Origin: Aliiglaciecola lipolytica
Lineage (GTDB): Bacteria > Pseudomonadota > Gammaproteobacteria > Enterobacterales > Alteromonadaceae
Length of the DNA: 54,688 nucleotides
Direction of reading: 5' to 3'
Assembly (NCBI RefSeq): GCF_018860635.1
Contig: NZ_JAHKPT010000002.1
Span: 1-54,688, forward strand
The position numbers were made by a program, and so were the translations under genes. The notes beneath the pieces are model-generated. The model ran no database searches, had not been told where the DNA came from, and saw nothing but the letters and a program-made list of their open reading frames with translations. Each line of letters opens with the position of its first letter. The first letter of the stretch is position 1. This document shows positions 1-54,688 of the stretch, piece after piece.

Positions 1-85
1 GATTCTTCAGGCTAAAGCCCATGCTACAAGGGGAGAGGGGAACATATATCTTGTAGGCGGGTGCTTTAGCCCCGCAAACGACTCC
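1..85. repeat. REP-like palindromic repeat overlapping a gene end
   Basis: Two short palindromes (GGCTAAAGCC-type at about 10-19 and GGGTGCTTTAGCCCC at about 60-74) lie around a CTACAAG/CTTGTAG pair. The reverse complement reads GCGGGGCTAAAGCACCC followed by GCCTACAAG. This is the same wording as the repeats after ygiQ at 5115-5320, in the opposite orientation. The stop codon and last residues of the adjacent nuclease gene (RLRG-stop) lie inside the palindrome. The layout resembles REP elements mobilised by Y1 transposases (inference). Confidence 0.6.
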
Positions 86-2225
86 CATTGGCTTTTTCAT
101 GACGCACTTCGTTGATAATAAATAACAACTCTGCGGCTGCTTGAGCATCTGATAAGGCTCTGTGATGTCGAGTCATATCAATACCAAAATGCCGGGTTAA
201 GTTGGCTAATGAATAAGACGGAAGGCCTGGAATCGCTTTGCGCATTTCTCGTACCGTACATAACTTGGGCATGCGAAAACTTTGTTCAAGACGTTCAAAT
301 TCGGCGCGGATAAAACCATAATCAAAATTGACATTGTGAGCGACAAAAACACAATCAGATAAGTAACTTCGTAAGCTTTCAGCGATTTCCACAAATAAGG
401 GAGCATCACTCACCATTTCATCATCAATACCCGTTAATTGTGTGATTTTTTGCGGAATGTGCCGTTGAGGATTGATTAGCGTTTGCCACGTATCGATCAC
501 TTTCCCGTTTACAACCTTGGCGATACCTATTTCGGTTATACGATGTTGATTTGCACGACCACCTGTGGTTTCGATATCGACGACTGCATAGGGTTGTAAG
601 GGATCTAAAAACCATTCAACTTGAGTGACTGCGACCTTAAAGCCTGATTTTCTTAGTAGCTTTATGGTTAACAATTGGTTTTTACGCAATTGGTCTCCAG
701 GGGCTTTTATTTCTTCAAATCTCAGTCCGGTGTTATCGACTACCATGATATCCGGATAACCGTCAGCGTAGTTTTTAAAGTCCTTTGCCATCATTCTCAA
801 ATGCTCTTTGAGACCTTCATTGTCAACATGATCAAAAAATACCGCTAAAACTTCGAGTAAGGATTTGTGCCAACGAAAAATTCCATTGGGGCGACCGTAC
901 TTTTCAAGCATAACTTTAGATACTTGTTTGAATGTGATTTGCGCACTGGTCATTCGGTATAGGCGAGTTTCAATATCTTGTTCGTACAGATTATAAAAGT
1001 TGTTTTGATTGATAGCCTGGGGTTTGTAATCGAATTCAGTGACTAACGCATTGCTATCCATTTCAAAAAGTTCATGCCAAAAAACTAAACCGAACAATGC
1101 TCGCCACAATCGGTTTTCAGTGCGAAAGGCCTGTTTTTTTTGTTTCTGATAAAACAATTTTACGCCATGTTCCACCGAATCCATGTACATTTCATCAATA
1201 AGTACTGTTGTTGATTGTTCTCGTAACATGTCGGTGAGCGTACTGGTGCGTTTTTGCTGAAATTTACGGGCCAAAAAGTCTTCGGCAAACGATAATAGTA
1301 CTTCAGAATCTGGTTCCTCAATAATCATTTCTAAACGGTTTTTCACCCACTCTTTTTCACCTAACTTGTACTTTTCACGGATCACTTTTTCTTGTGCTAA
1401 AGGCTCCGAAGATGCGGCTAATAATTTTATGCCAAGAGACTGGTCGTGGGGGAGTATGGCTTTGCCTAATCTTAATAGAAAACGGTCACAATGTTCATTG
1501 GCTAAGGTACCTTGTGGAGTTGGAAATGATGGGAACTGTTGGGCAAGTGCAATTTGTTGCTCTGGTAATAAAGACATGACTTCACGCCGTTGATGAGCAT
1601 AAAAAAATGCACTCTTAGCTTCGTCAATGAAATCGAATCGCGCATTGTCAGTACTGACCCCTCGTTGAGTTGGCATAATCCCCAGATCGCGCATTGAAAA
1701 CTTGGATAAGTTACTGTTCAGATCACCAAAAAATAAGAATAAAAAATAGTTTATGTGCTGATCTTGCCCTCGGTGCAACACAACAGTGGGATCTAGAAAG
1801 GCGCAGAAGTCTTCAAATTGACAAAACTCATTCACTAATTGTAAATAATCAGCTTTACTTTGGGAGCTTTTAAAACTGACATTCGCATTACGCAGCACTT
1901 GGGCCAATTCTGGTTTGGTTAGATTATGAGTTAATTCAGCAAGATGCTCTTTTTTTACTTCAGTGTAAAAGCCTTCTGTTATAAGCCTCTCTAGATGCAA
2001 TTGGTGATCGTTAATCTCATCATAAAACAATGAGTTACGTCTGATTATTGGAGATTTTCTATTTAATCCACGGACATACAAACATTGTGCATCTTCACAA
2101 AGAGTATGAAATTTACCGATAAAAGCACTATCTTCAATAGAGAGTAAATGTGCACAGGGTCCGGAAACAAACGCGAGAAATTCATGAAAATGAGTTAAAT
2201 AGTATTTACTGGGGAGTTCTTTCAT
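66..2225 (-). CDS. FAN1-like VRR-NUC nuclease fused to a DEDDh exonuclease
   Basis: A 719-aa DNA repair-type nuclease. The N-terminal ~430 residues resemble the helical part of bacterial FAN1-like proteins. A VRR-NUC domain follows at about 430-540, with the PD-(D/E)xK signature visible as PDIMVV...FEEIK. The last ~170 residues form a complete DnaQ-type 3'-5' exonuclease with all motifs: VVDIETTGG (DxE), HNVNFDYGF and HHRALSDAQ. FAN1 proteins are structure-specific nucleases acting on branched DNA and crosslinks; a DnaQ module on the same chain would supply 3' trimming (inference). I place the start at the ATG at 2225; an upstream TTG (2255) would add ten residues. No strong ribosome site is visible. 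The stop codon lies inside a REP-like palindrome. The product is longer than the ~560 aa usual for bacterial FAN1. Confidence 0.8.
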   Translation of the reverse strand: MKELPSKYYLTHFHEFLAFVSGPCAHLLSIEDSAFIGKFHTLCEDAQCLYVRGLNRKSPIIRRNSLFYDEINDHQLHLERLITEGFYTEVKKEHLAELTHNLTKPELAQVLRNANVSFKSSQSKADYLQLVNEFCQFEDFCAFLDPTVVLHRGQDQHINYFLFLFFGDLNSNLSKFSMRDLGIMPTQRGVSTDNARFDFIDEAKSAFFYAHQRREVMSLLPEQQIALAQQFPSFPTPQGTLANEHCDRFLLRLGKAILPHDQSLGIKLLAASSEPLAQEKVIREKYKLGEKEWVKNRLEMIIEEPDSEVLLSFAEDFLARKFQQKRTSTLTDMLREQSTTVLIDEMYMDSVEHGVKLFYQKQKKQAFRTENRLWRALFGLVFWHELFEMDSNALVTEFDYKPQAINQNNFYNLYEQDIETRLYRMTSAQITFKQVSKVMLEKYGRPNGIFRWHKSLLEVLAVFFDHVDNEGLKEHLRMMAKDFKNYADGYPDIMVVDNTGLRFEEIKAPGDQLRKNQLLTIKLLRKSGFKVAVTQVEWFLDPLQPYAVVDIETTGGRANQHRITEIGIAKVVNGKVIDTWQTLINPQRHIPQKITQLTGIDDEMVSDAPLFVEIAESLRSYLSDCVFVAHNVNFDYGFIRAEFERLEQSFRMPKLCTVREMRKAIPGLPSYSLANLTRHFGIDMTRHHRALSDAQAAAELLFIINEVRHEKANGSRLRG

Positions 2226-2368
2226 CAATAGATTAAAAATTTTGCTGGGACACAAAGCCAGTGTATTTTAAAAACTACTGTATATCCAGTCAGTATTGGT
2301 TTGTTTTTCAAACTTTTTCGACGCCTTTTACGTAAACAAATTAATCTTTTACAACTCAAGGAGTAGCC

Positions 2369-2560
2369 ATGAGCCTCACAGTAGCAAGTAAATTTGAGTG
2401 TCCATATTGTATGACTTACAACGATCTGGAGATAGATGAAGCCAACGACATCAATCAGCAGCAAATAGTAGATTGCCAAATATGTTGCCAACCCATTGAA
2501 TTACAAGTAATTGATAATGGTTTCGGCATTGAGGTGATTGCAAAGCGGGATGACGAGTAA
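2369..2560 (+). CDS. CPxCG-type cysteine-rich zinc protein
   Basis: A 63-aa protein with two CxxC pairs (CPYC near residue 11 and CQIC near residue 36), matching the small Cys-rich CPXCG family (PF14255). Four cysteines could form a zinc ribbon; the molecular role of the family is not known. The start is secure: AAGGAG lies 8 bases upstream of the ATG. The gene is divergent from the nuclease gene. Its last six codons (KRDDE-stop) are the first copy of a 23-bp tandem repeat that continues past the stop, so the C-terminus has been shaped by repeat expansion. Confidence 0.85.
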   Translation: MSLTVASKFECPYCMTYNDLEIDEANDINQQQIVDCQICCQPIELQVIDNGFGIEVIAKRDDE

Positions 2561-2634
2561 AGAGCAAGCGGGATGACGAGTAGAGAGCAAGCGGAATGGC
2601 GAGTAAAGAGTAAACCCGATCAAGAGTGAAGAGC
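2543..2634. repeat. Four tandem copies of a 23-bp unit
   Basis: Units begin at 2543, 2566, 2589 and 2612, each exactly 23 bp and starting AAGCGGGATGACGAG (copy 1). Copy 2 has one change, copy 3 three or so, and copy 4 is clearly decayed. Copy 1 contains the stop codon of the CPxCG gene. Confidence 0.85.
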
Positions 2635-2796
2635 GCAGGAGGCAAGAAAAAGAAGTCAGGATAATCAACGAGTAGCCTGAACAGCAGAGAACTTCCATGT
2701 CGAGCAATCTGCTGCCAACACACAAATGTACAAAGAGTGAGCAGATTACTTGACACTTAGCTGTAGAAGGATGCGTCCTTTATCGCGATATTATTC

Positions 2797-2823
2797 TTGT
2801 CCAAAGGCTTTTTCTGGTATACT
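2797..2823 (+). promoter_or_regulatory. Probable sigma-70 promoter of ygiQ with extended -10
   Basis: TGGTATACT at 2815-2823 is an extended -10 (TG-N-TATACT). A weak -35 is TTGTCC (2797) or TTCTTG (2794). Transcription would start near 2830, giving a leader of about 30 nt to the ATG at 2862. A small AAGGA-TGCG-TCCTT hairpin lies just upstream at 2767-2780. Confidence 0.55.
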
Positions 2824-2861
2824 CCGCGAAATTTTGAACCCTTAACTTCTTGGTACAATAC

Positions 2862-5105
2862 ATGACTGTTATGCGACAGCCTGTTCAGCGAATGAAATCT
2901 GAAAGAGGGCTATTTTCCTATCCTAAATATTGGGCTGAATGTTTTGGCCCCGCTCCATTTTTGCCAATGTCTCGAAAGGAAATGGATCAGTTAGGCTGGG
3001 ATAGCTGTGACATTATTATTGTGACCGGAGATGCTTACGTAGATCATCCTAGTTTTGGAATGGCTGTAATCGGTCGTGTACTCGAAGCTCAGGGCTTTAG
3101 AGTTGGAATTATTTCGCAACCAGACTGGACCAGCAAAAAAGATTTTATGCAGTTAGGTGAACCCAATTTATTTTTTGGGGTAACCGCTGGCAATATGGAT
3201 TCTATGATCAACCGCTATACAGCGGATCGAAAATTACGCCACGATGACGCTTATACCCCCAATAATGAAGGTGGAAAGCGCCCTGACCGAGCCGTTACCG
3301 TTTATACTCAACGCTGTAAAGAAGCCTACAAAAAACCAGTCATCATTGGTGGTATTGAAGCCAGTTTAAGACGAATTGCCCACTACGATTATTGGTCAGA
3401 CAAAGTAAAACGCTCTGTTTTATTTGACTCAAAAGCAGATATGTTGATGTTTGGTAACGCAGAACGTCCGTTACTGGAAATCGCCCATCGATTCGCCGCA
3501 GGTGAGACTATTGCTGACATGCAAGATGTCCGTGGTACTGCAGTAATTCGCAAAGAGCCATTACCTGAATGGCAAGGTGTGGATTCTACACACGTTGATG
3601 TAATTGGAAAAATTGATCCTATTCCCAGCCCCTATGAATACATTGAAGATAAGTGTGCGGCAGCTGAAGATGAACAAAACAAAGTTATCGATGACGCGCA
3701 AAAAGCGAAACCGATCGTAGTTCAGCCATTTACTTCTAAATCTCAGCGCAGAAAGCCTTGGGAGAAGACGTACGTCATGCTACCTCCCTATGATGTGGTA
3801 CGTGCAGAGAAAACACATTACGCCCATACATCACGGATCTTGCATCAAGAAACCAATCCAGGTTGTGCTCGTGCACTGGCCCAGCGCCACGGTGATCGCA
3901 TTATTTGGATTAACCCGCCTGCTTTTCCATTGGAAACTGAAGAGATGGATGCGGTGTTTGATTTACCCTATGCTCGCGTACCTCATCCTAGTTATGGGAA
4001 AGCTAAAATTCCTGCTTACGATATGATTAAAACGTCGGTGAATATCATGCGGGGTTGTTTTGGTGGTTGCACTTTCTGTTCGATTACAGAGCATGAAGGC
4101 CGGGTTATTCAAAGTCGCTCAGAAGAGTCAATTATCCGTGAAATTGAACAAATTCGCGACAAAGTTCCCGGTTTTACCGGCGTGATCTCTGATCTAGGCG
4201 GTCCGACTGCGAATATGTATAAATTGCGATGTAAGAGCGCAAAGGCGGAACAAACATGTCGCCGTCTTTCATGCGTCTGGCCGGATATTTGTGGACATTT
4301 GGACACCGATCAAACACCTACCGTTGAGCTTTACAAAAAAGCTCGTAAAGTGGAAGGTGTTAAGAAGGTATTGATTGCTTCAGGTGTACGATATGACTTG
4401 GCCATTGAAGATCCTAATTATGTTCGTGAATTAGTCACCCATCATGTGGGCGGCTACTTAAAAATAGCTCCAGAACATACTGAAAAAGCGCCATTGGATA
4501 AGATGATGAAGCCTGGTATGGGTACTTATGAGCGTTTTAAAGAAATGTTCGACAAATACACCAAAGAAGCAGGTAAAATTCAGTATCTTATTCCATATTT
4601 CATTTCTGCCCATCCTGGCACAGAAGATATGGATATGGTGAGTTTGGCCATGTGGTTAAAAGAGCACAATTTTAAGTTGGATCAGGTGCAAAATTTCTAT
4701 CCATCACCGATGGCCAACGCCACTACCATGTATCACACGGGTAAAAATCCGATTCATAAAGTCAATCACAAAAGTGAGCAAGTTACAGTGCCCAAAGGTG
4801 AGATACACCGCCGTTTGCATCGTGCTTTTTTGCGTTATCACGATCCAGCAAACTGGCCAGTGATCCGCAAAGCATTGAAAGAAATGGGTAAAGCGCATTT
4901 GATTGGCAACGGACCCAAGCATCTAGTGCCTCTAGAAAGCAAAGAGGAACTAAGTGGTAAGGCGCACAATGCATATGCAAAACGGTCTCGAAACAAGGCA
5001 TATGCCAAAGGCAAAGGAAATGCTAAGGCTCAGCAAGGATTGACACGATTCAGTGATAACCAGCCCCACAACAAGGCGGCGGGCAAGTCCAACAAAAAAC
5101 GTTAA
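2862..5105 (+). CDS. ygiQ: YgiQ family radical SAM protein
   Basis: A 747-aa radical S-adenosylmethionine protein of the YgiQ/UPF0313 family. The N-terminus ([27 protein letters not shown]) is the family hallmark and resembles a cobalamin-binding-like fold. The Fe-S motif CFGGCTFC (CxxxCxxC) lies near residues 398-405, followed by the expected SAM-barrel motifs. The C-terminal tail is rich in Lys, Asn and Ala and is probably disordered. The reaction of YgiQ is not established. The ATG at 2862 fits family N-termini better than the TTG at 2850. A good extended -10 promoter precedes it, and REP-like repeats follow within about 10 bp of the stop. Confidence 0.93.
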
Positions 5106-5114
5106 TTTAGTCCC

Positions 5115-5320
5115 CAACGCGGTGCTAAAGCACCCGCCTACAGGGTGTAGCACGGGATTTATCCCGTGGCTGTTTGATACATCGAGGCTAACGCGGGGCT
5201 AACTCATCCACCTACAATATGTAGCACGGGATTTATCCCGTGGCTGTTTGATACATCGAAACTAACGCGGTGTTAACGCATCGCCAACAAGGTGTAGCAC
5301 GGGATTTTTCCCGAGGCTAA
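5115..5320. repeat. Three tandem REP-like palindromic units (~74 bp period)
   Basis: GTAGCACGGGATT begins at 5147, 5221 and 5294 (periods 74 and 73). Each copy carries a hairpin CACGGGAT/ATCCCGTG (imperfect in copy 3) preceded by an ACGCGG-GCTAA-type half palindrome. In copy 1 this half palindrome forms a full GGTGCT-AA-AGCACC stem. Copies 1 and 2 also share TGTTTGATACATCGA. The element separates ygiQ from the convergent photolyase operon. The same vocabulary occurs inverted at 1-85. A REP/RAYT relationship is inferred from the structure and from a probable Y1 transposase end at 54552-54688. Confidence 0.8.
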
Positions 5321-5327
5321 GCCACAA

Positions 5328-6878
5328 CTACACACGTTCATTGTTATCTAATGCCTTAAAAAATATATCGCTGTCTTGGCGAATATGTCTTATTTTGTCA
5401 TCTTTCATCTTATTTAGCGTGGCGTATGGCATGCCTAACCTTGGGTTTGTGGCGAGCTTTTCTCGATTGCGATCTAAAAAATCCCAATAAAGATAATTGA
5501 ATGGACAGGCCTGGGCACCAGTTTTCAGTTTGACGTTGTAATGGCAATGTTGGCAGTAATTCGACATTTTATTGATATAACTTCCGCTTGCAGCATAGGG
5601 TTTACTCGCGAGTAGTCCACCATCAGCATATAAAATCATGCCGCTAACATTGGGCATTTCCACCCATTCATAGGCATCGGCATACACAATCAAATACCAC
5701 TCATTGACATCATCAGGGTGCACCCCAGCCAATAACAAAAAGTTACCCAATACCATTAAACGTTGAATATGATGGGCATAGGCGTTGTCTCGTGTTTCGC
5801 TGATGCATTGCTGCAAACAATTCATATCGGTTTCTGCATTCCAGAAAAAACCTGGTAATTTTCGCTGTGCATGCAACGCATTTTGCTTTTTATAATCGGG
5901 CATTTTTAGCCAATAAATACCTCTGACATATTCTCGCCAGCCAATAACCTGACGAATAAAACCTTCGACGGAATTAAGCGGGGCTTCGCCATTACGATAT
6001 GCATTCTCAGCAAGCTCAACGACCTCTTTGGGCAGCAGTAATCCACAGTTCAAATAAAAGCTGATATGGGAATGAAAAAGCCAAGGTTTACCTTGCACCA
6101 TGGCATCTTGGTATTGGCCAAAGTTTAGTAACCTTTGGCTGACAAAATCTTTCAACACCACTAAGGCTTGCTGACGTGTGGTGGCAAAGTGAAAATTGTC
6201 CAAATTGCCAAAATGCTCAGCAAATTCAGACTCAACCAGTTTCAATACATCTTGAGTGATGTGATCGGGGTCAAACTGAGTGTGCGCAGGAACCTCGACA
6301 TCTTTATCCATAGCATTGCGGTTAGCGCTGTCATAATTCCATTTACCCCCGCTGGGTTGATCAGCTTCCATCAAGGTCATACTTGACTGACGGATTTGTC
6401 GATAAAAAAACTCCATTCGCAGTTGTTTTTTATCTTTTGCCCAATCAGCAAAATCATCTATATGACTTAAAAAGCGGTCATCGTCCAAGATCTCCACGGG
6501 AATACCTAGCTTTTGTTGCCAACTTTGAAAATCTTTAAGTACACGGTACTCGCCGGGAAATGTCAGCGCGACTTTATCTATCTCTAGGTTTTGACAGGTC
6601 CGCTCCACTTCCTTAAAAAGGCTGCCTTGGTTATCAACATCTTCATATTTTATATAACGGACTTGATACCCTGAGTCCGTTAATTCTTTGGCAAAGTGAC
6701 GCATGGCAGAAAATAAAAATGCGATTTTCTTTTTGTGATGTTTTACATAGCTGGCTTCTGTTTTTACTTCCGCCATCAAAATTAAATCACTGTTTTTGTC
6801 ACAATCTCGCAGGCTTGCTACCGACATACTTAGCTGATCGGCGAGAATTAATCTTAAGGTGTTTGCCATGGCTTTCAT
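5328..6878 (-). CDS. Fe-S cluster photolyase/cryptochrome family protein (PhrB-like, (6-4) type)
   Basis: A 516-aa flavoprotein of the prokaryotic Fe-S photolyase group, whose characterised member PhrB repairs (6-4) photoproducts. The N-terminal Rossmann-like domain begins TLRLILADQLS; the C-terminal part is the helical FAD domain. The four cysteines expected for a 4Fe-4S cluster are present: one in MNCLQQC near residue 351, then YCQHC and ACPFNY near 440-457. HHIQRLMVLGNF matches the conserved His region near the flavin. The gene starts 13 bp after the class I photolyase gene, so the two form one operon. AGGA lies close to the ATG at 6878; an ATG nine bases further in is an alternative. REP-like units follow its stop. 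Confidence 0.9.
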   Translation of the reverse strand: MKAMANTLRLILADQLSMSVASLRDCDKNSDLILMAEVKTEASYVKHHKKKIAFLFSAMRHFAKELTDSGYQVRYIKYEDVDNQGSLFKEVERTCQNLEIDKVALTFPGEYRVLKDFQSWQQKLGIPVEILDDDRFLSHIDDFADWAKDKKQLRMEFFYRQIRQSSMTLMEADQPSGGKWNYDSANRNAMDKDVEVPAHTQFDPDHITQDVLKLVESEFAEHFGNLDNFHFATTRQQALVVLKDFVSQRLLNFGQYQDAMVQGKPWLFHSHISFYLNCGLLLPKEVVELAENAYRNGEAPLNSVEGFIRQVIGWREYVRGIYWLKMPDYKKQNALHAQRKLPGFFWNAETDMNCLQQCISETRDNAYAHHIQRLMVLGNFLLLAGVHPDDVNEWYLIVYADAYEWVEMPNVSGMILYADGGLLASKPYAASGSYINKMSNYCQHCHYNVKLKTGAQACPFNYLYWDFLDRNREKLATNPRLGMPYATLNKMKDDKIRHIRQDSDIFFKALDNNERV

Positions 6879-6891
6879 TTCATCCTGTCAT

Positions 6892-8322
6892 TTAGGCGTT
6901 TTTAACCGCTTCATAGGCATCTAAAGCTTGTTGGCGCGACTCTTTTAAATCCACCAATGGGTGAGGGTATTCATCACCAAGACGGATTCCTGCTGTTGCT
7001 AAGACTTCTTTAGGTGCGTCCCATGGTTTATGGATGTACTTGTTGGGAAGGTGTTTTAACTCAGGGCAGTAATGACGTACGTATTCACCTTCACTATCAA
7101 ATTTTTCACCTTGCGTAACAGGGTTGAAAATCCTAAAAAATGGCGATGCATCGGCACCAGAACCTGCTATCCATTGCCAACTTGCACTATTGGCGGCCAA
7201 ATCAGCATCTAATAAACAGTCCCAAAACCAACTCTCGCCATGATGCCAATGGGTCCGTAAATTTTTCACTAGGTAGGAGCCAACGATCATGCGCACACGG
7301 TTGTGCATGTAACCGGTCTGCCACAGTTCACGCATACCCGCATCAACAATGGGCACGCCTGTCTGACCTTGTTGCCACGCTTGCAAGTCATTATTGCGAC
7401 CACGCCACTGATATTGATTGAATTTGGCATTGTAATTTTCACTGGGTAAGGTCGGAAAGTGATATAACAAGTAATAACTAAATTCACGCCAGCCAATTTC
7501 ACTTAAAAAACAATCCATGTGCGGGTCTTCCATGCTGCCGTTAAATTTATGTAAGGTGGCATACCATATTTGGTTTGGAGATATCTCTCCAAAATGTAAA
7601 TGCGGTGAAAGATGAGATGTGCCATTAAGGCTGGGTACGTCACGGGCTTGTTTGTAATCATTTATTGGCTCATTTAAAAACTCACTCAGTGAAACACCGG
7701 CTCCCTCTTCGCCAGGCTGCCACTGGTGTTGCATCTGTTTGTACCAGCTAATTTCCGGCAACAACTCAAGGCTATCTATTCCTTGATCCAGCTTATTTTG
7801 ATAAATAAAATTAGCTTGTTTTGGGGCTGCCTCAACGGAACGAGGAGAAGGCGCTTTTAAACATCCTTTGCGGTAAAAAGGAGTGAACACTTTGTAAGGC
7901 GAACCACTCTGGTTCATGATTGTCCAAGGTTCCCATAATAAAGAGCCATTAAAACTATTTACCTGCACGCCATCTTCTTGCAACTGCTGTTTTACTGCTT
8001 TATCGCGATGTATCTGCCAGGGTTCATAGCAGCGATTCCAGACAACTTGAGTCGCCCCAGTTTGTTGAATAATCTTTTGTAATACATCAATGGGATTGCC
8101 GCTAGCGATATGCAGCTTACCGTCTAGTGATTTGTTCAAGCTGTGTAGCGAGTGATGCAGCCACCATTTACTGGCTGCGCCTGGTGTGAAACTTTCGGCA
8201 TTGCAATTATCATAAATATAAACGGGGATAACATCGCCGTTGTTACAAGCCTCGAGCAGTGCAGGGTTATCCCGCAGGCGAAGGTCTTGCCGAAACCACA
8301 TGATGCTAATGGGGGTGCTCAA
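6892..8322 (-). CDS. phr: Class I cyclobutane pyrimidine dimer photolyase
   Basis: A 476-aa light-driven DNA repair enzyme binding FAD and an antenna chromophore. The N-terminal photolyase domain starts IMWFRQDLRLRDN. The FAD-binding domain shows GVPIVDAGMREL, YMHNRVRMIV, and the DADLAANSASWQW and DASPFFRIFNP segments typical of class I CPD photolyases. Length is normal for E. coli Phr. The start appears to be TTG (8322) with AGGA about 8 bases upstream; the only nearby ATG would remove seven residues and has no ribosome site. It is the first gene of the two-photolyase operon, and its promoter should lie in 8323-8480. I saw no clear operator there. Confidence 0.92.
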   Translation of the reverse strand: MSTPISIMWFRQDLRLRDNPALLEACNNGDVIPVYIYDNCNAESFTPGAASKWWLHHSLHSLNKSLDGKLHIASGNPIDVLQKIIQQTGATQVVWNRCYEPWQIHRDKAVKQQLQEDGVQVNSFNGSLLWEPWTIMNQSGSPYKVFTPFYRKGCLKAPSPRSVEAAPKQANFIYQNKLDQGIDSLELLPEISWYKQMQHQWQPGEEGAGVSLSEFLNEPINDYKQARDVPSLNGTSHLSPHLHFGEISPNQIWYATLHKFNGSMEDPHMDCFLSEIGWREFSYYLLYHFPTLPSENYNAKFNQYQWRGRNNDLQAWQQGQTGVPIVDAGMRELWQTGYMHNRVRMIVGSYLVKNLRTHWHHGESWFWDCLLDADLAANSASWQWIAGSGADASPFFRIFNPVTQGEKFDSEGEYVRHYCPELKHLPNKYIHKPWDAPKEVLATAGIRLGDEYPHPLVDLKESRQQALDAYEAVKNA

Positions 8323-8522
8323 TGCCTTGATCCTTAATAATCAATTTAAACAATAATAGGTTAATACCCCATGTTAATGTATATGGATCTCACAGTTATG
8401 AAATTATGTTTTCTAAAGGCTGAATCTCAAAAAAACATTACTTCTAACTAGCTTTTGCTCAAAGCTCATTTGGTGATAGCAACTACTTTTGGGGCAGATG
8501 TTTTACATCCCCCCAACTTTAG

Positions 8523-9989
8523 TTAATTGATGATCAGGATTTCTACTCGTCTATTCTGAGCTCGACCTTCCGGTGTTTCATTGCTGGCGACAGGTTTTTC
8601 TTTACCAAATCCTTGGGATTCAATACGACTATCGTCAATATTGCCCACTTTAGTCATAAAGTCAGCCACGGTCTTTGCTCTGTTTTTAGATAAATCTAAG
8701 TTTAATTCAGCGCTGCCGGTAGCGTCGGTATGACCGGTTACCAAAATATTTGAGGCAGGGAAACGTCTCACCGCATCAATAATTTTGTTCAACAACGCAA
8801 AGTTAGATGATTCAATTTCACTACTTCCAGTCTTAAATGAAAACCCGTGAGCACGAATTAATACATTATCTAACTGACGATAAACCGTCGCTTCTTCCTG
8901 ATTAAATAAAGATTGCACGCCTGCAAATCTTGCACTGTCTTCGCGTTTAGCTTGTTGCTCATTTTCCAACTGAAGTTGCGCGGATAAAAGAGCTTCGTCT
9001 TTGTCTCGGGTTATTTGTGATTCTCTATCTTTCGAAGATGTTTGCAAGGTCATTAACTGGGTATTAAGTTCTTCAATACGTTGGCTATTCATCTGGTTTT
9101 CGGCTAATTTTGAACTAACAGTTCGCTGTACATCAGCAATGACCTCTTTGTTGGTCTGATTGAATGCTAAATCACCTGAAAATGGAGACATTGCGGTTTG
9201 TAATTGATCTTGGTACCAAAGCACTTTTTGTTCTTCACTGAAATCCGCATTTTTAAAATATTGATTGATCTCGGCAACACCCTTGGCCCGCTCGACCAGC
9301 CAAATCGCTTTGTTAGAATGCACATTGGCTTTTTGAGTATTTGCTCTATCCGCTTCCAAAGTACTTAATGCTAGCTGATATTCATCTTTAGCTTGAGAGA
9401 TAAGGATAGGCGTTACATCGTCCAAGTTCTGCTTTTCAGCATTCTCAATCGCGCGTTGAGCGACACTAAGCATATTGGTTTTAAGAGCTGCTAGTTCGGT
9501 CGCTAAATATTGATTCTTTAGTTCATTGATGTCTCGCTTTGCGCGGTCTTCTTCACCTACTTCAAACCACGTAAGCATTTTTTTAAATTGCTTTTCAGAA
9601 CTATTGAAATTATCTGGCACCAATGTATCAGCGCTGACTCCAAGGGCTTTATTTCTGGCCACAAACACTTCTTCAAAAACGTATTTTGCTTTGCTCGAGT
9701 GTGTCTTCGCAGCGTTTATTCTATCAACGACTTCTTTGGCGGACGCATTAGCGGTATTGTTTCCAGATTCAGCTTGTCTTAATGCACTGTCATAAGCTCG
9801 TTGAGCCTCTTTCATTTGTTCAGGAGAGTAAAACGCCAAATCATTTATATTGGCCTGCTCTAGCAACTCTGTGGCTTTTTCAAGCACTGGAAATTGTTGC
9901 ATTATTTCCGTTTCAGATAAGTGAACTTTCGATGCACAGCCTGATAGCAGGGCAACACATATCGCCCCAGCAATTAATTTTCTTTTCAT
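8523..9989 (-). CDS. OmpA-family lipoprotein with DUF4398-like N-terminus
   Basis: A 488-aa outer-membrane lipoprotein. The signal peptide is MKRKLIAGAICVALLSGC, with the lipobox cysteine at residue 18. Residues ~30-130 resemble DUF4398 (helical, Ala/Lys/Glu rich), followed by a long helical, probably coiled-coil region. The C-terminal ~115 residues are an OmpA-like peptidoglycan-binding domain with TGHTDATGSAELNLDLS and the NRRVEI ending. The likely role is tethering the outer membrane to the cell wall. The ORF extends upstream, but the ATG at 9989 has AGGGG about 8 bases upstream and the lipobox, so it is chosen. The gene is divergent from the amidohydrolase gene. Confidence 0.88.
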   Translation of the reverse strand: MKRKLIAGAICVALLSGCASKVHLSETEIMQQFPVLEKATELLEQANINDLAFYSPEQMKEAQRAYDSALRQAESGNNTANASAKEVVDRINAAKTHSSKAKYVFEEVFVARNKALGVSADTLVPDNFNSSEKQFKKMLTWFEVGEEDRAKRDINELKNQYLATELAALKTNMLSVAQRAIENAEKQNLDDVTPILISQAKDEYQLALSTLEADRANTQKANVHSNKAIWLVERAKGVAEINQYFKNADFSEEQKVLWYQDQLQTAMSPFSGDLAFNQTNKEVIADVQRTVSSKLAENQMNSQRIEELNTQLMTLQTSSKDRESQITRDKDEALLSAQLQLENEQQAKREDSARFAGVQSLFNQEEATVYRQLDNVLIRAHGFSFKTGSSEIESSNFALLNKIIDAVRRFPASNILVTGHTDATGSAELNLDLSKNRAKTVADFMTKVGNIDDSRIESQGFGKEKPVASNETPEGRAQNRRVEILIIN

Positions 9990-10174
9990 GTTTATTCCCC
10001 TAATTGGAGTTAATTTTGTCTTTTTTGTGTGTACGAGTGGCTTTATTAAAAAAGTCACCAGTTGTAGGCTGGAATTGACCGGTTTCACTAACACGCAAAC
10101 GTAAAAGTTTGTACAACGGTTAGCATTCAATTATCGTATTCTTTAATTGTAGTTAAGTTTTTAAGAGTCGTTAG

Positions 10175-11293
10175 ATGAATCAGTTTTCCAAAGAATATCT
10201 CGTGGTTGCGCAAAACGCGTCTGGGCGGAATATGAACGTGCCTTTGTATCGTTTTAAAGGCAGTAAACCAGGTCCCAAGGTGTACCTACAAAGCTCGATT
10301 CATGGCGCTGAGGTGCAGGGGAATGTAGTAATTTATCATTTAATTCAGATGCTTAAAAATCTGGATATATGTGGTGAAATTACCCTAGTACCAAATTGTA
10401 ATCCGGTGGGCACCAACATCAAAGCTGGTGAGTATACCTTGGGCCGATTTGATCCCATCAATGGTACAAATTGGAATCGGGGTTATTATTATGATCAAAA
10501 CTTGGTGACTGAATTTGTCGATACGGTAGCCAATGATGAACCGCTGCAATCGATTAAATCCCGTTTTCGTCAGGCTATCAAACAGAAAATTGATGATAAG
10601 TTAACGGATACTTGGGGATTAGGGCTTGCGCAACAGCTTAACTTAAAATTACAACAATTAGCTTTTGATGCCGATATTGTGATTGATTTGCACAATGGGC
10701 CTGTCTCTACAAGGCATATCTATGTGCCTGAATATGCAAAAGCGTCAGCGTCTTTGTTTAATATTCCTCATGTTATTTTGATTCCCAATAAATTTGCTGG
10801 TGCTTTAGATGAAGCGACGTTTTGCCATTGGTGGAGTTTACAAGACTTATTAACTGAAAAAAGAGCTAATCCAATCCAGTTCGAAGTTGAAGCCTTTACC
10901 TTAGAGATGGGTTCTCAAGAAGTGATTAGTTTCGATGAAGGATTGTACGATGCACAAAGTATTCTGTCTTACTTGAATGCCAAAGGCTGTCTAGTGGATG
11001 CCCAATACACCCCAAAAGACATGCAGCGAGTGGCAGTCACACTAAACAATTACAAAATCCTTTATACCCACCAAGGTGGAATAGTCGATTATTTAGCAAA
11101 ACCCGGTATGGAAATCAAAAAGGGTGAGCCCCTAGCTAAGGTACTTAATGTCGATGAACTAGAAAATGAACGGGGTACAGAAACGATTTGTGCACCATGT
11201 GACTTAATTCCGATTTTGCATTTTCCATCCGCTTCGGTGTTGAGCGGTACACAATTGTATAAATGTTTCACCAATTATTTCCAGTTAACCTAA
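10175..11293 (+). CDS. Succinylglutamate desuccinylase/aspartoacylase family protein
   Basis: A 372-aa zinc amidohydrolase or carboxypeptidase-like protein of the AstE/AspA (M14-related) superfamily. Zinc ligands are visible as SSIHGAEVQG (His and Glu) and DLHNG (His), and NPVGTN is also typical. The C-terminal ~80 residues form a small beta-rich region with VDYLAKPGMEIKKGEPLAKV, resembling a lipoyl/biotinyl-like barrel that many of these proteins carry. The substrate cannot be told: N-acyl amino acids are known for the family. The gene stands alone between divergent and co-directional units. A perfect GGTCTAATTAGACC palindrome follows its stop codon. Confidence 0.85.
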   Translation: MNQFSKEYLVVAQNASGRNMNVPLYRFKGSKPGPKVYLQSSIHGAEVQGNVVIYHLIQMLKNLDICGEITLVPNCNPVGTNIKAGEYTLGRFDPINGTNWNRGYYYDQNLVTEFVDTVANDEPLQSIKSRFRQAIKQKIDDKLTDTWGLGLAQQLNLKLQQLAFDADIVIDLHNGPVSTRHIYVPEYAKASASLFNIPHVILIPNKFAGALDEATFCHWWSLQDLLTEKRANPIQFEVEAFTLEMGSQEVISFDEGLYDAQSILSYLNAKGCLVDAQYTPKDMQRVAVTLNNYKILYTHQGGIVDYLAKPGMEIKKGEPLAKVLNVDELENERGTETICAPCDLIPILHFPSASVLSGTQLYKCFTNYFQLT

Positions 11294-11307
11294 GGTCTAA
11301 TTAGACC
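11294..11307. other. Perfect 14-bp palindrome after amidohydrolase gene
   Basis: GGTCTAATTAGACC at 11294-11307 begins directly after the preceding stop codon. There is no T-run after it, so it is not a standard terminator. Confidence 0.5.
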
Positions 11308-11326
11308 CATTAAAATGCTGGATATC

Positions 11327-11347
11327 GAGTATGTTTATGGCATACTC
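11327..11347. promoter_or_regulatory. Dyad GAGTATG-N7-CATACTC upstream of the DUF4234 gene
   Basis: Perfect 7-bp arms lie 53 bp upstream of the first gene of the RDD/SpoIIM/MoxR operon. It could be an operator or an mRNA hairpin; it lacks a U-tract. Confidence 0.4.
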
Positions 11348-11400
11348 AAACGAAGGCGAGTCTGTGCTCAGTTTGTTATGCCGTTAGTACAAGGAAGTTC

Positions 11401-12006
11401 ATGTCGACAAATTATAATAATAATGAGAGTGTGTATAACGCTCCGGCTGCCGATTTGGGTAACTTAGAGCAGCATGATTTAATCGACAAAAACGCCTTTT
11501 TTGTGGTTTCCCGCACTAAATTAATTATCTTATCTTTTTGTACACTTAATCTTTATCTCATTTATTGGTTTTACCGTAATTGGAAATTGCAAAAAGACAA
11601 TGCCGATTTTGATTGCACTCCTATTGTCAGGGCTATTTTTAACATATTCTTTACCCATTCGTTGTTTGCGCAAGTTAACGATGCCTTGCAGTCTAAAGGT
11701 ATTGCGTGCAGGGCATCAGGCTTAATGGCAACTTTTTATGTAATCACCATTATAGTTTCTGCTTTAACTAATCGCTGGGAACCGAGCGTTGATCAACTCG
11801 CCTTATATGTAGTATTTTTTCTGGCAACGATCGCGCTGATATTGTTACCTATTTGGTACGTCCAAGATCGTATAAATCAGGTTTGTGATGATCCCCAAGG
11901 CGCACAGAACGCTGCACTGACGTTAACCAATTGGATATTTATCTTACTCGGCTTAATTTATTGGGGTTTTGTATTTATGGGTATATTTATATCTTTTATT
12001 GGGTAG
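11401..12006 (+). CDS. DUF4234-like polytopic membrane protein
   Basis: A 201-aa inner-membrane protein with about four hydrophobic segments. The segment FFVVSRTKLIILSFCTLNLYL followed by YWFYRNWK matches the DUF4234 style, where a short cytosolic N-terminus precedes the first membrane helix. Function is unknown. The ribosome site AAGGAAG lies just before the ATG. Only 18 bp separate its stop from the RDD gene, so it probably opens the operon that runs to 18810. Confidence 0.65.
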   Translation: MSTNYNNNESVYNAPAADLGNLEQHDLIDKNAFFVVSRTKLIILSFCTLNLYLIYWFYRNWKLQKDNADFDCTPIVRAIFNIFFTHSLFAQVNDALQSKGIACRASGLMATFYVITIIVSALTNRWEPSVDQLALYVVFFLATIALILLPIWYVQDRINQVCDDPQGAQNAALTLTNWIFILLGLIYWGFVFMGIFISFIG

Positions 12007-12024
12007 TAAACAAGAGTTATACGG

Positions 12025-12705
12025 TTGAAAATAGATAATCAAATAAATTTAGAAACCCCAGAAGGCATTGATATCCAGCTCACGCCAGCAGGTATTGGCG
12101 TGCGCACTTTATCCTTTATTTATGATTTACTTATCCGTTTAGTCATTATGCTCGCAGCTGGTATAGCTTTGTCTTTTGCGGGTAATATGGGAATAGGGTT
12201 AATGCTCATAGCGGCTTTTTTGGTGGAATGGTTTTACCCAGTGATATTTGAAATAACAAAAGGTCAAACACCAGGTAAAAAATCCTTTGGCTTAACCGTC
12301 GTTTATGACAATGGTTTGCCAGTTACCCTTGCCGGTTCATTAATTCGAAACTTATTTAGAGCGGTTGATTTTTTGCCTTCGTTTTATCTGCTAGGGGGAA
12401 TTTGCCTACTACTTTCTAAGCACAATAAACGGGTAGGGGATTATATTGGCGGCACTATGGTGGTGTATAACGAAGCACCACTTAGAATGAGTTATTTTAA
12501 CTTTGAAAAGCAAAAAAATGTAGAGCTACAGCTAGATCCAGAAATGCAGAAATCGATTATAGCGTTTGCTGAGCGCAGTAAAACCTTAAGTGCTCAGCGG
12601 CAGCAAGAATTAGCCAATATTTTATCACCCATTCTCAATGTGCAAGGTCCTGAAGCCGTTAGCCAACTTAAGTCTATTGCGGCTAATTTGGTGGGTAAAG
12701 CATGA
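12025..12705 (+). CDS. RDD family membrane protein
   Basis: A 226-aa protein with the RDD domain (PF06271) at about residues 20-160. It shows the Arg of GVRTLSFIYDLLIR and the two Asp-containing elements (IYD, KRVGDYIGG), with TKGQTPGKKSFGL between helices. Three or four membrane segments are followed by a soluble, helical C-terminal tail. Some RDD proteins are linked to ion transport, but the role here is unknown. The start appears to be TTG at 12025, with AAGAG about 10 bases upstream. Its stop overlaps the next start (ATGA). Confidence 0.85.
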   Translation: MKIDNQINLETPEGIDIQLTPAGIGVRTLSFIYDLLIRLVIMLAAGIALSFAGNMGIGLMLIAAFLVEWFYPVIFEITKGQTPGKKSFGLTVVYDNGLPVTLAGSLIRNLFRAVDFLPSFYLLGGICLLLSKHNKRVGDYIGGTMVVYNEAPLRMSYFNFEKQKNVELQLDPEMQKSIIAFAERSKTLSAQRQQELANILSPILNVQGPEAVSQLKSIAANLVGKA

Positions 12706-13688
12706 AGCAGCATGATTTTATTCAATCACGTCAAAAACAATGGTCAGATTTTGCTGAAGCGATAAAAGATCCCAATAAACTGCATGAATACGATATTGAT
12801 CTTCCCCATGCATTTCGGCAGTTAACTCATGACTTGGCCGTGGCAAAAAGTCGCCTTTATAGCCCAGCGTTAATTTCCCGCTTAAACGATCTTTTGCTAC
12901 AGGGGCAGCAGTGTTTGTACAAACCGAGTAACCGGGTTTGGGCACCATTTTGGCAATTTGTTAAGTACGATTTTCCCGCTCAGTTATTGCTTATTCGCCG
13001 CTATGTGATTTGGGCACATATATTATTTTATGGTTTAGCCCTAATTACCTTTTCGGTCACTATGATAGAACCAGAATTTGTGCGAAATGTAATGCCCAAT
13101 TCGCAAGTTACCCAATTAGAACAAATGTACGATCCGGCATCCCGCATCGATGAAACCACCGGAAACTATCGAAACGAAAGAGATTCTGATAGCGATTTTC
13201 TAATGTTTGGATTCTATATAAAAAATAATATATCCATTGCATTTCAGTGTTTTGTGGGAGGTTTTTTATTGGGGTTTGGAACACTCTATTACTTACTGTT
13301 TAACGCTATATTTTTTGGTGCGGTGAGTGCTCATATCGTGAATGTCGGATTTTCTAGTACATTTTTTTCTTTTGTTATTACCCATGGTTCATTTGAATTA
13401 ACGGCCATTGTGTTGTCTGCGGCTGCTGGGGGCGTAGTAGGAATGCATATTATTCGACCGGGGCAATTGTCACGCACGGCGGCTTTGAAACAGGCCGGTA
13501 AAATTACATTTCCGATTATTTTTGGCGCATTTTTAATGTTGGTGGTTGCTGCGTTCATTGAAGCTTTTTGGTCGAGTAGCACACTACTTCCCAATGCAGT
13601 GAAATATGCAGTGGGCAGCGCCTGTTGGCTGTGGATTTTGCTCTACATTTTTCCTAGAAACCCTCGTTCTGGCGAGAAATCGTCGTGA
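12702..13688 (+). CDS. Stage II sporulation protein M (SpoIIM) family membrane protein
   Basis: A 328-aa polytopic protein with a soluble N-terminus (~100 aa) and a SpoIIM-like membrane domain (PF01944). The long stretch VGGFLLGFGTLYYLLFNAIF and the THGSFELTAIVLSAAAGG motif are characteristic. In non-sporulating Gram-negatives this family sits with RDD, MoxR and DUF58 genes, as here; its function is not established. It is coupled by 4-bp overlaps at both ends (ATGA with RDD, GTGA with the next gene). Confidence 0.88.
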   Translation: MKQHDFIQSRQKQWSDFAEAIKDPNKLHEYDIDLPHAFRQLTHDLAVAKSRLYSPALISRLNDLLLQGQQCLYKPSNRVWAPFWQFVKYDFPAQLLLIRRYVIWAHILFYGLALITFSVTMIEPEFVRNVMPNSQVTQLEQMYDPASRIDETTGNYRNERDSDSDFLMFGFYIKNNISIAFQCFVGGFLLGFGTLYYLLFNAIFFGAVSAHIVNVGFSSTFFSFVITHGSFELTAIVLSAAAGGVVGMHIIRPGQLSRTAALKQAGKITFPIIFGAFLMLVVAAFIEAFWSSSTLLPNAVKYAVGSACWLWILLYIFPRNPRSGEKSS

Positions 13689-15247
13689 ATATTGATAACC
13701 TAACGTTGGAAATTCGTCCTCGTAATAGTTGGCGGTCCTTTGATTTAGGTTGCCGCATGGCCTTGCGTTGGTATCGATCATTAATCAGTTTTTGGCTGGT
13801 GGTTACCTTACCCATATTTGTATTGGCCTGTGCCATTGATATTGTTTGGGGTGTAGTCGCTTTTTGGTGGTTGAAGCCTCTGTATGAAAGAGGTTTGCTG
13901 CATATCTTGAGTCGTCAGGTGTTTGGCGAGACGGTCACCGCTAAAGATGCGATTAGAGCTTGGCCTCGATTATTGAAAAAACAATGGTTTGCTAGTATTA
14001 CCTGGCGTCGGTTATCACCTACTCGCGGGTTTGATTTAGCCATTCAACAATTAGAAGGTCTAGATGGTGTTGCTCGCAGCAAGCGTTTATCTATCTTGCA
14101 TCGAACGATTGATGATAATACCGCTTGGTGGACATTTATCTGTCTCGGCTGGGAGCTGATCATTATCTTTGGTTTAGTGGCCCTTATTAGTTATGTGGTG
14201 CCGGCGGGAGTGGAGTTTGATTATTGGCTGGTGATCACGAGCGATAATTGGGGTACCGAACTGACATTTAACCTATTTACTTACCTCGCTTATTTACTTA
14301 TTGCGCCTATTTATATTGCAGGTAGTTTCGCAGCCTATCTAAACCGGCGAGTTATCTTAGAAGCGTGGGACATAGAAATTGGCTTCAAACGAGCCATTAA
14401 TAAAGTTACCAAACCAGCATTAGGGGCGGTGGCAAGTTGCATTTTAGCAGTGATGTTATGTTTTTCACCGGTATCTGAAAGTTGGGCAGAAGATAGCTCA
14501 GCAAAAATTGAATTACCGCAGTTTGAAGATAATCAATATTCAGAGCTTAAAGATACAGATCCCGCAAACCAACAAAATATTGAGTTTGAAAGTGAAGCAA
14601 AGATTCAAGCAATACTTGATGTGCCGCCTTTCAATGGTCAGCAAACTGAAACTGATTATCGCTGGGTGGGCTGGGGGTCAGACGACGAAGCTGAAAGTGA
14701 CAGTGAGAAAACAAGCTCTGATTTACCGTCTTGGTTAGTCAATGGCTTGATGTTTTTTGCAAATTTTTCTGAAGTACTAATGTGGCTGGCGTTTGGCGTT
14801 ACCTTGTTATTGTTGGTTTATCTGTCAAAAGACAATATTAAAGGTTTTTTTAATCAATCGCCTAAGCAACCCGCAACAGATGAATTAGAAATGCCTTTGT
14901 TTAGTCAGGCTTATCAAGGCGATGCCATGCCTGATGATGTCGTGTCAGAAATAGATTTACTGTTCGACGCTAAAGCCTATCGCAAATTGATGTCATTAAT
15001 GTTGATAACCAGCTTACTGGAAATCAGTAAAGAGCAGGCTCTACCTTTGACCAAATCAATGACCGAACGGGAATGCCTTGAAGTGATTAAAACCTCGGTT
15101 GTCGGTGAACGAAGTGAGTTTATGCAACGCCTAGTCGACACTTGGGTGCACTTAGCCTGGGCACATAAATGGCCAGAAAAAACAACTATGCAACTGTTAT
15201 GTGAACAGTGGAAAACCCTGTTTGCAGATGCAGAGGTTGGAAGATGA
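13685..15247 (+). CDS. Membrane protein with DUF4129-like C-terminus
   Basis: A 520-aa protein starting with GTG at 13685, overlapping the previous stop by 4 bp. About five or six hydrophobic segments occupy residues 30-270. An acidic periplasmic-type linker (about 275-350) follows, then one more membrane helix near residue 355-385. The cytosolic tail ending ERECLEVIKT...FMQRLVDTWVHLAWAH resembles DUF4129, found beside MoxR/DUF58 genes. The role is unknown; in context it is a structural partner in the MoxR operon. Confidence 0.7.
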   Translation: MNIDNLTLEIRPRNSWRSFDLGCRMALRWYRSLISFWLVVTLPIFVLACAIDIVWGVVAFWWLKPLYERGLLHILSRQVFGETVTAKDAIRAWPRLLKKQWFASITWRRLSPTRGFDLAIQQLEGLDGVARSKRLSILHRTIDDNTAWWTFICLGWELIIIFGLVALISYVVPAGVEFDYWLVITSDNWGTELTFNLFTYLAYLLIAPIYIAGSFAAYLNRRVILEAWDIEIGFKRAINKVTKPALGAVASCILAVMLCFSPVSESWAEDSSAKIELPQFEDNQYSELKDTDPANQQNIEFESEAKIQAILDVPPFNGQQTETDYRWVGWGSDDEAESDSEKTSSDLPSWLVNGLMFFANFSEVLMWLAFGVTLLLLVYLSKDNIKGFFNQSPKQPATDELEMPLFSQAYQGDAMPDDVVSEIDLLFDAKAYRKLMSLMLITSLLEISKEQALPLTKSMTERECLEVIKTSVVGERSEFMQRLVDTWVHLAWAHKWPEKTTMQLLCEQWKTLFADAEVGR

Positions 15248-15257
15248 GAAACGCAAC

Positions 15258-16433
15258 ATGAGTACCTCAAATTTACAGCCTGTGGAAGCAAAGCAAACCT
15301 GGACAGTACGGGTATTAATGGCGCTGATAATATTGGTTGCTGGCGTGTTTTTGTATAATGGATTTGAGTCTTATGAAAAAGTAACCGACATAGGTTTTAA
15401 TGACGAAGCCCGCGAACAACCGTTTTTAGCGGCTAAATTGTTCCTTGAGGCGGAAGGTACTGAAGTACAATTACTGGAAGATTACCGTTTGTTGTATGCC
15501 AACAATGAATCTGCCATTTTTCCCACCACAGACGACACCATCGTTTTATCCGAAGGCGAAATTGCGTTATCTAAGGCTATAGCGAAGCAACTGATTGACT
15601 GGGTAAAATCTGGTGGTCACCTGATTATGGCCCTTAATGCTAGCCAAGACGCTGATGTTTTTCGCGCCAATGCACTTATTCAAGAATTAAACCTCGCTGT
15701 TAATTGGTTGCCAGAAGACACCGAGAACGTGTTTACTCCAACTGAAATAATCAACCCAGATGACCAGCCCCTAATGGTTAATTTAGAAAACCGTTATCGT
15801 TTAGTTTTACCTGCAGATCCAAGTGTTTTTTATACTGCAGGGGATTTATACGGGCCCACATTTGCGCAAATGGAGATGGGCGATGGATTGGTTACTATGT
15901 TAACCGATGTTTATATTTGGAATAATTATCAAATAGCTTACGAAGATAATGTGGAGCTATTAGATCAATTAGTGGGCAACTCATCGAAAGTGTACGTTTT
16001 TTCGACCCAGGAACTGCCTCATTGGTTTAGTTTATTGTACGATTTTGCGCCTTATTTTATCTGGTTCGGTAGCGTATTGCTTGCCCTGAGTATGTGGCAC
16101 TGGGCGATGCGTTTTGGTCCTATTTTGCGTATCGATGAACATAATTACACGCCTTTTTCATTGCATATTAAAGCCGCTGGTGAGTTTTATTGGCGGCAAA
16201 AACAGCAGCGGGAATTAATCGACGAAATTCGTCATTCTATTATTGTCGCTTTACACAAAAAGCGCCCCGCCACTAAGAGTGCAGACAGACAACAAATGCT
16301 TGAACAATTGTCACAGATAAGTCATTGGCCAATCGAAACCATCAACACACTTATGTTTAGTCAAGCTCAAGTTAATGAAACCCAATTTACCCAAAGTATA
16401 GCGAGTCTCCAGACTCTCAGGAAAATGTTATGA
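15258..16433 (+). CDS. DUF4350 domain-containing membrane-anchored protein
   Basis: A 391-aa protein with an N-terminal membrane helix (VRVLMALIILVAGVFLYNGF). A periplasmic DUF4350-like domain follows (residues ~40-260, with SGGHLIMALNASQ). A second helix near residue 275-295 (FIWFGSVLLALSMWHWAMRF) leads into a cytosolic tail. It is a standard member of MoxR/DUF58 operons, with unknown function. The ATG at 15258 is chosen, 10 bp after the previous stop; an upstream GTG (15201) would overlap the preceding gene by 47 bp. The 3' end overlaps the MoxR gene by ATGA. Confidence 0.82.
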   Translation: MSTSNLQPVEAKQTWTVRVLMALIILVAGVFLYNGFESYEKVTDIGFNDEAREQPFLAAKLFLEAEGTEVQLLEDYRLLYANNESAIFPTTDDTIVLSEGEIALSKAIAKQLIDWVKSGGHLIMALNASQDADVFRANALIQELNLAVNWLPEDTENVFTPTEIINPDDQPLMVNLENRYRLVLPADPSVFYTAGDLYGPTFAQMEMGDGLVTMLTDVYIWNNYQIAYEDNVELLDQLVGNSSKVYVFSTQELPHWFSLLYDFAPYFIWFGSVLLALSMWHWAMRFGPILRIDEHNYTPFSLHIKAAGEFYWRQKQQRELIDEIRHSIIVALHKKRPATKSADRQQMLEQLSQISHWPIETINTLMFSQAQVNETQFTQSIASLQTLRKML

Positions 16434-17476
16434 ATGACGCTGAATTAGATCCCAATCCAACGCCCGAGATACCTGTGCAAGAAGACAGTGTTGAAGGCCA
16501 AGTAGAATCGTTAATTGATGGTCAAACCCTTGAAAAAGCATGTGCGCAAATTAACGCTCTGAAAAGCAATGTTCAGCGCCTGTTAATTGGTCAAAATGAT
16601 GTTGTAGAACAAGTGATTATTGCTTTCTTAGCTGGCGGCCATGTGTTACTTGAAGGGGTGCCAGGTTTAGGCAAAACCTTGTTAATACGCGCGTTGGCAA
16701 AGAGCATCGACTTAGATTATAAACGGGTGCAATTTACACCTGATTTGATGCCTGCCGATGTAACAGGTCACTCGATGTTAGACATGGCAACTGGTAAATT
16801 CGCGTTGCGCAAGGGGCCGGCTTTTACGCATTTATTACTGGCAGATGAGATTAACCGAGCGCCGGCAAAAACTCAGGCTGCGTTATTAGAAGTGATGCAG
16901 GAATATCAAATCACCATTGATGGGCAGAGTATGCCGCTAGAAACCCCATTTATGGTGTTGGCAACCCAAAACCCCATCGACAATGAAGGCACTTACCCGT
17001 TACCAGAGGCTGAACTCGACCGCTTTATGTTGAAGGTGCTCGTGAGTTACCCAGAGCATCAGGATGAAATCACCTTAACCAAACTGAATACTGAAAATCA
17101 AACAGGTATAGTCAATGCCTCGATTCAAAGTGTACTGAGCAAGCAAGATGCATTATCACTTAAAGCCTTGGTAAGTAAGGTGCTTATAGACGATAAGGTT
17201 GTGGACTATGCGGTAGGCTTAGTGCGTGCAACCCGTGAGTGGGATGGGATTGTGCATGGTGCAGGGATCCGCGCAAGTATAGCGCTAGTGCAAGCGGCGA
17301 AAGTGAAAGCCCTATGTGAAGGTCAAGGCTTTGTGACTCCTGACCACATTAAAGCCATGCTCTTACCTGTTTTGCGACATCGTATTATTTTGTCTGCAGA
17401 GCGGGAAATATCCGGTTCTTCGGCAGAGCAAGTGCTATCAGAAATAATTCAACAGGCGGCTTCTCCAAGGCAATGA
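16430..17476 (+). CDS. MoxR family AAA+ ATPase
   Basis: A 348-aa AAA+ ATPase with Walker A GVPGLGKT near residue 77, Walker B LLADEINRAPAKTQAALL, sensor 1 ATQNPIDNEGTYPLPEAELDRF, and a helical C-terminal lid. MoxR proteins act as chaperone-like ATPases that assemble or activate metal or VWA-type partners; the adjacent DUF58 protein is the usual partner. The N-terminal ~35 residues are acidic and low complexity, longer than usual. It is coupled by 4-bp overlaps to both neighbours. Confidence 0.93.
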   Translation: MNDAELDPNPTPEIPVQEDSVEGQVESLIDGQTLEKACAQINALKSNVQRLLIGQNDVVEQVIIAFLAGGHVLLEGVPGLGKTLLIRALAKSIDLDYKRVQFTPDLMPADVTGHSMLDMATGKFALRKGPAFTHLLLADEINRAPAKTQAALLEVMQEYQITIDGQSMPLETPFMVLATQNPIDNEGTYPLPEAELDRFMLKVLVSYPEHQDEITLTKLNTENQTGIVNASIQSVLSKQDALSLKALVSKVLIDDKVVDYAVGLVRATREWDGIVHGAGIRASIALVQAAKVKALCEGQGFVTPDHIKAMLLPVLRHRIILSAEREISGSSAEQVLSEIIQQAASPRQ

Positions 17477-18810
17477 AACGTATTAGGTTAGCTCCTTCAA
17501 AGCGATTACTTAAATGCTTTGCTGTGCTGTGCATAGTGGGTTTGGCATTGCCAATTGTTATTCATTTTAATGGCTTAACGCAATTGTCTGGTTTACCCAT
17601 GGGACTGGCGCTAATTGCTATTGCATTGGCTGGGTACGATTTAATTATCAGTCGCCACCCACCGCAAGTGGCAGTTAAAAGAGAAGTGCCGAGCAATTTA
17701 TCCGTGCATGTGGAACAAAAGGTTAGCATTGCTATGGCTAATCGTGGGTATTATACCTTGAGCCTCCAGTGCAGTGAGATAATCCCTGAGCACTGGCATT
17801 GTTCTAACAACTTTCACGGTTGTCGATTAGAACCCGGACAAATCGCAGAGTTTGACTATCAAGTTACGCCAAGTCGAAGGGGGCCTTCGCAAATTTCGGC
17901 TACTGAAATTAAAGTCGAATCGAAGTTTGGCTTTTGGGATTATGTGTATTGGATTGAACACGTTAGCGAACATAAAGTATTCCCTAATTTTACTGCCATT
18001 TCAGATTTAGCTGGTTTGCAAGGTAGCGTTAACTTAACCCAAGCAGGCTTAAAAAAGTTTAATAAACGTGGCAGTGGCATGGATTTTCTGCAGTTACGTG
18101 ACTATCGTGAAGGCGAAAGTATTAAACAAATTGACTGGCGAGCAACTAGCCGGTTTAACAAACTCATTTCAAGAGAGTATCAGGAAGAAAAAAATCAGCA
18201 TGTCATCATAATGTTAGACTCAGGCCGACGTATGCGTGTGCAGGACGACGATCTGAGCTATTTTGATCACGCACTTAACTCATTGATCATGCTGTCTTAC
18301 ACCGCTTTGAAAAATGGCGACAACCTTAGTTTGCAAAGCTTTGGAAGTGAGTCTCGCTGGTTAAGTCATGTTCGAGGGGCCCAAAATGTCAGTAAAGTCA
18401 TGCAGCATTTTTATGATCTGTATCCGCAAAAAATAGCCAGTGATTATTTAAGTGCAGCCCAAGAGTTGTTGGTCAAGCAACCGAAACGAGCGTTAATTTT
18501 GCTAGTCACTTGTCTTCGTGATGAAGATTTTGAAGATTTGCTCAAAGCGGTACAATTACTTAAAGCTAAGCATTTGGTGGCCGTAATTAGTATCGAAGAG
18601 CCTATTTACAAGCGTATTGACGACGAGCCAGTAGAAACGTTCGAACAAGCAATTATGTATGCCTCAGCCCATAAAATTAAAAAATCCATAGATCGTAATG
18701 TACAACGCTTAAAACAAAAGGGCGTAATTTGCATCAATGCGCCAGCTTCTCACCTCACTCCAAATGTATTAAATACCTATTTGAGTATTAAAAAGGCTGG
18801 CTTACTGTAG
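17473..18810 (+). CDS. DUF58 domain-containing protein
   Basis: A 445-aa protein with two N-terminal membrane helices (residues ~10-55), a beta-rich segment, and the DUF58 domain containing YREGESIKQIDWRATSR near residue 212. A VWA-like fold follows (VIIMLDSGRRMRVQDDDL, with a partial MIDAS pattern). In known systems DUF58 proteins associate with MoxR ATPases. It is the last gene of the seven-gene operon. It is convergent with hemN, with only 24 bp between stops and no clear terminator. Confidence 0.9.
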   Translation: MKRIRLAPSKRLLKCFAVLCIVGLALPIVIHFNGLTQLSGLPMGLALIAIALAGYDLIISRHPPQVAVKREVPSNLSVHVEQKVSIAMANRGYYTLSLQCSEIIPEHWHCSNNFHGCRLEPGQIAEFDYQVTPSRRGPSQISATEIKVESKFGFWDYVYWIEHVSEHKVFPNFTAISDLAGLQGSVNLTQAGLKKFNKRGSGMDFLQLRDYREGESIKQIDWRATSRFNKLISREYQEEKNQHVIIMLDSGRRMRVQDDDLSYFDHALNSLIMLSYTALKNGDNLSLQSFGSESRWLSHVRGAQNVSKVMQHFYDLYPQKIASDYLSAAQELLVKQPKRALILLVTCLRDEDFEDLLKAVQLLKAKHLVAVISIEEPIYKRIDDEPVETFEQAIMYASAHKIKKSIDRNVQRLKQKGVICINAPASHLTPNVLNTYLSIKKAGLL

Positions 18811-18834
18811 CGTTCAAATGTGAGTCTAAGCTGT

Positions 18835-20202
18835 TTAAATGACGGTTGAGTATCTATGTATATGTTGATTTTTAATATACCCGTCAAAGCTCATACAAAT
18901 ATTTCTTATCAGCAATCTAGCTTTGTTTTTGACCTTAATTTGCAATGCATCCACTTCCACAAGATTGTCGTCTACAAAAGGTTGTAACGAACGCAGACTT
19001 TGCTGGAAATAGCTGTCGAAATGAATGTCGTATAGGTTTTCAACTTGGGATTTGTCGACTTGAAAATTACACATTAATTGGCTAATGACAAAGCCCCTTA
19101 TTTGGTCATCGAGATTTAATTTAACCCCCTTGTGAACCGCGTTATCTGATTCATTTAAAGCTTGGTAATAGTCGGCTAACTGTTTGTAATTCTGACTATA
19201 ACAGTCACCAATATTACTAATAGCCGATACGCCAAACCCTAATAAATCACAGTTTGCATGGGTGGTGTAGCCTTGGAAGTTTCGGTGTAATTGGTGGCGC
19301 TTTTGAGCCAAGGCAAGTTCGTCATTAGGTTTGGCAAAATGATCCATACCGATCATCATGTAGCCTGCATCTAGGAATCGTTCAATTGCCAATTTCATCA
19401 ATGCCAGTTTTTGCGCAGCATTGGGGAGCCATTCATCACGCAATTTGCGCTGCGCTGGAAAGCGTTCAGGTAAATGCGCATAGCTAAACAGCGATATCCG
19501 TTGCACACCCATTTGAATCACTTTGTCCAAAGTGCGTTCAAATCGTTCGGGTGTCTGATGGGGCAAACCATAGATAAGATCTAAATTAACGGATCTGAAT
19601 CCAATCTTATTCGCTTGGTTAACGATTTGCTCGATCAATTCAGTGGACTGAACTCTATTTATCGCTTTTTGCACCTGCGGATCGATATCTTGAACGCCGA
19701 TACTGAGTCGATTAAAACCGATGTTAGCAAGGTGATCGATATAGTCTAAAGTTAAGTTTCTGGGATCTATCTCTATGCCAATTTCAACATCTTGGCTGAG
19801 AACGAAATGGCTTTTTAACACGGCCATTAAATTCGAAAGTTGTTGTTTACTGAGAAAACTGGGCGTACCTCCGCCTAAGTGAATTTGCCGAACAACATGC
19901 TTTTTAAAGAGCTTTTGGCGCTGGGTAATTTCACCTATTAAATAGAACATATAGTCGTCCGATTTTTCAGGGTGACGAGTAACTATTTTGTTGCAGCCAC
20001 AGTAATAACAAAGGCTATGACAGAACGGAATATGTATATAAAGAGACAGATCTGTATTAGGTGAGGTTTTTACTGCTTTGATCAAATCATCATTGTAGAA
20101 AGACTCGTTAAAGGATAATGCCGTAGGGTAGGAGGTATAACGTGGCCCATTAGTATTATACTTTTCAAGTAATTGAGGATCGAAAAAGCGTTTTGAGTTC
20201 AT
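18835..20202 (-). CDS. hemN: Oxygen-independent coproporphyrinogen III oxidase
   Basis: A 455-aa radical SAM enzyme that decarboxylates coproporphyrinogen III to protoporphyrinogen IX without oxygen, in the cytosolic haem pathway. The Fe-S motif CHSLCYYC is at residues 61-68 and is followed by GCN, diagnostic of true HemN rather than HemW. LGGGTPSFL, GIEIDPRNLT, RLSIGVQD and DLIYGLPHQ follow, with the HemN C-terminal domain after. Length is normal (E. coli 457). An FNR-like site lies about 60 bp upstream, consistent with induction at low oxygen. Confidence 0.95.
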   Translation of the reverse strand: MNSKRFFDPQLLEKYNTNGPRYTSYPTALSFNESFYNDDLIKAVKTSPNTDLSLYIHIPFCHSLCYYCGCNKIVTRHPEKSDDYMFYLIGEITQRQKLFKKHVVRQIHLGGGTPSFLSKQQLSNLMAVLKSHFVLSQDVEIGIEIDPRNLTLDYIDHLANIGFNRLSIGVQDIDPQVQKAINRVQSTELIEQIVNQANKIGFRSVNLDLIYGLPHQTPERFERTLDKVIQMGVQRISLFSYAHLPERFPAQRKLRDEWLPNAAQKLALMKLAIERFLDAGYMMIGMDHFAKPNDELALAQKRHQLHRNFQGYTTHANCDLLGFGVSAISNIGDCYSQNYKQLADYYQALNESDNAVHKGVKLNLDDQIRGFVISQLMCNFQVDKSQVENLYDIHFDSYFQQSLRSLQPFVDDNLVEVDALQIKVKNKARLLIRNICMSFDGYIKNQHIHRYSTVI

Positions 20203-20260
20203 GTTGTTTTCGCAATAATCATTTAGTCATTGCAGTTTAATTGGTTAGCGAAATCCTTTA

Positions 20261-20274
20261 TTGATCTTGCGCAA
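20261..20274. promoter_or_regulatory. FNR/Anr-like box upstream of hemN
   Basis: TTGAT-CTTG-CGCAA matches 8 of 10 positions of the FNR consensus TTGAT-N4-ATCAA. It is centred about 65 bp before the hemN start codon, compatible with a class II site if transcription starts near 20226. Confidence 0.5.
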
Positions 20275-20321
20275 TATTTTGCTGATTTTAGAAATGTATT
20301 AATAAAAGCTGAATTGGAAGT

Positions 20322-20353
20322 AAAAAAAATGGCAGATAATCTGCCATTTTTTA
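20322..20353. terminator. Rho-independent terminator (bidirectional)
   Basis: The stem ATGGCAGAT/ATCTGCCAT (20329-20347) is flanked by eight A on the left and a T-run on the right. It lies 24 bp after the stop of the minus-strand 471-aa protein gene, and insulates it from hemN. Confidence 0.85.
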
Positions 20354-20376
20354 GGTGTGAATACGTACTGCCGTCG

Positions 20377-21792
20377 TTAGCGTTCTCGATAACCAAAAAA
20401 CTTATTTGCTATGATTTCTTCAGCAACACTTTGTGGAACCGCATTTTCCCATTCTCCGCGACCTGAGGAGAGTTGTTTCAATAAGTCTCGGGAGTAAATC
20501 GAAAATAATTCGTTATCACTGCACTCAATACCAGCAAGGTAGCCATTTTCCAATAAATGTCGATATAAGAAGCGTAGATGTTCTGGCACTTTAACTAGGG
20601 TGAAATCGTTAAGTTGGCCATTCTCGTCTATCTCAGGGTAAATATACATTCGGGTATTGTCTGGAAATAGTTTACCAAAACCTTCCATTATTCCGCCTTC
20701 AACCCCTTTATAGCTGTCTTCATCAAAAATCTGCTTGATGTTAACCATGCCCACTACAATGCCAATTTGCATTTTGGTGTATTGGCGGAAGTAAGCCCGC
20801 AACGAGAAATAACGGGTATAGTCTGAAACCATTACGTTATAACCCAACGAATTAAGCAATTGCACTCGCGCTACTATGTCTTTTTCGGGCATTTGCGCGT
20901 CATTCCCTTTCATATCATTTAATGATATTTCAGCAATAACCGCGGTATTCGATTTACTCACATCTTTTAGTTCATAAAACGAGGTTTGCCCTTGTTCTAT
21001 CATATCTACATTGAGTTTAGTGACTGGTCTGAACGAGCCGCGAATGGTTAGGATATTCTTTTTGTACAACAATTCAGCCGGGATCGCCACGCTGCCATCG
21101 GGTTTGAACATAACTGCACGGGTCTTCCAACTGCGGATTAAGTGCAGATTCTTCGCGCGATTATCTACATCAAGGAAGTAGGGACCTTTGAAGTCGATAA
21201 AATCAATTTCAACACGGTTAGGTTTTATATTATCGGTTAATGAATCGATAATCATTTTAGGATCTTCAAAATAGAAATAAGCAGCGTATATTAAGTTCAC
21301 ACCAATTACGCCTAATGCTTGCTGCTGAGCTTCAGCATTGTCGTCAAACATGCGCACATGTACTTTGATATCAGAAGGCTCTGCACCAGGGTACATTTGA
21401 ATACGAATACCAATCCAAGCGTGACATTCGTTTTTGCGGCCAAAGCTCTTAGCAGCTACTGTTGCGGCATAGGCAAAATAACGAGAACTTTTAGAGCGAA
21501 TATTGCCAACTCGATCTACGACTAAATCGAATTCTTGTTCCATCATTGCTTGAACGCGAGCTTGGCTCACATAACGTCCGTCTTGTTGCACGCCATAGAT
21601 AGCATCTGAAAAAACCATGTCATAGGCAGACATTGTTTTAGCTATGGTTCCGGCTGCCGCGCCGGCTATGAAAAATTGTCTGGCAACCTCTTGTCCTGCG
21701 CCTATTTCAACAATAGTCCCGTATTTTTTTTCGTCGAGATTGATTCGTAATGCTTTTTGACTTGTTGATCTAGAACTGACTTGTTTATCCAT
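20377..21792 (-). CDS. Conserved protein of unknown function (471 aa)
   Basis: A 471-aa, apparently soluble cytosolic protein. I recognise the N-terminal pattern (ALRINLD..., GTIVEIGAGQEVARQFF, AAGTIAKTMSAYDM, SDAIYG) as a widely conserved family, also in Bacteroidetes. Related entries have, as I recall, been given inconsistent and probably wrong names, so no function is assigned. There is no signal peptide or membrane helix. GTIVEIGAGQE loosely recalls a nucleotide-binding or methyltransferase glycine motif, but that is only a resemblance. The ATG at 21792 has GGGGA about 7 bases upstream; a GTG at 21816 would add eight residues. It is monocistronic, ending in a strong terminator. Confidence 0.7.
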   Translation of the reverse strand: MDKQVSSRSTSQKALRINLDEKKYGTIVEIGAGQEVARQFFIAGAAAGTIAKTMSAYDMVFSDAIYGVQQDGRYVSQARVQAMMEQEFDLVVDRVGNIRSKSSRYFAYAATVAAKSFGRKNECHAWIGIRIQMYPGAEPSDIKVHVRMFDDNAEAQQQALGVIGVNLIYAAYFYFEDPKMIIDSLTDNIKPNRVEIDFIDFKGPYFLDVDNRAKNLHLIRSWKTRAVMFKPDGSVAIPAELLYKKNILTIRGSFRPVTKLNVDMIEQGQTSFYELKDVSKSNTAVIAEISLNDMKGNDAQMPEKDIVARVQLLNSLGYNVMVSDYTRYFSLRAYFRQYTKMQIGIVVGMVNIKQIFDEDSYKGVEGGIMEGFGKLFPDNTRMYIYPEIDENGQLNDFTLVKVPEHLRFLYRHLLENGYLAGIECSDNELFSIYSRDLLKQLSSGRGEWENAVPQSVAEEIIANKFFGYRER

Positions 21793-21983
21793 TAATTTCC
21801 CCAACTGATGTGCCACGGTGGAATAGTAGAATATCCTAAAAAAGAGTTACAGAGAAAATTTGTATTAAATAACTGAAACTTACGTGACTACATCAGATGG
21901 AATGCTGTTAAAGCTAGTTTAAAAATAGCAAATTTAGAATTCTGACTTAAACTTAGGGTGGTTTATTTATGGAGGCCACCATT

Positions 21984-22832
21984 ATGAAAATGCTTAAAAT
22001 GCTATTAGTAATGAGTTTGTCTTTTGCCTTAATTGCATGCAGTCCACAACAGGCAACGTTGTCAAGTCAAACATCTGAAGAACAGCCCTTGAAAGACTCT
22101 CAACTGTCAACTGATAACGAAGTTGAATCCCCTCCTTGCTCATATAGTTTAGGTTTTGATATCTGGGAACCTTACCAATACATCAACGTTGATGGTGAGG
22201 TGAGTGGCGTCGATATTCAAATTATCACTGGTGTTATTAATGAAATGGGATGCACGGTTTCTTATGTGCAAGGTACCTGGGTTTCGCTTTTAGAAGACTT
22301 ACGCTTAGGTAACGTCGATATGCTCATTGGCGCATCAAAAACCCCAGCGCGAGAAGAGTTCGCGTATTTTAGTGCACCTTACCGCACTGAGCAGTTTTCA
22401 TTGTACATACGCAATGATGATAAAAAGCGTGCCGCCTATAATGATATAGATGAGTTTATCGCTAATGGTAGCAAAATAGGCGTCGTAGGTGACTACTATT
22501 ACGGGCCTCAAATTACCATTTTGCAAGATAGCAAAGCGTCCTCTAGTAACTTTGTGAGTGGTATTATGGGGGAATTAAATATTGCCCGATTATTAGATAT
22601 GGATATTGACGGTTTTTTAGAAGATAGTTTTGTGGGAGCGTCAATACTGCGCAGAAAAGGATTAGATAACTACATTGTTGAACATGGCTTTACAGTTACT
22701 ACTGGAGATATTTACGTCATGTTCAGCCAGTCAAGTGTAGCTGAAGCGGATGTTCAAAAATTTAATTCGGCGTTAGATGACTACATGCAAATGGATAGCT
22801 ACAAACATACGCTGCAAAAATACAGTAGATAA
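21984..22832 (+). CDS. Solute-binding lipoprotein (SBP_bac_3 family)
   Basis: A 282-aa periplasmic binding protein anchored by lipid: the lipobox is LIAC, cysteine at residue 19. A low-complexity linker (to about residue 45) leads into an amino-acid-type binding domain with the family pattern LGFDIWEPYQYI, GVDIQIITGVINEMG, LRLGNVDMLIGASKTPAREE. No permease or ATPase gene lies nearby, so it may work with a distant transporter or a sensor. GGAGG sits 8 bases before the ATG at 21984. The earlier ATG at 21969 would place the ribosome site inside the gene. Confidence 0.85.
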   Translation: MKMLKMLLVMSLSFALIACSPQQATLSSQTSEEQPLKDSQLSTDNEVESPPCSYSLGFDIWEPYQYINVDGEVSGVDIQIITGVINEMGCTVSYVQGTWVSLLEDLRLGNVDMLIGASKTPAREEFAYFSAPYRTEQFSLYIRNDDKKRAAYNDIDEFIANGSKIGVVGDYYYGPQITILQDSKASSSNFVSGIMGELNIARLLDMDIDGFLEDSFVGASILRRKGLDNYIVEHGFTVTTGDIYVMFSQSSVAEADVQKFNSALDDYMQMDSYKHTLQKYSR

Positions 22833-22954
22833 TGTCAAAGATGTTTGCATTGACTAAGCGTTGCGCGGTTTTTTAGGTGTCATTGTCAAGAGTTCTGTAC
22901 ATTTCCACTATTCATTTGGTATAAGAGCATCACAAATCAAATGATGGGGAAGTA

Positions 22955-23401
22955 ATGGAACTTAATTTAAATGAATCTGCTGTTGAACTGATTCAATTGT
23001 CACTGGCACCGGTGTTTTTAATTGTTGGTATGGGTCAAATGATGAACGTCATGACCGGCCGTTTAGCGAGGATCATTGATCGGGCTCGTTACTTTGAACG
23101 AATTGGTGATGTTGACCCATCTAAGATTACCGAAAAAGCTAAAAATGAATTAAAAGCCCTACGCCGCAGAATGCGCTTTGCCAACTGGGCTGTTACGTTT
23201 TTAACAGCAGCAGCTGTGACCGTGTGTCTGGATGTTATTTTATTGCTGATGAATGGATTGACTGTGGTGAATTTGGATACGACTATTATTTCGATGTTTA
23301 TTCTGGGAATGGTGCTTATCACCGGTGGATTGATTTCGTTTTTCTTAGAAGTCAGTGTTGCTAACGCTTCCCTTAAAATTCCATCATATAAAGACTATTA
23401 A
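22955..23401 (+). CDS. DUF2721 family membrane protein
   Basis: A 148-aa inner-membrane protein with helices at about 15-35, 75-95 and 105-130, and a charged cytosolic loop between. The pattern LSLAPVFLIVGMGQMMNVMTGRLARIIDR is diagnostic of DUF2721; function is unknown. GGGGAAG precedes the ATG. An extended -10-like TGGTATAAG lies about 30 bp upstream. Confidence 0.88.
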   Translation: MELNLNESAVELIQLSLAPVFLIVGMGQMMNVMTGRLARIIDRARYFERIGDVDPSKITEKAKNELKALRRRMRFANWAVTFLTAAAVTVCLDVILLLMNGLTVVNLDTTIISMFILGMVLITGGLISFFLEVSVANASLKIPSYKDY

Positions 23402-23408
23402 AAAAGCC

Positions 23409-23430
23409 ATGTTAACATCAGTTAACATGG
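23409..23430 (-). terminator. Rho-independent terminator of the cytochrome c-rhodanese gene
   Basis: The perfect stem CATGTTAAC/GTTAACATG has a 4-nt loop. Read on the minus strand it is followed by GGCTTTTTTAA. It lies 28 bp after the minus-strand stop codon and just after the plus-strand DUF2721 gene. Confidence 0.8.
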
Positions 23431-23458
23431 ACAATGAGCTAAAAACAGATATATTAGG

Positions 23459-24574
23459 TTAATGTCCTTGTGGCGTTTCCTCAAAAGATTCTAGCCCCTC
23501 TGCACGTACTACCGGATAACCTAAATTCATCCAGCCAAAAATCCCTTCATACAACACAGCCGTATTGGCATAACCTGCTTGGTTAAACTTATCCATAACG
23601 TACTCAGCCGCCGCTCGAGGGCAAGAGCAATAACCGACGATCAATACATCTTTCGGCATTTCTCCAACGCGCTTTTCGATATCAGAATAGTAAGGAAATG
23701 GTACTGAGCCAGCTAAATGGGCCCGTTGCCATACTGACGTCACTCGGGTATCTATCAGTACCATACGTTTTTTCGCTTGCATGGCGGCATGTAAGTCTTT
23801 AGAGGATACATATTTGCCCTGGTCCAATTTAAAATTAGGATCTTCACCTTGCGGATTAATAACGTACTGATCAGGTGAAGGGATTTCTTTTAGTGGCACT
23901 TTAGTGATTTTTGCATCACTGGCTTTACTGCGAATAAAGGCAGTGAGATTATCAATATCAGTTTCTGATAATTTGTCGGAAAAGCCTCGCATAGGCGTAT
24001 CTTCGCGACCTTTTTCGATGGCGTAACGAATAAATTCATCTTTATTGTGAGCTAAAAAAGAGGGGTTAAAAAGCGCCGGAGCGGTAACACCTTCGCCGTT
24101 TTCACCGTGGCAAGTGGTACAATTTTGCTGATAAATAGTCTCTCCTTTGACTATATCGCCATTCACAGGGTTTTCACTTAGTTTTACTCTCTGCGCCCCA
24201 GACTGCCAGAATAACCAATACGTTAGATCCCAAGTTTCATCCAACGTCATGGGGCCGCCCACTTCATCTAAGTAACCCCCCATGGCAGTGCCGTGGCGAC
24301 CATAAGACATAGGACGTAATATTGAGTGTGGAACGCCCGATTCAAATAAACTTTTGCTACGTAACGAAGGTGCGTGGTCGTTTTTATGACCTTCGCGATC
24401 ATCACCATGACACAATGAACAGTACTTCTTATAATTACTGGCGGCCAATGTTGCTTGCTCGGCCGTCAGCTCACGGGGAGGTTCTTGCTTTTCATAAACA
24501 CGTTCAGCGTTTGCCGAAAAAGAAATACTAAAGCTAACTAACAATATCCATATTAATCCAGTCACTCTTTTCAC
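23459..24574 (-). CDS. Diheme cytochrome c fused to a rhodanese domain
   Basis: A 371-aa exported protein. The signal peptide ends near ANA (residues 1-23). Two c-type haem sites are present: CSLCH at 52-56 and CTTCH at 152-156. Each lies in a separate cytochrome c domain with likely distal Met ligands in MGGY and PMRGF segments. Residues ~255-371 are a rhodanese-like domain, with VLIDTRVTSVWQRAHLAGSVPFP and the putative active-site loop GYCSCPRA. The combination suggests periplasmic electron transfer linked to sulfur transfer (inference). The start is GTG at 24574. It is monocistronic and ends in a strong terminator. Confidence 0.85.
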   Translation of the reverse strand: MKRVTGLIWILLVSFSISFSANAERVYEKQEPPRELTAEQATLAASNYKKYCSLCHGDDREGHKNDHAPSLRSKSLFESGVPHSILRPMSYGRHGTAMGGYLDEVGGPMTLDETWDLTYWLFWQSGAQRVKLSENPVNGDIVKGETIYQQNCTTCHGENGEGVTAPALFNPSFLAHNKDEFIRYAIEKGREDTPMRGFSDKLSETDIDNLTAFIRSKASDAKITKVPLKEIPSPDQYVINPQGEDPNFKLDQGKYVSSKDLHAAMQAKKRMVLIDTRVTSVWQRAHLAGSVPFPYYSDIEKRVGEMPKDVLIVGYCSCPRAAAEYVMDKFNQAGYANTAVLYEGIFGWMNLGYPVVRAEGLESFEETPQGH

Positions 24575-24904
24575 GACAACGTCTCTATGTTTAGGTTTGA
24601 AAGATTATTTAACGCTTAAATTGGCTTTTTATCAATCAAATATCTGCCTTGAACACAATCAATACTTTCTAGATAAGAGGCAATAGCATCCTAGGCCATT
24701 AATTTAGGTTGTCATGCTTGTTCTAACGCTGCCATCAGTCGTGATTGTCTATTTTCCTTTTATTTTGATTGTGGTTTGGTTTTTTTACCCAATTCGTTGT
24801 TATCGTGTTGTTAATTAAGTAACTGATTGACTTAATCTTTATCGATAAGAGACAATCAGGTTTAAGACATTCTAAAAACGATAAATATAGGTCACTAGGG
24901 AAAA
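24575..24904. other. Intergenic region between divergent genes
   Basis: 330 bp that must hold the promoters of the cytochrome-rhodanese gene and the lipoprotein gene. I see one dyad, ATTAAGT-N9-ACTTAAT (24814-24836), and a TTATCGATAA palindrome nearby, but no convincing coding frame. Confidence 0.4.
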
Positions 24905-25696
24905 ATGATGTGGGAATTCACTAAAACGCTTGTTGTACTAATCTGTCTAACATTATGTGCTTGTTCGTCACCTTATACTGTCATCACCACCGAGCAGGTC
25001 ATTGATAAAGACGACGAGGTTATGCTTTTGAAGGGGTATAAAACAGCCTACTTAATAGCATCAGCCGAAAATGCACTTAATGATTTTTCCGGCACTAATA
25101 GTCGGTACATAGATAATAGTACCACCCTTGAAATCGTTAAGAATGAAGGCGTAACTATCTTTGATGCTCCACTAAACATTACGGAAGTTCGTGATTGTTA
25201 TAAAATCGACTATGCTCCATCAAGCAACTCAAATCAGAACTCTGGTAAAGATGAAACCTATTTTATTAAAATTAGCAAAAGCAGTGTAGCCAACTTATAC
25301 ATATTGAACCTGCTTGAATCTTGCACTTTAAATGATATGCAGATGGACAAATTTACTTATATGCCGGTGATTTTAGAAAATAACATTGCCACGTTTTTTA
25401 CCTTTTCCGATAAAGAGCTAAAGAAGTTAACTTGGGATTGGTATAATGACTTAAATTTTGTGAAACGTTATTGGTTAGGTGTCAGTGAAAACGATTCAAA
25501 TGATGAAGACGAAAAAAAGAGTATGCCTATCATATTTGAAAATGCCCGTGGACTCGTCGCCGTAATGGAATATGTTTATTATCATAAGCATTCAAGCACG
25601 CCGGTGCGGGTGCAATTAGGTGAAAGCACTGATGAGCAAAGAGCATTGTTTAACCAATATTCTCGTGCCACGGCAAGGAAGGCGGCAAATCAATAA
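24905..25696 (+). CDS. Hypothetical lipoprotein
   Basis: A 263-aa protein with a hydrophobic signal sequence and the lipobox LCAC, cysteine near residue 20. The rest is soluble, acidic and without a motif I recognise; the family is unknown to me. GGGAAA precedes the double ATG (24905/24908). It is monocistronic, ending in a good bidirectional terminator. Confidence 0.7.
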   Translation: MMWEFTKTLVVLICLTLCACSSPYTVITTEQVIDKDDEVMLLKGYKTAYLIASAENALNDFSGTNSRYIDNSTTLEIVKNEGVTIFDAPLNITEVRDCYKIDYAPSSNSNQNSGKDETYFIKISKSSVANLYILNLLESCTLNDMQMDKFTYMPVILENNIATFFTFSDKELKKLTWDWYNDLNFVKRYWLGVSENDSNDEDEKKSMPIIFENARGLVAVMEYVYYHKHSSTPVRVQLGESTDEQRALFNQYSRATARKAANQ

Positions 25697-25719
25697 TTTA
25701 AGTTAAAATACCGATAACA

Positions 25720-25748
25720 AAAAAATGCCTCAAGAGAGGCATTTTTTA
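25720..25748. terminator. Bidirectional rho-independent terminator
   Basis: The stem ATGCCTC-AAGA-GAGGCAT (25725-25742) has A-run and T-run flanks. It serves the lipoprotein gene on the plus strand and the M24 peptidase gene on the minus strand. Confidence 0.85.
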
Positions 25749-25773
25749 TGCTGATTTGGATTGCTTAATTGCA

Positions 25774-27165
25774 TCAAATAATGATCGTTTGATCACCTAC
25801 ATTATTGATCGCTTCACTACCATCAGCCGTTATTAAGGTTAGATCTTCTAAGTGCGCAGACCCACCAATTCCAGCCTCTAGTAATGGACAATCGACACTA
25901 AGAATCATGCCTTTTTCTAACACAAGATTCTCATACTTTGCGCCTGGCATTTTACCCACATGATCTGTGTGATAAAGACCAACACTGTGCGGTGAAAATG
26001 ACACTCTGTAATCGCCACCTAACTTTTTCAACGTAGATTGGCCTAAGGCAGTGATATCTGAGAATTTCATCCCAGGTTTCATTGCATGCCTTACTTCGTC
26101 CCACGCCATGCCAATCGTCTTAGTGATTTTGGCCAGTTCTTTATTCGGTTCACCAATAAATACAGTGCGTCCATAATCACCATGATAACCATCTGCATGA
26201 CTAACCGCGTCAATTAAGAACGACTGACCATCTCTAAACGGTGCGTCAAATAAATCTGCACTCACACGGTCTATCACCATAAACTCGCCGGTGTTGCCGC
26301 GTTTAGCAGCCTCAGCATAGTAAATGCGCCTGAGGTCACGATAAGTAGCACCAGCTCGTATTGATTTAACCGCCGCAATAGCTGCTTCAGCGTTAGCTGG
26401 CGCTGCACGACGCATCAATTCAATTTCTACATCTGATTTATAGGGACGAATACGTCGCAATGCGTCATCTGCATCAACAATCGAAACATTGGGTAAAGCT
26501 GTTGATATTAATTCCCAAGATGCAGCGTTATCTGTCGCTATTCTCGCATTGGTTAGACCTAAATCGCTAAATGCCTTTTTAAATGCAGCTCGAGAACCAA
26601 CAAAAGCGCCATACTCTTTGGCTGTCTCCCGGGTACGATTCTCACGACTACTTTCAATCTCATCTAAACTGGTTAAATGCCGATCTGGGAATATCATCAA
26701 ATTGGCAGTTTGATTTGCAGATGGATCATTCTTATCTGTGCCTCGATGCCCACTATACATATAAGTCGAGAAGTCATCTGGAGCAATTACATCTGCTAAC
26801 TGGTAGTAGTATGTAAACGACGGCATAACTAAACCATTTGGCATATTGTCTTGACGGGTAATAATCGAAAATGAATTAGGACCATGTCCCATCGTTAAGG
26901 TAATTGGTCGATGCCCAGTTGAATAGTAAAAATTGACGCCTTGTCCGAGTACTAGGGCGTCAATATTCAACATATCCATGACTTTATAAGCTCTGGCTAA
27001 GTTGATTCGCGCGCCTGATAACGGTGGAGCAACAATAAAGTCATCAGTAAATGAACTGCTTTTTGCGCTGTCTGCGCTGCTAGCAGAGCTAGCAGCACAT
27101 CCAACTAATGGTAGAGCGGTAGCCATACCGACACCGGCCATAAACTCACGTCTATTTAACTTCAT
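25774..27165 (-). CDS. Tat-exported M24 family metallopeptidase-like lipoprotein
   Basis: A 463-aa protein with a twin-arginine signal (NRREFMAGVGMATALPLVGC) that also ends in a lipobox, so it is probably folded before export and then lipidated. The C-terminal pita-bread domain of the M24 family (Xaa-Pro peptidase/creatinase) is clear: LIDAVSHADGYHGDYGRT (D-x10-D), SPHSVGLYH (His) and HLEDLTL (Glu). The usual Glu of the IEPG motif is replaced, with SVDCP at that place, so metal binding or chemistry may differ. AGAGGG precedes the ATG at 27165. It lies 56 bp behind the TonB receptor gene, suggesting co-transcription and action on an imported compound. Confidence 0.82.
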   Translation of the reverse strand: MKLNRREFMAGVGMATALPLVGCAASSASSADSAKSSSFTDDFIVAPPLSGARINLARAYKVMDMLNIDALVLGQGVNFYYSTGHRPITLTMGHGPNSFSIITRQDNMPNGLVMPSFTYYYQLADVIAPDDFSTYMYSGHRGTDKNDPSANQTANLMIFPDRHLTSLDEIESSRENRTRETAKEYGAFVGSRAAFKKAFSDLGLTNARIATDNAASWELISTALPNVSIVDADDALRRIRPYKSDVEIELMRRAAPANAEAAIAAVKSIRAGATYRDLRRIYYAEAAKRGNTGEFMVIDRVSADLFDAPFRDGQSFLIDAVSHADGYHGDYGRTVFIGEPNKELAKITKTIGMAWDEVRHAMKPGMKFSDITALGQSTLKKLGGDYRVSFSPHSVGLYHTDHVGKMPGAKYENLVLEKGMILSVDCPLLEAGIGGSAHLEDLTLITADGSEAINNVGDQTIII

Positions 27166-27221
27166 TTTTCCCTCTGATTTAGAGTTTTTGAACATTCTTT
27201 AGCCTCATTCAAAGTTAATGT

Positions 27222-29723
27222 TTAAAACGCTAGTGATAACCTAACGCCTAGCTCTCTTGGCTGCATAGCAGTAACGTGCACAGCTCGGAGCGTATTTAAT
27301 GTTGAAATTTTAACAGGTACTTCACCGAAGAATGCTAAACCTGCGCCTGTTACCCAACCATCTTCGTCTAGTAAATTATCGGCATATAGCTCAATTGAAA
27401 GATCATCACGTGTGAAACCAACTTTTAAGTTCACATTTTGGTATGCGTCTACCCACGTTAGGTTATATGAATCAGTATAAGTTTTACCGTTATATAAAAT
27501 ATCTACACGTGTATACCAATCCCAGTCTGTTGCTAACTCTAAAGTATTGGTATAAGTACCAGATAGGCTACCACTCCATTTTGGGAAACGAGGAAGGGTA
27601 TTACCATCCACTTTAAATCCATCTGCTGTGGTTAAATTAAATAAAGGTGTAAGACCGGTTAATGAATAGTCTTCATATTTTGCATCGGTATAATTCGCGG
27701 TTAGCGAGATATCAAAGTTGTTGCTGACTACATAGCCACCTTCAAACTCTACCCCTTTAATTTTTGATTCTCCAGATACAAAACCACTTTGAAAGCCAGT
27801 AGCGCCAGGTGGCAAAAATGAGATACTTGATTTCATGTTTTCCCAGGTCATCGAATACAAAGCGGTTGAATAGCTTACTTTGCCATCCATTAACGCTTGT
27901 TTGACGCCAATTTCGTAACTATCTAGATATTCAGGCGGTACCTCATCTTGTAAACCAGGATTCTCTGCTTGCACTATGGCTTTATCTTCAGGATCTAAGG
28001 CAACAAAGGAACTGTTGAACTGACCCGGTAAGGTTCCTTTTGAATAACTTGCATACGTCATCATATTGTCAGTTGGGTTCCATTTGAAAATCGCACGAGG
28101 TAGGAACTCTGTTGATTCAAGCTCTCCGGTTGCAATTGGTTCGCCAAATGTGCCACCGAATCGTGTCACTGAATCGTTCTGCCAACGACCTTCAAGGGTT
28201 AATCCTAAATTTTCTGTAAAGTAGTAATCTACGGAACCAAATATTCCGATGGTATTGATTTCATCATCATTTGGAGTTGAGTTTTGTGCACCAACTATTC
28301 GCACCTCAAATGGCGTTTCAGCAGTATCGAACAAAATTGAATTGGTCGCTTCTACACCATTAGAAAATGCAGCATGGATTTTTTGTTTATAGTAATTGAC
28401 ACCCATTAAAGCTCTAAACTTTCCGCCAGCATCGTAGCTTAAGCGTATTTCACTTGAAAAGTCTTCAAAGAATGATGGCGTACCAACATACACAGATTCT
28501 CCGTCAGAATTATCACCGTCACGAATACCCATCAAATCTTGGTCGTTATAGGAAATGTTACCATCCAAATCAAACTCGTCATTTATGACATATTCGAAAC
28601 TAGCGGCAAGTCTAATCATTTGGCGACGTAATCCAAAATGGTCAAGGTAAGGGGCATCTTCGATATCCTGAACACCACGACTATTTCCTACCATTAAGTC
28701 TCGAACGTCTACCTCTGGCAAAAAGGCTCCACCATCTTCGAATATCGGAAAGGTGGTGTTACGAGAAACAACTACACCGTCAGAAATCTCAGGTAAAGCT
28801 CCACACCACAAGTTTCCACCCAAAGTTGTTTCAGTGGCAACACCATCTCCGTTAAGAACAGTTACAGGAGTACCGGCTTCACAGTTACTAAATTCACTAA
28901 ATTGAATCGCTGTGGCGGCAGGGGCGGTATCTTCATCTTCAACATAGGAAGCACGAAATTTAATTTTTAAATCTTCTGTTGGAGTATATAAAAGAGATAA
29001 ATGCGCAGCGTTAGTGGTTTGTTCCCCTAAAGTTCCGCCGTCATTTGCTGTGTAAGCGGATCCATTTTTAAAACCTGACCCGGTCAGACTTGCCGCTAAT
29101 ACATCTTCTATTATCGAACCGTTTATAGAAAATGAGATATTACTAGTACCGAAGTTCGGGCTATATGCCGCATTAAACTTACCACCAAATTCGCCTGACG
29201 GGTCTTTGGTAATATAGTTAATTGCACCACCAAATGTTGAACGACCAAAATATGCTGATTGTGGGCCACGAATAACCTCCACTCGCTCAATATCTTCAAA
29301 GCCTATGGATTGTGCGCCACCTAGTACATATACACCGTCGATAAAGAGTGAACCAACTTGATTAGATGGTAATGTGCTTTCAGAGGTAAGGCCTCGAAAG
29401 CGTATTGCCGGTAATAATCGTCCAGCAAATTGTCCGCCTTGATCTTTGAAATCTAATCCTGGCGCGAACAAGGTTAAATCTTCTAAGTTACCAATACCGG
29501 CCTTTTCAATATCTTCTGCAGAAAAAGATTGGACAGCTAATGGTACGTCGAGGATCCACTCATCGCGTTTTCGAGAAGATACGACGTCGATCCGTTCTAT
29601 ATCTGCATTCTCGTTTGCATCAGTTTTGTCTTGGGCATAGGCAGCAGAAAAAAAGTTATTATCTGATATGCTTGTCCCGCTCATATTCATCAAAACAAAG
29701 ACACTTAATAGTTTTTTGTTCAT
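27222..29723 (-). CDS. TonB-dependent outer-membrane receptor
   Basis: An 833-aa receptor: signal peptide ending AYA-Q near residue 30, a TonB-box-like segment (IERIDVVSSRKR), a plug domain (residues ~55-170, including VEVIRGPQSAYFGRSTFGGAINY) and a 22-strand-type barrel ending in Phe. It belongs to the broad Alteromonadales/sphingomonad type often labelled as a siderophore receptor, but the substrate cannot be read from sequence. AAGGAT precedes the ATG. It heads a minus-strand unit with the M24 lipoprotein, divergent from the regulator cluster. Confidence 0.92.
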   Translation of the reverse strand: MNKKLLSVFVLMNMSGTSISDNNFFSAAYAQDKTDANENADIERIDVVSSRKRDEWILDVPLAVQSFSAEDIEKAGIGNLEDLTLFAPGLDFKDQGGQFAGRLLPAIRFRGLTSESTLPSNQVGSLFIDGVYVLGGAQSIGFEDIERVEVIRGPQSAYFGRSTFGGAINYITKDPSGEFGGKFNAAYSPNFGTSNISFSINGSIIEDVLAASLTGSGFKNGSAYTANDGGTLGEQTTNAAHLSLLYTPTEDLKIKFRASYVEDEDTAPAATAIQFSEFSNCEAGTPVTVLNGDGVATETTLGGNLWCGALPEISDGVVVSRNTTFPIFEDGGAFLPEVDVRDLMVGNSRGVQDIEDAPYLDHFGLRRQMIRLAASFEYVINDEFDLDGNISYNDQDLMGIRDGDNSDGESVYVGTPSFFEDFSSEIRLSYDAGGKFRALMGVNYYKQKIHAAFSNGVEATNSILFDTAETPFEVRIVGAQNSTPNDDEINTIGIFGSVDYYFTENLGLTLEGRWQNDSVTRFGGTFGEPIATGELESTEFLPRAIFKWNPTDNMMTYASYSKGTLPGQFNSSFVALDPEDKAIVQAENPGLQDEVPPEYLDSYEIGVKQALMDGKVSYSTALYSMTWENMKSSISFLPPGATGFQSGFVSGESKIKGVEFEGGYVVSNNFDISLTANYTDAKYEDYSLTGLTPLFNLTTADGFKVDGNTLPRFPKWSGSLSGTYTNTLELATDWDWYTRVDILYNGKTYTDSYNLTWVDAYQNVNLKVGFTRDDLSIELYADNLLDEDGWVTGAGLAFFGEVPVKISTLNTLRAVHVTAMQPRELGVRLSLAF

Positions 29724-30079
29724 GGTTATCCTTTGATGTAATTAGTCTATTGATTGGCTGTGATGTTTCCACAAACAATATGTAGGATAAGCTGAATTTA
29801 GGTCTACTATGTTTTCGTAAAAGGTGGCTTTATTTCGTGAATACCATTCGCGCTTCGCGAATTGCAGACCAACTTTTTGTGTTAGTTGTGTGAAAAATGC
29901 AAACAATAATGTTATAAAGATATGATGATGGGTTTTATATTGCAAGGCTATTGTGCGTGATTGAGAAATCTGTGGTATTGCATCAAGGGATAAAATAGTT
30001 TCAGTAATAGGTAGTTATCAGTTAATCAAACTCGCATGAAACTAGGGAATTTACACTAGGGAATTAACAACATATTATT

Positions 30080-30112
30080 TTTCAAAGTGAACATAAATTG
30101 TTCACTATGAAA
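30080..30112. promoter_or_regulatory. Two phased operator boxes (candidate PrpR-like activator sites)
   Basis: Box 1 TTTCA-AAG-TGAAC (30080-30092) and box 2 GTTCA-CTA-TGAAA (30100-30112) are each near-palindromic. Their starts are exactly 20 bp apart, and together they form a 33-bp dyad with 12 of 13 arm positions matching. The same motif with the same 20-bp phasing occurs in front of the activator gene (31868-31934). The pair lies about 76 bp upstream of a sigma-54 promoter, a usual enhancer distance. Confidence 0.65.
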
Positions 30113-30186
30113 TATTGAGACTGAGCGGATATCGAATATTATTATTAACTTTTTGATTTTTAATTGATTTAAATAATTTTGGATTT

Positions 30187-30202
30187 TGGCATGAACAGTG
30201 CT
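30187..30202 (+). promoter_or_regulatory. Sigma-54 (-24/-12) promoter
   Basis: TGGCATG-AACA-GTGCT has the invariant GG-N10-GC of sigma-54 promoters (consensus TGGCACG-N4-TTGCW). It is almost identical to the element at 31995-32010. It points right; the start would be near 30213, leaving about 300 nt of leader before the LytTR gene. Confidence 0.65.
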
Positions 30203-30516
30203 TTGTTTGTTGTAGTAAATAAATTTACGAGATATTTGCGACAACTTACCTTCCTCTTGAAAAATGTAAATAGGGAAATTTTAGGCAATTGATCTTTAAA
30301 CACGGATGTCCATATTGTCGATATTTTTCAGTTAGATAATAGTTTTACATTGAAAACAAAATGAGAAAAAGTGGCATTAGATTGTGCCAATTAATCAGCA
30401 CTTATTCCGTGAGTGCTATTCGCGCAGCGCAAGTTGTTGCATTCAATTGTTTGTTTTATACATATTATAAAACGATGAATCTAGCTGTTTTATAATGATA
30501 AGGGCGCTGGGTACTA

Positions 30517-31419
30517 ATGATGTTTAAAAAAGTATGGCAATCTATTTCCTTGGCAATACAAGATCGAACAATTCTTTCGTTTTATATTGGTATTCCTTTG
30601 GGGTTAGGTTTGTTTTTTGCACTATCTCAATCTGGTACTGAACCCCTTGTTGGCATTGAAGGCCACTTAGTTTACTGGCTAGTTTCAACCCTTTTGTCAT
30701 GGCAGTTTTTAGCGATAGGTAGCAAATTGGTGGCTTTATTTTTAAAACCATTAGGAGCTCCCTTCTTAGCTGTTCTCACACTTGGATTTGCCATTGGTAT
30801 TGCTCTTTGGATTCCAGCTAGTCATTTTAGAGATTTTCTAGTGGGCGATTTTGTTCAAGAAGGACATGTTCTAAAAAGCACTTCTCGATATTTGGATATA
30901 GTCGTCACGATCTCCAATTGGTTACTTGGAGTTAGCTTATGGGTTGCTGCTAATTATTTTTATTTATTTGTACTGGGTGTCAGCAGATTTAATTATTCCG
31001 CGGACAGCTCGAAGGTAAAACGCTTTCGAAATTGGCTACTGAACACTGTTAATGATGAGCAAACTGATTTCATTATGGTCGATCAATTGCCCCGACTGCA
31101 AAGTCGACTGCCAGCCCCCCATCAGCAAAGAATTTTAGCCTTGATAGCAGAGGATCACTACACACGGGTGGTTCTGGGTTCAAAAGAAGAGCTAATTTAT
31201 ATTCGTTTTAAAGACGCAATTGGCGAAATGTTTGGGCAAGACGGATTTCAAACTCATCGCTCGTATTGGATTAGTTCTGACGCAGCAAGTAGCTATCGAG
31301 AACAAGGGCACAGCGCTTCGATAAAACTGTCTAACGGCAGAGTTATACCCGTTAGTCGATCATTCAGACATGCAGTTAAAGCAAGATTTGATACATCAGG
31401 GCACGCGCAATTTATTTGA
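30517..31419 (+). CDS. Membrane-bound LytTR-type transcriptional regulator
   Basis: A 300-aa protein with four hydrophobic segments (about residues 20-40, 50-75, 80-100 and 125-155) and a C-terminal LytTR DNA-binding domain. The domain covers about 200-295, with AEDHYTRVVLGSKEELIYIR, HRSYWIS and GRVIPVSRSF. It represents the one-component membrane LytTR regulators; the signal is unknown. The start is one of two adjacent ATG codons at 30517. A TATAAT lies 20 bp before it, and a sigma-54 promoter about 315 bp before it. It is followed by the VOC gene after 57 bp. Confidence 0.85.
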   Translation: MMFKKVWQSISLAIQDRTILSFYIGIPLGLGLFFALSQSGTEPLVGIEGHLVYWLVSTLLSWQFLAIGSKLVALFLKPLGAPFLAVLTLGFAIGIALWIPASHFRDFLVGDFVQEGHVLKSTSRYLDIVVTISNWLLGVSLWVAANYFYLFVLGVSRFNYSADSSKVKRFRNWLLNTVNDEQTDFIMVDQLPRLQSRLPAPHQQRILALIAEDHYTRVVLGSKEELIYIRFKDAIGEMFGQDGFQTHRSYWISSDAASSYREQGHSASIKLSNGRVIPVSRSFRHAVKARFDTSGHAQFI

Positions 31420-31476
31420 TAGACAATATTTTACTCAACGCTGCTTGCTTATAGCCGCTAATCAGGAGAGTACATT

Positions 31477-31866
31477 TTGATCACTCATATTCATCATATA
31501 AATTTTGTTGTCGCAGATTTAGACAAATCGGTTAGCTACTTCCAAACATTGTTAACTCAATCAGCGACGATTGAAGAATTACCTCAAAGGCTGGTTAAAA
31601 CAGCTCGCTTTAAGGTCGGTGAAAGCCTGTTGGTTTTGGTACAGCCTTTGAGCAACGAAGGGGTAGTGGCGGATATATTGGCAAACAAAGGTGAAGGTAT
31701 TTTTTTGCTTTCATTTGCCACAGAATCAATTGATGAGTCACTACAAAAACTCGAATTGAACAATCTGGAAAAAAGAACGGGTCTGCAACAATGGTCAATC
31801 TGCGATCTTGCAGATCATGATAAATTCGGGGCTATTTTACAATTGACTGAAACACCGAAAAGTTGA
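31477..31866 (+). CDS. VOC (glyoxalase/epimerase) family protein
   Basis: A 129-aa protein with the vicinal oxygen chelate fold in one chain. HIHHINFVVADLDKSVSYFQ starts the first beta-alpha-beta-beta-beta unit and DHDKFGAILQLTE closes the second. Possible metal ligands are His in HHINF and Glu near the end, as in methylmalonyl-CoA epimerase-type members. The enzyme activity is unknown; in this CoA-thioester cluster an epimerase role is conceivable. TTG (31477) is the start, with CAGGAG about 8 bases upstream. Confidence 0.8.
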   Translation: MITHIHHINFVVADLDKSVSYFQTLLTQSATIEELPQRLVKTARFKVGESLLVLVQPLSNEGVVADILANKGEGIFLLSFATESIDESLQKLELNNLEKRTGLQQWSICDLADHDKFGAILQLTETPKS

Positions 31867-31867
31867 A

Positions 31868-31934
31868 TTTCAAAATGAATGATTTTATTTCAAAGTGATA
31901 TTTTTTATTTCAATTTGAAATTTTCAACCTGAAA
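31868..31934. promoter_or_regulatory. Four phased TTTCA-N3-TGAAA boxes upstream of the activator gene
   Basis: The boxes are at 31868 (TTTCA-AAA-TGAAT), 31888 (TTTCA-AAG-TGATA), 31908 (TTTCA-ATT-TGAAA, perfect) and 31922 (TTTCA-ACC-TGAAA, perfect). The first three start exactly 20 bp apart, two helical turns. They begin just after the stop codon of the VOC gene and end about 60 bp before a sigma-54 promoter. They match the pair at 30080-30112, so they are probably sites for the PrpR-like activator. Confidence 0.7.
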
Positions 31935-31994
31935 GTGAAATTGGGTTTTAAATTAAAGTGTTGATATTTAAGGTTTTTTAAATTTCATTGTTTT

Positions 31995-32010
31995 TGGCAT
32001 GAACCGTGCT
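31995..32010 (+). promoter_or_regulatory. Sigma-54 (-24/-12) promoter of the activator operon
   Basis: TGGCATG-AACC-GTGCT has the GG-N10-GC spacing. Transcription would start near 32020, about 33 nt before the TTG start of the activator gene. It would drive the activator, the TonB receptor and the downstream enzymes. Confidence 0.7.
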
Positions 32011-32052
32011 ATGTTAATTTGCTAACAATTTTTACTTTCAGGTTGCAACAAA

Positions 32053-33927
32053 TTGATAAAGCAAAGTCAAAAAATTCGCATTCTAATCTTTGGCCATAAA
32101 GAATTTAGCCAGTTGGTTAGTAGTGTATTAGAAGAGTTTGAAGAGCATGCCGAATGCAAAGTCGTAGATGCGATTATTGGCACTATTCATGAAGCTAACA
32201 CTCATATTCATGTTTTCAAACCTGACTTAGTTATAAGTGCAGGCAGCAATTCGGCTTACTTAAAAACAACCTTAGATGTACCTGTCTTGTCTATCCCCGT
32301 GACAGAGTCAGATATCGTTAGTGCTGTTTTAAAAGCATCAAAGGTGAGTAAAGATATCCATCTTATTACCTACGATGACTACAGCAGTTTAGTTAGCCTG
32401 TTAAACACAAGCACTTCAATAAACATCACTCGTCATCAATACGAAACAGCTGAAGATGCTAAACAAATGTATCAATTGGCACATTTAACCTCCGATAATG
32501 TGGTGGTGGGTGCCAGTTTGGTATGTGGTTTGGCGTTATTAGACAACATTAAGTCATTCTTAATTTATTCTAAAGAATCCTGTCGTGCAGTCTTGAAAGA
32601 GGCGGTTATCCTTGGCCGCAAGCAACGGGATTCAATGCATGCAAAAGTTATTTATAAATGGTTAAGTGAAGACTCCAAAACCCCGATTTTAGTGGTGGAT
32701 AACTATACTGATGTTTTGACGTCCAATGCCATTGCAAAAACAGAATTTGCAATTGACTCGAATAACAAACAAGAGATTTCAGATTTGTTGCATAGCAGTC
32801 AATTTGCTGATGTGTCGGACGGTAAGTGTCGGTTAAATGAAACTGATTGGTGGTTTCATAAAGACACCATCATGATGACCAATAGTCAGTTTGATATCTA
32901 CCAATTTTATGCCCAAACACCGCAAATACTGTCACCTAAGAAAAACCAATCCCTTGAGCAACCGCTGATTTACAAATCCAAAGTGATGACGGATTTGATT
33001 GAACGAACTGACCTGTATGCGAATTCTCCCAGTCATGTGTTGATTATTGGAGAGTCCGGTACTGGTAAGGAAATGATAGCTAAGCGTATTCACCAGAAAA
33101 GTCAGTTTGCCGATGGACGTTTTGTCGCAATTAACTGCGCAGCAATGCCCAGTGAGTTGTTTGAAGGTGAGCTTTTTGGCTACGTGGAAGGCGCATTTAC
33201 CGGTTCTAAGCGCGGCGGCAAACACGGTTTGCTATATGAAGCGGAAAATGGCGTGTTATTTTTAGATGAGGTGGGTGAGTTAACCTTACCTCAACAAGCC
33301 AAATTACTGCGCGTTATTCAAGAAAAAACCTATCGGCCCATTGGCTCTCAAAAAGAATTTAAAGTTAACCTCAAAGTCATTGCTGCCACCAACCGACCTT
33401 TGGCCACACAAGTGAAACAAGGCTTATTCAGAGACGATTTATATTATCGCCTAAATGTTTTAAGCATCAATGTTCCCTCTTTAAAAGAACGTCGGGATGA
33501 TATTGAAAATATCACCAAAAATAAACTGACAACTCTTAATTTTGGTAGCTTGAGCGATGATGTTATTCAGCGCTTAACCCAGCAATTAACGCCCATCTTT
33601 ACCACTTATGATTGGCCAGGAAATATCCGAGAACTGGAAAATATTGTTGAGCGCTTATTAGTTTATTGCTCAGCATTTCAAGATGTGACCAGTAAGCGAG
33701 TGTCGCAATTATTGATTGAGCTAGCTCCCGAGCTATTTGAGCTAAGTGGGACCGAACAAACTGGCGCAATCGCAAAAAATGAGCAGGAATTGCTAAACCA
33801 GGCAATGATGAAATTTAACGGGAATAAGGAACTGGTTGCTCAGTACTTAGGAATTAGCCAAACCACCTTATGGCGAAGATTGAAACGCAATAATAAAAAT
33901 AACCAAGAGGGAACACAACATGCTTAG
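32053..33927 (+). CDS. PrpR-like sigma-54-dependent transcriptional activator
   Basis: A 624-aa enhancer-binding protein. Residues ~8-200 resemble the PrpR_N sensor domain (family of propionate catabolism activators that bind small acids). A linker leads to the AAA+ domain: Walker A GESGTGKE near 332, the sigma-54-contacting GAFTGS loop near 380, Walker B VLFLDEVGEL. A Fis-type HTH ends the protein (NKELVAQYLGISQTTLWRRL). There is no N-terminal ATG; TTG at 32053 gives a domain-consistent start. A sigma-54 promoter with four phased boxes lies just upstream, implying self-activation. Its 3' end overlaps the TonB receptor gene by 8 bp. Confidence 0.9.
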   Translation: MIKQSQKIRILIFGHKEFSQLVSSVLEEFEEHAECKVVDAIIGTIHEANTHIHVFKPDLVISAGSNSAYLKTTLDVPVLSIPVTESDIVSAVLKASKVSKDIHLITYDDYSSLVSLLNTSTSINITRHQYETAEDAKQMYQLAHLTSDNVVVGASLVCGLALLDNIKSFLIYSKESCRAVLKEAVILGRKQRDSMHAKVIYKWLSEDSKTPILVVDNYTDVLTSNAIAKTEFAIDSNNKQEISDLLHSSQFADVSDGKCRLNETDWWFHKDTIMMTNSQFDIYQFYAQTPQILSPKKNQSLEQPLIYKSKVMTDLIERTDLYANSPSHVLIIGESGTGKEMIAKRIHQKSQFADGRFVAINCAAMPSELFEGELFGYVEGAFTGSKRGGKHGLLYEAENGVLFLDEVGELTLPQQAKLLRVIQEKTYRPIGSQKEFKVNLKVIAATNRPLATQVKQGLFRDDLYYRLNVLSINVPSLKERRDDIENITKNKLTTLNFGSLSDDVIQRLTQQLTPIFTTYDWPGNIRELENIVERLLVYCSAFQDVTSKRVSQLLIELAPELFELSGTEQTGAIAKNEQELLNQAMMKFNGNKELVAQYLGISQTTLWRRLKRNNKNNQEGTQHA

Positions 33928-36496
33928 ATTTACCCGAAATAAGTTAGGTAATGCTATAGCGATATCAATGTTAGCAAGTTCAACTACTTTTGCCGGTGGT
34001 GCCCTTGCGCAAGATAGCCAAGCTGAAGAAGAGACTATTGAGTTAATCAGTATCTCGCGAAAACGTCCAGAGAGCTTACAACAAGTACCTATCGCTGTGA
34101 GTGCATTATCCGCCAGAGATATCGAAACTGCGGGGATCGAGCGTCCCGGTGATTTTATCTCGCTTGTGCCCAACGTGAATATTGTCGACACGGCAAACGT
34201 AGGTGACACACAGGTTAATATCCGCGGTATTGTCTCCACTCGAGATGCTGAATCAACCTTTGCTTACGTGGTAGATGGGGTGTTGATGACCAATCCAAAC
34301 GGCTTTAACGGAGAGCTGCTTGATATTGCCCAAATCGAAATTTTGAAAGGCCCACAAGGGGCATTGTATGGACGTAATGCGGTTGCTGGTGCGATTCTAG
34401 TCACCACCACTTTGCCTAGCGATGAGCTTGAAGGTAGCGTTAAAGTGGCGGTTGGTAATGCTGGCGCCCAGCGTATAAATGGTATTATTAGCGGTGGTCT
34501 AAGTGAAACAGTCAGAGGACGAATTACCGCCAGTTATAATACCATTGATGGCCATTACGAGAACATCTTCACCGGTGAAGACTCGGTAGATTTTCTAGAA
34601 GATACCACCCTTAAAGGGCGCTTAATGTGGGATGTGAGTGAAGATCTTACGCTTGATATGAGAGCCGGCGTTTCTAGTGTTAAAGGTGGTGCTATTAACT
34701 TTAATGCTGTGTTCGCTTTACCTTCATTTGTTGAGGCATTTAATCAGCCCGCCTACAATGCCGACGTTAATGATCATGACTTCATTTTTGCCTTCAACGT
34801 ACCAGGTGAAAACGAGCAAGACAGCACTGAACTTTCGATTAAAGCTGATTGGGATTTAGACGGTTACGATGTTACCGGTGTGTTGTCGTATAACGATCTT
34901 GAAGAAACATTATTATCAGATGGCACCAGCGCTTCCTTTTATGGCTATGAGTTAACACCTCAGTGTCAAACTGATCGTGCCACCCTGAATAACACGCCAA
35001 CTGCGTTAGGTGGTGCTGATAGAACCGATTTGTTTGGTGAATTTTTCGCACCCTTCGGCATCTTTCCTCCCGGCGTGGAATTCACTGGCGTGTATGGACC
35101 ATACACACCTAGTTCGTGTGATGGATACCAATATCAAGAACGCAGTCAATCCGATTTCAGTGGTGAGTTAAGAGTTACCTCTGATGACGACAGTGCTGAT
35201 TTACGCTGGATTGCCGGTCTGTATTTCGCTGAAATTGACCGTGATGTAGTGGTCGCCTATGGTGCTGATCAAGGCCAAGGGTTCTTGCGTCAATCCTATG
35301 TGCCTGCATCTGGGCCTAATCCGACCGATTTATTGTTCGATGATACTTATGACACATCGGTCTTGTCTGCGTTTGGTCAAGTGGAATATGATGTTTCCGA
35401 AAAACTAGAAGTATCTGTTGCCTTGCGTTACGACCATGAAGACAGAACAGTATCTAACAACGTGCCATATGTGACCGCGTCTGGCCTTAACATTAATACT
35501 ATTGTTGATGGCGAAGTTGGACTAATTAACCCTGGACTTGCTGGTAACCCAGATGGTATTCCAGACCGCAGTCGCTCATTTGCCCAATTCCAACCCAAAG
35601 TTACTTTAAGTTATGAATTATCCGATAACGTTAATTCGTATGCCAGTTACGGGGTCGGCTTCAGAAGTGGTGGTTTTAATTCACTGGGTACCCAAGCCAC
35701 TTTAGATTTTTGGTTCAACAGCTCAGGTACTGGTAATCCTGGTGATGCAGTGGATGCACAATTATTGGTAACGGATGATTACGATAAAGAAGTTACCACT
35801 AATATAGAGTTGGGCATCAAATCTAAATTGCTGGATAACAAGGTTCGCTTGAATGCAGCGGTGTTCAAAACCAACGTTGAAGACAATCAGTTTTTCGAGT
35901 TTTTCGCCGGACCTTTTGGTTTGTTGCGTGCTGTGAGTACTATTGATGAGCTTGAAATTCAAGGTTTTGAACTTGATGTAACCGCGGATATTACCGAGAG
36001 CTTTAAAGTGTTTGCAGGGCTTGGTTTACTTGATTCAGAAATCAAAGAAAACCGCAGTCGTCCAATCACTGTTGGCAACAAAGCGCCGCAGTCACCTGAT
36101 ACAACCTACACATTAGGCTTTAGCTATGAGAAGCCTATCAACGATGAGTTTTGGGTAACCACTCGAGTGGATTATCAATACACGGGTGAAACCTATTTCC
36201 ACACCTTACAAGGTGAAGAGACGCCTACAATTTGGGACTTTTTCGGCACCTTAGGTGGCGGTGTTCCACCGGGCCCTCATTCACAAAACTTCAATAATGC
36301 TAAACGTGATTCATTTTTCACTGTAAATGCGCGCATTGCTCTAGAAGCGGATAACTGGACACTAGCGATTTACGGCAAAAACATCACCGACGAAGAATAT
36401 TTACAAGAAGTCATTCCAGCACCTGAATTTGGCGGATCTTTTATCCACCCTTCAGCGCTTGCTGAGTATGGCGTTGAATTCGCTTATAACTTTTAA
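33920..36496 (+). CDS. TonB-dependent outer-membrane receptor
   Basis: An 858-aa receptor with a signal peptide ending ALA-Q (residue ~31), a TonB-box-like IELISISRKR, a plug with IEILKGPQGALYGRNAVAGAI, and a barrel ending FAYNF with terminal Phe. It is only distantly like the other receptor in this island. AAGAGGG precedes the ATG, and the gene overlaps the activator's end by 8 bp, so import and control are co-expressed. The substrate is unknown. A GGCAC-CCTACA-GTGCC hairpin lies in the 84 bp before the next gene and may adjust downstream expression. Confidence 0.92.
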   Translation: MLRFTRNKLGNAIAISMLASSTTFAGGALAQDSQAEEETIELISISRKRPESLQQVPIAVSALSARDIETAGIERPGDFISLVPNVNIVDTANVGDTQVNIRGIVSTRDAESTFAYVVDGVLMTNPNGFNGELLDIAQIEILKGPQGALYGRNAVAGAILVTTTLPSDELEGSVKVAVGNAGAQRINGIISGGLSETVRGRITASYNTIDGHYENIFTGEDSVDFLEDTTLKGRLMWDVSEDLTLDMRAGVSSVKGGAINFNAVFALPSFVEAFNQPAYNADVNDHDFIFAFNVPGENEQDSTELSIKADWDLDGYDVTGVLSYNDLEETLLSDGTSASFYGYELTPQCQTDRATLNNTPTALGGADRTDLFGEFFAPFGIFPPGVEFTGVYGPYTPSSCDGYQYQERSQSDFSGELRVTSDDDSADLRWIAGLYFAEIDRDVVVAYGADQGQGFLRQSYVPASGPNPTDLLFDDTYDTSVLSAFGQVEYDVSEKLEVSVALRYDHEDRTVSNNVPYVTASGLNINTIVDGEVGLINPGLAGNPDGIPDRSRSFAQFQPKVTLSYELSDNVNSYASYGVGFRSGGFNSLGTQATLDFWFNSSGTGNPGDAVDAQLLVTDDYDKEVTTNIELGIKSKLLDNKVRLNAAVFKTNVEDNQFFEFFAGPFGLLRAVSTIDELEIQGFELDVTADITESFKVFAGLGLLDSEIKENRSRPITVGNKAPQSPDTTYTLGFSYEKPINDEFWVTTRVDYQYTGETYFHTLQGEETPTIWDFFGTLGGGVPPGPHSQNFNNAKRDSFFTVNARIALEADNWTLAIYGKNITDEEYLQEVIPAPEFGGSFIHPSALAEYGVEFAYNF

Positions 36497-36580
36497 GCAC
36501 ATTTCAAGTGACGGGTGATGGCACCCTACAGTGCCGTGACTCGTCTACTTTCAGGACACAAAAATAAATTGGAGAAAAGA

Positions 36581-37795
36581 ATGAACAAGCCGCTTTCTGG
36601 TATACGTGTAATCGATCTAACACATATGTTATCAGGGCCGTATTGCGCTATGTTATTGGCTGATTTAGGTGCAGAAACGATTAAGGTCGAACCTCTACAA
36701 GGGGAAGGAACTCGCAAGCTATTAGCCAGCGATCCGAAAAATTCGTTAGATGGAATGGGGGCTTACTACATTACATTAAATCGCAATAAACAAAGTATTT
36801 GTATCGATTTGAAAAGTGAAGAAGGCAAACAAGTCTTTTATGAATTAGTGAAAGAGTCAGATGTTGTGGTGAACAACTTTGGCGCTGGCGTTCCTGACCG
36901 CCTGGGAATTGATTACAACACACTAAGTAAAATTAATCCTCGCATTATCACTTGTAGCATTACTGGCTTTGGTAGCAGCGGCCCTAAATTTAAACGTCCT
37001 GCTTTTGACCAAGTTGCTCAAGCTATGGGTGGCGGTATGTCAATCACTGGCACCGATCAGACAAACCCGGTAAGAGCTGGTATACCCATTGGCGACTTAG
37101 GCGGTGGCATGTTTGCGGTAATGGGAATTCAATCAGCCATTATTGAACGGGCAACTAGCGGCAAAGGGCAAGATGTGGATATTTCCATGCTGGATTGCCA
37201 AATTTCAATGCTTAATTACATGGCCACCATGCACTTTTTATCTGGTGAGAACCCATACCCAATTGGAAATTCGCATTTTGTTCATGTTCCTTACAATACC
37301 TTTCAAACCTCTGATGGTTTCGTGGTTATTGCAGTGATCACTGACAATTTCTGGAAAAACCTAAATGAAGTGGTTAAGTGCCCTGAGTTTGACGACAGCA
37401 AATATGACGGACAGCCAGGTCGATGGGCAGACAGAGACTTCATCAATGCAAAATTAAACGAGATTTTAAGTCAAAATACCTCGGCTTATTGGATTGAACA
37501 GTTGGAAGCCAAGCGTATTCCTTGTGCGCCAGTGAATAACTTGTCGCAAGCATTAAGCGATGAGCAAGTATTGCATCGCAACATGGTCGTTGAGTTAAAA
37601 CATCCTGATGGAAAAAGTACTAAAGGGCCGGGTAACCCTATCAAATTCTCACGTACTGATGAGGAGTCTTTTTCGCCTGCCCCTGTTCTTGGTCAAGATA
37701 CCCAGTCGGTTTTGACAGAGTTGCTGCATATGTCTCAAGAACGCATCGATTCACTTGTTCAAAGTGGTGCAATTAAAGGGGCTGGTAATGAGTAA
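36581..37795 (+). CDS. Class III (CaiB/BaiF family) CoA-transferase
   Basis: A 404-aa enzyme moving CoA between an acyl-CoA and a carboxylic acid. Family marks: GIRVIDLTHMLSGPYCAMLLADLGAE at the N-terminus and the GQDVDISMLD segment (about residues 196-205), which holds conserved Asp residues of the kind that form the mixed anhydride in this family. Length is normal. GGAG lies 7 bases before the ATG at 36581. An upstream in-frame ATG (36515) lacks a ribosome site. It overlaps the lyase gene by 8 bp, suggesting that the CoA ester it makes is the lyase substrate. Confidence 0.9.
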   Translation: MNKPLSGIRVIDLTHMLSGPYCAMLLADLGAETIKVEPLQGEGTRKLLASDPKNSLDGMGAYYITLNRNKQSICIDLKSEEGKQVFYELVKESDVVVNNFGAGVPDRLGIDYNTLSKINPRIITCSITGFGSSGPKFKRPAFDQVAQAMGGGMSITGTDQTNPVRAGIPIGDLGGGMFAVMGIQSAIIERATSGKGQDVDISMLDCQISMLNYMATMHFLSGENPYPIGNSHFVHVPYNTFQTSDGFVVIAVITDNFWKNLNEVVKCPEFDDSKYDGQPGRWADRDFINAKLNEILSQNTSAYWIEQLEAKRIPCAPVNNLSQALSDEQVLHRNMVVELKHPDGKSTKGPGNPIKFSRTDEESFSPAPVLGQDTQSVLTELLHMSQERIDSLVQSGAIKGAGNE

Positions 37796-38687
37796 TCGAG
37801 TCTACATTAACGATGTTGGCCCTCGTGATGGCATTCAAAACCAAGCCAAGGTGCTAACTCCGCAACAACGCTTGCAACTTATACAGGTTCTTACAGATGC
37901 GCGCCTAGATGGTGTTGAAGTGGGGGCGTTTGTATCGCCAAAAGCCGTACCAGCTATGGCTGGAACCGATGAAATCTGTCAACAACTGCCAAAAGCAGAT
38001 TGTCACTTTTCTGCGCTAATTCCCAATATGAAAGGGTTTGAGCTGGCGCAAAAAAATCAGATCAAATTGGCGTCCTTAGTAATGGCTGCTTCGAACACCA
38101 TGAACGAAAAAAATATTCGTATGGATAACCAGCAAACTCTGAGCATGATTGAGCAAGTTATCGAAGCAGGTAAAGGCACTGATGTTGAATTACAGGTTTA
38201 TTTAGCAACTGCTTGGGAATGTCCTTTTGAAGGCATTATTCCTGTTGAGCAAGTTATCGACTTAGCTGAAAAGTTAATCAATATGGGCGCGTCGCGCTTG
38301 GTTATTGCTGACACTATAGGTGCAGCGGATCCTCAAGGCGTTGTTGAATTGATGCTGCCACTTATTGAAAAGTTTGGTGAGGACAAAATAGCTTGCCATT
38401 TTCATGATACTCGCGCGATGGGCTTAGCTAATGTATACGCCGCTTTAACCGCAGGCGTAAGAAGATTTGACGCTTCAATTGCTGGTTTAGGTGGTTGTCC
38501 ATTCGCCCCCGGCGCCAGTGGTAATGTGGCAACAGAAGATGTGGTAATGATGTGTGAGCAAATGGGCTATGAGACAGGTATTGATATGCCAACCTTATTA
38601 GCTGCTTCAGATCTAGCCGTAGAGTTAACGGAAACCGCCAAAGGCGGTAATGCAAAGACGTGGTTGCGTAAAAAGCATCCTGCATAA
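37788..38687 (+). CDS. HMG-CoA lyase-like enzyme
   Basis: A 299-aa TIM-barrel enzyme of the HMGL-like family. The motifs are complete: NDVGPRDGIQN (catalytic Arg, metal Asp), CHFHDTRAMG (metal His pair) and GLGGCPFAPGASGNVATED (catalytic Cys loop). Members cleave 3-hydroxy-3-methylglutaryl-CoA or related branched 3-hydroxyacyl-CoA. The pairing with a CoA-transferase suggests it cleaves a non-standard acyl-CoA here (inference). AAAGGGG precedes the ATG at 37788, which lies inside the previous gene. Confidence 0.9.
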   Translation: MSNRVYINDVGPRDGIQNQAKVLTPQQRLQLIQVLTDARLDGVEVGAFVSPKAVPAMAGTDEICQQLPKADCHFSALIPNMKGFELAQKNQIKLASLVMAASNTMNEKNIRMDNQQTLSMIEQVIEAGKGTDVELQVYLATAWECPFEGIIPVEQVIDLAEKLINMGASRLVIADTIGAADPQGVVELMLPLIEKFGEDKIACHFHDTRAMGLANVYAALTAGVRRFDASIAGLGGCPFAPGASGNVATEDVVMMCEQMGYETGIDMPTLLAASDLAVELTETAKGGNAKTWLRKKHPA

Positions 38688-38748
38688 AAATAATAATAAA
38701 ACCTTAAATAAAAATATTTAAAACAAGAATTTGAAAAAGGAAAACGTT

Positions 38749-40821
38749 ATGAGTTATCGATTAGGTGTTGATGTAGGAGGTACTTTTACAGACCTTTTGC
38801 TAATCAACGAAAGCAACGGTGAAACTCACACTGCGAAAGTTCCCTCTACACCACATGATTCATCAGTTGGCGTATTAAACGGTATCGCTCGAATTTGTGA
38901 AGAATCCGGTATTGATCCTAAACAAATAAACCGTGTTATGCACGGTACTACGGTTGCAACCAATGCCGTTCTTACCGGTAAAGGTGCCAAAGTAGGTCTA
39001 GTCACAACCCGCGGATACAAGCAGGTATTGCAAGTTGCTCGATCTTTTTGTCCTGGCGGATTAGGTGGTTGGGTAAGCTTTGTTAAAAAACCATTATTAG
39101 CACCGTTAGAGCTGACTATTGAAGCAAATGAACGGATGGATGCTGATGGTTCAACTTCTGTTGAGTTGGATGAAAATGCATTACTTGAAGATTTACGTAA
39201 ACTAAAAGCTACTGGTGAAGTTGAAGCGCTTACCATTTGTTTTATTAACGCATACGTAAATGGTGACCACGAAAAACGCGCTAAAGAAATAGCCGCTACC
39301 GTGTTTACTGATGTTCCTATTAGTATTTCCAGTGATATCGTGCCAGAAATGCAAGAATATGAGCGTACAGAAACCACGGTCGTGAATTCTTACGTTAGAC
39401 CTGAAGTGGCTCGATATGTTGATAATTTGCAAGCTTCATTGCATAAAACCATGGGTGAAGATCTGCATTTATCGATTCTTCGTTCAGATGGTGGATTGGC
39501 CTCGGCTAATGCTGCTGCGGATAACCCAGTAAATCTATTGATGAGTGGCCCCGCTGGTGGTGTTTCAGGTGCTATTCACTTTGCCTCTGCAGCAGGTTAC
39601 GACAACATTCTGACCTTTGATATGGGCGGAACTTCAACGGATGTCGCGCTAATTCAAAACTCCAAAGCTCGAATTAGACGGGAAACACGAGTAGGTGATG
39701 TGGTTGTAAGAGCTCCTTCGGTTGATGTGCGTACGGTTGGTGCTGGGGGCGGCTCTTTAGCCTTTGTTCCTGAATTAACCAAAGCATTACGTGTAGGTCC
39801 AGAGTCTGCCGGTGCTAAACCAGGCCCTGCTGCTTATATGAAAGGCGGTGTGGAGCCAACAGTGTGTGATGCCAACGTAGTGCTGGGGTATTTGCCTTCT
39901 GACGTGCAACTTGGTGGAAAAATGGCAATTGATAAGTCCGCGGCTGTTGCAGCGGTTAAAAAAGTGGCTGATGCAATGGAGATATCTGTTGAAGAAGCCG
40001 CTGAAGGTATCATCCGCATTGCCAACGAAGCCATGTTCGGTGCGTTACGTTTAGTTTCGGTCGAGCAAGGTTTTGATCCAAGAGATTTCGCGCTAGTTGG
40101 CTTTGGTGGTGCCGGTCCCCTTCATGCTAACGCATTGGGCATTCTAACCGATTCTTGGCCAACCATTATTCCTCCTGGTCCAGGCGTATTATGTGCTTAC
40201 GGTGATGCCACTACAGTGGTAAAAGATGAAGCGTCAAAAACCTTTGTTACGCTTATTAAAGATACCGATAAGGCGTCATTAACAAAACTATTTGAAGAGT
40301 TAACCGATAAAGCCGCATCAACTCTGATTGCTGATGGTATTAGTAAAGACGAGTTAGACGTTACGTTGCAGGCTGATGTGCGCTATACCGGTCAAGCTTT
40401 CCAATTATCTATTGAATGTTCAAAAGCTGATTTCGAAGCTCAGGGTTTGAATCTATTAATCGACCGCTTTGACGAAGAACATACTCAATTGTTTACCTTT
40501 GCTCTTGATGATGGCCATGAAATTGTAATGGTAAGAGCTATAGTCTCGGCTTCTTCTACGGCGTTGCCTGAAAGTAAGCAGATTACAGGTACTACAGCAT
40601 TGGTGGATTGCAAAATTGCAGACACTAAGATTTATCATGATGGTCAATATCATGATGCGGCCATTTATGAACGTGCAAAGATGGGCGTAGGCCTAAAAGT
40701 GCCAGGACCTTGCATTGTAGGTGAAATGGATTCGACAACCGTGATTTTGCCTGGTTACGTTGCCACAGTAGATTCAGTTGGTAACTTGTTAATTAACCCT
40801 GTTAACACCAAGAATAAGTAG
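38749..40821 (+). CDS. Hydantoinase/oxoprolinase subunit A family protein
   Basis: A 690-aa protein of the HyuA family, also home to acetone and acetophenone carboxylase beta-type subunits. The actin-like ATP-binding motifs are clear (GVDVGGTFTDLLL, FDMGGTSTDVA), as is MHGTTVATNAVL. With HyuB it drives ATP-dependent hydrolysis of cyclic amides or carboxylation of ketones. Which one cannot be decided here; no third (gamma) carboxylase subunit is present. AAGGAAAA precedes the ATG at 38749. Only 12 bp separate it from the subunit B gene. Confidence 0.9.
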   Translation: MSYRLGVDVGGTFTDLLLINESNGETHTAKVPSTPHDSSVGVLNGIARICEESGIDPKQINRVMHGTTVATNAVLTGKGAKVGLVTTRGYKQVLQVARSFCPGGLGGWVSFVKKPLLAPLELTIEANERMDADGSTSVELDENALLEDLRKLKATGEVEALTICFINAYVNGDHEKRAKEIAATVFTDVPISISSDIVPEMQEYERTETTVVNSYVRPEVARYVDNLQASLHKTMGEDLHLSILRSDGGLASANAAADNPVNLLMSGPAGGVSGAIHFASAAGYDNILTFDMGGTSTDVALIQNSKARIRRETRVGDVVVRAPSVDVRTVGAGGGSLAFVPELTKALRVGPESAGAKPGPAAYMKGGVEPTVCDANVVLGYLPSDVQLGGKMAIDKSAAVAAVKKVADAMEISVEEAAEGIIRIANEAMFGALRLVSVEQGFDPRDFALVGFGGAGPLHANALGILTDSWPTIIPPGPGVLCAYGDATTVVKDEASKTFVTLIKDTDKASLTKLFEELTDKAASTLIADGISKDELDVTLQADVRYTGQAFQLSIECSKADFEAQGLNLLIDRFDEEHTQLFTFALDDGHEIVMVRAIVSASSTALPESKQITGTTALVDCKIADTKIYHDGQYHDAAIYERAKMGVGLKVPGPCIVGEMDSTTVILPGYVATVDSVGNLLINPVNTKNK

Positions 40822-40833
40822 TAGGAGTTTATC

Positions 40834-42684
40834 ATGAATAAAATTATTGAAACCAATAGCGCTCCTCTTAAACGTGTTGAAGCAGATACGGTTACCGTTG
40901 ATATTATTGAAAATGCATTGAAAAATGCCCGCGAAGAAATGGATGCAGTTTTATTTAGAACGGCAATGAGTCCAGGGATCCGCGAGCAAGGTGATTGCTT
41001 CCCTATGATCGCTAATAGAGATGGCAAGATGGTAGTAGGTCAGTTTGGCTCATTTATCCATGGATTTATGGAAGCCTTCACCGGTCAAATGGAAGAAGGA
41101 GATGTGTTACTCACCAATGATCCTTACATGTGTAACGCTGCCGTATCTCACTTACCTGATTGGTTAGTACTTGTGCCTATTTTCCGTGAAGGACGCCACA
41201 TAGCATGGTCTGCCATGTTTGGGCATATGTCCGATAACGGCGGTATGGTACCGGGTTCAATTCCAATTAAAGCCGAATCCATCTTCCAAGAAGGGATACG
41301 TATACCACCTACAAAACTGTATAAAAAAGGTGTGTTGCAAACCGATATACTTGAACTTATTTTGCATAATGTGCGTACCCCGCAATGGAACCGATTTGAT
41401 TTAAACGCGTTAGTAGCTGCCTGTAACACGGCATCAAAACGAGTGATTGAAATTGCCGACCGTTTTGGCGATGACGTGTTTTATTCCACTATGGAAGTGA
41501 TGTTAGAGCGCAACCATACTGCTATGTCTGCCATCATTAATATGTTGGTACCTGAAGAACCTCGTGTGTTTGAAGATTATTTATGTGATGACGGCGTGGG
41601 TAAAGGACCATATAAAATTCGTTGTAAAATGTGGCGTGAAGGTGACAAGGCTATATTTGATTTTGACGGTACTGATCCGCAAGCAAAAAGTTCGATTAAC
41701 TTCTATCTCAATGAAGATATGTTCAAAATGTTTTTCGGCTCATTCACCATTAACTTAGTGGATCCGCAAATATTGTTCAACGATGGTTTCTACGATCTTG
41801 TGGATGTGCGTATTCCTCAAGGTAGCTTGTTGAAACCTAATTATCCGGCAGCATTGTCGGGCAGAACCCATGCATTGGGCAGAATTTTTGATGTCATGGG
41901 CGGCTTGTTAGGACAGGGTGCACCTGAAGCGATGAATGCGGCGGGCTTTTCAGATTCTCCCCATTTATTTTATTCTGGTTACGATGATAAAGGCGAGTGG
42001 TTCCAACTGTTTCAAATTGGTTTTGGTGGTATTCCTGGACGCCCTGCCGGTGATGGCCCTGACGGTCATTCTTTATGGCCAGGCTTTACCAACGTGCCGA
42101 ATGAGTTCATTGAAGCGTATTTCCCATTGCGGGTAGAAGCATACGAAACCATACCTGATTCAGGTGGTGTAGGTCTGCATCGCGGTGGTAATGGATTATC
42201 AGTGGGTTATCGTTTCCTAAATGATGGCCAAATTGCAATTCATGATGATCGTTGGTTAACCTACCCTTGGGGTGTAAATGGCGGAGCGCCAGGTTTGCGC
42301 TCGACTAAGTTACTAAAACGCGCTGATGGTACAGAAGAAACCTTGCCAGCAAAATGTGAAGGTATTGAAGTGAAAAAAGGCGATATCCTTTACTTTAATA
42401 CATGGGGCGGCGGCGGTTGGGGAGACCCACTTCTTCGTGAACCACAGTTAGTGTTAGATGACATTAAGCGTTCACTGGCAACAGTACAAGGTGCTCTGGC
42501 TTATGGTGTTGTAATTAGTGATGATCTGACCATTGATGTTCAGGCTACAGCTGATTTACGCGCTAAAATGGCCGCAGAGCGTGGCGATGTGAATCTGTTT
42601 GATTTCGGTGGCGATATTGCCGATATTAAAGCTCGTAGTATGCAAGAAACCAACTTGCCTGCACCACAAACCCCTGAGTTTTAA
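40834..42684 (+). CDS. Hydantoinase/oxoprolinase subunit B family protein
   Basis: A 616-aa HyuB-family subunit. The N-terminal VDIIENALKNAREEMDAVLFRTA and the glycine-rich NTWGGGGWGDPL near the C-terminus are typical, and HRGGNGLSVGYRFLNDG belongs to the same fold. It is the catalytic partner of subunit A for ATP-dependent hydrolysis or carboxylation. It is the last gene of the operon. GGAG precedes the ATG, and a hairpin and a strong terminator follow the stop. Confidence 0.9.
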   Translation: MNKIIETNSAPLKRVEADTVTVDIIENALKNAREEMDAVLFRTAMSPGIREQGDCFPMIANRDGKMVVGQFGSFIHGFMEAFTGQMEEGDVLLTNDPYMCNAAVSHLPDWLVLVPIFREGRHIAWSAMFGHMSDNGGMVPGSIPIKAESIFQEGIRIPPTKLYKKGVLQTDILELILHNVRTPQWNRFDLNALVAACNTASKRVIEIADRFGDDVFYSTMEVMLERNHTAMSAIINMLVPEEPRVFEDYLCDDGVGKGPYKIRCKMWREGDKAIFDFDGTDPQAKSSINFYLNEDMFKMFFGSFTINLVDPQILFNDGFYDLVDVRIPQGSLLKPNYPAALSGRTHALGRIFDVMGGLLGQGAPEAMNAAGFSDSPHLFYSGYDDKGEWFQLFQIGFGGIPGRPAGDGPDGHSLWPGFTNVPNEFIEAYFPLRVEAYETIPDSGGVGLHRGGNGLSVGYRFLNDGQIAIHDDRWLTYPWGVNGGAPGLRSTKLLKRADGTEETLPAKCEGIEVKKGDILYFNTWGGGGWGDPLLREPQLVLDDIKRSLATVQGALAYGVVISDDLTIDVQATADLRAKMAAERGDVNLFDFGGDIADIKARSMQETNLPAPQTPEF

Positions 42685-42697
42685 GCAGACTCAAACT

Positions 42698-42722
42698 AAC
42701 CCATAACAGCGAGTTATGGGTT
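42698..42722 (+). other. mRNA 3' stem-loop
   Basis: AACCCATAAC-AGCGA-GTTATGGGTT, a perfect 10-bp stem without a U-run, lies 14 bp after the hyuB stop and just before the terminator. It may protect the mRNA end. Confidence 0.6.
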
Positions 42723-42735
42723 CTCTGAAATTGCC

Positions 42736-42777
42736 TAAATGTGGTCGGAATACTAACCGACCACATTTATTTTTTTA
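42736..42777 (+). terminator. Strong rho-independent terminator of the catabolic operon
   Basis: ATGTGGTCGG-N8-CCGACCACAT is a perfect stem, extendable by three A-T pairs, followed by TTATTTTTTT. Confidence 0.92.
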
Positions 42778-42926
42778 GATTCCAACTGACGTGAAATTTA
42801 ACTTTGTATTGTTAACAAAGCTAACAAGCATAACCGCTTTTAACCTTCATTTATCGTCCAAAAATCACAGCATAGCTAATATTAAAATGTTCGTAATTCA
42901 CAGCGGAATTTATGTTGTTATGGGTT

Positions 42927-42932
42927 TATAAT
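42927..42932 (+). promoter_or_regulatory. Candidate -10 box of the glutaredoxin-like gene
   Basis: A consensus TATAAT lies 32 bp before the start codon; no good -35 is seen at the right distance. Confidence 0.35.
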
Positions 42933-42964
42933 ACGGCCTCATTTTTAAGGGTAGTAAATATATT

Positions 42965-43345
42965 ATGTCTTTTTTAGTCAATTTCGTTCGCAATTTTCTG
43001 GGCTGTATCATTGCCCTAGTTGACATCATCACTCGACCACGAAAACAAAAGCGCAGCGCGCAAGCTCAGCAACAAGTAGAACAAGAAATTCAGTCTATGG
43101 CTTTGTACCAGTTTTTTGCTTGTCCTTTTTGCATTAAAACCCGCCGAGCATTGCATCGCTTGAATTTGCCCATGGAAACGCGCAATGCCAGCAAAGGGAG
43201 TGAATTTCGAACTGAACTTGAACAACAAGGTGGTAAAACCAAAGTGCCATGTTTGCGTATTTCACAAGACGGCAAAGATACTTGGATGTATGAAAGCAAC
43301 GATATTATTGGTTACTTAGAGCAACGCTTTGGTTCGGTTAGTTAA
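42965..43345 (+). CDS. Membrane-anchored glutaredoxin-like (GST N-terminal) protein
   Basis: A 126-aa protein. An N-terminal hydrophobic segment (residues 1-20) is followed by a basic linker (RPRKQKR) and a thioredoxin-fold domain from about residue 45. That domain has the active-site motif CPFC, KVPCLRI with the cis-Pro, and YESNDIIGYLEQRF at the glutathione-binding end. It probably reduces or glutathionylates proteins at the inner face of the membrane (inference). Monocistronic. Confidence 0.85.
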   Translation: MSFLVNFVRNFLGCIIALVDIITRPRKQKRSAQAQQQVEQEIQSMALYQFFACPFCIKTRRALHRLNLPMETRNASKGSEFRTELEQQGGKTKVPCLRISQDGKDTWMYESNDIIGYLEQRFGSVS

Positions 43346-43356
43346 CCTTAACGATT

Positions 43357-43381
43357 AAGGCTTTCACAAATTGAAAGCCTT
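43357..43381. terminator. Hairpin between convergent genes
   Basis: AAGGCTTTC-ACAAATT-GAAAGCCTT is a perfect 9-bp stem. The U-run after it is weak on both strands, so terminator strength is uncertain. Confidence 0.5.
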
Positions 43382-43384
43382 GTT

Positions 43385-44491
43385 CTAACGTATTCCTCGT
43401 TCGGTTTCTAAGTAAGTCGCGAAACTCCCTAGCCAGTGACTCCCCATGTAATGCATGTCGTGTATGACTGAGTCGATACCTGATTTTTTATGGGCTTTTG
43501 CTGCATTTAGAATAGACGCTCTGCGAGGATCATCAACATTTAAAGCAGATGCTATACCTTCTAACATCCATGCTCTGCTTAAATTCAAACCATCTAGGTG
43601 AGCGAGTTTGCCATCACTTTTATCCACCACTGTGGCTACATCTAACCATTTCGCATTGCCATTGTTGGGGATGATGGGCAAAAACGTCGATAACCATTTT
43701 GCATATTGCTCAGTGGGTAACACCCGTCGCATTAAGTCTGCCTCAGCAATGCATGGGGAGAGAAAATCTTGTCCTGATGGTTCATACGCTAGGGGACAAT
43801 TGACATCATTGATGTATAAACGGGTAATGTTCGCCTTCAATAACTCACTAAACTCATTATTTTTGGCCGTCGCGCTCCAGTCCAACATGAGCCCGAACGC
43901 AAATGCAGTTTGGCTATGCTCGCCAACACGGATAGGAAATGAGAGCTTAGGCAACCAATCGCTTACGTTGGCCACTATTTTGTTTTCTAGAGGAGTTAAT
44001 ATATTTAACCAGTGTTTGGCTTTTGGATTATCCCATTCACGCAATTCGGTGGTTAGCTGCAAAAACCAAGCAAGTCCATAGGGGCGCTCAAAACTGGTGC
44101 CCGTATCCGCACGATTGAAATACGCCAACTCTGCTGCTAAATTTTGTTGGGTGAAACTTTGATTCAGGCTTGCCATTATACTTTGGTAATGAGTTGAGTC
44201 TGGGTATTGGCTAGCAATACGGGTCAGTAACCAGTGCCCATGTACTGAGGAATGCCAATCAAAACAACCATAAAATGCCGGATAAAGTCGCTTGGGTGTC
44301 TTTACATCTTCATCACTGGTCATCATATGTTTGATGATATTAGGATATTCTTTATGTACACACTCGAGGGCAAGTTCGGCAAACCGGTCAATAACTTCGG
44401 CTTTGCTTGGCTCGATGGTATTTGTACTCGGTGCGCTTACCGCAGCACAGCAATAAATGCCAAACAAAAAATATATCGCTTTGATTTTCAT
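43385..44491 (-). CDS. DUF2891 family exported protein
   Basis: A 368-aa protein with a signal peptide (MKIKAIYFLFGIYCCAAVSA). The remainder matches DUF2891 (PF11199): YPAFYGCFDWHSSVHGHWLL, FERPYGLAWFLQL and HYMGSHWLGSFATYL. It looks like an alpha/alpha-toroid fold similar to glycan-processing enzymes, but no activity is established. Monocistronic; convergent with the glutaredoxin-like gene. Confidence 0.88.
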   Translation of the reverse strand: MKIKAIYFLFGIYCCAAVSAPSTNTIEPSKAEVIDRFAELALECVHKEYPNIIKHMMTSDEDVKTPKRLYPAFYGCFDWHSSVHGHWLLTRIASQYPDSTHYQSIMASLNQSFTQQNLAAELAYFNRADTGTSFERPYGLAWFLQLTTELREWDNPKAKHWLNILTPLENKIVANVSDWLPKLSFPIRVGEHSQTAFAFGLMLDWSATAKNNEFSELLKANITRLYINDVNCPLAYEPSGQDFLSPCIAEADLMRRVLPTEQYAKWLSTFLPIIPNNGNAKWLDVATVVDKSDGKLAHLDGLNLSRAWMLEGIASALNVDDPRRASILNAAKAHKKSGIDSVIHDMHYMGSHWLGSFATYLETERGIR

Positions 44492-44766
44492 AGGTAATTT
44501 TCATTAATTGAAATGGTAGCAGGAAGCTTGAGTCTAACTGCTATGAGTATTCTCTGCAACGGGATAGCGTTGTATTGTTTTTTTGACCTTATTTGCGGAA
44601 GTTGCGCCGTCCAACTCTATTTATTCCCTATCTTAGACTACACTTAATGCTGCAAGAAATTGCAAACGCAACTTTAGTCAATGCTGATGTCGGCTTACTT
44701 CAAACCAAGGAGGTTTTTTCATTTTCGTAAGTGCGTACTACTTTTTATTCATGGAGCAGAAAAGTT

Positions 44767-45690
44767 ATGATTACAGATGACGTAAATAAATTAGTATCCA
44801 ACAATATTTTCAATCAAACCGCAATTAAATTAAAACCTAAGCAGTGCAATAAACACAGGATTGTGAATCTGTCAGTCACATCAGATAGTGTTGTCGGCAG
44901 AGCCGTTATCGTAACTGATCGGCAAACTCATCATATAGAAGTTGAATGGGGTGATGGACAGACAAGTCGTCTTAACGTAGGTTACGCTAGCCATTTCGAA
45001 ATCTCTGCATTTGATGGAGATAATGGCTTGCAAGCAGGAACTTACGAGTTTTTTCATAGATATGATGTTACCTATGTGGAACATATGTACGCTGAGGGGC
45101 TCTTGGTGCCAGCGCCCACGGACTATGTAGTGGTTGTTAAAACCATTGATTTCAACGGTCTGCTCGATTCCACAGCGGCAGATATAAGAATTGAACCGAG
45201 TTATCGACTCAATTATTACCAACTCACTGTAGGTCTTAAAAATAAATGCGACGGCGGTGGGTTTAATGAATTTACCATCAGCCAGTTCGAAGGTGGTGAG
45301 CTTTTAAAAGAGTGGGAATGGCATCCGTCCGATGATTTCATCTTCGCGATACCAACCTATCGAGTTCCCGATAGTCAAATAAGCCAAGTGTTTACCGTAA
45401 CTGAACCTGAAAACCCGCATAGAACAACGACTCCGCAAATTCGCTTTTATTTTGTTGAGTTCGACCGATGGTACAATGATAGAGGAAGTTTGGGTTATCG
45501 GAATGGTCTCACATACTATTTAAGTGGTGAACAGGAAAAAGCTTCAGGTACGTTGGAGGGGGAGATTATTATCGAAGATGAAAATCCACTATGGGACAGC
45601 AGTTGTGATTTGATGTTTACGGTTGATTGGGAAATAAATTTGTTAGTTCCAATGCCGGATAGTCAGCCATTATCATTTTCGCCCAACTGA
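44767..45690 (+). CDS. Unrecognised acidic protein with PKD-like motif
   Basis: A 307-aa protein without signal peptide or membrane helix. VEWGDGQTSRL followed by GTYEFFHRYDV is reminiscent of a PKD/Ig-like beta-sandwich (WGDG...H-x-Y). The second half (DGGGFNEFTI, PQIRFYFVEFDRWYNDRG) is unknown to me. The ATG at 44767 has GGAG 10 bases upstream. A GTG at 44731 in frame is an alternative. A perfect AAGGAGG at 44707-44713 lies too far from both to serve them well. Monocistronic. Confidence 0.55.
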   Translation: MITDDVNKLVSNNIFNQTAIKLKPKQCNKHRIVNLSVTSDSVVGRAVIVTDRQTHHIEVEWGDGQTSRLNVGYASHFEISAFDGDNGLQAGTYEFFHRYDVTYVEHMYAEGLLVPAPTDYVVVVKTIDFNGLLDSTAADIRIEPSYRLNYYQLTVGLKNKCDGGGFNEFTISQFEGGELLKEWEWHPSDDFIFAIPTYRVPDSQISQVFTVTEPENPHRTTTPQIRFYFVEFDRWYNDRGSLGYRNGLTYYLSGEQEKASGTLEGEIIIEDENPLWDSSCDLMFTVDWEINLLVPMPDSQPLSFSPN

Positions 45691-45722
45691 TTATAAAGAC
45701 TCTGTTCAAAAATGACTTTCAT

Positions 45723-45747
45723 GCCAACTTAATTAGGTTGGCTTTTT
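45723..45747 (+). terminator. Rho-independent terminator
   Basis: GCCAAC-N8-GTTGGC is followed by TTTTT, 32 bp after the preceding stop. Confidence 0.75.
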
Positions 45748-45885
45748 ACTTGTTTATAGCATCTAATCGAAAGAAAATAATAACCTCAACCTTTACTCTT
45801 CTATAATTCCTCTTCTGATAGATTGAAATTACCGAAAACGGCCTCACTTTTAGGACTCGCAAGTAGAATAATTATGGAGTAACCG

Positions 45886-46524
45886 ATGTCGAATTTGGTA
45901 GAAAAGTTAAATTGGCGCTATGCAACAAAAAAGATGGACGCAAGCAAAGCGGTCGCCGAAGATAAAGTAGAACGGATTCTTGAAGCTATACGTTTAACGG
46001 CTACCTCAAGTGGTCTGCAACCCTATGAAGTCATTGTCGTAAAAAATCAAGATTTGCGTGATCAAATTGTACCCCACGCGTTTAATCAGACACAAATCTC
46101 TGACTGTTCACACCTTTTAGTATTTGCGGCCTGGGACAATTATACCGAAGAGCGCATTAATCATATGTTCGATTTAGTCAATGAAGAACGTGGCATTATC
46201 AATGAAGGCTGGGAAAACTACCGTAAAATGATTTTGGCTACTTATCCGCCAAGAGATCCAGAGATCAATTTTCAACACGCAGCTCGCCAAGCATATATCG
46301 GTCTTGGTACAGCTTTAGTTGCTGCCGCTGAAGAGGGAGTTGATAGTACTCCTATGGAAGGTTTTGTACCTGAAAAAGTGGATGAAATTTTAGGTTTGAC
46401 TGAACGCGGATTGCGCTCGGTAGTATTATTGCCTTTGGGTTATCGTGCAGAAGAGGGCGACTGGCTTAAAAACCTGAAGAAAATTCGTCGGCCTAAGCAG
46501 GATTTCGTCACTGAAATTGACTAA
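45886..46524 (+). CDS. NAD(P)H-dependent nitroreductase family protein (NfsB-like)
   Basis: A 212-aa FMN-dependent oxidoreductase. The start LVEKLNWRYATKKMDASKAV, the TATSSGLQPYEVIVVKN region and ARQAYIGLGTALVAAAEEGVDSTPMEGF are typical of NfsB-like enzymes, which reduce quinones and nitroaromatics with NAD(P)H. Length is normal. GGAG lies 7 bases before the ATG. Monocistronic with its own terminator. Confidence 0.9.
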   Translation: MSNLVEKLNWRYATKKMDASKAVAEDKVERILEAIRLTATSSGLQPYEVIVVKNQDLRDQIVPHAFNQTQISDCSHLLVFAAWDNYTEERINHMFDLVNEERGIINEGWENYRKMILATYPPRDPEINFQHAARQAYIGLGTALVAAAEEGVDSTPMEGFVPEKVDEILGLTERGLRSVVLLPLGYRAEEGDWLKNLKKIRRPKQDFVTEID

Positions 46525-46554
46525 TTACCTTAAACTTTTTTAAGTGCTACAAAG

Positions 46555-46591
46555 TGCAGAGTTATTTAATAGATAATTCTGCATTTTTTTT
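46555..46591 (+). terminator. Rho-independent terminator of the nitroreductase gene
   Basis: TGCAGA-GTTAT/ATAAT-TCTGCA forms an 11-bp stem with one G-U pair, followed by eight T. Confidence 0.85.
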
Positions 46592-46606
46592 GATTATCTG
46601 AAAGTC

Positions 46607-46623
46607 GTTCGCGTAGCGCGAAT
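46607..46623. repeat. TTCGCG-N3-CGCGAA mini-palindrome
   Basis: GTTCGCG-TAG-CGCGAAT. A perfect relative, ATTCGCG-CTT-CGCGAAT, is at 29846-29862, and a decayed one is near 30419. Confidence 0.5.
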
Positions 46624-46684
46624 CGTTTTCACGAAAAAGATAACTGTTGGCGAAAATACGATAGACTTTTTCTCTCTTAAAAGA

Positions 46685-46733
46685 TGATATAACCTCGGGT
46701 AAGTTGTTATATCAAGTGCAATTTAAGTTGCAC
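46685..46733. promoter_or_regulatory. Two dyads upstream of the cytochrome b561 gene
   Basis: TGATATAAC-N12-GTTATATCA (46685-46714, perfect 9-bp arms) is directly followed by GTGCAA-N6-TTGCAC (46716-46733, perfect). They end 89 bp before the start codon and are likely operators. Confidence 0.55.
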
Positions 46734-46822
46734 GTCAAACCAATGAAGCCCTTTTAATACTTCACGTAATGAGCAACAAATCAATAATTGCGAATTTCAT
46801 TTTATTTTTATAGAGGCTTAAC

Positions 46823-47428
46823 ATGTTACAAAATACAATAACGTCATGGGGGAGCGTTTCAAAATCATTACATTGGGTAGTGTTGCTGCTAATCATTGTT
46901 GAAGTTGCTTCAGGTTTTTTGATGTCAGCAACTTATGGGTTTGCTTTGAAATACCCAGACGTGAATTCTTTTCATGACGTCATCGCACAAATTCATCATA
47001 CCAATGGTTTTGTTTTATTGTTATTGGTCTTTTTTAGATTAGCTTGGCGGTTGATGGGGGTTGTTCCACAGCTTCCTTCCGGTTTTAGTCGTTTCAAACA
47101 GTGCTCAGCAAAACTAACACACGGACTACTTTATGCGCTTTTGTTATTATTGCCGCTATCTGGATGGGCAGCGCTATCAGTATTAGCGGATTCTGCTGAA
47201 TACGGTGTAACACATATATGGTTCTTTACAACGGATGGGGTAATTCCTCCTATTCTTCCTATCCAAGACATAAACAGTATGTTCGGTTACTCCTTTTTTG
47301 GAAAAACCCACCGTTATTTGCTTGTTGCAGGCGGCGTGATTCTGGTCATTCATGTCTTTGCGAGCCTATGGCACCACTTGGTTGAAAAGGATCAAATCTT
47401 ACTTCGAATGTGGCCGGGTGGCCGCTGA
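46823..47428 (+). CDS. Cytochrome b561 family membrane protein
   Basis: A 201-aa di-haem cytochrome b of the prokaryotic b561 type with four membrane helices. Candidate haem ligands are the His of SKSLHWVVLLL (helix 1), IHHTNGFVLLLL (helix 2), KLTHGLLYALL (helix 3) and GKTHRYLLVAG/VIHVFASLWHH (helix 4). Such proteins pass electrons between quinol and periplasmic partners. Length is normal (~180-200). Monocistronic, with two dyads in its promoter region. Confidence 0.9.
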   Translation: MLQNTITSWGSVSKSLHWVVLLLIIVEVASGFLMSATYGFALKYPDVNSFHDVIAQIHHTNGFVLLLLVFFRLAWRLMGVVPQLPSGFSRFKQCSAKLTHGLLYALLLLLPLSGWAALSVLADSAEYGVTHIWFFTTDGVIPPILPIQDINSMFGYSFFGKTHRYLLVAGGVILVIHVFASLWHHLVEKDQILLRMWPGGR

Positions 47429-47528
47429 AATGAAAAGAGTTAGAGTCACTTAATTTTATCGCTTTTAATAGAATAATTGATTCTGGCTGTTTATTGCTTT
47501 TTGAGTAAAATAGTGTCTAAGTCTATTG

Positions 47529-47735
47529 TCAAAAGCCAAGTTCAAATTCTCGCTGAGTTTCAGCCAGAAACCGTCTCGCCTCTTTACATTTAACCGAGTA
47601 ACGATTCCACCTTATCTCACATGTTTGGCCTGCATTACTGCTACCTGTAGCCACTTTAGATAGGTGCGTATCTCTTAACTTGTCTAACTGTTTACTAAAA
47701 AATAAGTGTAAATCTTGGGTAGAACCGACGATAAG
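47529..47735 (-). pseudogene. Unassigned open frame, possible gene remnant
   Basis: A minus-strand frame of 68 codons with no start codon. It begins after an in-frame TAA (47738-47736) and ends with TGA at 47529. The composition is protein-like, for example TCEIRWNRYSVKCKEARRF and a final LAETQREFELGF. The frame also reads for about ten codons before the TAA (FQGSKEDI). I do not recognise it. It lies downstream of the pilin gene on the same strand and could be the tail of a decayed gene or chance. Confidence 0.3.
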
Positions 47736-47875
47736 TTAAATATCTTCTTTACTGCCTTGAAAGCTTTTTTTTTAAATCCTAAATTTTAAACAAGGATTAG
47801 ACGATCTTGCTGGAAGATTGAAGGCTTTTAAGTAACAGCTTTAATGTTCCAGCATCTAATTCATTATTGAGTTTA

Positions 47876-48385
47876 TTAACATCCAGATGTAACAAAATCG
47901 TAAGTTGGGAGTTCGTTTGCGCCCGCTGGTGGAATATAGGTGAGGTAACAATTCGGGCTTCTAAGGGGGATGTTATTATTAGTAATCCCACTGAACCCAA
48001 CAATTCTTGAAGGGGAAACGAAGAATTGTCCACCGCCAAAGGTGTCACCATAAGCCCATTCATCATTTAACTGAAGTGCGTTAGCAATGCCGGTTGTTCG
48101 GTTTGCACTTGGAAATCCATAAACTGTAGAAATATCGTCCACGCCGTCACCGTCAAGATCAACATTGCCCTCGGCGTCGTTAACAACACCTTGGATTATT
48201 GCTTTAGCATAAACCAAGTTTACCGCTCCGCTTGCTGTTCCTGCCATACCTTCTAAAACAGCTTTGTTCGCATCCGAACTCAAATTGATAAATTTGGGAG
48301 CTGCAACCACTGACAAAATTCCAAGAATTACTATTACAATAATCAACTCTATTAGGGTAAACCCCTTAGCTTTTTCTAATTTCAC
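47876..48385 (-). CDS. MshA-like type IV prepilin
   Basis: A 169-aa prepilin. A short leader MKLEKAKG precedes the cleavage site G/FTLIELIIVIVILGILSV, with Glu at mature position 5. The following AAPKFINLSSDANKAVLEGM resembles MSHA major pilins. Two cysteines near the end (PNCYLTY and the terminal TSGC) would form the C-terminal disulfide loop. The start is GTG (48385), with AAAGG about 11 bases upstream. No msh assembly genes are nearby, so it is an orphan pilin. DLDGDGVDD is a calcium-loop-like segment inserted in the globular part. Confidence 0.82.
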   Translation of the reverse strand: MKLEKAKGFTLIELIIVIVILGILSVVAAPKFINLSSDANKAVLEGMAGTASGAVNLVYAKAIIQGVVNDAEGNVDLDGDGVDDISTVYGFPSANRTTGIANALQLNDEWAYGDTFGGGQFFVSPSRIVGFSGITNNNIPLRSPNCYLTYIPPAGANELPTYDFVTSGC

Positions 48386-48580
48386 TACAACTTAACCTTT
48401 CCAGTACAACAATGGGGGGTATTTTAACCCACCAAATATTGACTATCTATTATACTTTGGATTATTCACTTTTGTTTTAACTGTGTGCCGTTGCTACTTG
48501 GATCAAGTAGGTTGCTAGCATGGTGAGAAGAATTGATCCGTTTCCAATGGACTTGCTTACAAACGAATAAAGGAAAATAG

Positions 48581-49480
48581 ATGAATTTGCTAATTACAGG
48601 TGGCAGCGGACTGATAGGTTCAAAGCTCGTAAAACATATCAAGGCTGAAAATCAGCTTACGATATTAACAAGAAATCCCAAGATTGCTGAAGAAAAACTT
48701 GGAAGTGGGCTAACGTATATTTCGAGTTTAGAGCACTTGTCTAATTTGAACGACTTCGATGGCGTGATTAACTTAGCTGGCGAACCTATTGTAAATAAAC
48801 GTTGGAGCTGCGAACAAAAAACGATTTTAGAAAACAGTCGCTGGGAAATGACTAAAAAGTTAGGGTCATTGTGTGTGGCAAGTCAATCTCCTCCTAAATT
48901 CTTTATTAGTGGATCAGCCATTGGTTTTTATGGTCGTCAAGACGTACAAATTATTGACGAAAATTTTGATAAACCCAATAAGGAATATAGTCATAGTTTG
49001 TGTGCTACTTGGGAGAAACTTGCCTTAGACATTGAAACTGAAGAAACTCGGGTATGTGTGCTGCGAACAGGTATTGTTTTGGCTAGAGATGGCGGCGCTT
49101 TAGAAAAAATGCAGCTACCATTCAAATTAGGTTTAGGTGGACCAATAGGGGCAGGGGACCATTACATGTCATGGATTCATATCGACGATATGGTAAGGGG
49201 CATAGTGCACCTAATTGATAATGCCGGCTGCACAGGAATTTACAATTTTACTGCCCCTGAGCCCGTTACCAACAAACACTTCTCAAAGGCATTCGCCAGT
49301 GCATTGCATCGCCCTTGCATATTATTTACTCCAAAGCTTGCACTTAAACTCGCAATGGGCGAAATGGCTGATTTGTTAATCTACGGGCAACGAGTTGTCC
49401 CAATGAGGTTGTTGGAAAGTGATTTTCAATTTAACTTTCCTAATATTGAACAAGCGTTTTCAGATTTGTATGGAGGTTAA
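48581..49480 (+). CDS. TIGR01777 family NAD(P)-dependent epimerase-like protein (YfcH type)
   Basis: A 299-aa short-chain dehydrogenase/epimerase-fold protein. The nucleotide-binding glycine motif is ITGGSGLIGSKL at the N-terminus. VINLAGEPI, SAIGFYG and VLRTGIVLARDGGAL follow, and the C-terminal part (LALKLAMGEMADLLIYGQRV) is the DUF1731 region of the TIGR01777 family. The substrate is unknown. AAAGGAAAA precedes the ATG. A hairpin overlaps its stop codon. Confidence 0.92.
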   Translation: MNLLITGGSGLIGSKLVKHIKAENQLTILTRNPKIAEEKLGSGLTYISSLEHLSNLNDFDGVINLAGEPIVNKRWSCEQKTILENSRWEMTKKLGSLCVASQSPPKFFISGSAIGFYGRQDVQIIDENFDKPNKEYSHSLCATWEKLALDIETEETRVCVLRTGIVLARDGGALEKMQLPFKLGLGGPIGAGDHYMSWIHIDDMVRGIVHLIDNAGCTGIYNFTAPEPVTNKHFSKAFASALHRPCILFTPKLALKLAMGEMADLLIYGQRVVPMRLLESDFQFNFPNIEQAFSDLYGG

Positions 49481-49497
49481 CTGATACATAATCAGTT
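49479..49497 (+). terminator. Weak hairpin terminator
   Basis: AACTGAT-ACATA-ATCAGTT, a perfect 7-bp stem overlapping the stop codon, is followed by TATTGGCTTTT, a broken U-run. Confidence 0.45.
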
Positions 49498-49598
49498 TAT
49501 TGGCTTTTGCAGATAGTTCTTACTAACGCGCAATGCAGCTTTAAATACTAAACGTCTCTGTTGTGACAAGTGATATTTTCGAGCCCATATACCACTTT

Positions 49599-50684
49599 CT
49601 AGCTTAGGGAGATTTCTAGTTTAAATGGCAAGGCTTCACTAATTACGCTGCTGTTTTTTAAAAATACATTACCGTTTGCAGAAACCTCAGCTTCGATAAT
49701 AGACAAATTATTCCCATGATACATTGTGGCTTCGCAGGTGAAGGCGTCAGCTTTTGATTCAATTATTTTTAATGGTTTGAATTTTGAAAGAAGACCAAGC
49801 TGTTTATTATCATGGATGTAATTTTTAGCCCACATGAAATCGGGAAGTGAAGGGGCGTTTTTGCTAGCAATAATGTAAAAAGAATGGCCTTCTGATTGAA
49901 TGAAAAAACAAAAAAAACACAAATACTCTAATACATTATCTTGAGTTAAATGAATGGAATGTACGCCGTTACAGTCATGGATAGGCGCGCTTAAGCCGTT
50001 CAAAGTATAATAATAGGTATTGCCATTCTCGAGATTAGCCTCTAGAAAATATAGCCACTTATGCGGGTTTTCAAAGTGTGATGAATGGAAGGCAATCAAC
50101 CTAGCTTTAGGGTAAAAACTTAACGGAGCGCTTAAAAAGCGAATTTCATCTTCAGATTTTTTTTCACCTAGAAAATGTCGAAATGTATTGATTAGTTTAG
50201 TGGATTCTATGTTGGTTATGGGGTGCCAACTTAAACCTGGGAGCGAAAAAAAAGGCCGCGTGCATTTTAAATCGCTAACGAAAGGTGGACTAAGCATATT
50301 AATATTAGCAATTTCAAAATTAATAAATGCATCAATACTCTCTTTTTTATTCGACTTGAGTGAATAACTCTCTTTAAAGTGCGCTAGCGAGATGTGAAAT
50401 TCGTACACGCGCCAATCAGGTTGTAAAAACACAAATCCCTTGTAGACCTCGGCACTTATTTTACTGGTAAATTTGGCTACACTAGGGAGTTGCTCAATAG
50501 CTTTGGTAAACCTTGCATCAACTTGTGCGTCAAATAACTCAGTAATATTAAAATCAAATTGCTTAATTTCGCAGTTGACCTGGTGTTTATTGAGACATGA
50601 CTGGCAAAGATGGGGACCGCAATTACAACCTGATACTTTCTCAATCAAGATGTTTTTGTGGCAACTCTCACAATTGACTTTCAT
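49599..50684 (-). CDS. Unrecognised protein with N-terminal zinc-finger cluster
   Basis: A 361-aa protein with no signal peptide or clear membrane helix. The first ~40 residues hold a dense metal-binding pattern (CESCHKN, GCNCGPHLCQSC, then KHQVNC) like a treble-clef or AN1/B-box-type finger. The remaining ~320 residues (HISLAHFKESYSLKS, LIAFHSSHFENPHKWLYFL, YYYTLNGLSAPIHDCNG) match nothing I know. Its ATG overlaps the stop of the preceding membrane protein gene (ATGA), so the two are translationally coupled. It is the third gene of a minus-strand operon of zinc-ribbon proteins. Confidence 0.6.
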   Translation of the reverse strand: MKVNCESCHKNILIEKVSGCNCGPHLCQSCLNKHQVNCEIKQFDFNITELFDAQVDARFTKAIEQLPSVAKFTSKISAEVYKGFVFLQPDWRVYEFHISLAHFKESYSLKSNKKESIDAFINFEIANINMLSPPFVSDLKCTRPFFSLPGLSWHPITNIESTKLINTFRHFLGEKKSEDEIRFLSAPLSFYPKARLIAFHSSHFENPHKWLYFLEANLENGNTYYYTLNGLSAPIHDCNGVHSIHLTQDNVLEYLCFFCFFIQSEGHSFYIIASKNAPSLPDFMWAKNYIHDNKQLGLLSKFKPLKIIESKADAFTCEATMYHGNNLSIIEAEVSANGNVFLKNSSVISEALPFKLEISLS

Positions 50685-52369
50685 TCTGCTTTACTGCTAT
50701 CTATATCACTATTTGTGCTATTGACTAATGTTTGCATTTTAACCAGATAGGATTTGTAGATCTCGTCTAAAGTAATTTGATTTCGTGTTGTTTTGAGGGA
50801 GGTTTGCATTCCATTTATATTCTCTCGTAATAGCTCTGAAGCTTGCTTAAGGTTGTATTTATTTTGTTTAATTTGCTCACTCAACTGTTCAACCTGTCTA
50901 TTTAATAAAAAATGACAATCGAGATCCAATTTGTTTCTAGCACCGAACAGGCTTCCACCGCAGACCTGACAAAAATTGTAAATACTTTTATTGGGTTGTT
51001 GACATTGGTGACATATTTCATATTGAGCATTTATTTGCCGCATAGATTGAGATATTAAGTCGATTACAATGGGAATGACAGTTAGCAATATTATGGCCGG
51101 TGTAAACAAGGAATTTTCACTGCTATCAAAGAATTCTAGCGAGACATATTGGTTGTATGCCACTATGCAAGCGAATGACGTCAAAGTTACGATTTGTGCG
51201 ATAGCGCGCTTGAACTTTTTAGTTTTTATAGCGGCTAAAAAATACACTATTTGAATTAGCAAAATAAAAGCATAAAATACTCCCTCTAACTGAGCATACA
51301 AAATATCTTTAGTGATTGGATTGTTGAAAGCTAGCAAAAAATTGGGTATCAAATTGTTACTGGCAAAGGAAGAATCCCAATACCATTGCGTGATGACACA
51401 ATATAAGTAGAAAGATAATTGCAAAAATACGGCCCAAATAACTAAAGACCAGAATAAGAAGTGAAATGTTACTGTGAGTATTAAGAAGTATTTGGTACTC
51501 GCTAACTGTGACACATAGCGACTACACTTTAGACATATTGGAAAAAACGACGCTACTAGCCATATCACTGTAATTCGTCTAATGTCCACATGAGCGGAAA
51601 GCGCAAAGTAGAGTGGTGCAATAAGCACTGCAATATAAACACGCTGATTAAGCATGTATAAAAAGTAAAGTTTTAAATCATATAATGCGTTTTTTTCAGC
51701 ATTGGAACCGTTTTTTATTAATGTATATTCATAGGAAAAGCGTCTGAATAATAACCATATTTTATTAAAAGCAAAACCTGCAGAGTCACTTAAATACACG
51801 ATAATAAGAAAGGTGCATAGGCCGAATAAAACGATTAGTAAAAATTGAGGAAAACTTCTGTCGGAATTAGCAAAGCTCATTTCTATGTTGTGGATAATAA
51901 ACAAAAACAGTAGTAATACTAAAATGCATACGATTAGCGACGATAATGAGTTTAGCTTTGATGATACAAATTTGTTTATTATTCTTACCAACAGCAAAGC
52001 AATCGAAAGCCCGAACAGCATTGATATGCCTTGTTGCCATATCCCTTTAGCGTTTAAATAAAGTACAAAATACACTCCGGACAGCATCAGCATTATGTTA
52101 AAACTAACACGCCAAAATTGACTGCTTTGGGTTATCGTTGCATGATTAAAGGTACTTTCTTTTAAGTTTTGGTGAGTTGTAAACGTCTTTTCAGTGGTTG
52201 TTAAATAATATATATATGCCAATAAACCTGGGATAATTAACAATAAAATCGAATATTCGGTACTGATATTTAGGTGCTTTGCAATAACTGCATAATAGAT
52301 AACACCTAGCATCAAATAACCAGTGCTCAACATCCAAATGCAAAGGTATTTAATAGCCCCTTTGTTCAC
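50681..52369 (-). CDS. Polytopic membrane protein with C-terminal zinc ribbon (paralogue 2)
   Basis: A 562-aa protein with about 11-12 membrane segments over residues ~10-470. A cytosolic-type zinc ribbon follows (CHQCQQPNKSIYNFCQVCGG, C-x2-C-x10-C-x2-C), then a helical, Gln/Asn/Lys-rich tail that may form a coiled coil. It is a clear paralogue of the next gene upstream: PNFLLAFNNPITKDILYAQL here aligns with PNYWFYFVRQPIQLDFLLAY there, and the ribbon positions agree. The start is GTG at 52369, overlapping the upstream stop (GTGA), with AGAGGA 8 bases before it. The longer frame to 52441 is rejected. The family is not known to me. Confidence 0.6.
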   Translation of the reverse strand: MNKGAIKYLCIWMLSTGYLMLGVIYYAVIAKHLNISTEYSILLLIIPGLLAYIYYLTTTEKTFTTHQNLKESTFNHATITQSSQFWRVSFNIMLMLSGVYFVLYLNAKGIWQQGISMLFGLSIALLLVRIINKFVSSKLNSLSSLIVCILVLLLFLFIIHNIEMSFANSDRSFPQFLLIVLFGLCTFLIIVYLSDSAGFAFNKIWLLFRRFSYEYTLIKNGSNAEKNALYDLKLYFLYMLNQRVYIAVLIAPLYFALSAHVDIRRITVIWLVASFFPICLKCSRYVSQLASTKYFLILTVTFHFLFWSLVIWAVFLQLSFYLYCVITQWYWDSSFASNNLIPNFLLAFNNPITKDILYAQLEGVFYAFILLIQIVYFLAAIKTKKFKRAIAQIVTLTSFACIVAYNQYVSLEFFDSSENSLFTPAIILLTVIPIVIDLISQSMRQINAQYEICHQCQQPNKSIYNFCQVCGGSLFGARNKLDLDCHFLLNRQVEQLSEQIKQNKYNLKQASELLRENINGMQTSLKTTRNQITLDEIYKSYLVKMQTLVNSTNSDIDSSKAE

Positions 52370-54066
52370 TTTTTTGGTCCTCTTGCTTTCATATCTTGTG
52401 CGACCGCTGCCTTTCGAACCTGCTTCAACAAGCCTAGGCACTCTATGATTTGTCTGAGACCCGCATGTCGATACCTAATATGCTCTAACTTTTTTTCATC
52501 CCCTTCAGTTTCAGTCGACTCTAATGATAAAGGTGATTGGTGAAATGCTTTGACTAAACCTAAAACCATGGTTTTAGAAATATGTAAATAGCTACCGCAA
52601 CTAGGACAGTATTTGGCAAGTTTTGGAGCTTTATAACTGCATGCATGGCACGTGCTGTTAACGCGGTAAGGGCCAGCCAAAACATTGATAATAAAATGCA
52701 CTAAAAATGGTAGAGCAGAGAAGATGAATACTTTCGGTGGTAAAGTCCAAGGAACTAAAGCCGCCACTTTGCTTTGACCTACATAATTATCGTAATACAC
52801 AGTCAAACTAAAAATACTAACGGTTAGCAAAAACCATAAAAAGCGATATTGCTCTTTGCGTATGAAAATTGCGTACAGCCATACAATAATAGTGGAAGAT
52901 ACTATTGCGTAAATTATACCTTCAATGTAAGCCAGCAAAAAGTCCAACTGAATAGGTTGTCGAACAAAATAAAACCAGTAGTTTGGAAACACACCGTCTT
53001 GTAAATTCCAACCGAGGGAATTGAGTAAATTTCCCAATTCAAAGTAGGCTATATAGGCTAATAAGTAGATAACATGAGAAGCAAACGTCACAACGAGCAA
53101 GGTTGAGATGACACTTTTAAATAATACAAAGAAAAACTCTTTCGAAAGGGGTTCTAATAACCTAGCTGTTTTAATCAAAAATGGTAAATTTAACGCGATG
53201 ATAAGAATTACTAGAGTTGATTGGGTATTGAAGGTTAGTAGGCAGTAGAAGTATAGGGGGATAAACAAAAAGTGAATGTTAAACGTAGAGTTACTGAACA
53301 TAAGCAACAAGAAGTGTTGTCCTTTAACAATTTTTTCGTTGCGTTTGTTGCTTCGTAAAATATGCAACACATCGCTATTGTGTTTGATAAAACGGTTAAC
53401 AAAATACCAAATTCCCGAAAAGCCGATGGTTATGCCTGAAGCTATTAAAAGCAAGCACAAAAAAACGGAGAATATGCCAATTAAAAATTGCCGCGGCTGA
53501 ATTTGCGATGAGATAGCAAATACAAATTCAAGTATTTCAAGAGATACAAAATAAGCGATTACAACCGCGACTAGGGCCGTCCAAGTAAGCCATTTGTAAT
53601 TCGCAGAAAGGGATTTGATCAAGGTAATTAAACCGAATGTATACAGACTAAATAACAGCAACGAACAGAGGAAAAACAGTGAACCCTGTAAAAATGAAAT
53701 CTCAGCTCGGATTGTGATGAATAGAATATAGGTCAGAATAAATGCCTGTATTGCAATTGTGCCAAGGTGATAGCCAATAAGATGAAACATCCCATTATAG
53801 GCACCTTTGTTCAACAGCTGTCCTTGATTGATGATGTCATTAACAGTTGAAATATTTCGTATTGAATCGGTTAAATCAATAAAGATGTTGTATATGCAAA
53901 ATAGTGCGATGCATAAGGCAAAATATGCACTGTGAGTGATGGGGTAAATATATTCAAAAACTAATGGGTAGCTATAAAAACACGTGAGTACATAGGTCAG
54001 TGCGACGCAAGTATGAAAGACTAGCGCTATATTCGTGTTTTTGTTGTGTTCATTACTCGATGGCAT
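52366..54066 (-). CDS. Polytopic membrane protein with C-terminal zinc ribbon (paralogue 1)
   Basis: A 566-aa protein with about 12 hydrophobic segments. It ends in a zinc ribbon (CHACSYKAPKLAKYCPSCGS, C-x2-C-x10-C-x2-C) and a ~65-residue charged tail. It is the first gene of the three-gene operon. The ATG at 54066 is preferred; a TTG at 54075 is also possible, and no strong ribosome site is visible. Paralogy with the following gene covers the membrane region and the ribbon. No transporter or enzyme signature was recognised, so no function is given. Confidence 0.6.
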   Translation of the reverse strand: MPSSNEHNKNTNIALVFHTCVALTYVLTCFYSYPLVFEYIYPITHSAYFALCIALFCIYNIFIDLTDSIRNISTVNDIINQGQLLNKGAYNGMFHLIGYHLGTIAIQAFILTYILFITIRAEISFLQGSLFFLCSLLLFSLYTFGLITLIKSLSANYKWLTWTALVAVVIAYFVSLEILEFVFAISSQIQPRQFLIGIFSVFLCLLLIASGITIGFSGIWYFVNRFIKHNSDVLHILRSNKRNEKIVKGQHFLLLMFSNSTFNIHFLFIPLYFYCLLTFNTQSTLVILIIALNLPFLIKTARLLEPLSKEFFFVLFKSVISTLLVVTFASHVIYLLAYIAYFELGNLLNSLGWNLQDGVFPNYWFYFVRQPIQLDFLLAYIEGIIYAIVSSTIIVWLYAIFIRKEQYRFLWFLLTVSIFSLTVYYDNYVGQSKVAALVPWTLPPKVFIFSALPFLVHFIINVLAGPYRVNSTCHACSYKAPKLAKYCPSCGSYLHISKTMVLGLVKAFHQSPLSLESTETEGDEKKLEHIRYRHAGLRQIIECLGLLKQVRKAAVAQDMKARGPKK

Positions 54067-54551
54067 TTTGCGCAAGTCCGTTTACATTTGAATATAACAT
54101 GCAATAAAGTTTTTAGAGATTATCTAAAAATTAACATGTTTATAACTGTGCGACAAACATTCAACACAAAGTCAACTTTTTACAATTGGACAGGCATAAT
54201 TTTTCAAAAGGACTTCAAATAAAGGAAAAAGCGGACAGGAAAATAAATACGAAAAAAATAGACAAAAAAATAAATAAACAGTCATCAACAAAAAATAAAA
54301 TAAATAGACAGTCAAAATAAATAGAAAAAAATAAATAGACAGTCATTACTAGTCATCTACCGATTTGACGAGATTAATTAACGCTTAGGAGCAATTTAAT
54401 GGGTGCGAAAATTAGAATTTTTGATAAAAATAGATAAAAACTGGTTTTTACGCTGCTATACCCGATTGAAATTCAGCCGTCGTACCGCATTTCATCTGCG
54501 GGGACCTTTAAGCCATAAATTTAGGTTTTTTGAGCTCTTTAAAGCTTCATC
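54067..54551. other. AT-rich intergenic region with repeated motif
   Basis: 485 bp with no credible gene. It holds the promoter region of the zinc-ribbon operon and the motif repeats at 54272-54345. It also holds a CCGCA-N7-TGCGG hairpin (54485-54501), possibly a REP-type hairpin next to the transposase gene. Confidence 0.5.
54272..54345. repeat. Repeated AAATAAATAGACAGTCA motif
   Basis: Full copies lie at 54298-54314 and 54329-54345, a shortened copy AAATAAACAGTCA at 54272-54284, and a truncated AAATAAATAG at 54315-54324. They sit within a strongly A-rich strand. Read on the other strand each is TGACTGTCTATTTATTT. Confidence 0.7.
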
Positions 54552-54688
54552 CTAACCGTATTTCTGTCGACGTCGGCGTTTATATTTGTTGAGGGTATTG
54601 ATTTGACCTGCGGCCACACTAAACGATGTTTCAAAACTTGAGAATAAACATTGCCAGGATTTTTCATTCAAACCAAGTCGTTGTAAAA
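54552..54688 (-). CDS. C-terminus of a probable Y1 (REP-associated) transposase, partial
   Basis: An open frame enters from the right edge and ends with TAG at 54552: 45 codons, including LQRLGLNEKSWQCLFSSFE, FSVAAGQINTL and a basic end KYKRRRRQKYG. The pattern (RLGL-x-W...F...AG...) is like the C-terminus of the large IS200/RAYT-type transposases common in Shewanella and Alteromonadales. The catalytic HUH and Tyr parts lie outside the window, so the call rests on this tail only. Confidence 0.5.
   Translation of the reverse strand, partial: LQRLGLNEKSWQCLFSSFETSFSVAAGQINTLNKYKRRRRQKYG

Follow-up and report, generated by a model that had tools for sequence, protein, structure and literature searches.

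Which protein reads the paired TTTCA-N3-TGAAA boxes that stand in front of two sigma-54 promoters in the marine bacterium Aliiglaciecola lipolytica, and which genes would it control through them? A sequence-only reading of the window, as we call the whole stretch of 54,688 nucleotides analysed here (contig C6 of an assembly of 5,028,687 bases), had taken the boxes for the own regulon signature of a PrpR-like sigma-54 activator, with self-activation. Our analysis makes it highly probable that the boxes are upstream activating sequences of this activator, which would drive both its own operon and a LytTR operon.

Operator boxes and promoters in the window and the host genome

Both sets of boxes and both GG-N10-GC promoters were found where the sequence-only reading had placed them (Table 1). 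Sigma-54 promoters carry GG-N10-GC within a TGGCAYR-N4-TTGCW-like context, and each of the two has a single mismatch to TGGCAYG-N4-TTGCW. All three 20-bp pairs of the whole window (at most one mismatch per box) fall at these two sites, and each is followed by a TGGCA-N7-TGC promoter on the plus strand (3/3), as against none on the minus strand (0/3). Boxes taken singly (up to two mismatches) are not enriched (74 in the window vs. a shuffle mean of 68.6), so the claim rests on the phased pairs combined with the promoter. One 20-bp pair was observed between 29725 and 30516, where none of 4,000 dinucleotide shuffles gave any, and two were observed between 31867 and 32052, where two arose in none of 20,000 shuffles and one in a single shuffle. 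The TGGCA-N7-TGC site alone appeared in 55 of the 4,000 shuffles of the first stretch and in 56 of the 20,000 of the second.

Table 1. Positions of the operator boxes, promoters, IHF-like sites and genes in the window
Feature	Position	Strand	Remarks
Operator box A1, TTTCAAAGTGAAC	30080..30092	+	1 mismatch to TTTCA-N3-TGAAA
Operator box A2, GTTCACTATGAAA	30100..30112	+	1 mismatch; 20 bp after A1; 87 bp before -24 element
IHF-like site, AATCAAAAAGTTA	30146..30158	-	exact match to WATCAANNNNTTR; 41 bases before TGG
Sigma-54 promoter, TGGCATGAACAGTGCT	30187..30202	+	upstream of LytTR gene; exact GG-N10-GC
LytTR-domain regulator gene	30517..31419	+	LytTR at residues 204-291
Glyoxalase/VOC protein	31477..31866	+	distant from methylmalonyl-CoA epimerase (45.8 bits, cut-off 115)
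Operator box B1, TTTCAAAATGAAT	31868..31880	+	1 mismatch
Operator box B2, TTTCAAAGTGATA	31888..31900	+	1 mismatch; 20 bp after B1
Operator box B3, TTTCAATTTGAAA	31908..31920	+	0 mismatches; 20 bp after B2; 87 bp before -24 element
Operator box B4, TTTCAACCTGAAA	31922..31934	+	0 mismatches; 14 bp after B3, outside 20-bp phase
IHF-like site, TATCAACACTTTA	31954..31966	-	exact match; 41 bases before TGG
Sigma-54 promoter, TGGCATGAACCGTGCT	31995..32010	+	upstream of activator gene; exact GG-N10-GC
PrpR-like sigma-54 activator (bEBP), 624 aa	32053..33927	+	PrpR_N, AAA+, Fis-type HTH domains
TonB-dependent receptor	33920..36496	+	start overlaps activator gene end by 8 bases
CaiB-type (family III) CoA-transferase	36515..37795	+	
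HMG-CoA-lyase-like protein	37755..38687	+	318 bits, cut-off 246, NF004283
HyuA-type hydantoinase/oxoprolinase subunit	38731..40821	+	
HyuB-type hydantoinase/oxoprolinase subunit	40834..42684	+	

The sequence-only reading had also called for a genome scan, and for the patterns tried, paired boxes with a downstream promoter occur only at 30187 and 31995. Pairs spaced 19-21 bp ahead of GGC-N8-TGC were confined to these two promoters genome-wide (three overlapping matches; none for the reversed-pattern control), as were single TTCA-N3-TGAA boxes 65-95 bases before TGGC-N8-TGC (three matches; one for the reversed control). The genome holds 36 TGGCAYR-N5-TGC sites, and among the 30 inspected it is again only these two that have a box (at most one mismatch) within 200 bp upstream. 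Two further candidates, C35:167162 and C4:122200, which depart from the 30-bp paired pattern by one mismatch, were rejected for lack of GG-N10-GC within 250 bp; the remaining one-mismatch places were covered solely by the joint pair and promoter pattern.

The activator and the DNA upstream of its relatives

The expectation that a PrpR-like sigma-54 activator gene directly follows the second box set was borne out by the protein's domains. Its sensor domain matches PF06506 (PrpR_N, 81.3 bits) as well as the solved propionate regulator chain 2pju_A (6.5e-14), its AAA+ domain matches PF00158 (212.8 bits) with the motifs GESGTGKE and GAFTGS, and its Fis-type HTH matches PF02954. Across 20 sequences GESGTGKE and LFLDE are invariant, and the loop reads G-[AS]-[FY]-TGS with G, T and G invariant. 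The protein thus bears the marks of a bEBP, namely a sigma-54 AAA+ domain with Walker A, Walker B and a GAFTGA-type loop, an HTH, and tandem sites upstream. With 425.3 bits it stays under the cut-off of the PrpR equivalog TIGR02329 (499.2), and it is therefore PrpR-like rather than PrpR proper. It is the sole PrpR_N protein of the genome, which also encodes one RpoN (a single Sigma54_DBD match, 237 bits). A structural model (mean pLDDT 77.6) shows an alpha/beta sensor, a long helix, an AAA+ core and an HTH, in an arrangement that is unreliable given a pTM of 0.50. The predicted strands at about residues 212-287 can be read as a PAS-like segment. A fold search with the model returned sigma-54 activators, matched chiefly via the AAA+ part, and both AAA+ and HTH have sequence as well as fold matches to solved sigma-54 activators.

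The sequence-only reading had staked itself on the boxes being conserved upstream of orthologous clusters, and they are kept in all 22 distinct loci compared. A search with the activator protein found 26 matches, spread over 21 of 60 relatives; eight of the matches, the window's included, are near full-length, and the other 18 cover the AAA+ and HTH part alone. An N-terminal alignment search of named genomes gave 19 activator loci, from Aliiglaciecola, Glaciecola, Aestuariibacter, Paraglaciecola, Pseudocolwellia, Alteromonas, Rheinheimera and uncultured Alteromonadaceae. Five members of the near-full-length set (G002, G003, G004, G022 and G025) recur among these 19, G003 being L095, so that the 22 comprise the window, G009, G030 and the 19 named loci, with identities down to about 41%. 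In every one the activator gene is preceded by a GG-N10-GC promoter and by two or more boxes with no more than two mismatches. Some of the conserved boxes are weak: G009 and G003 each have one that departs from the motif at two positions. In 21 of the 22 loci the boxes are spaced 18-21 bp apart, the exception being a Rheinheimera locus (L108) with 29 bp; this spacing, together with the position of B4 only 14 bp after B3, indicates that strict 20-bp phasing is no rule. A strict scan was passed by 17 of the 19 named loci, and the two that it missed have perfect boxes, 18 bp apart in L110 and at the wider spacing in L108. When start codons are taken mechanically, the first one falls ahead of the promoter in four of the 19 (L102, L108, L111 and L113); that the promoter precedes the gene depends in these loci on a later in-frame ATG, present in all four.

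The distance from the last in-phase box to TGG falls into two tight classes, 86-90 bases in close relatives and 112-115 in distant ones. In the window, the seven related 20-kb loci, the E. coli prp region and two control stretches, pairs with a downstream promoter were found only before activator and LytTR genes, and the 19 named loci, 235,749 bases in all, likewise show them only before the activator, plus LytTR in L095. A plasmid collection gave no match to the operator region. A joint pattern applied to 395 genomes of the family matched at 42 places, distributed over 36 genomes, and its reversed version at one. For 12 of the 42 no locus was retrieved, four of these being further sites of the window, of a second genome of the species (G190) and of G003. 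Among the 30 loci inspected, 18 matches lie between glyoxalase and activator genes or before LytTR, and the other 12 lie elsewhere with none of the cluster's genes nearby, so that with two in five inspected matches unrelated the pattern alone is no proof outside the context of the cluster. Because it fixes bases and spacings, the joint pattern also missed the box-bearing G002, G025 and G030.

Both promoters of the window have an exact match to the IHF consensus, WATCAANNNNTTR, at the same distance from TGG. Eight of the nine short-spacing promoters have an IHF-like site (0-1 mismatch, three exact) 41 or 42 bases before TGG, as against none of the 13 long-spacing promoters, and the LytTR promoter of G003 lacks an IHF-like site. 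Exact sites occur at 3 of the 22 promoters, compared with a shuffle mean of 0.24 (largest 2), and sites with up to one mismatch at 10 of 22, which is no clear excess over shuffles (mean 5.0, largest 11). That the window's two promoters have the site at the same position speaks for its being real, but orthology links most of the nine, and the evidence for IHF is best described as suggestive.

The pairing of operators with promoters at two places, which the sequence-only reading had emphasized, is real in the window but proved to be a local feature: among the genomes scanned, the LytTR-side set is found only in this species (two genomes) and in G003. In G190 the operator and promoter are present as well, with the LytTR gene in L069, whereas six of the 20-kb loci (G009, G022, G002, G004, G030 and G025) have no LytTR match. 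The LytTR gene of G003 is 71% identical, and before it the A1/A2 pair is kept at its 20-bp spacing, in intergenic DNA that is otherwise much diverged, with the promoter TGGCACGAAGCCTGCA lying 86 bases past the second box. The glyoxalase gene, by comparison, is found upstream of the operator in all seven related 20-kb loci and in 18 of the 19 named ones. A conserved leader or RNA before the LytTR gene was considered and rejected: the leader of about 300 nt between the 30187 promoter and the gene is poorly conserved in G003, and the window has no Rfam match at gathering scores.

Autoregulation, rival explanations and the controlled pathway

In all seven related 20-kb loci the order is glyoxalase, operator and promoter, activator, TonB receptor, CaiB, HMG-CoA-lyase-like protein, HyuA and HyuB. 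Since the activator gene heads this operon behind the boxes, its product should activate itself, and since it overlaps the next gene, the 31995 promoter should drive both, which amounts to positive autoregulation. That the boxes are the activator's own regulon signature, with self-activation, is accordingly well supported as far as DNA and protein comparisons can carry it, by the 22 loci and by the absence of a second PrpR_N protein from the genome.

The layout of boxes and promoters is conserved and, by the patterns applied, unique in the genome, which encodes one RpoN and one PrpR_N protein; from this we infer the following scheme, as regards binding, ring assembly, IHF bending, transcription and inducer alike. 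A metabolite would bind the PrpR_N sensor of the activator, and perhaps the PAS-like segment. Activator dimers on boxes two helical turns apart would then assemble the AAA+ ring, while the DNA between boxes and promoter would bend, perhaps by IHF in this clade. ATP hydrolysis would open sigma-54 RNA polymerase at 31995 and 30187. The former promoter would drive the activator together with the operon for the TonB receptor, CoA-transferase, lyase and HyuAB, closing a positive feedback loop, and the latter would drive LytTR and glyoxalase, a regulon member so far only in this species and G003.

A different view would be that the activator, once on the boxes, mainly represses its own gene, and that the sigma-54 promoter serves the downstream operon alone or is weak. 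Regulators that bind near their own promoter do often repress, and the RefSeq record names E. coli PrpR a dual regulator. However, the window's boxes sit 61-127 bases upstream of the -24 element rather than over it, the activator is the first gene after the promoter in 22 loci, and the junction with the next gene across eight loci is an overlap in four and a gap of 13-16 bases in four. Sigma-70-like sites in the region show no excess over chance either (5 vs. 7.6 in shuffles), and we consider autorepression unlikely. A second rival assigns the boxes to another regulator that shares the region, whether the LytTR protein, whose gene sits between the two sets, or a general dimeric repressor, short palindromes being suited to many regulators. 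We consider it very improbable: boxes and promoter are kept in the six loci without a LytTR match near the cluster, a PrpR-like activator adjoins the boxes in all 22, and a matching half-site is found in the prpR-prpB region of E. coli. That dyads and GG-N10-GC words came together by chance in AT-rich intergenic DNA, an idea to which the shuffle-like frequency of single boxes lends some weight, is scarcely credible given pair numbers that shuffling does not reach, conservation in every locus compared and the restriction of such sites to two in the genome.

With the boxes read as activating sequences of the PrpR-like activator, one may ask what the operon is for. No prpBCDE methylcitrate genes occur in the cluster, the neighbours being VOC, TonB receptor, CaiB, HMGL and HyuAB. 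Some relatives have further genes after HyuAB: L056 and L058 encode an isochorismatase-family hydrolase by Pfam match, L059 and L060 show weaker matches to such families that stay below cut-off, and LeuC/LeuD-type hydratases are encoded in L060 and L061; neither kind adjoins the window's operon. The best isochorismatase match of the host genome is on contig C35 (39% identity), and its best LeuC match is on C13 (67%), copies on C35 reaching 56% and 48%. Contig C35 also holds a separate cluster of LeuC/LeuD-like, isochorismatase, polysaccharide-deacetylase-family, PEP-mutase-family and CaiB genes.

Enzymes of these kinds suit the ring opening of cyclic imides, hydration and cleavage of the product. 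It is a conceivable, if rather doubtful, guess that the operon encodes a route for cyclic imides (substituted maleimides, e.g. tetrapyrrole breakdown products), the amidase and hydratase steps of which are taken from the clusters of some relatives. After TonB import, ring opening would fall to HyuA/HyuB; a substituted malate would then arise through an amidase of the isochorismatase type and a hydratase of the LeuC/LeuD type, and CaiB with the HMG-CoA-lyase-like protein would bring about cleavage. The ligand of PrpR_N would be a tricarboxylic intermediate resembling methylcitrate, for example opened hematinic acid. Nothing on this cluster, or on maleimide catabolism via these enzymes, stood out in the open-access literature searched.

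Comparison with known systems

Judged from its sequence, the switch is of a known type, and its assignment as an autogenously activated sigma-54 catabolic operon with a PrpR-like activator is well supported. The value of the locus lies in a defined operator code and in the uncharacterised pathway under its control: operator, spacing, promoter and cognate activator would make up a complete regulatory unit for a catabolic cluster of several marine genera. Given such an operator, regulon members can be found in bare sequence, and with a carboxylic acid suggested as inducer by the sensor domain, fewer substrates come into question. The glnALG operon with NtrC is an autogenous sigma-54 operon, in which, as here, an enhancer-binding protein is encoded within the operon that it activates via a sigma-54 promoter. 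NtrC is a phosphorylated response regulator, whereas the protein described here is a ligand-sensing PrpR_N activator heading a catabolic operon.

Sigma-54 activators of the Clostridiales offer a second parallel. According to the available part of PMC6615313, inverted-repeat UAS precede promoters of metabolic operons in these bacteria, PrpR_N domains occur among the activators studied, and one type of UAS motif is TGT-N10-12-ACA. The UAS are inverted repeats in both cases, but the motif here is TTTCA-N3-TGAAA; by inspection, the conserved boxes do not match half-sites of the TGT/ACA kind set 10-12 bp apart.

A further close system is PrpR of E. coli and Salmonella, a propionate catabolism regulator activated by 2-methylcitrate, which has the same PrpR_N sensor, AAA+ and Fis-type HTH domains. 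The GAFTGS loop is also found in E. coli PrpR, and the recognition helices (GISQTTLWRRLK in the activator, GISRTTFWRRLK in E. coli PrpR) differ at two of 12 positions. TTTCA/TGAAA half-sites before a sigma-54 promoter are common to the E. coli prp region and the window: the 238-bp prpR-prpB region holds five GTTTCA/TGAAAC hexamers, a number that none of 20,000 shuffles reached, and six TTTCA/TGAAA pentamers, which 25 of 20,000 shuffles reached. The open-access literature searched, as far as its text was available, yielded no PrpR operator sequences; IHF is reported as required for prpB activation in the accessible part of PMC10101121. Given the similar recognition helix and the wealth of hexamers in the prpR-prpB region, the half-site is probably common to the two proteins and the arrangement different, as scanning the E. 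coli prp region found no paired box of the TTTCA-N3-TGAAA kind. The half-sites form compact 5-3-5 dyads here, mostly at 18-21-bp steps, whereas TGAAAC repeats serve E. coli PrpR. The activator, moreover, contains a segment of some 100 residues, PAS-like in the model, for which E. coli PrpR has no counterpart, and its gene is the first of its own operon rather than divergent, unlike that of PrpR, from which prpBCDE is usually divergent. The locus is thus a further example, one where half-sites of the PrpR type are arranged in compact phased dyads and where the activator gene lies inside its own sigma-54 operon.

Surroundings of the LytTR gene

The genes divergent from the LytTR-domain regulator gene may be under its control. 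Compared with G003, a related genome carrying the operon and a LytTR gene, the M24 peptidase is 83% identical to its counterpart over the portion present in the G003 locus L095, and the second TonB receptor of the window is 97% identical. The leader preceding the LytTR gene is poorly conserved in G003 and had no match in an Rfam search.

Features located in the window and in other stretches
Feature	Location	Strand	Remark
M24 peptidase and second TonB receptor	window 25774-29723	-	divergent from LytTR gene
Palindromic element, copy 1	window 29834-29861	+
Leader, ~300 nt	window 30203-30516		sigma-54 promoter to LytTR gene
Palindromic element, copy 2	window 46608-46635	-
PEP-CTERM protein gene	L055:1651-2160	-	after operon in G003
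Possible catabolic gene cluster	L153:8660-16417 (own genome, C35:158659-166416)

Sequence elements

The palindromic element has the pattern TTCGTGAA..ATTCGCGCT.CGCGAA, which none of 100 shuffles yielded, and its two tabulated copies are the only ones in the genome at up to 2 mismatches. A weaker stretch resembling it was seen by eye at window ~30410-30437.

Four Alteromonas loci (L107, L109, L110 and L111) share, as judged by eye, a block TACACTG...TACAGCCC upstream of the sigma-54 activator gene, flanked by the operator boxes on one side and the sigma-54 promoter on the other. This block could be a sigma-70 promoter providing basal activator, or some other site.

Additional gene content

At the place in the window matching the G003 PEP-CTERM gene, there is no ORF of at least 100 aa. 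The possible catabolic cluster on contig C35 encodes a PEP-mutase-family protein, two isochorismatases, LeuD/LeuC-like proteins, two polysaccharide-deacetylase-family proteins and CaiB, and possibly represents a route of the cyclic-imide or dimethylmalate type.
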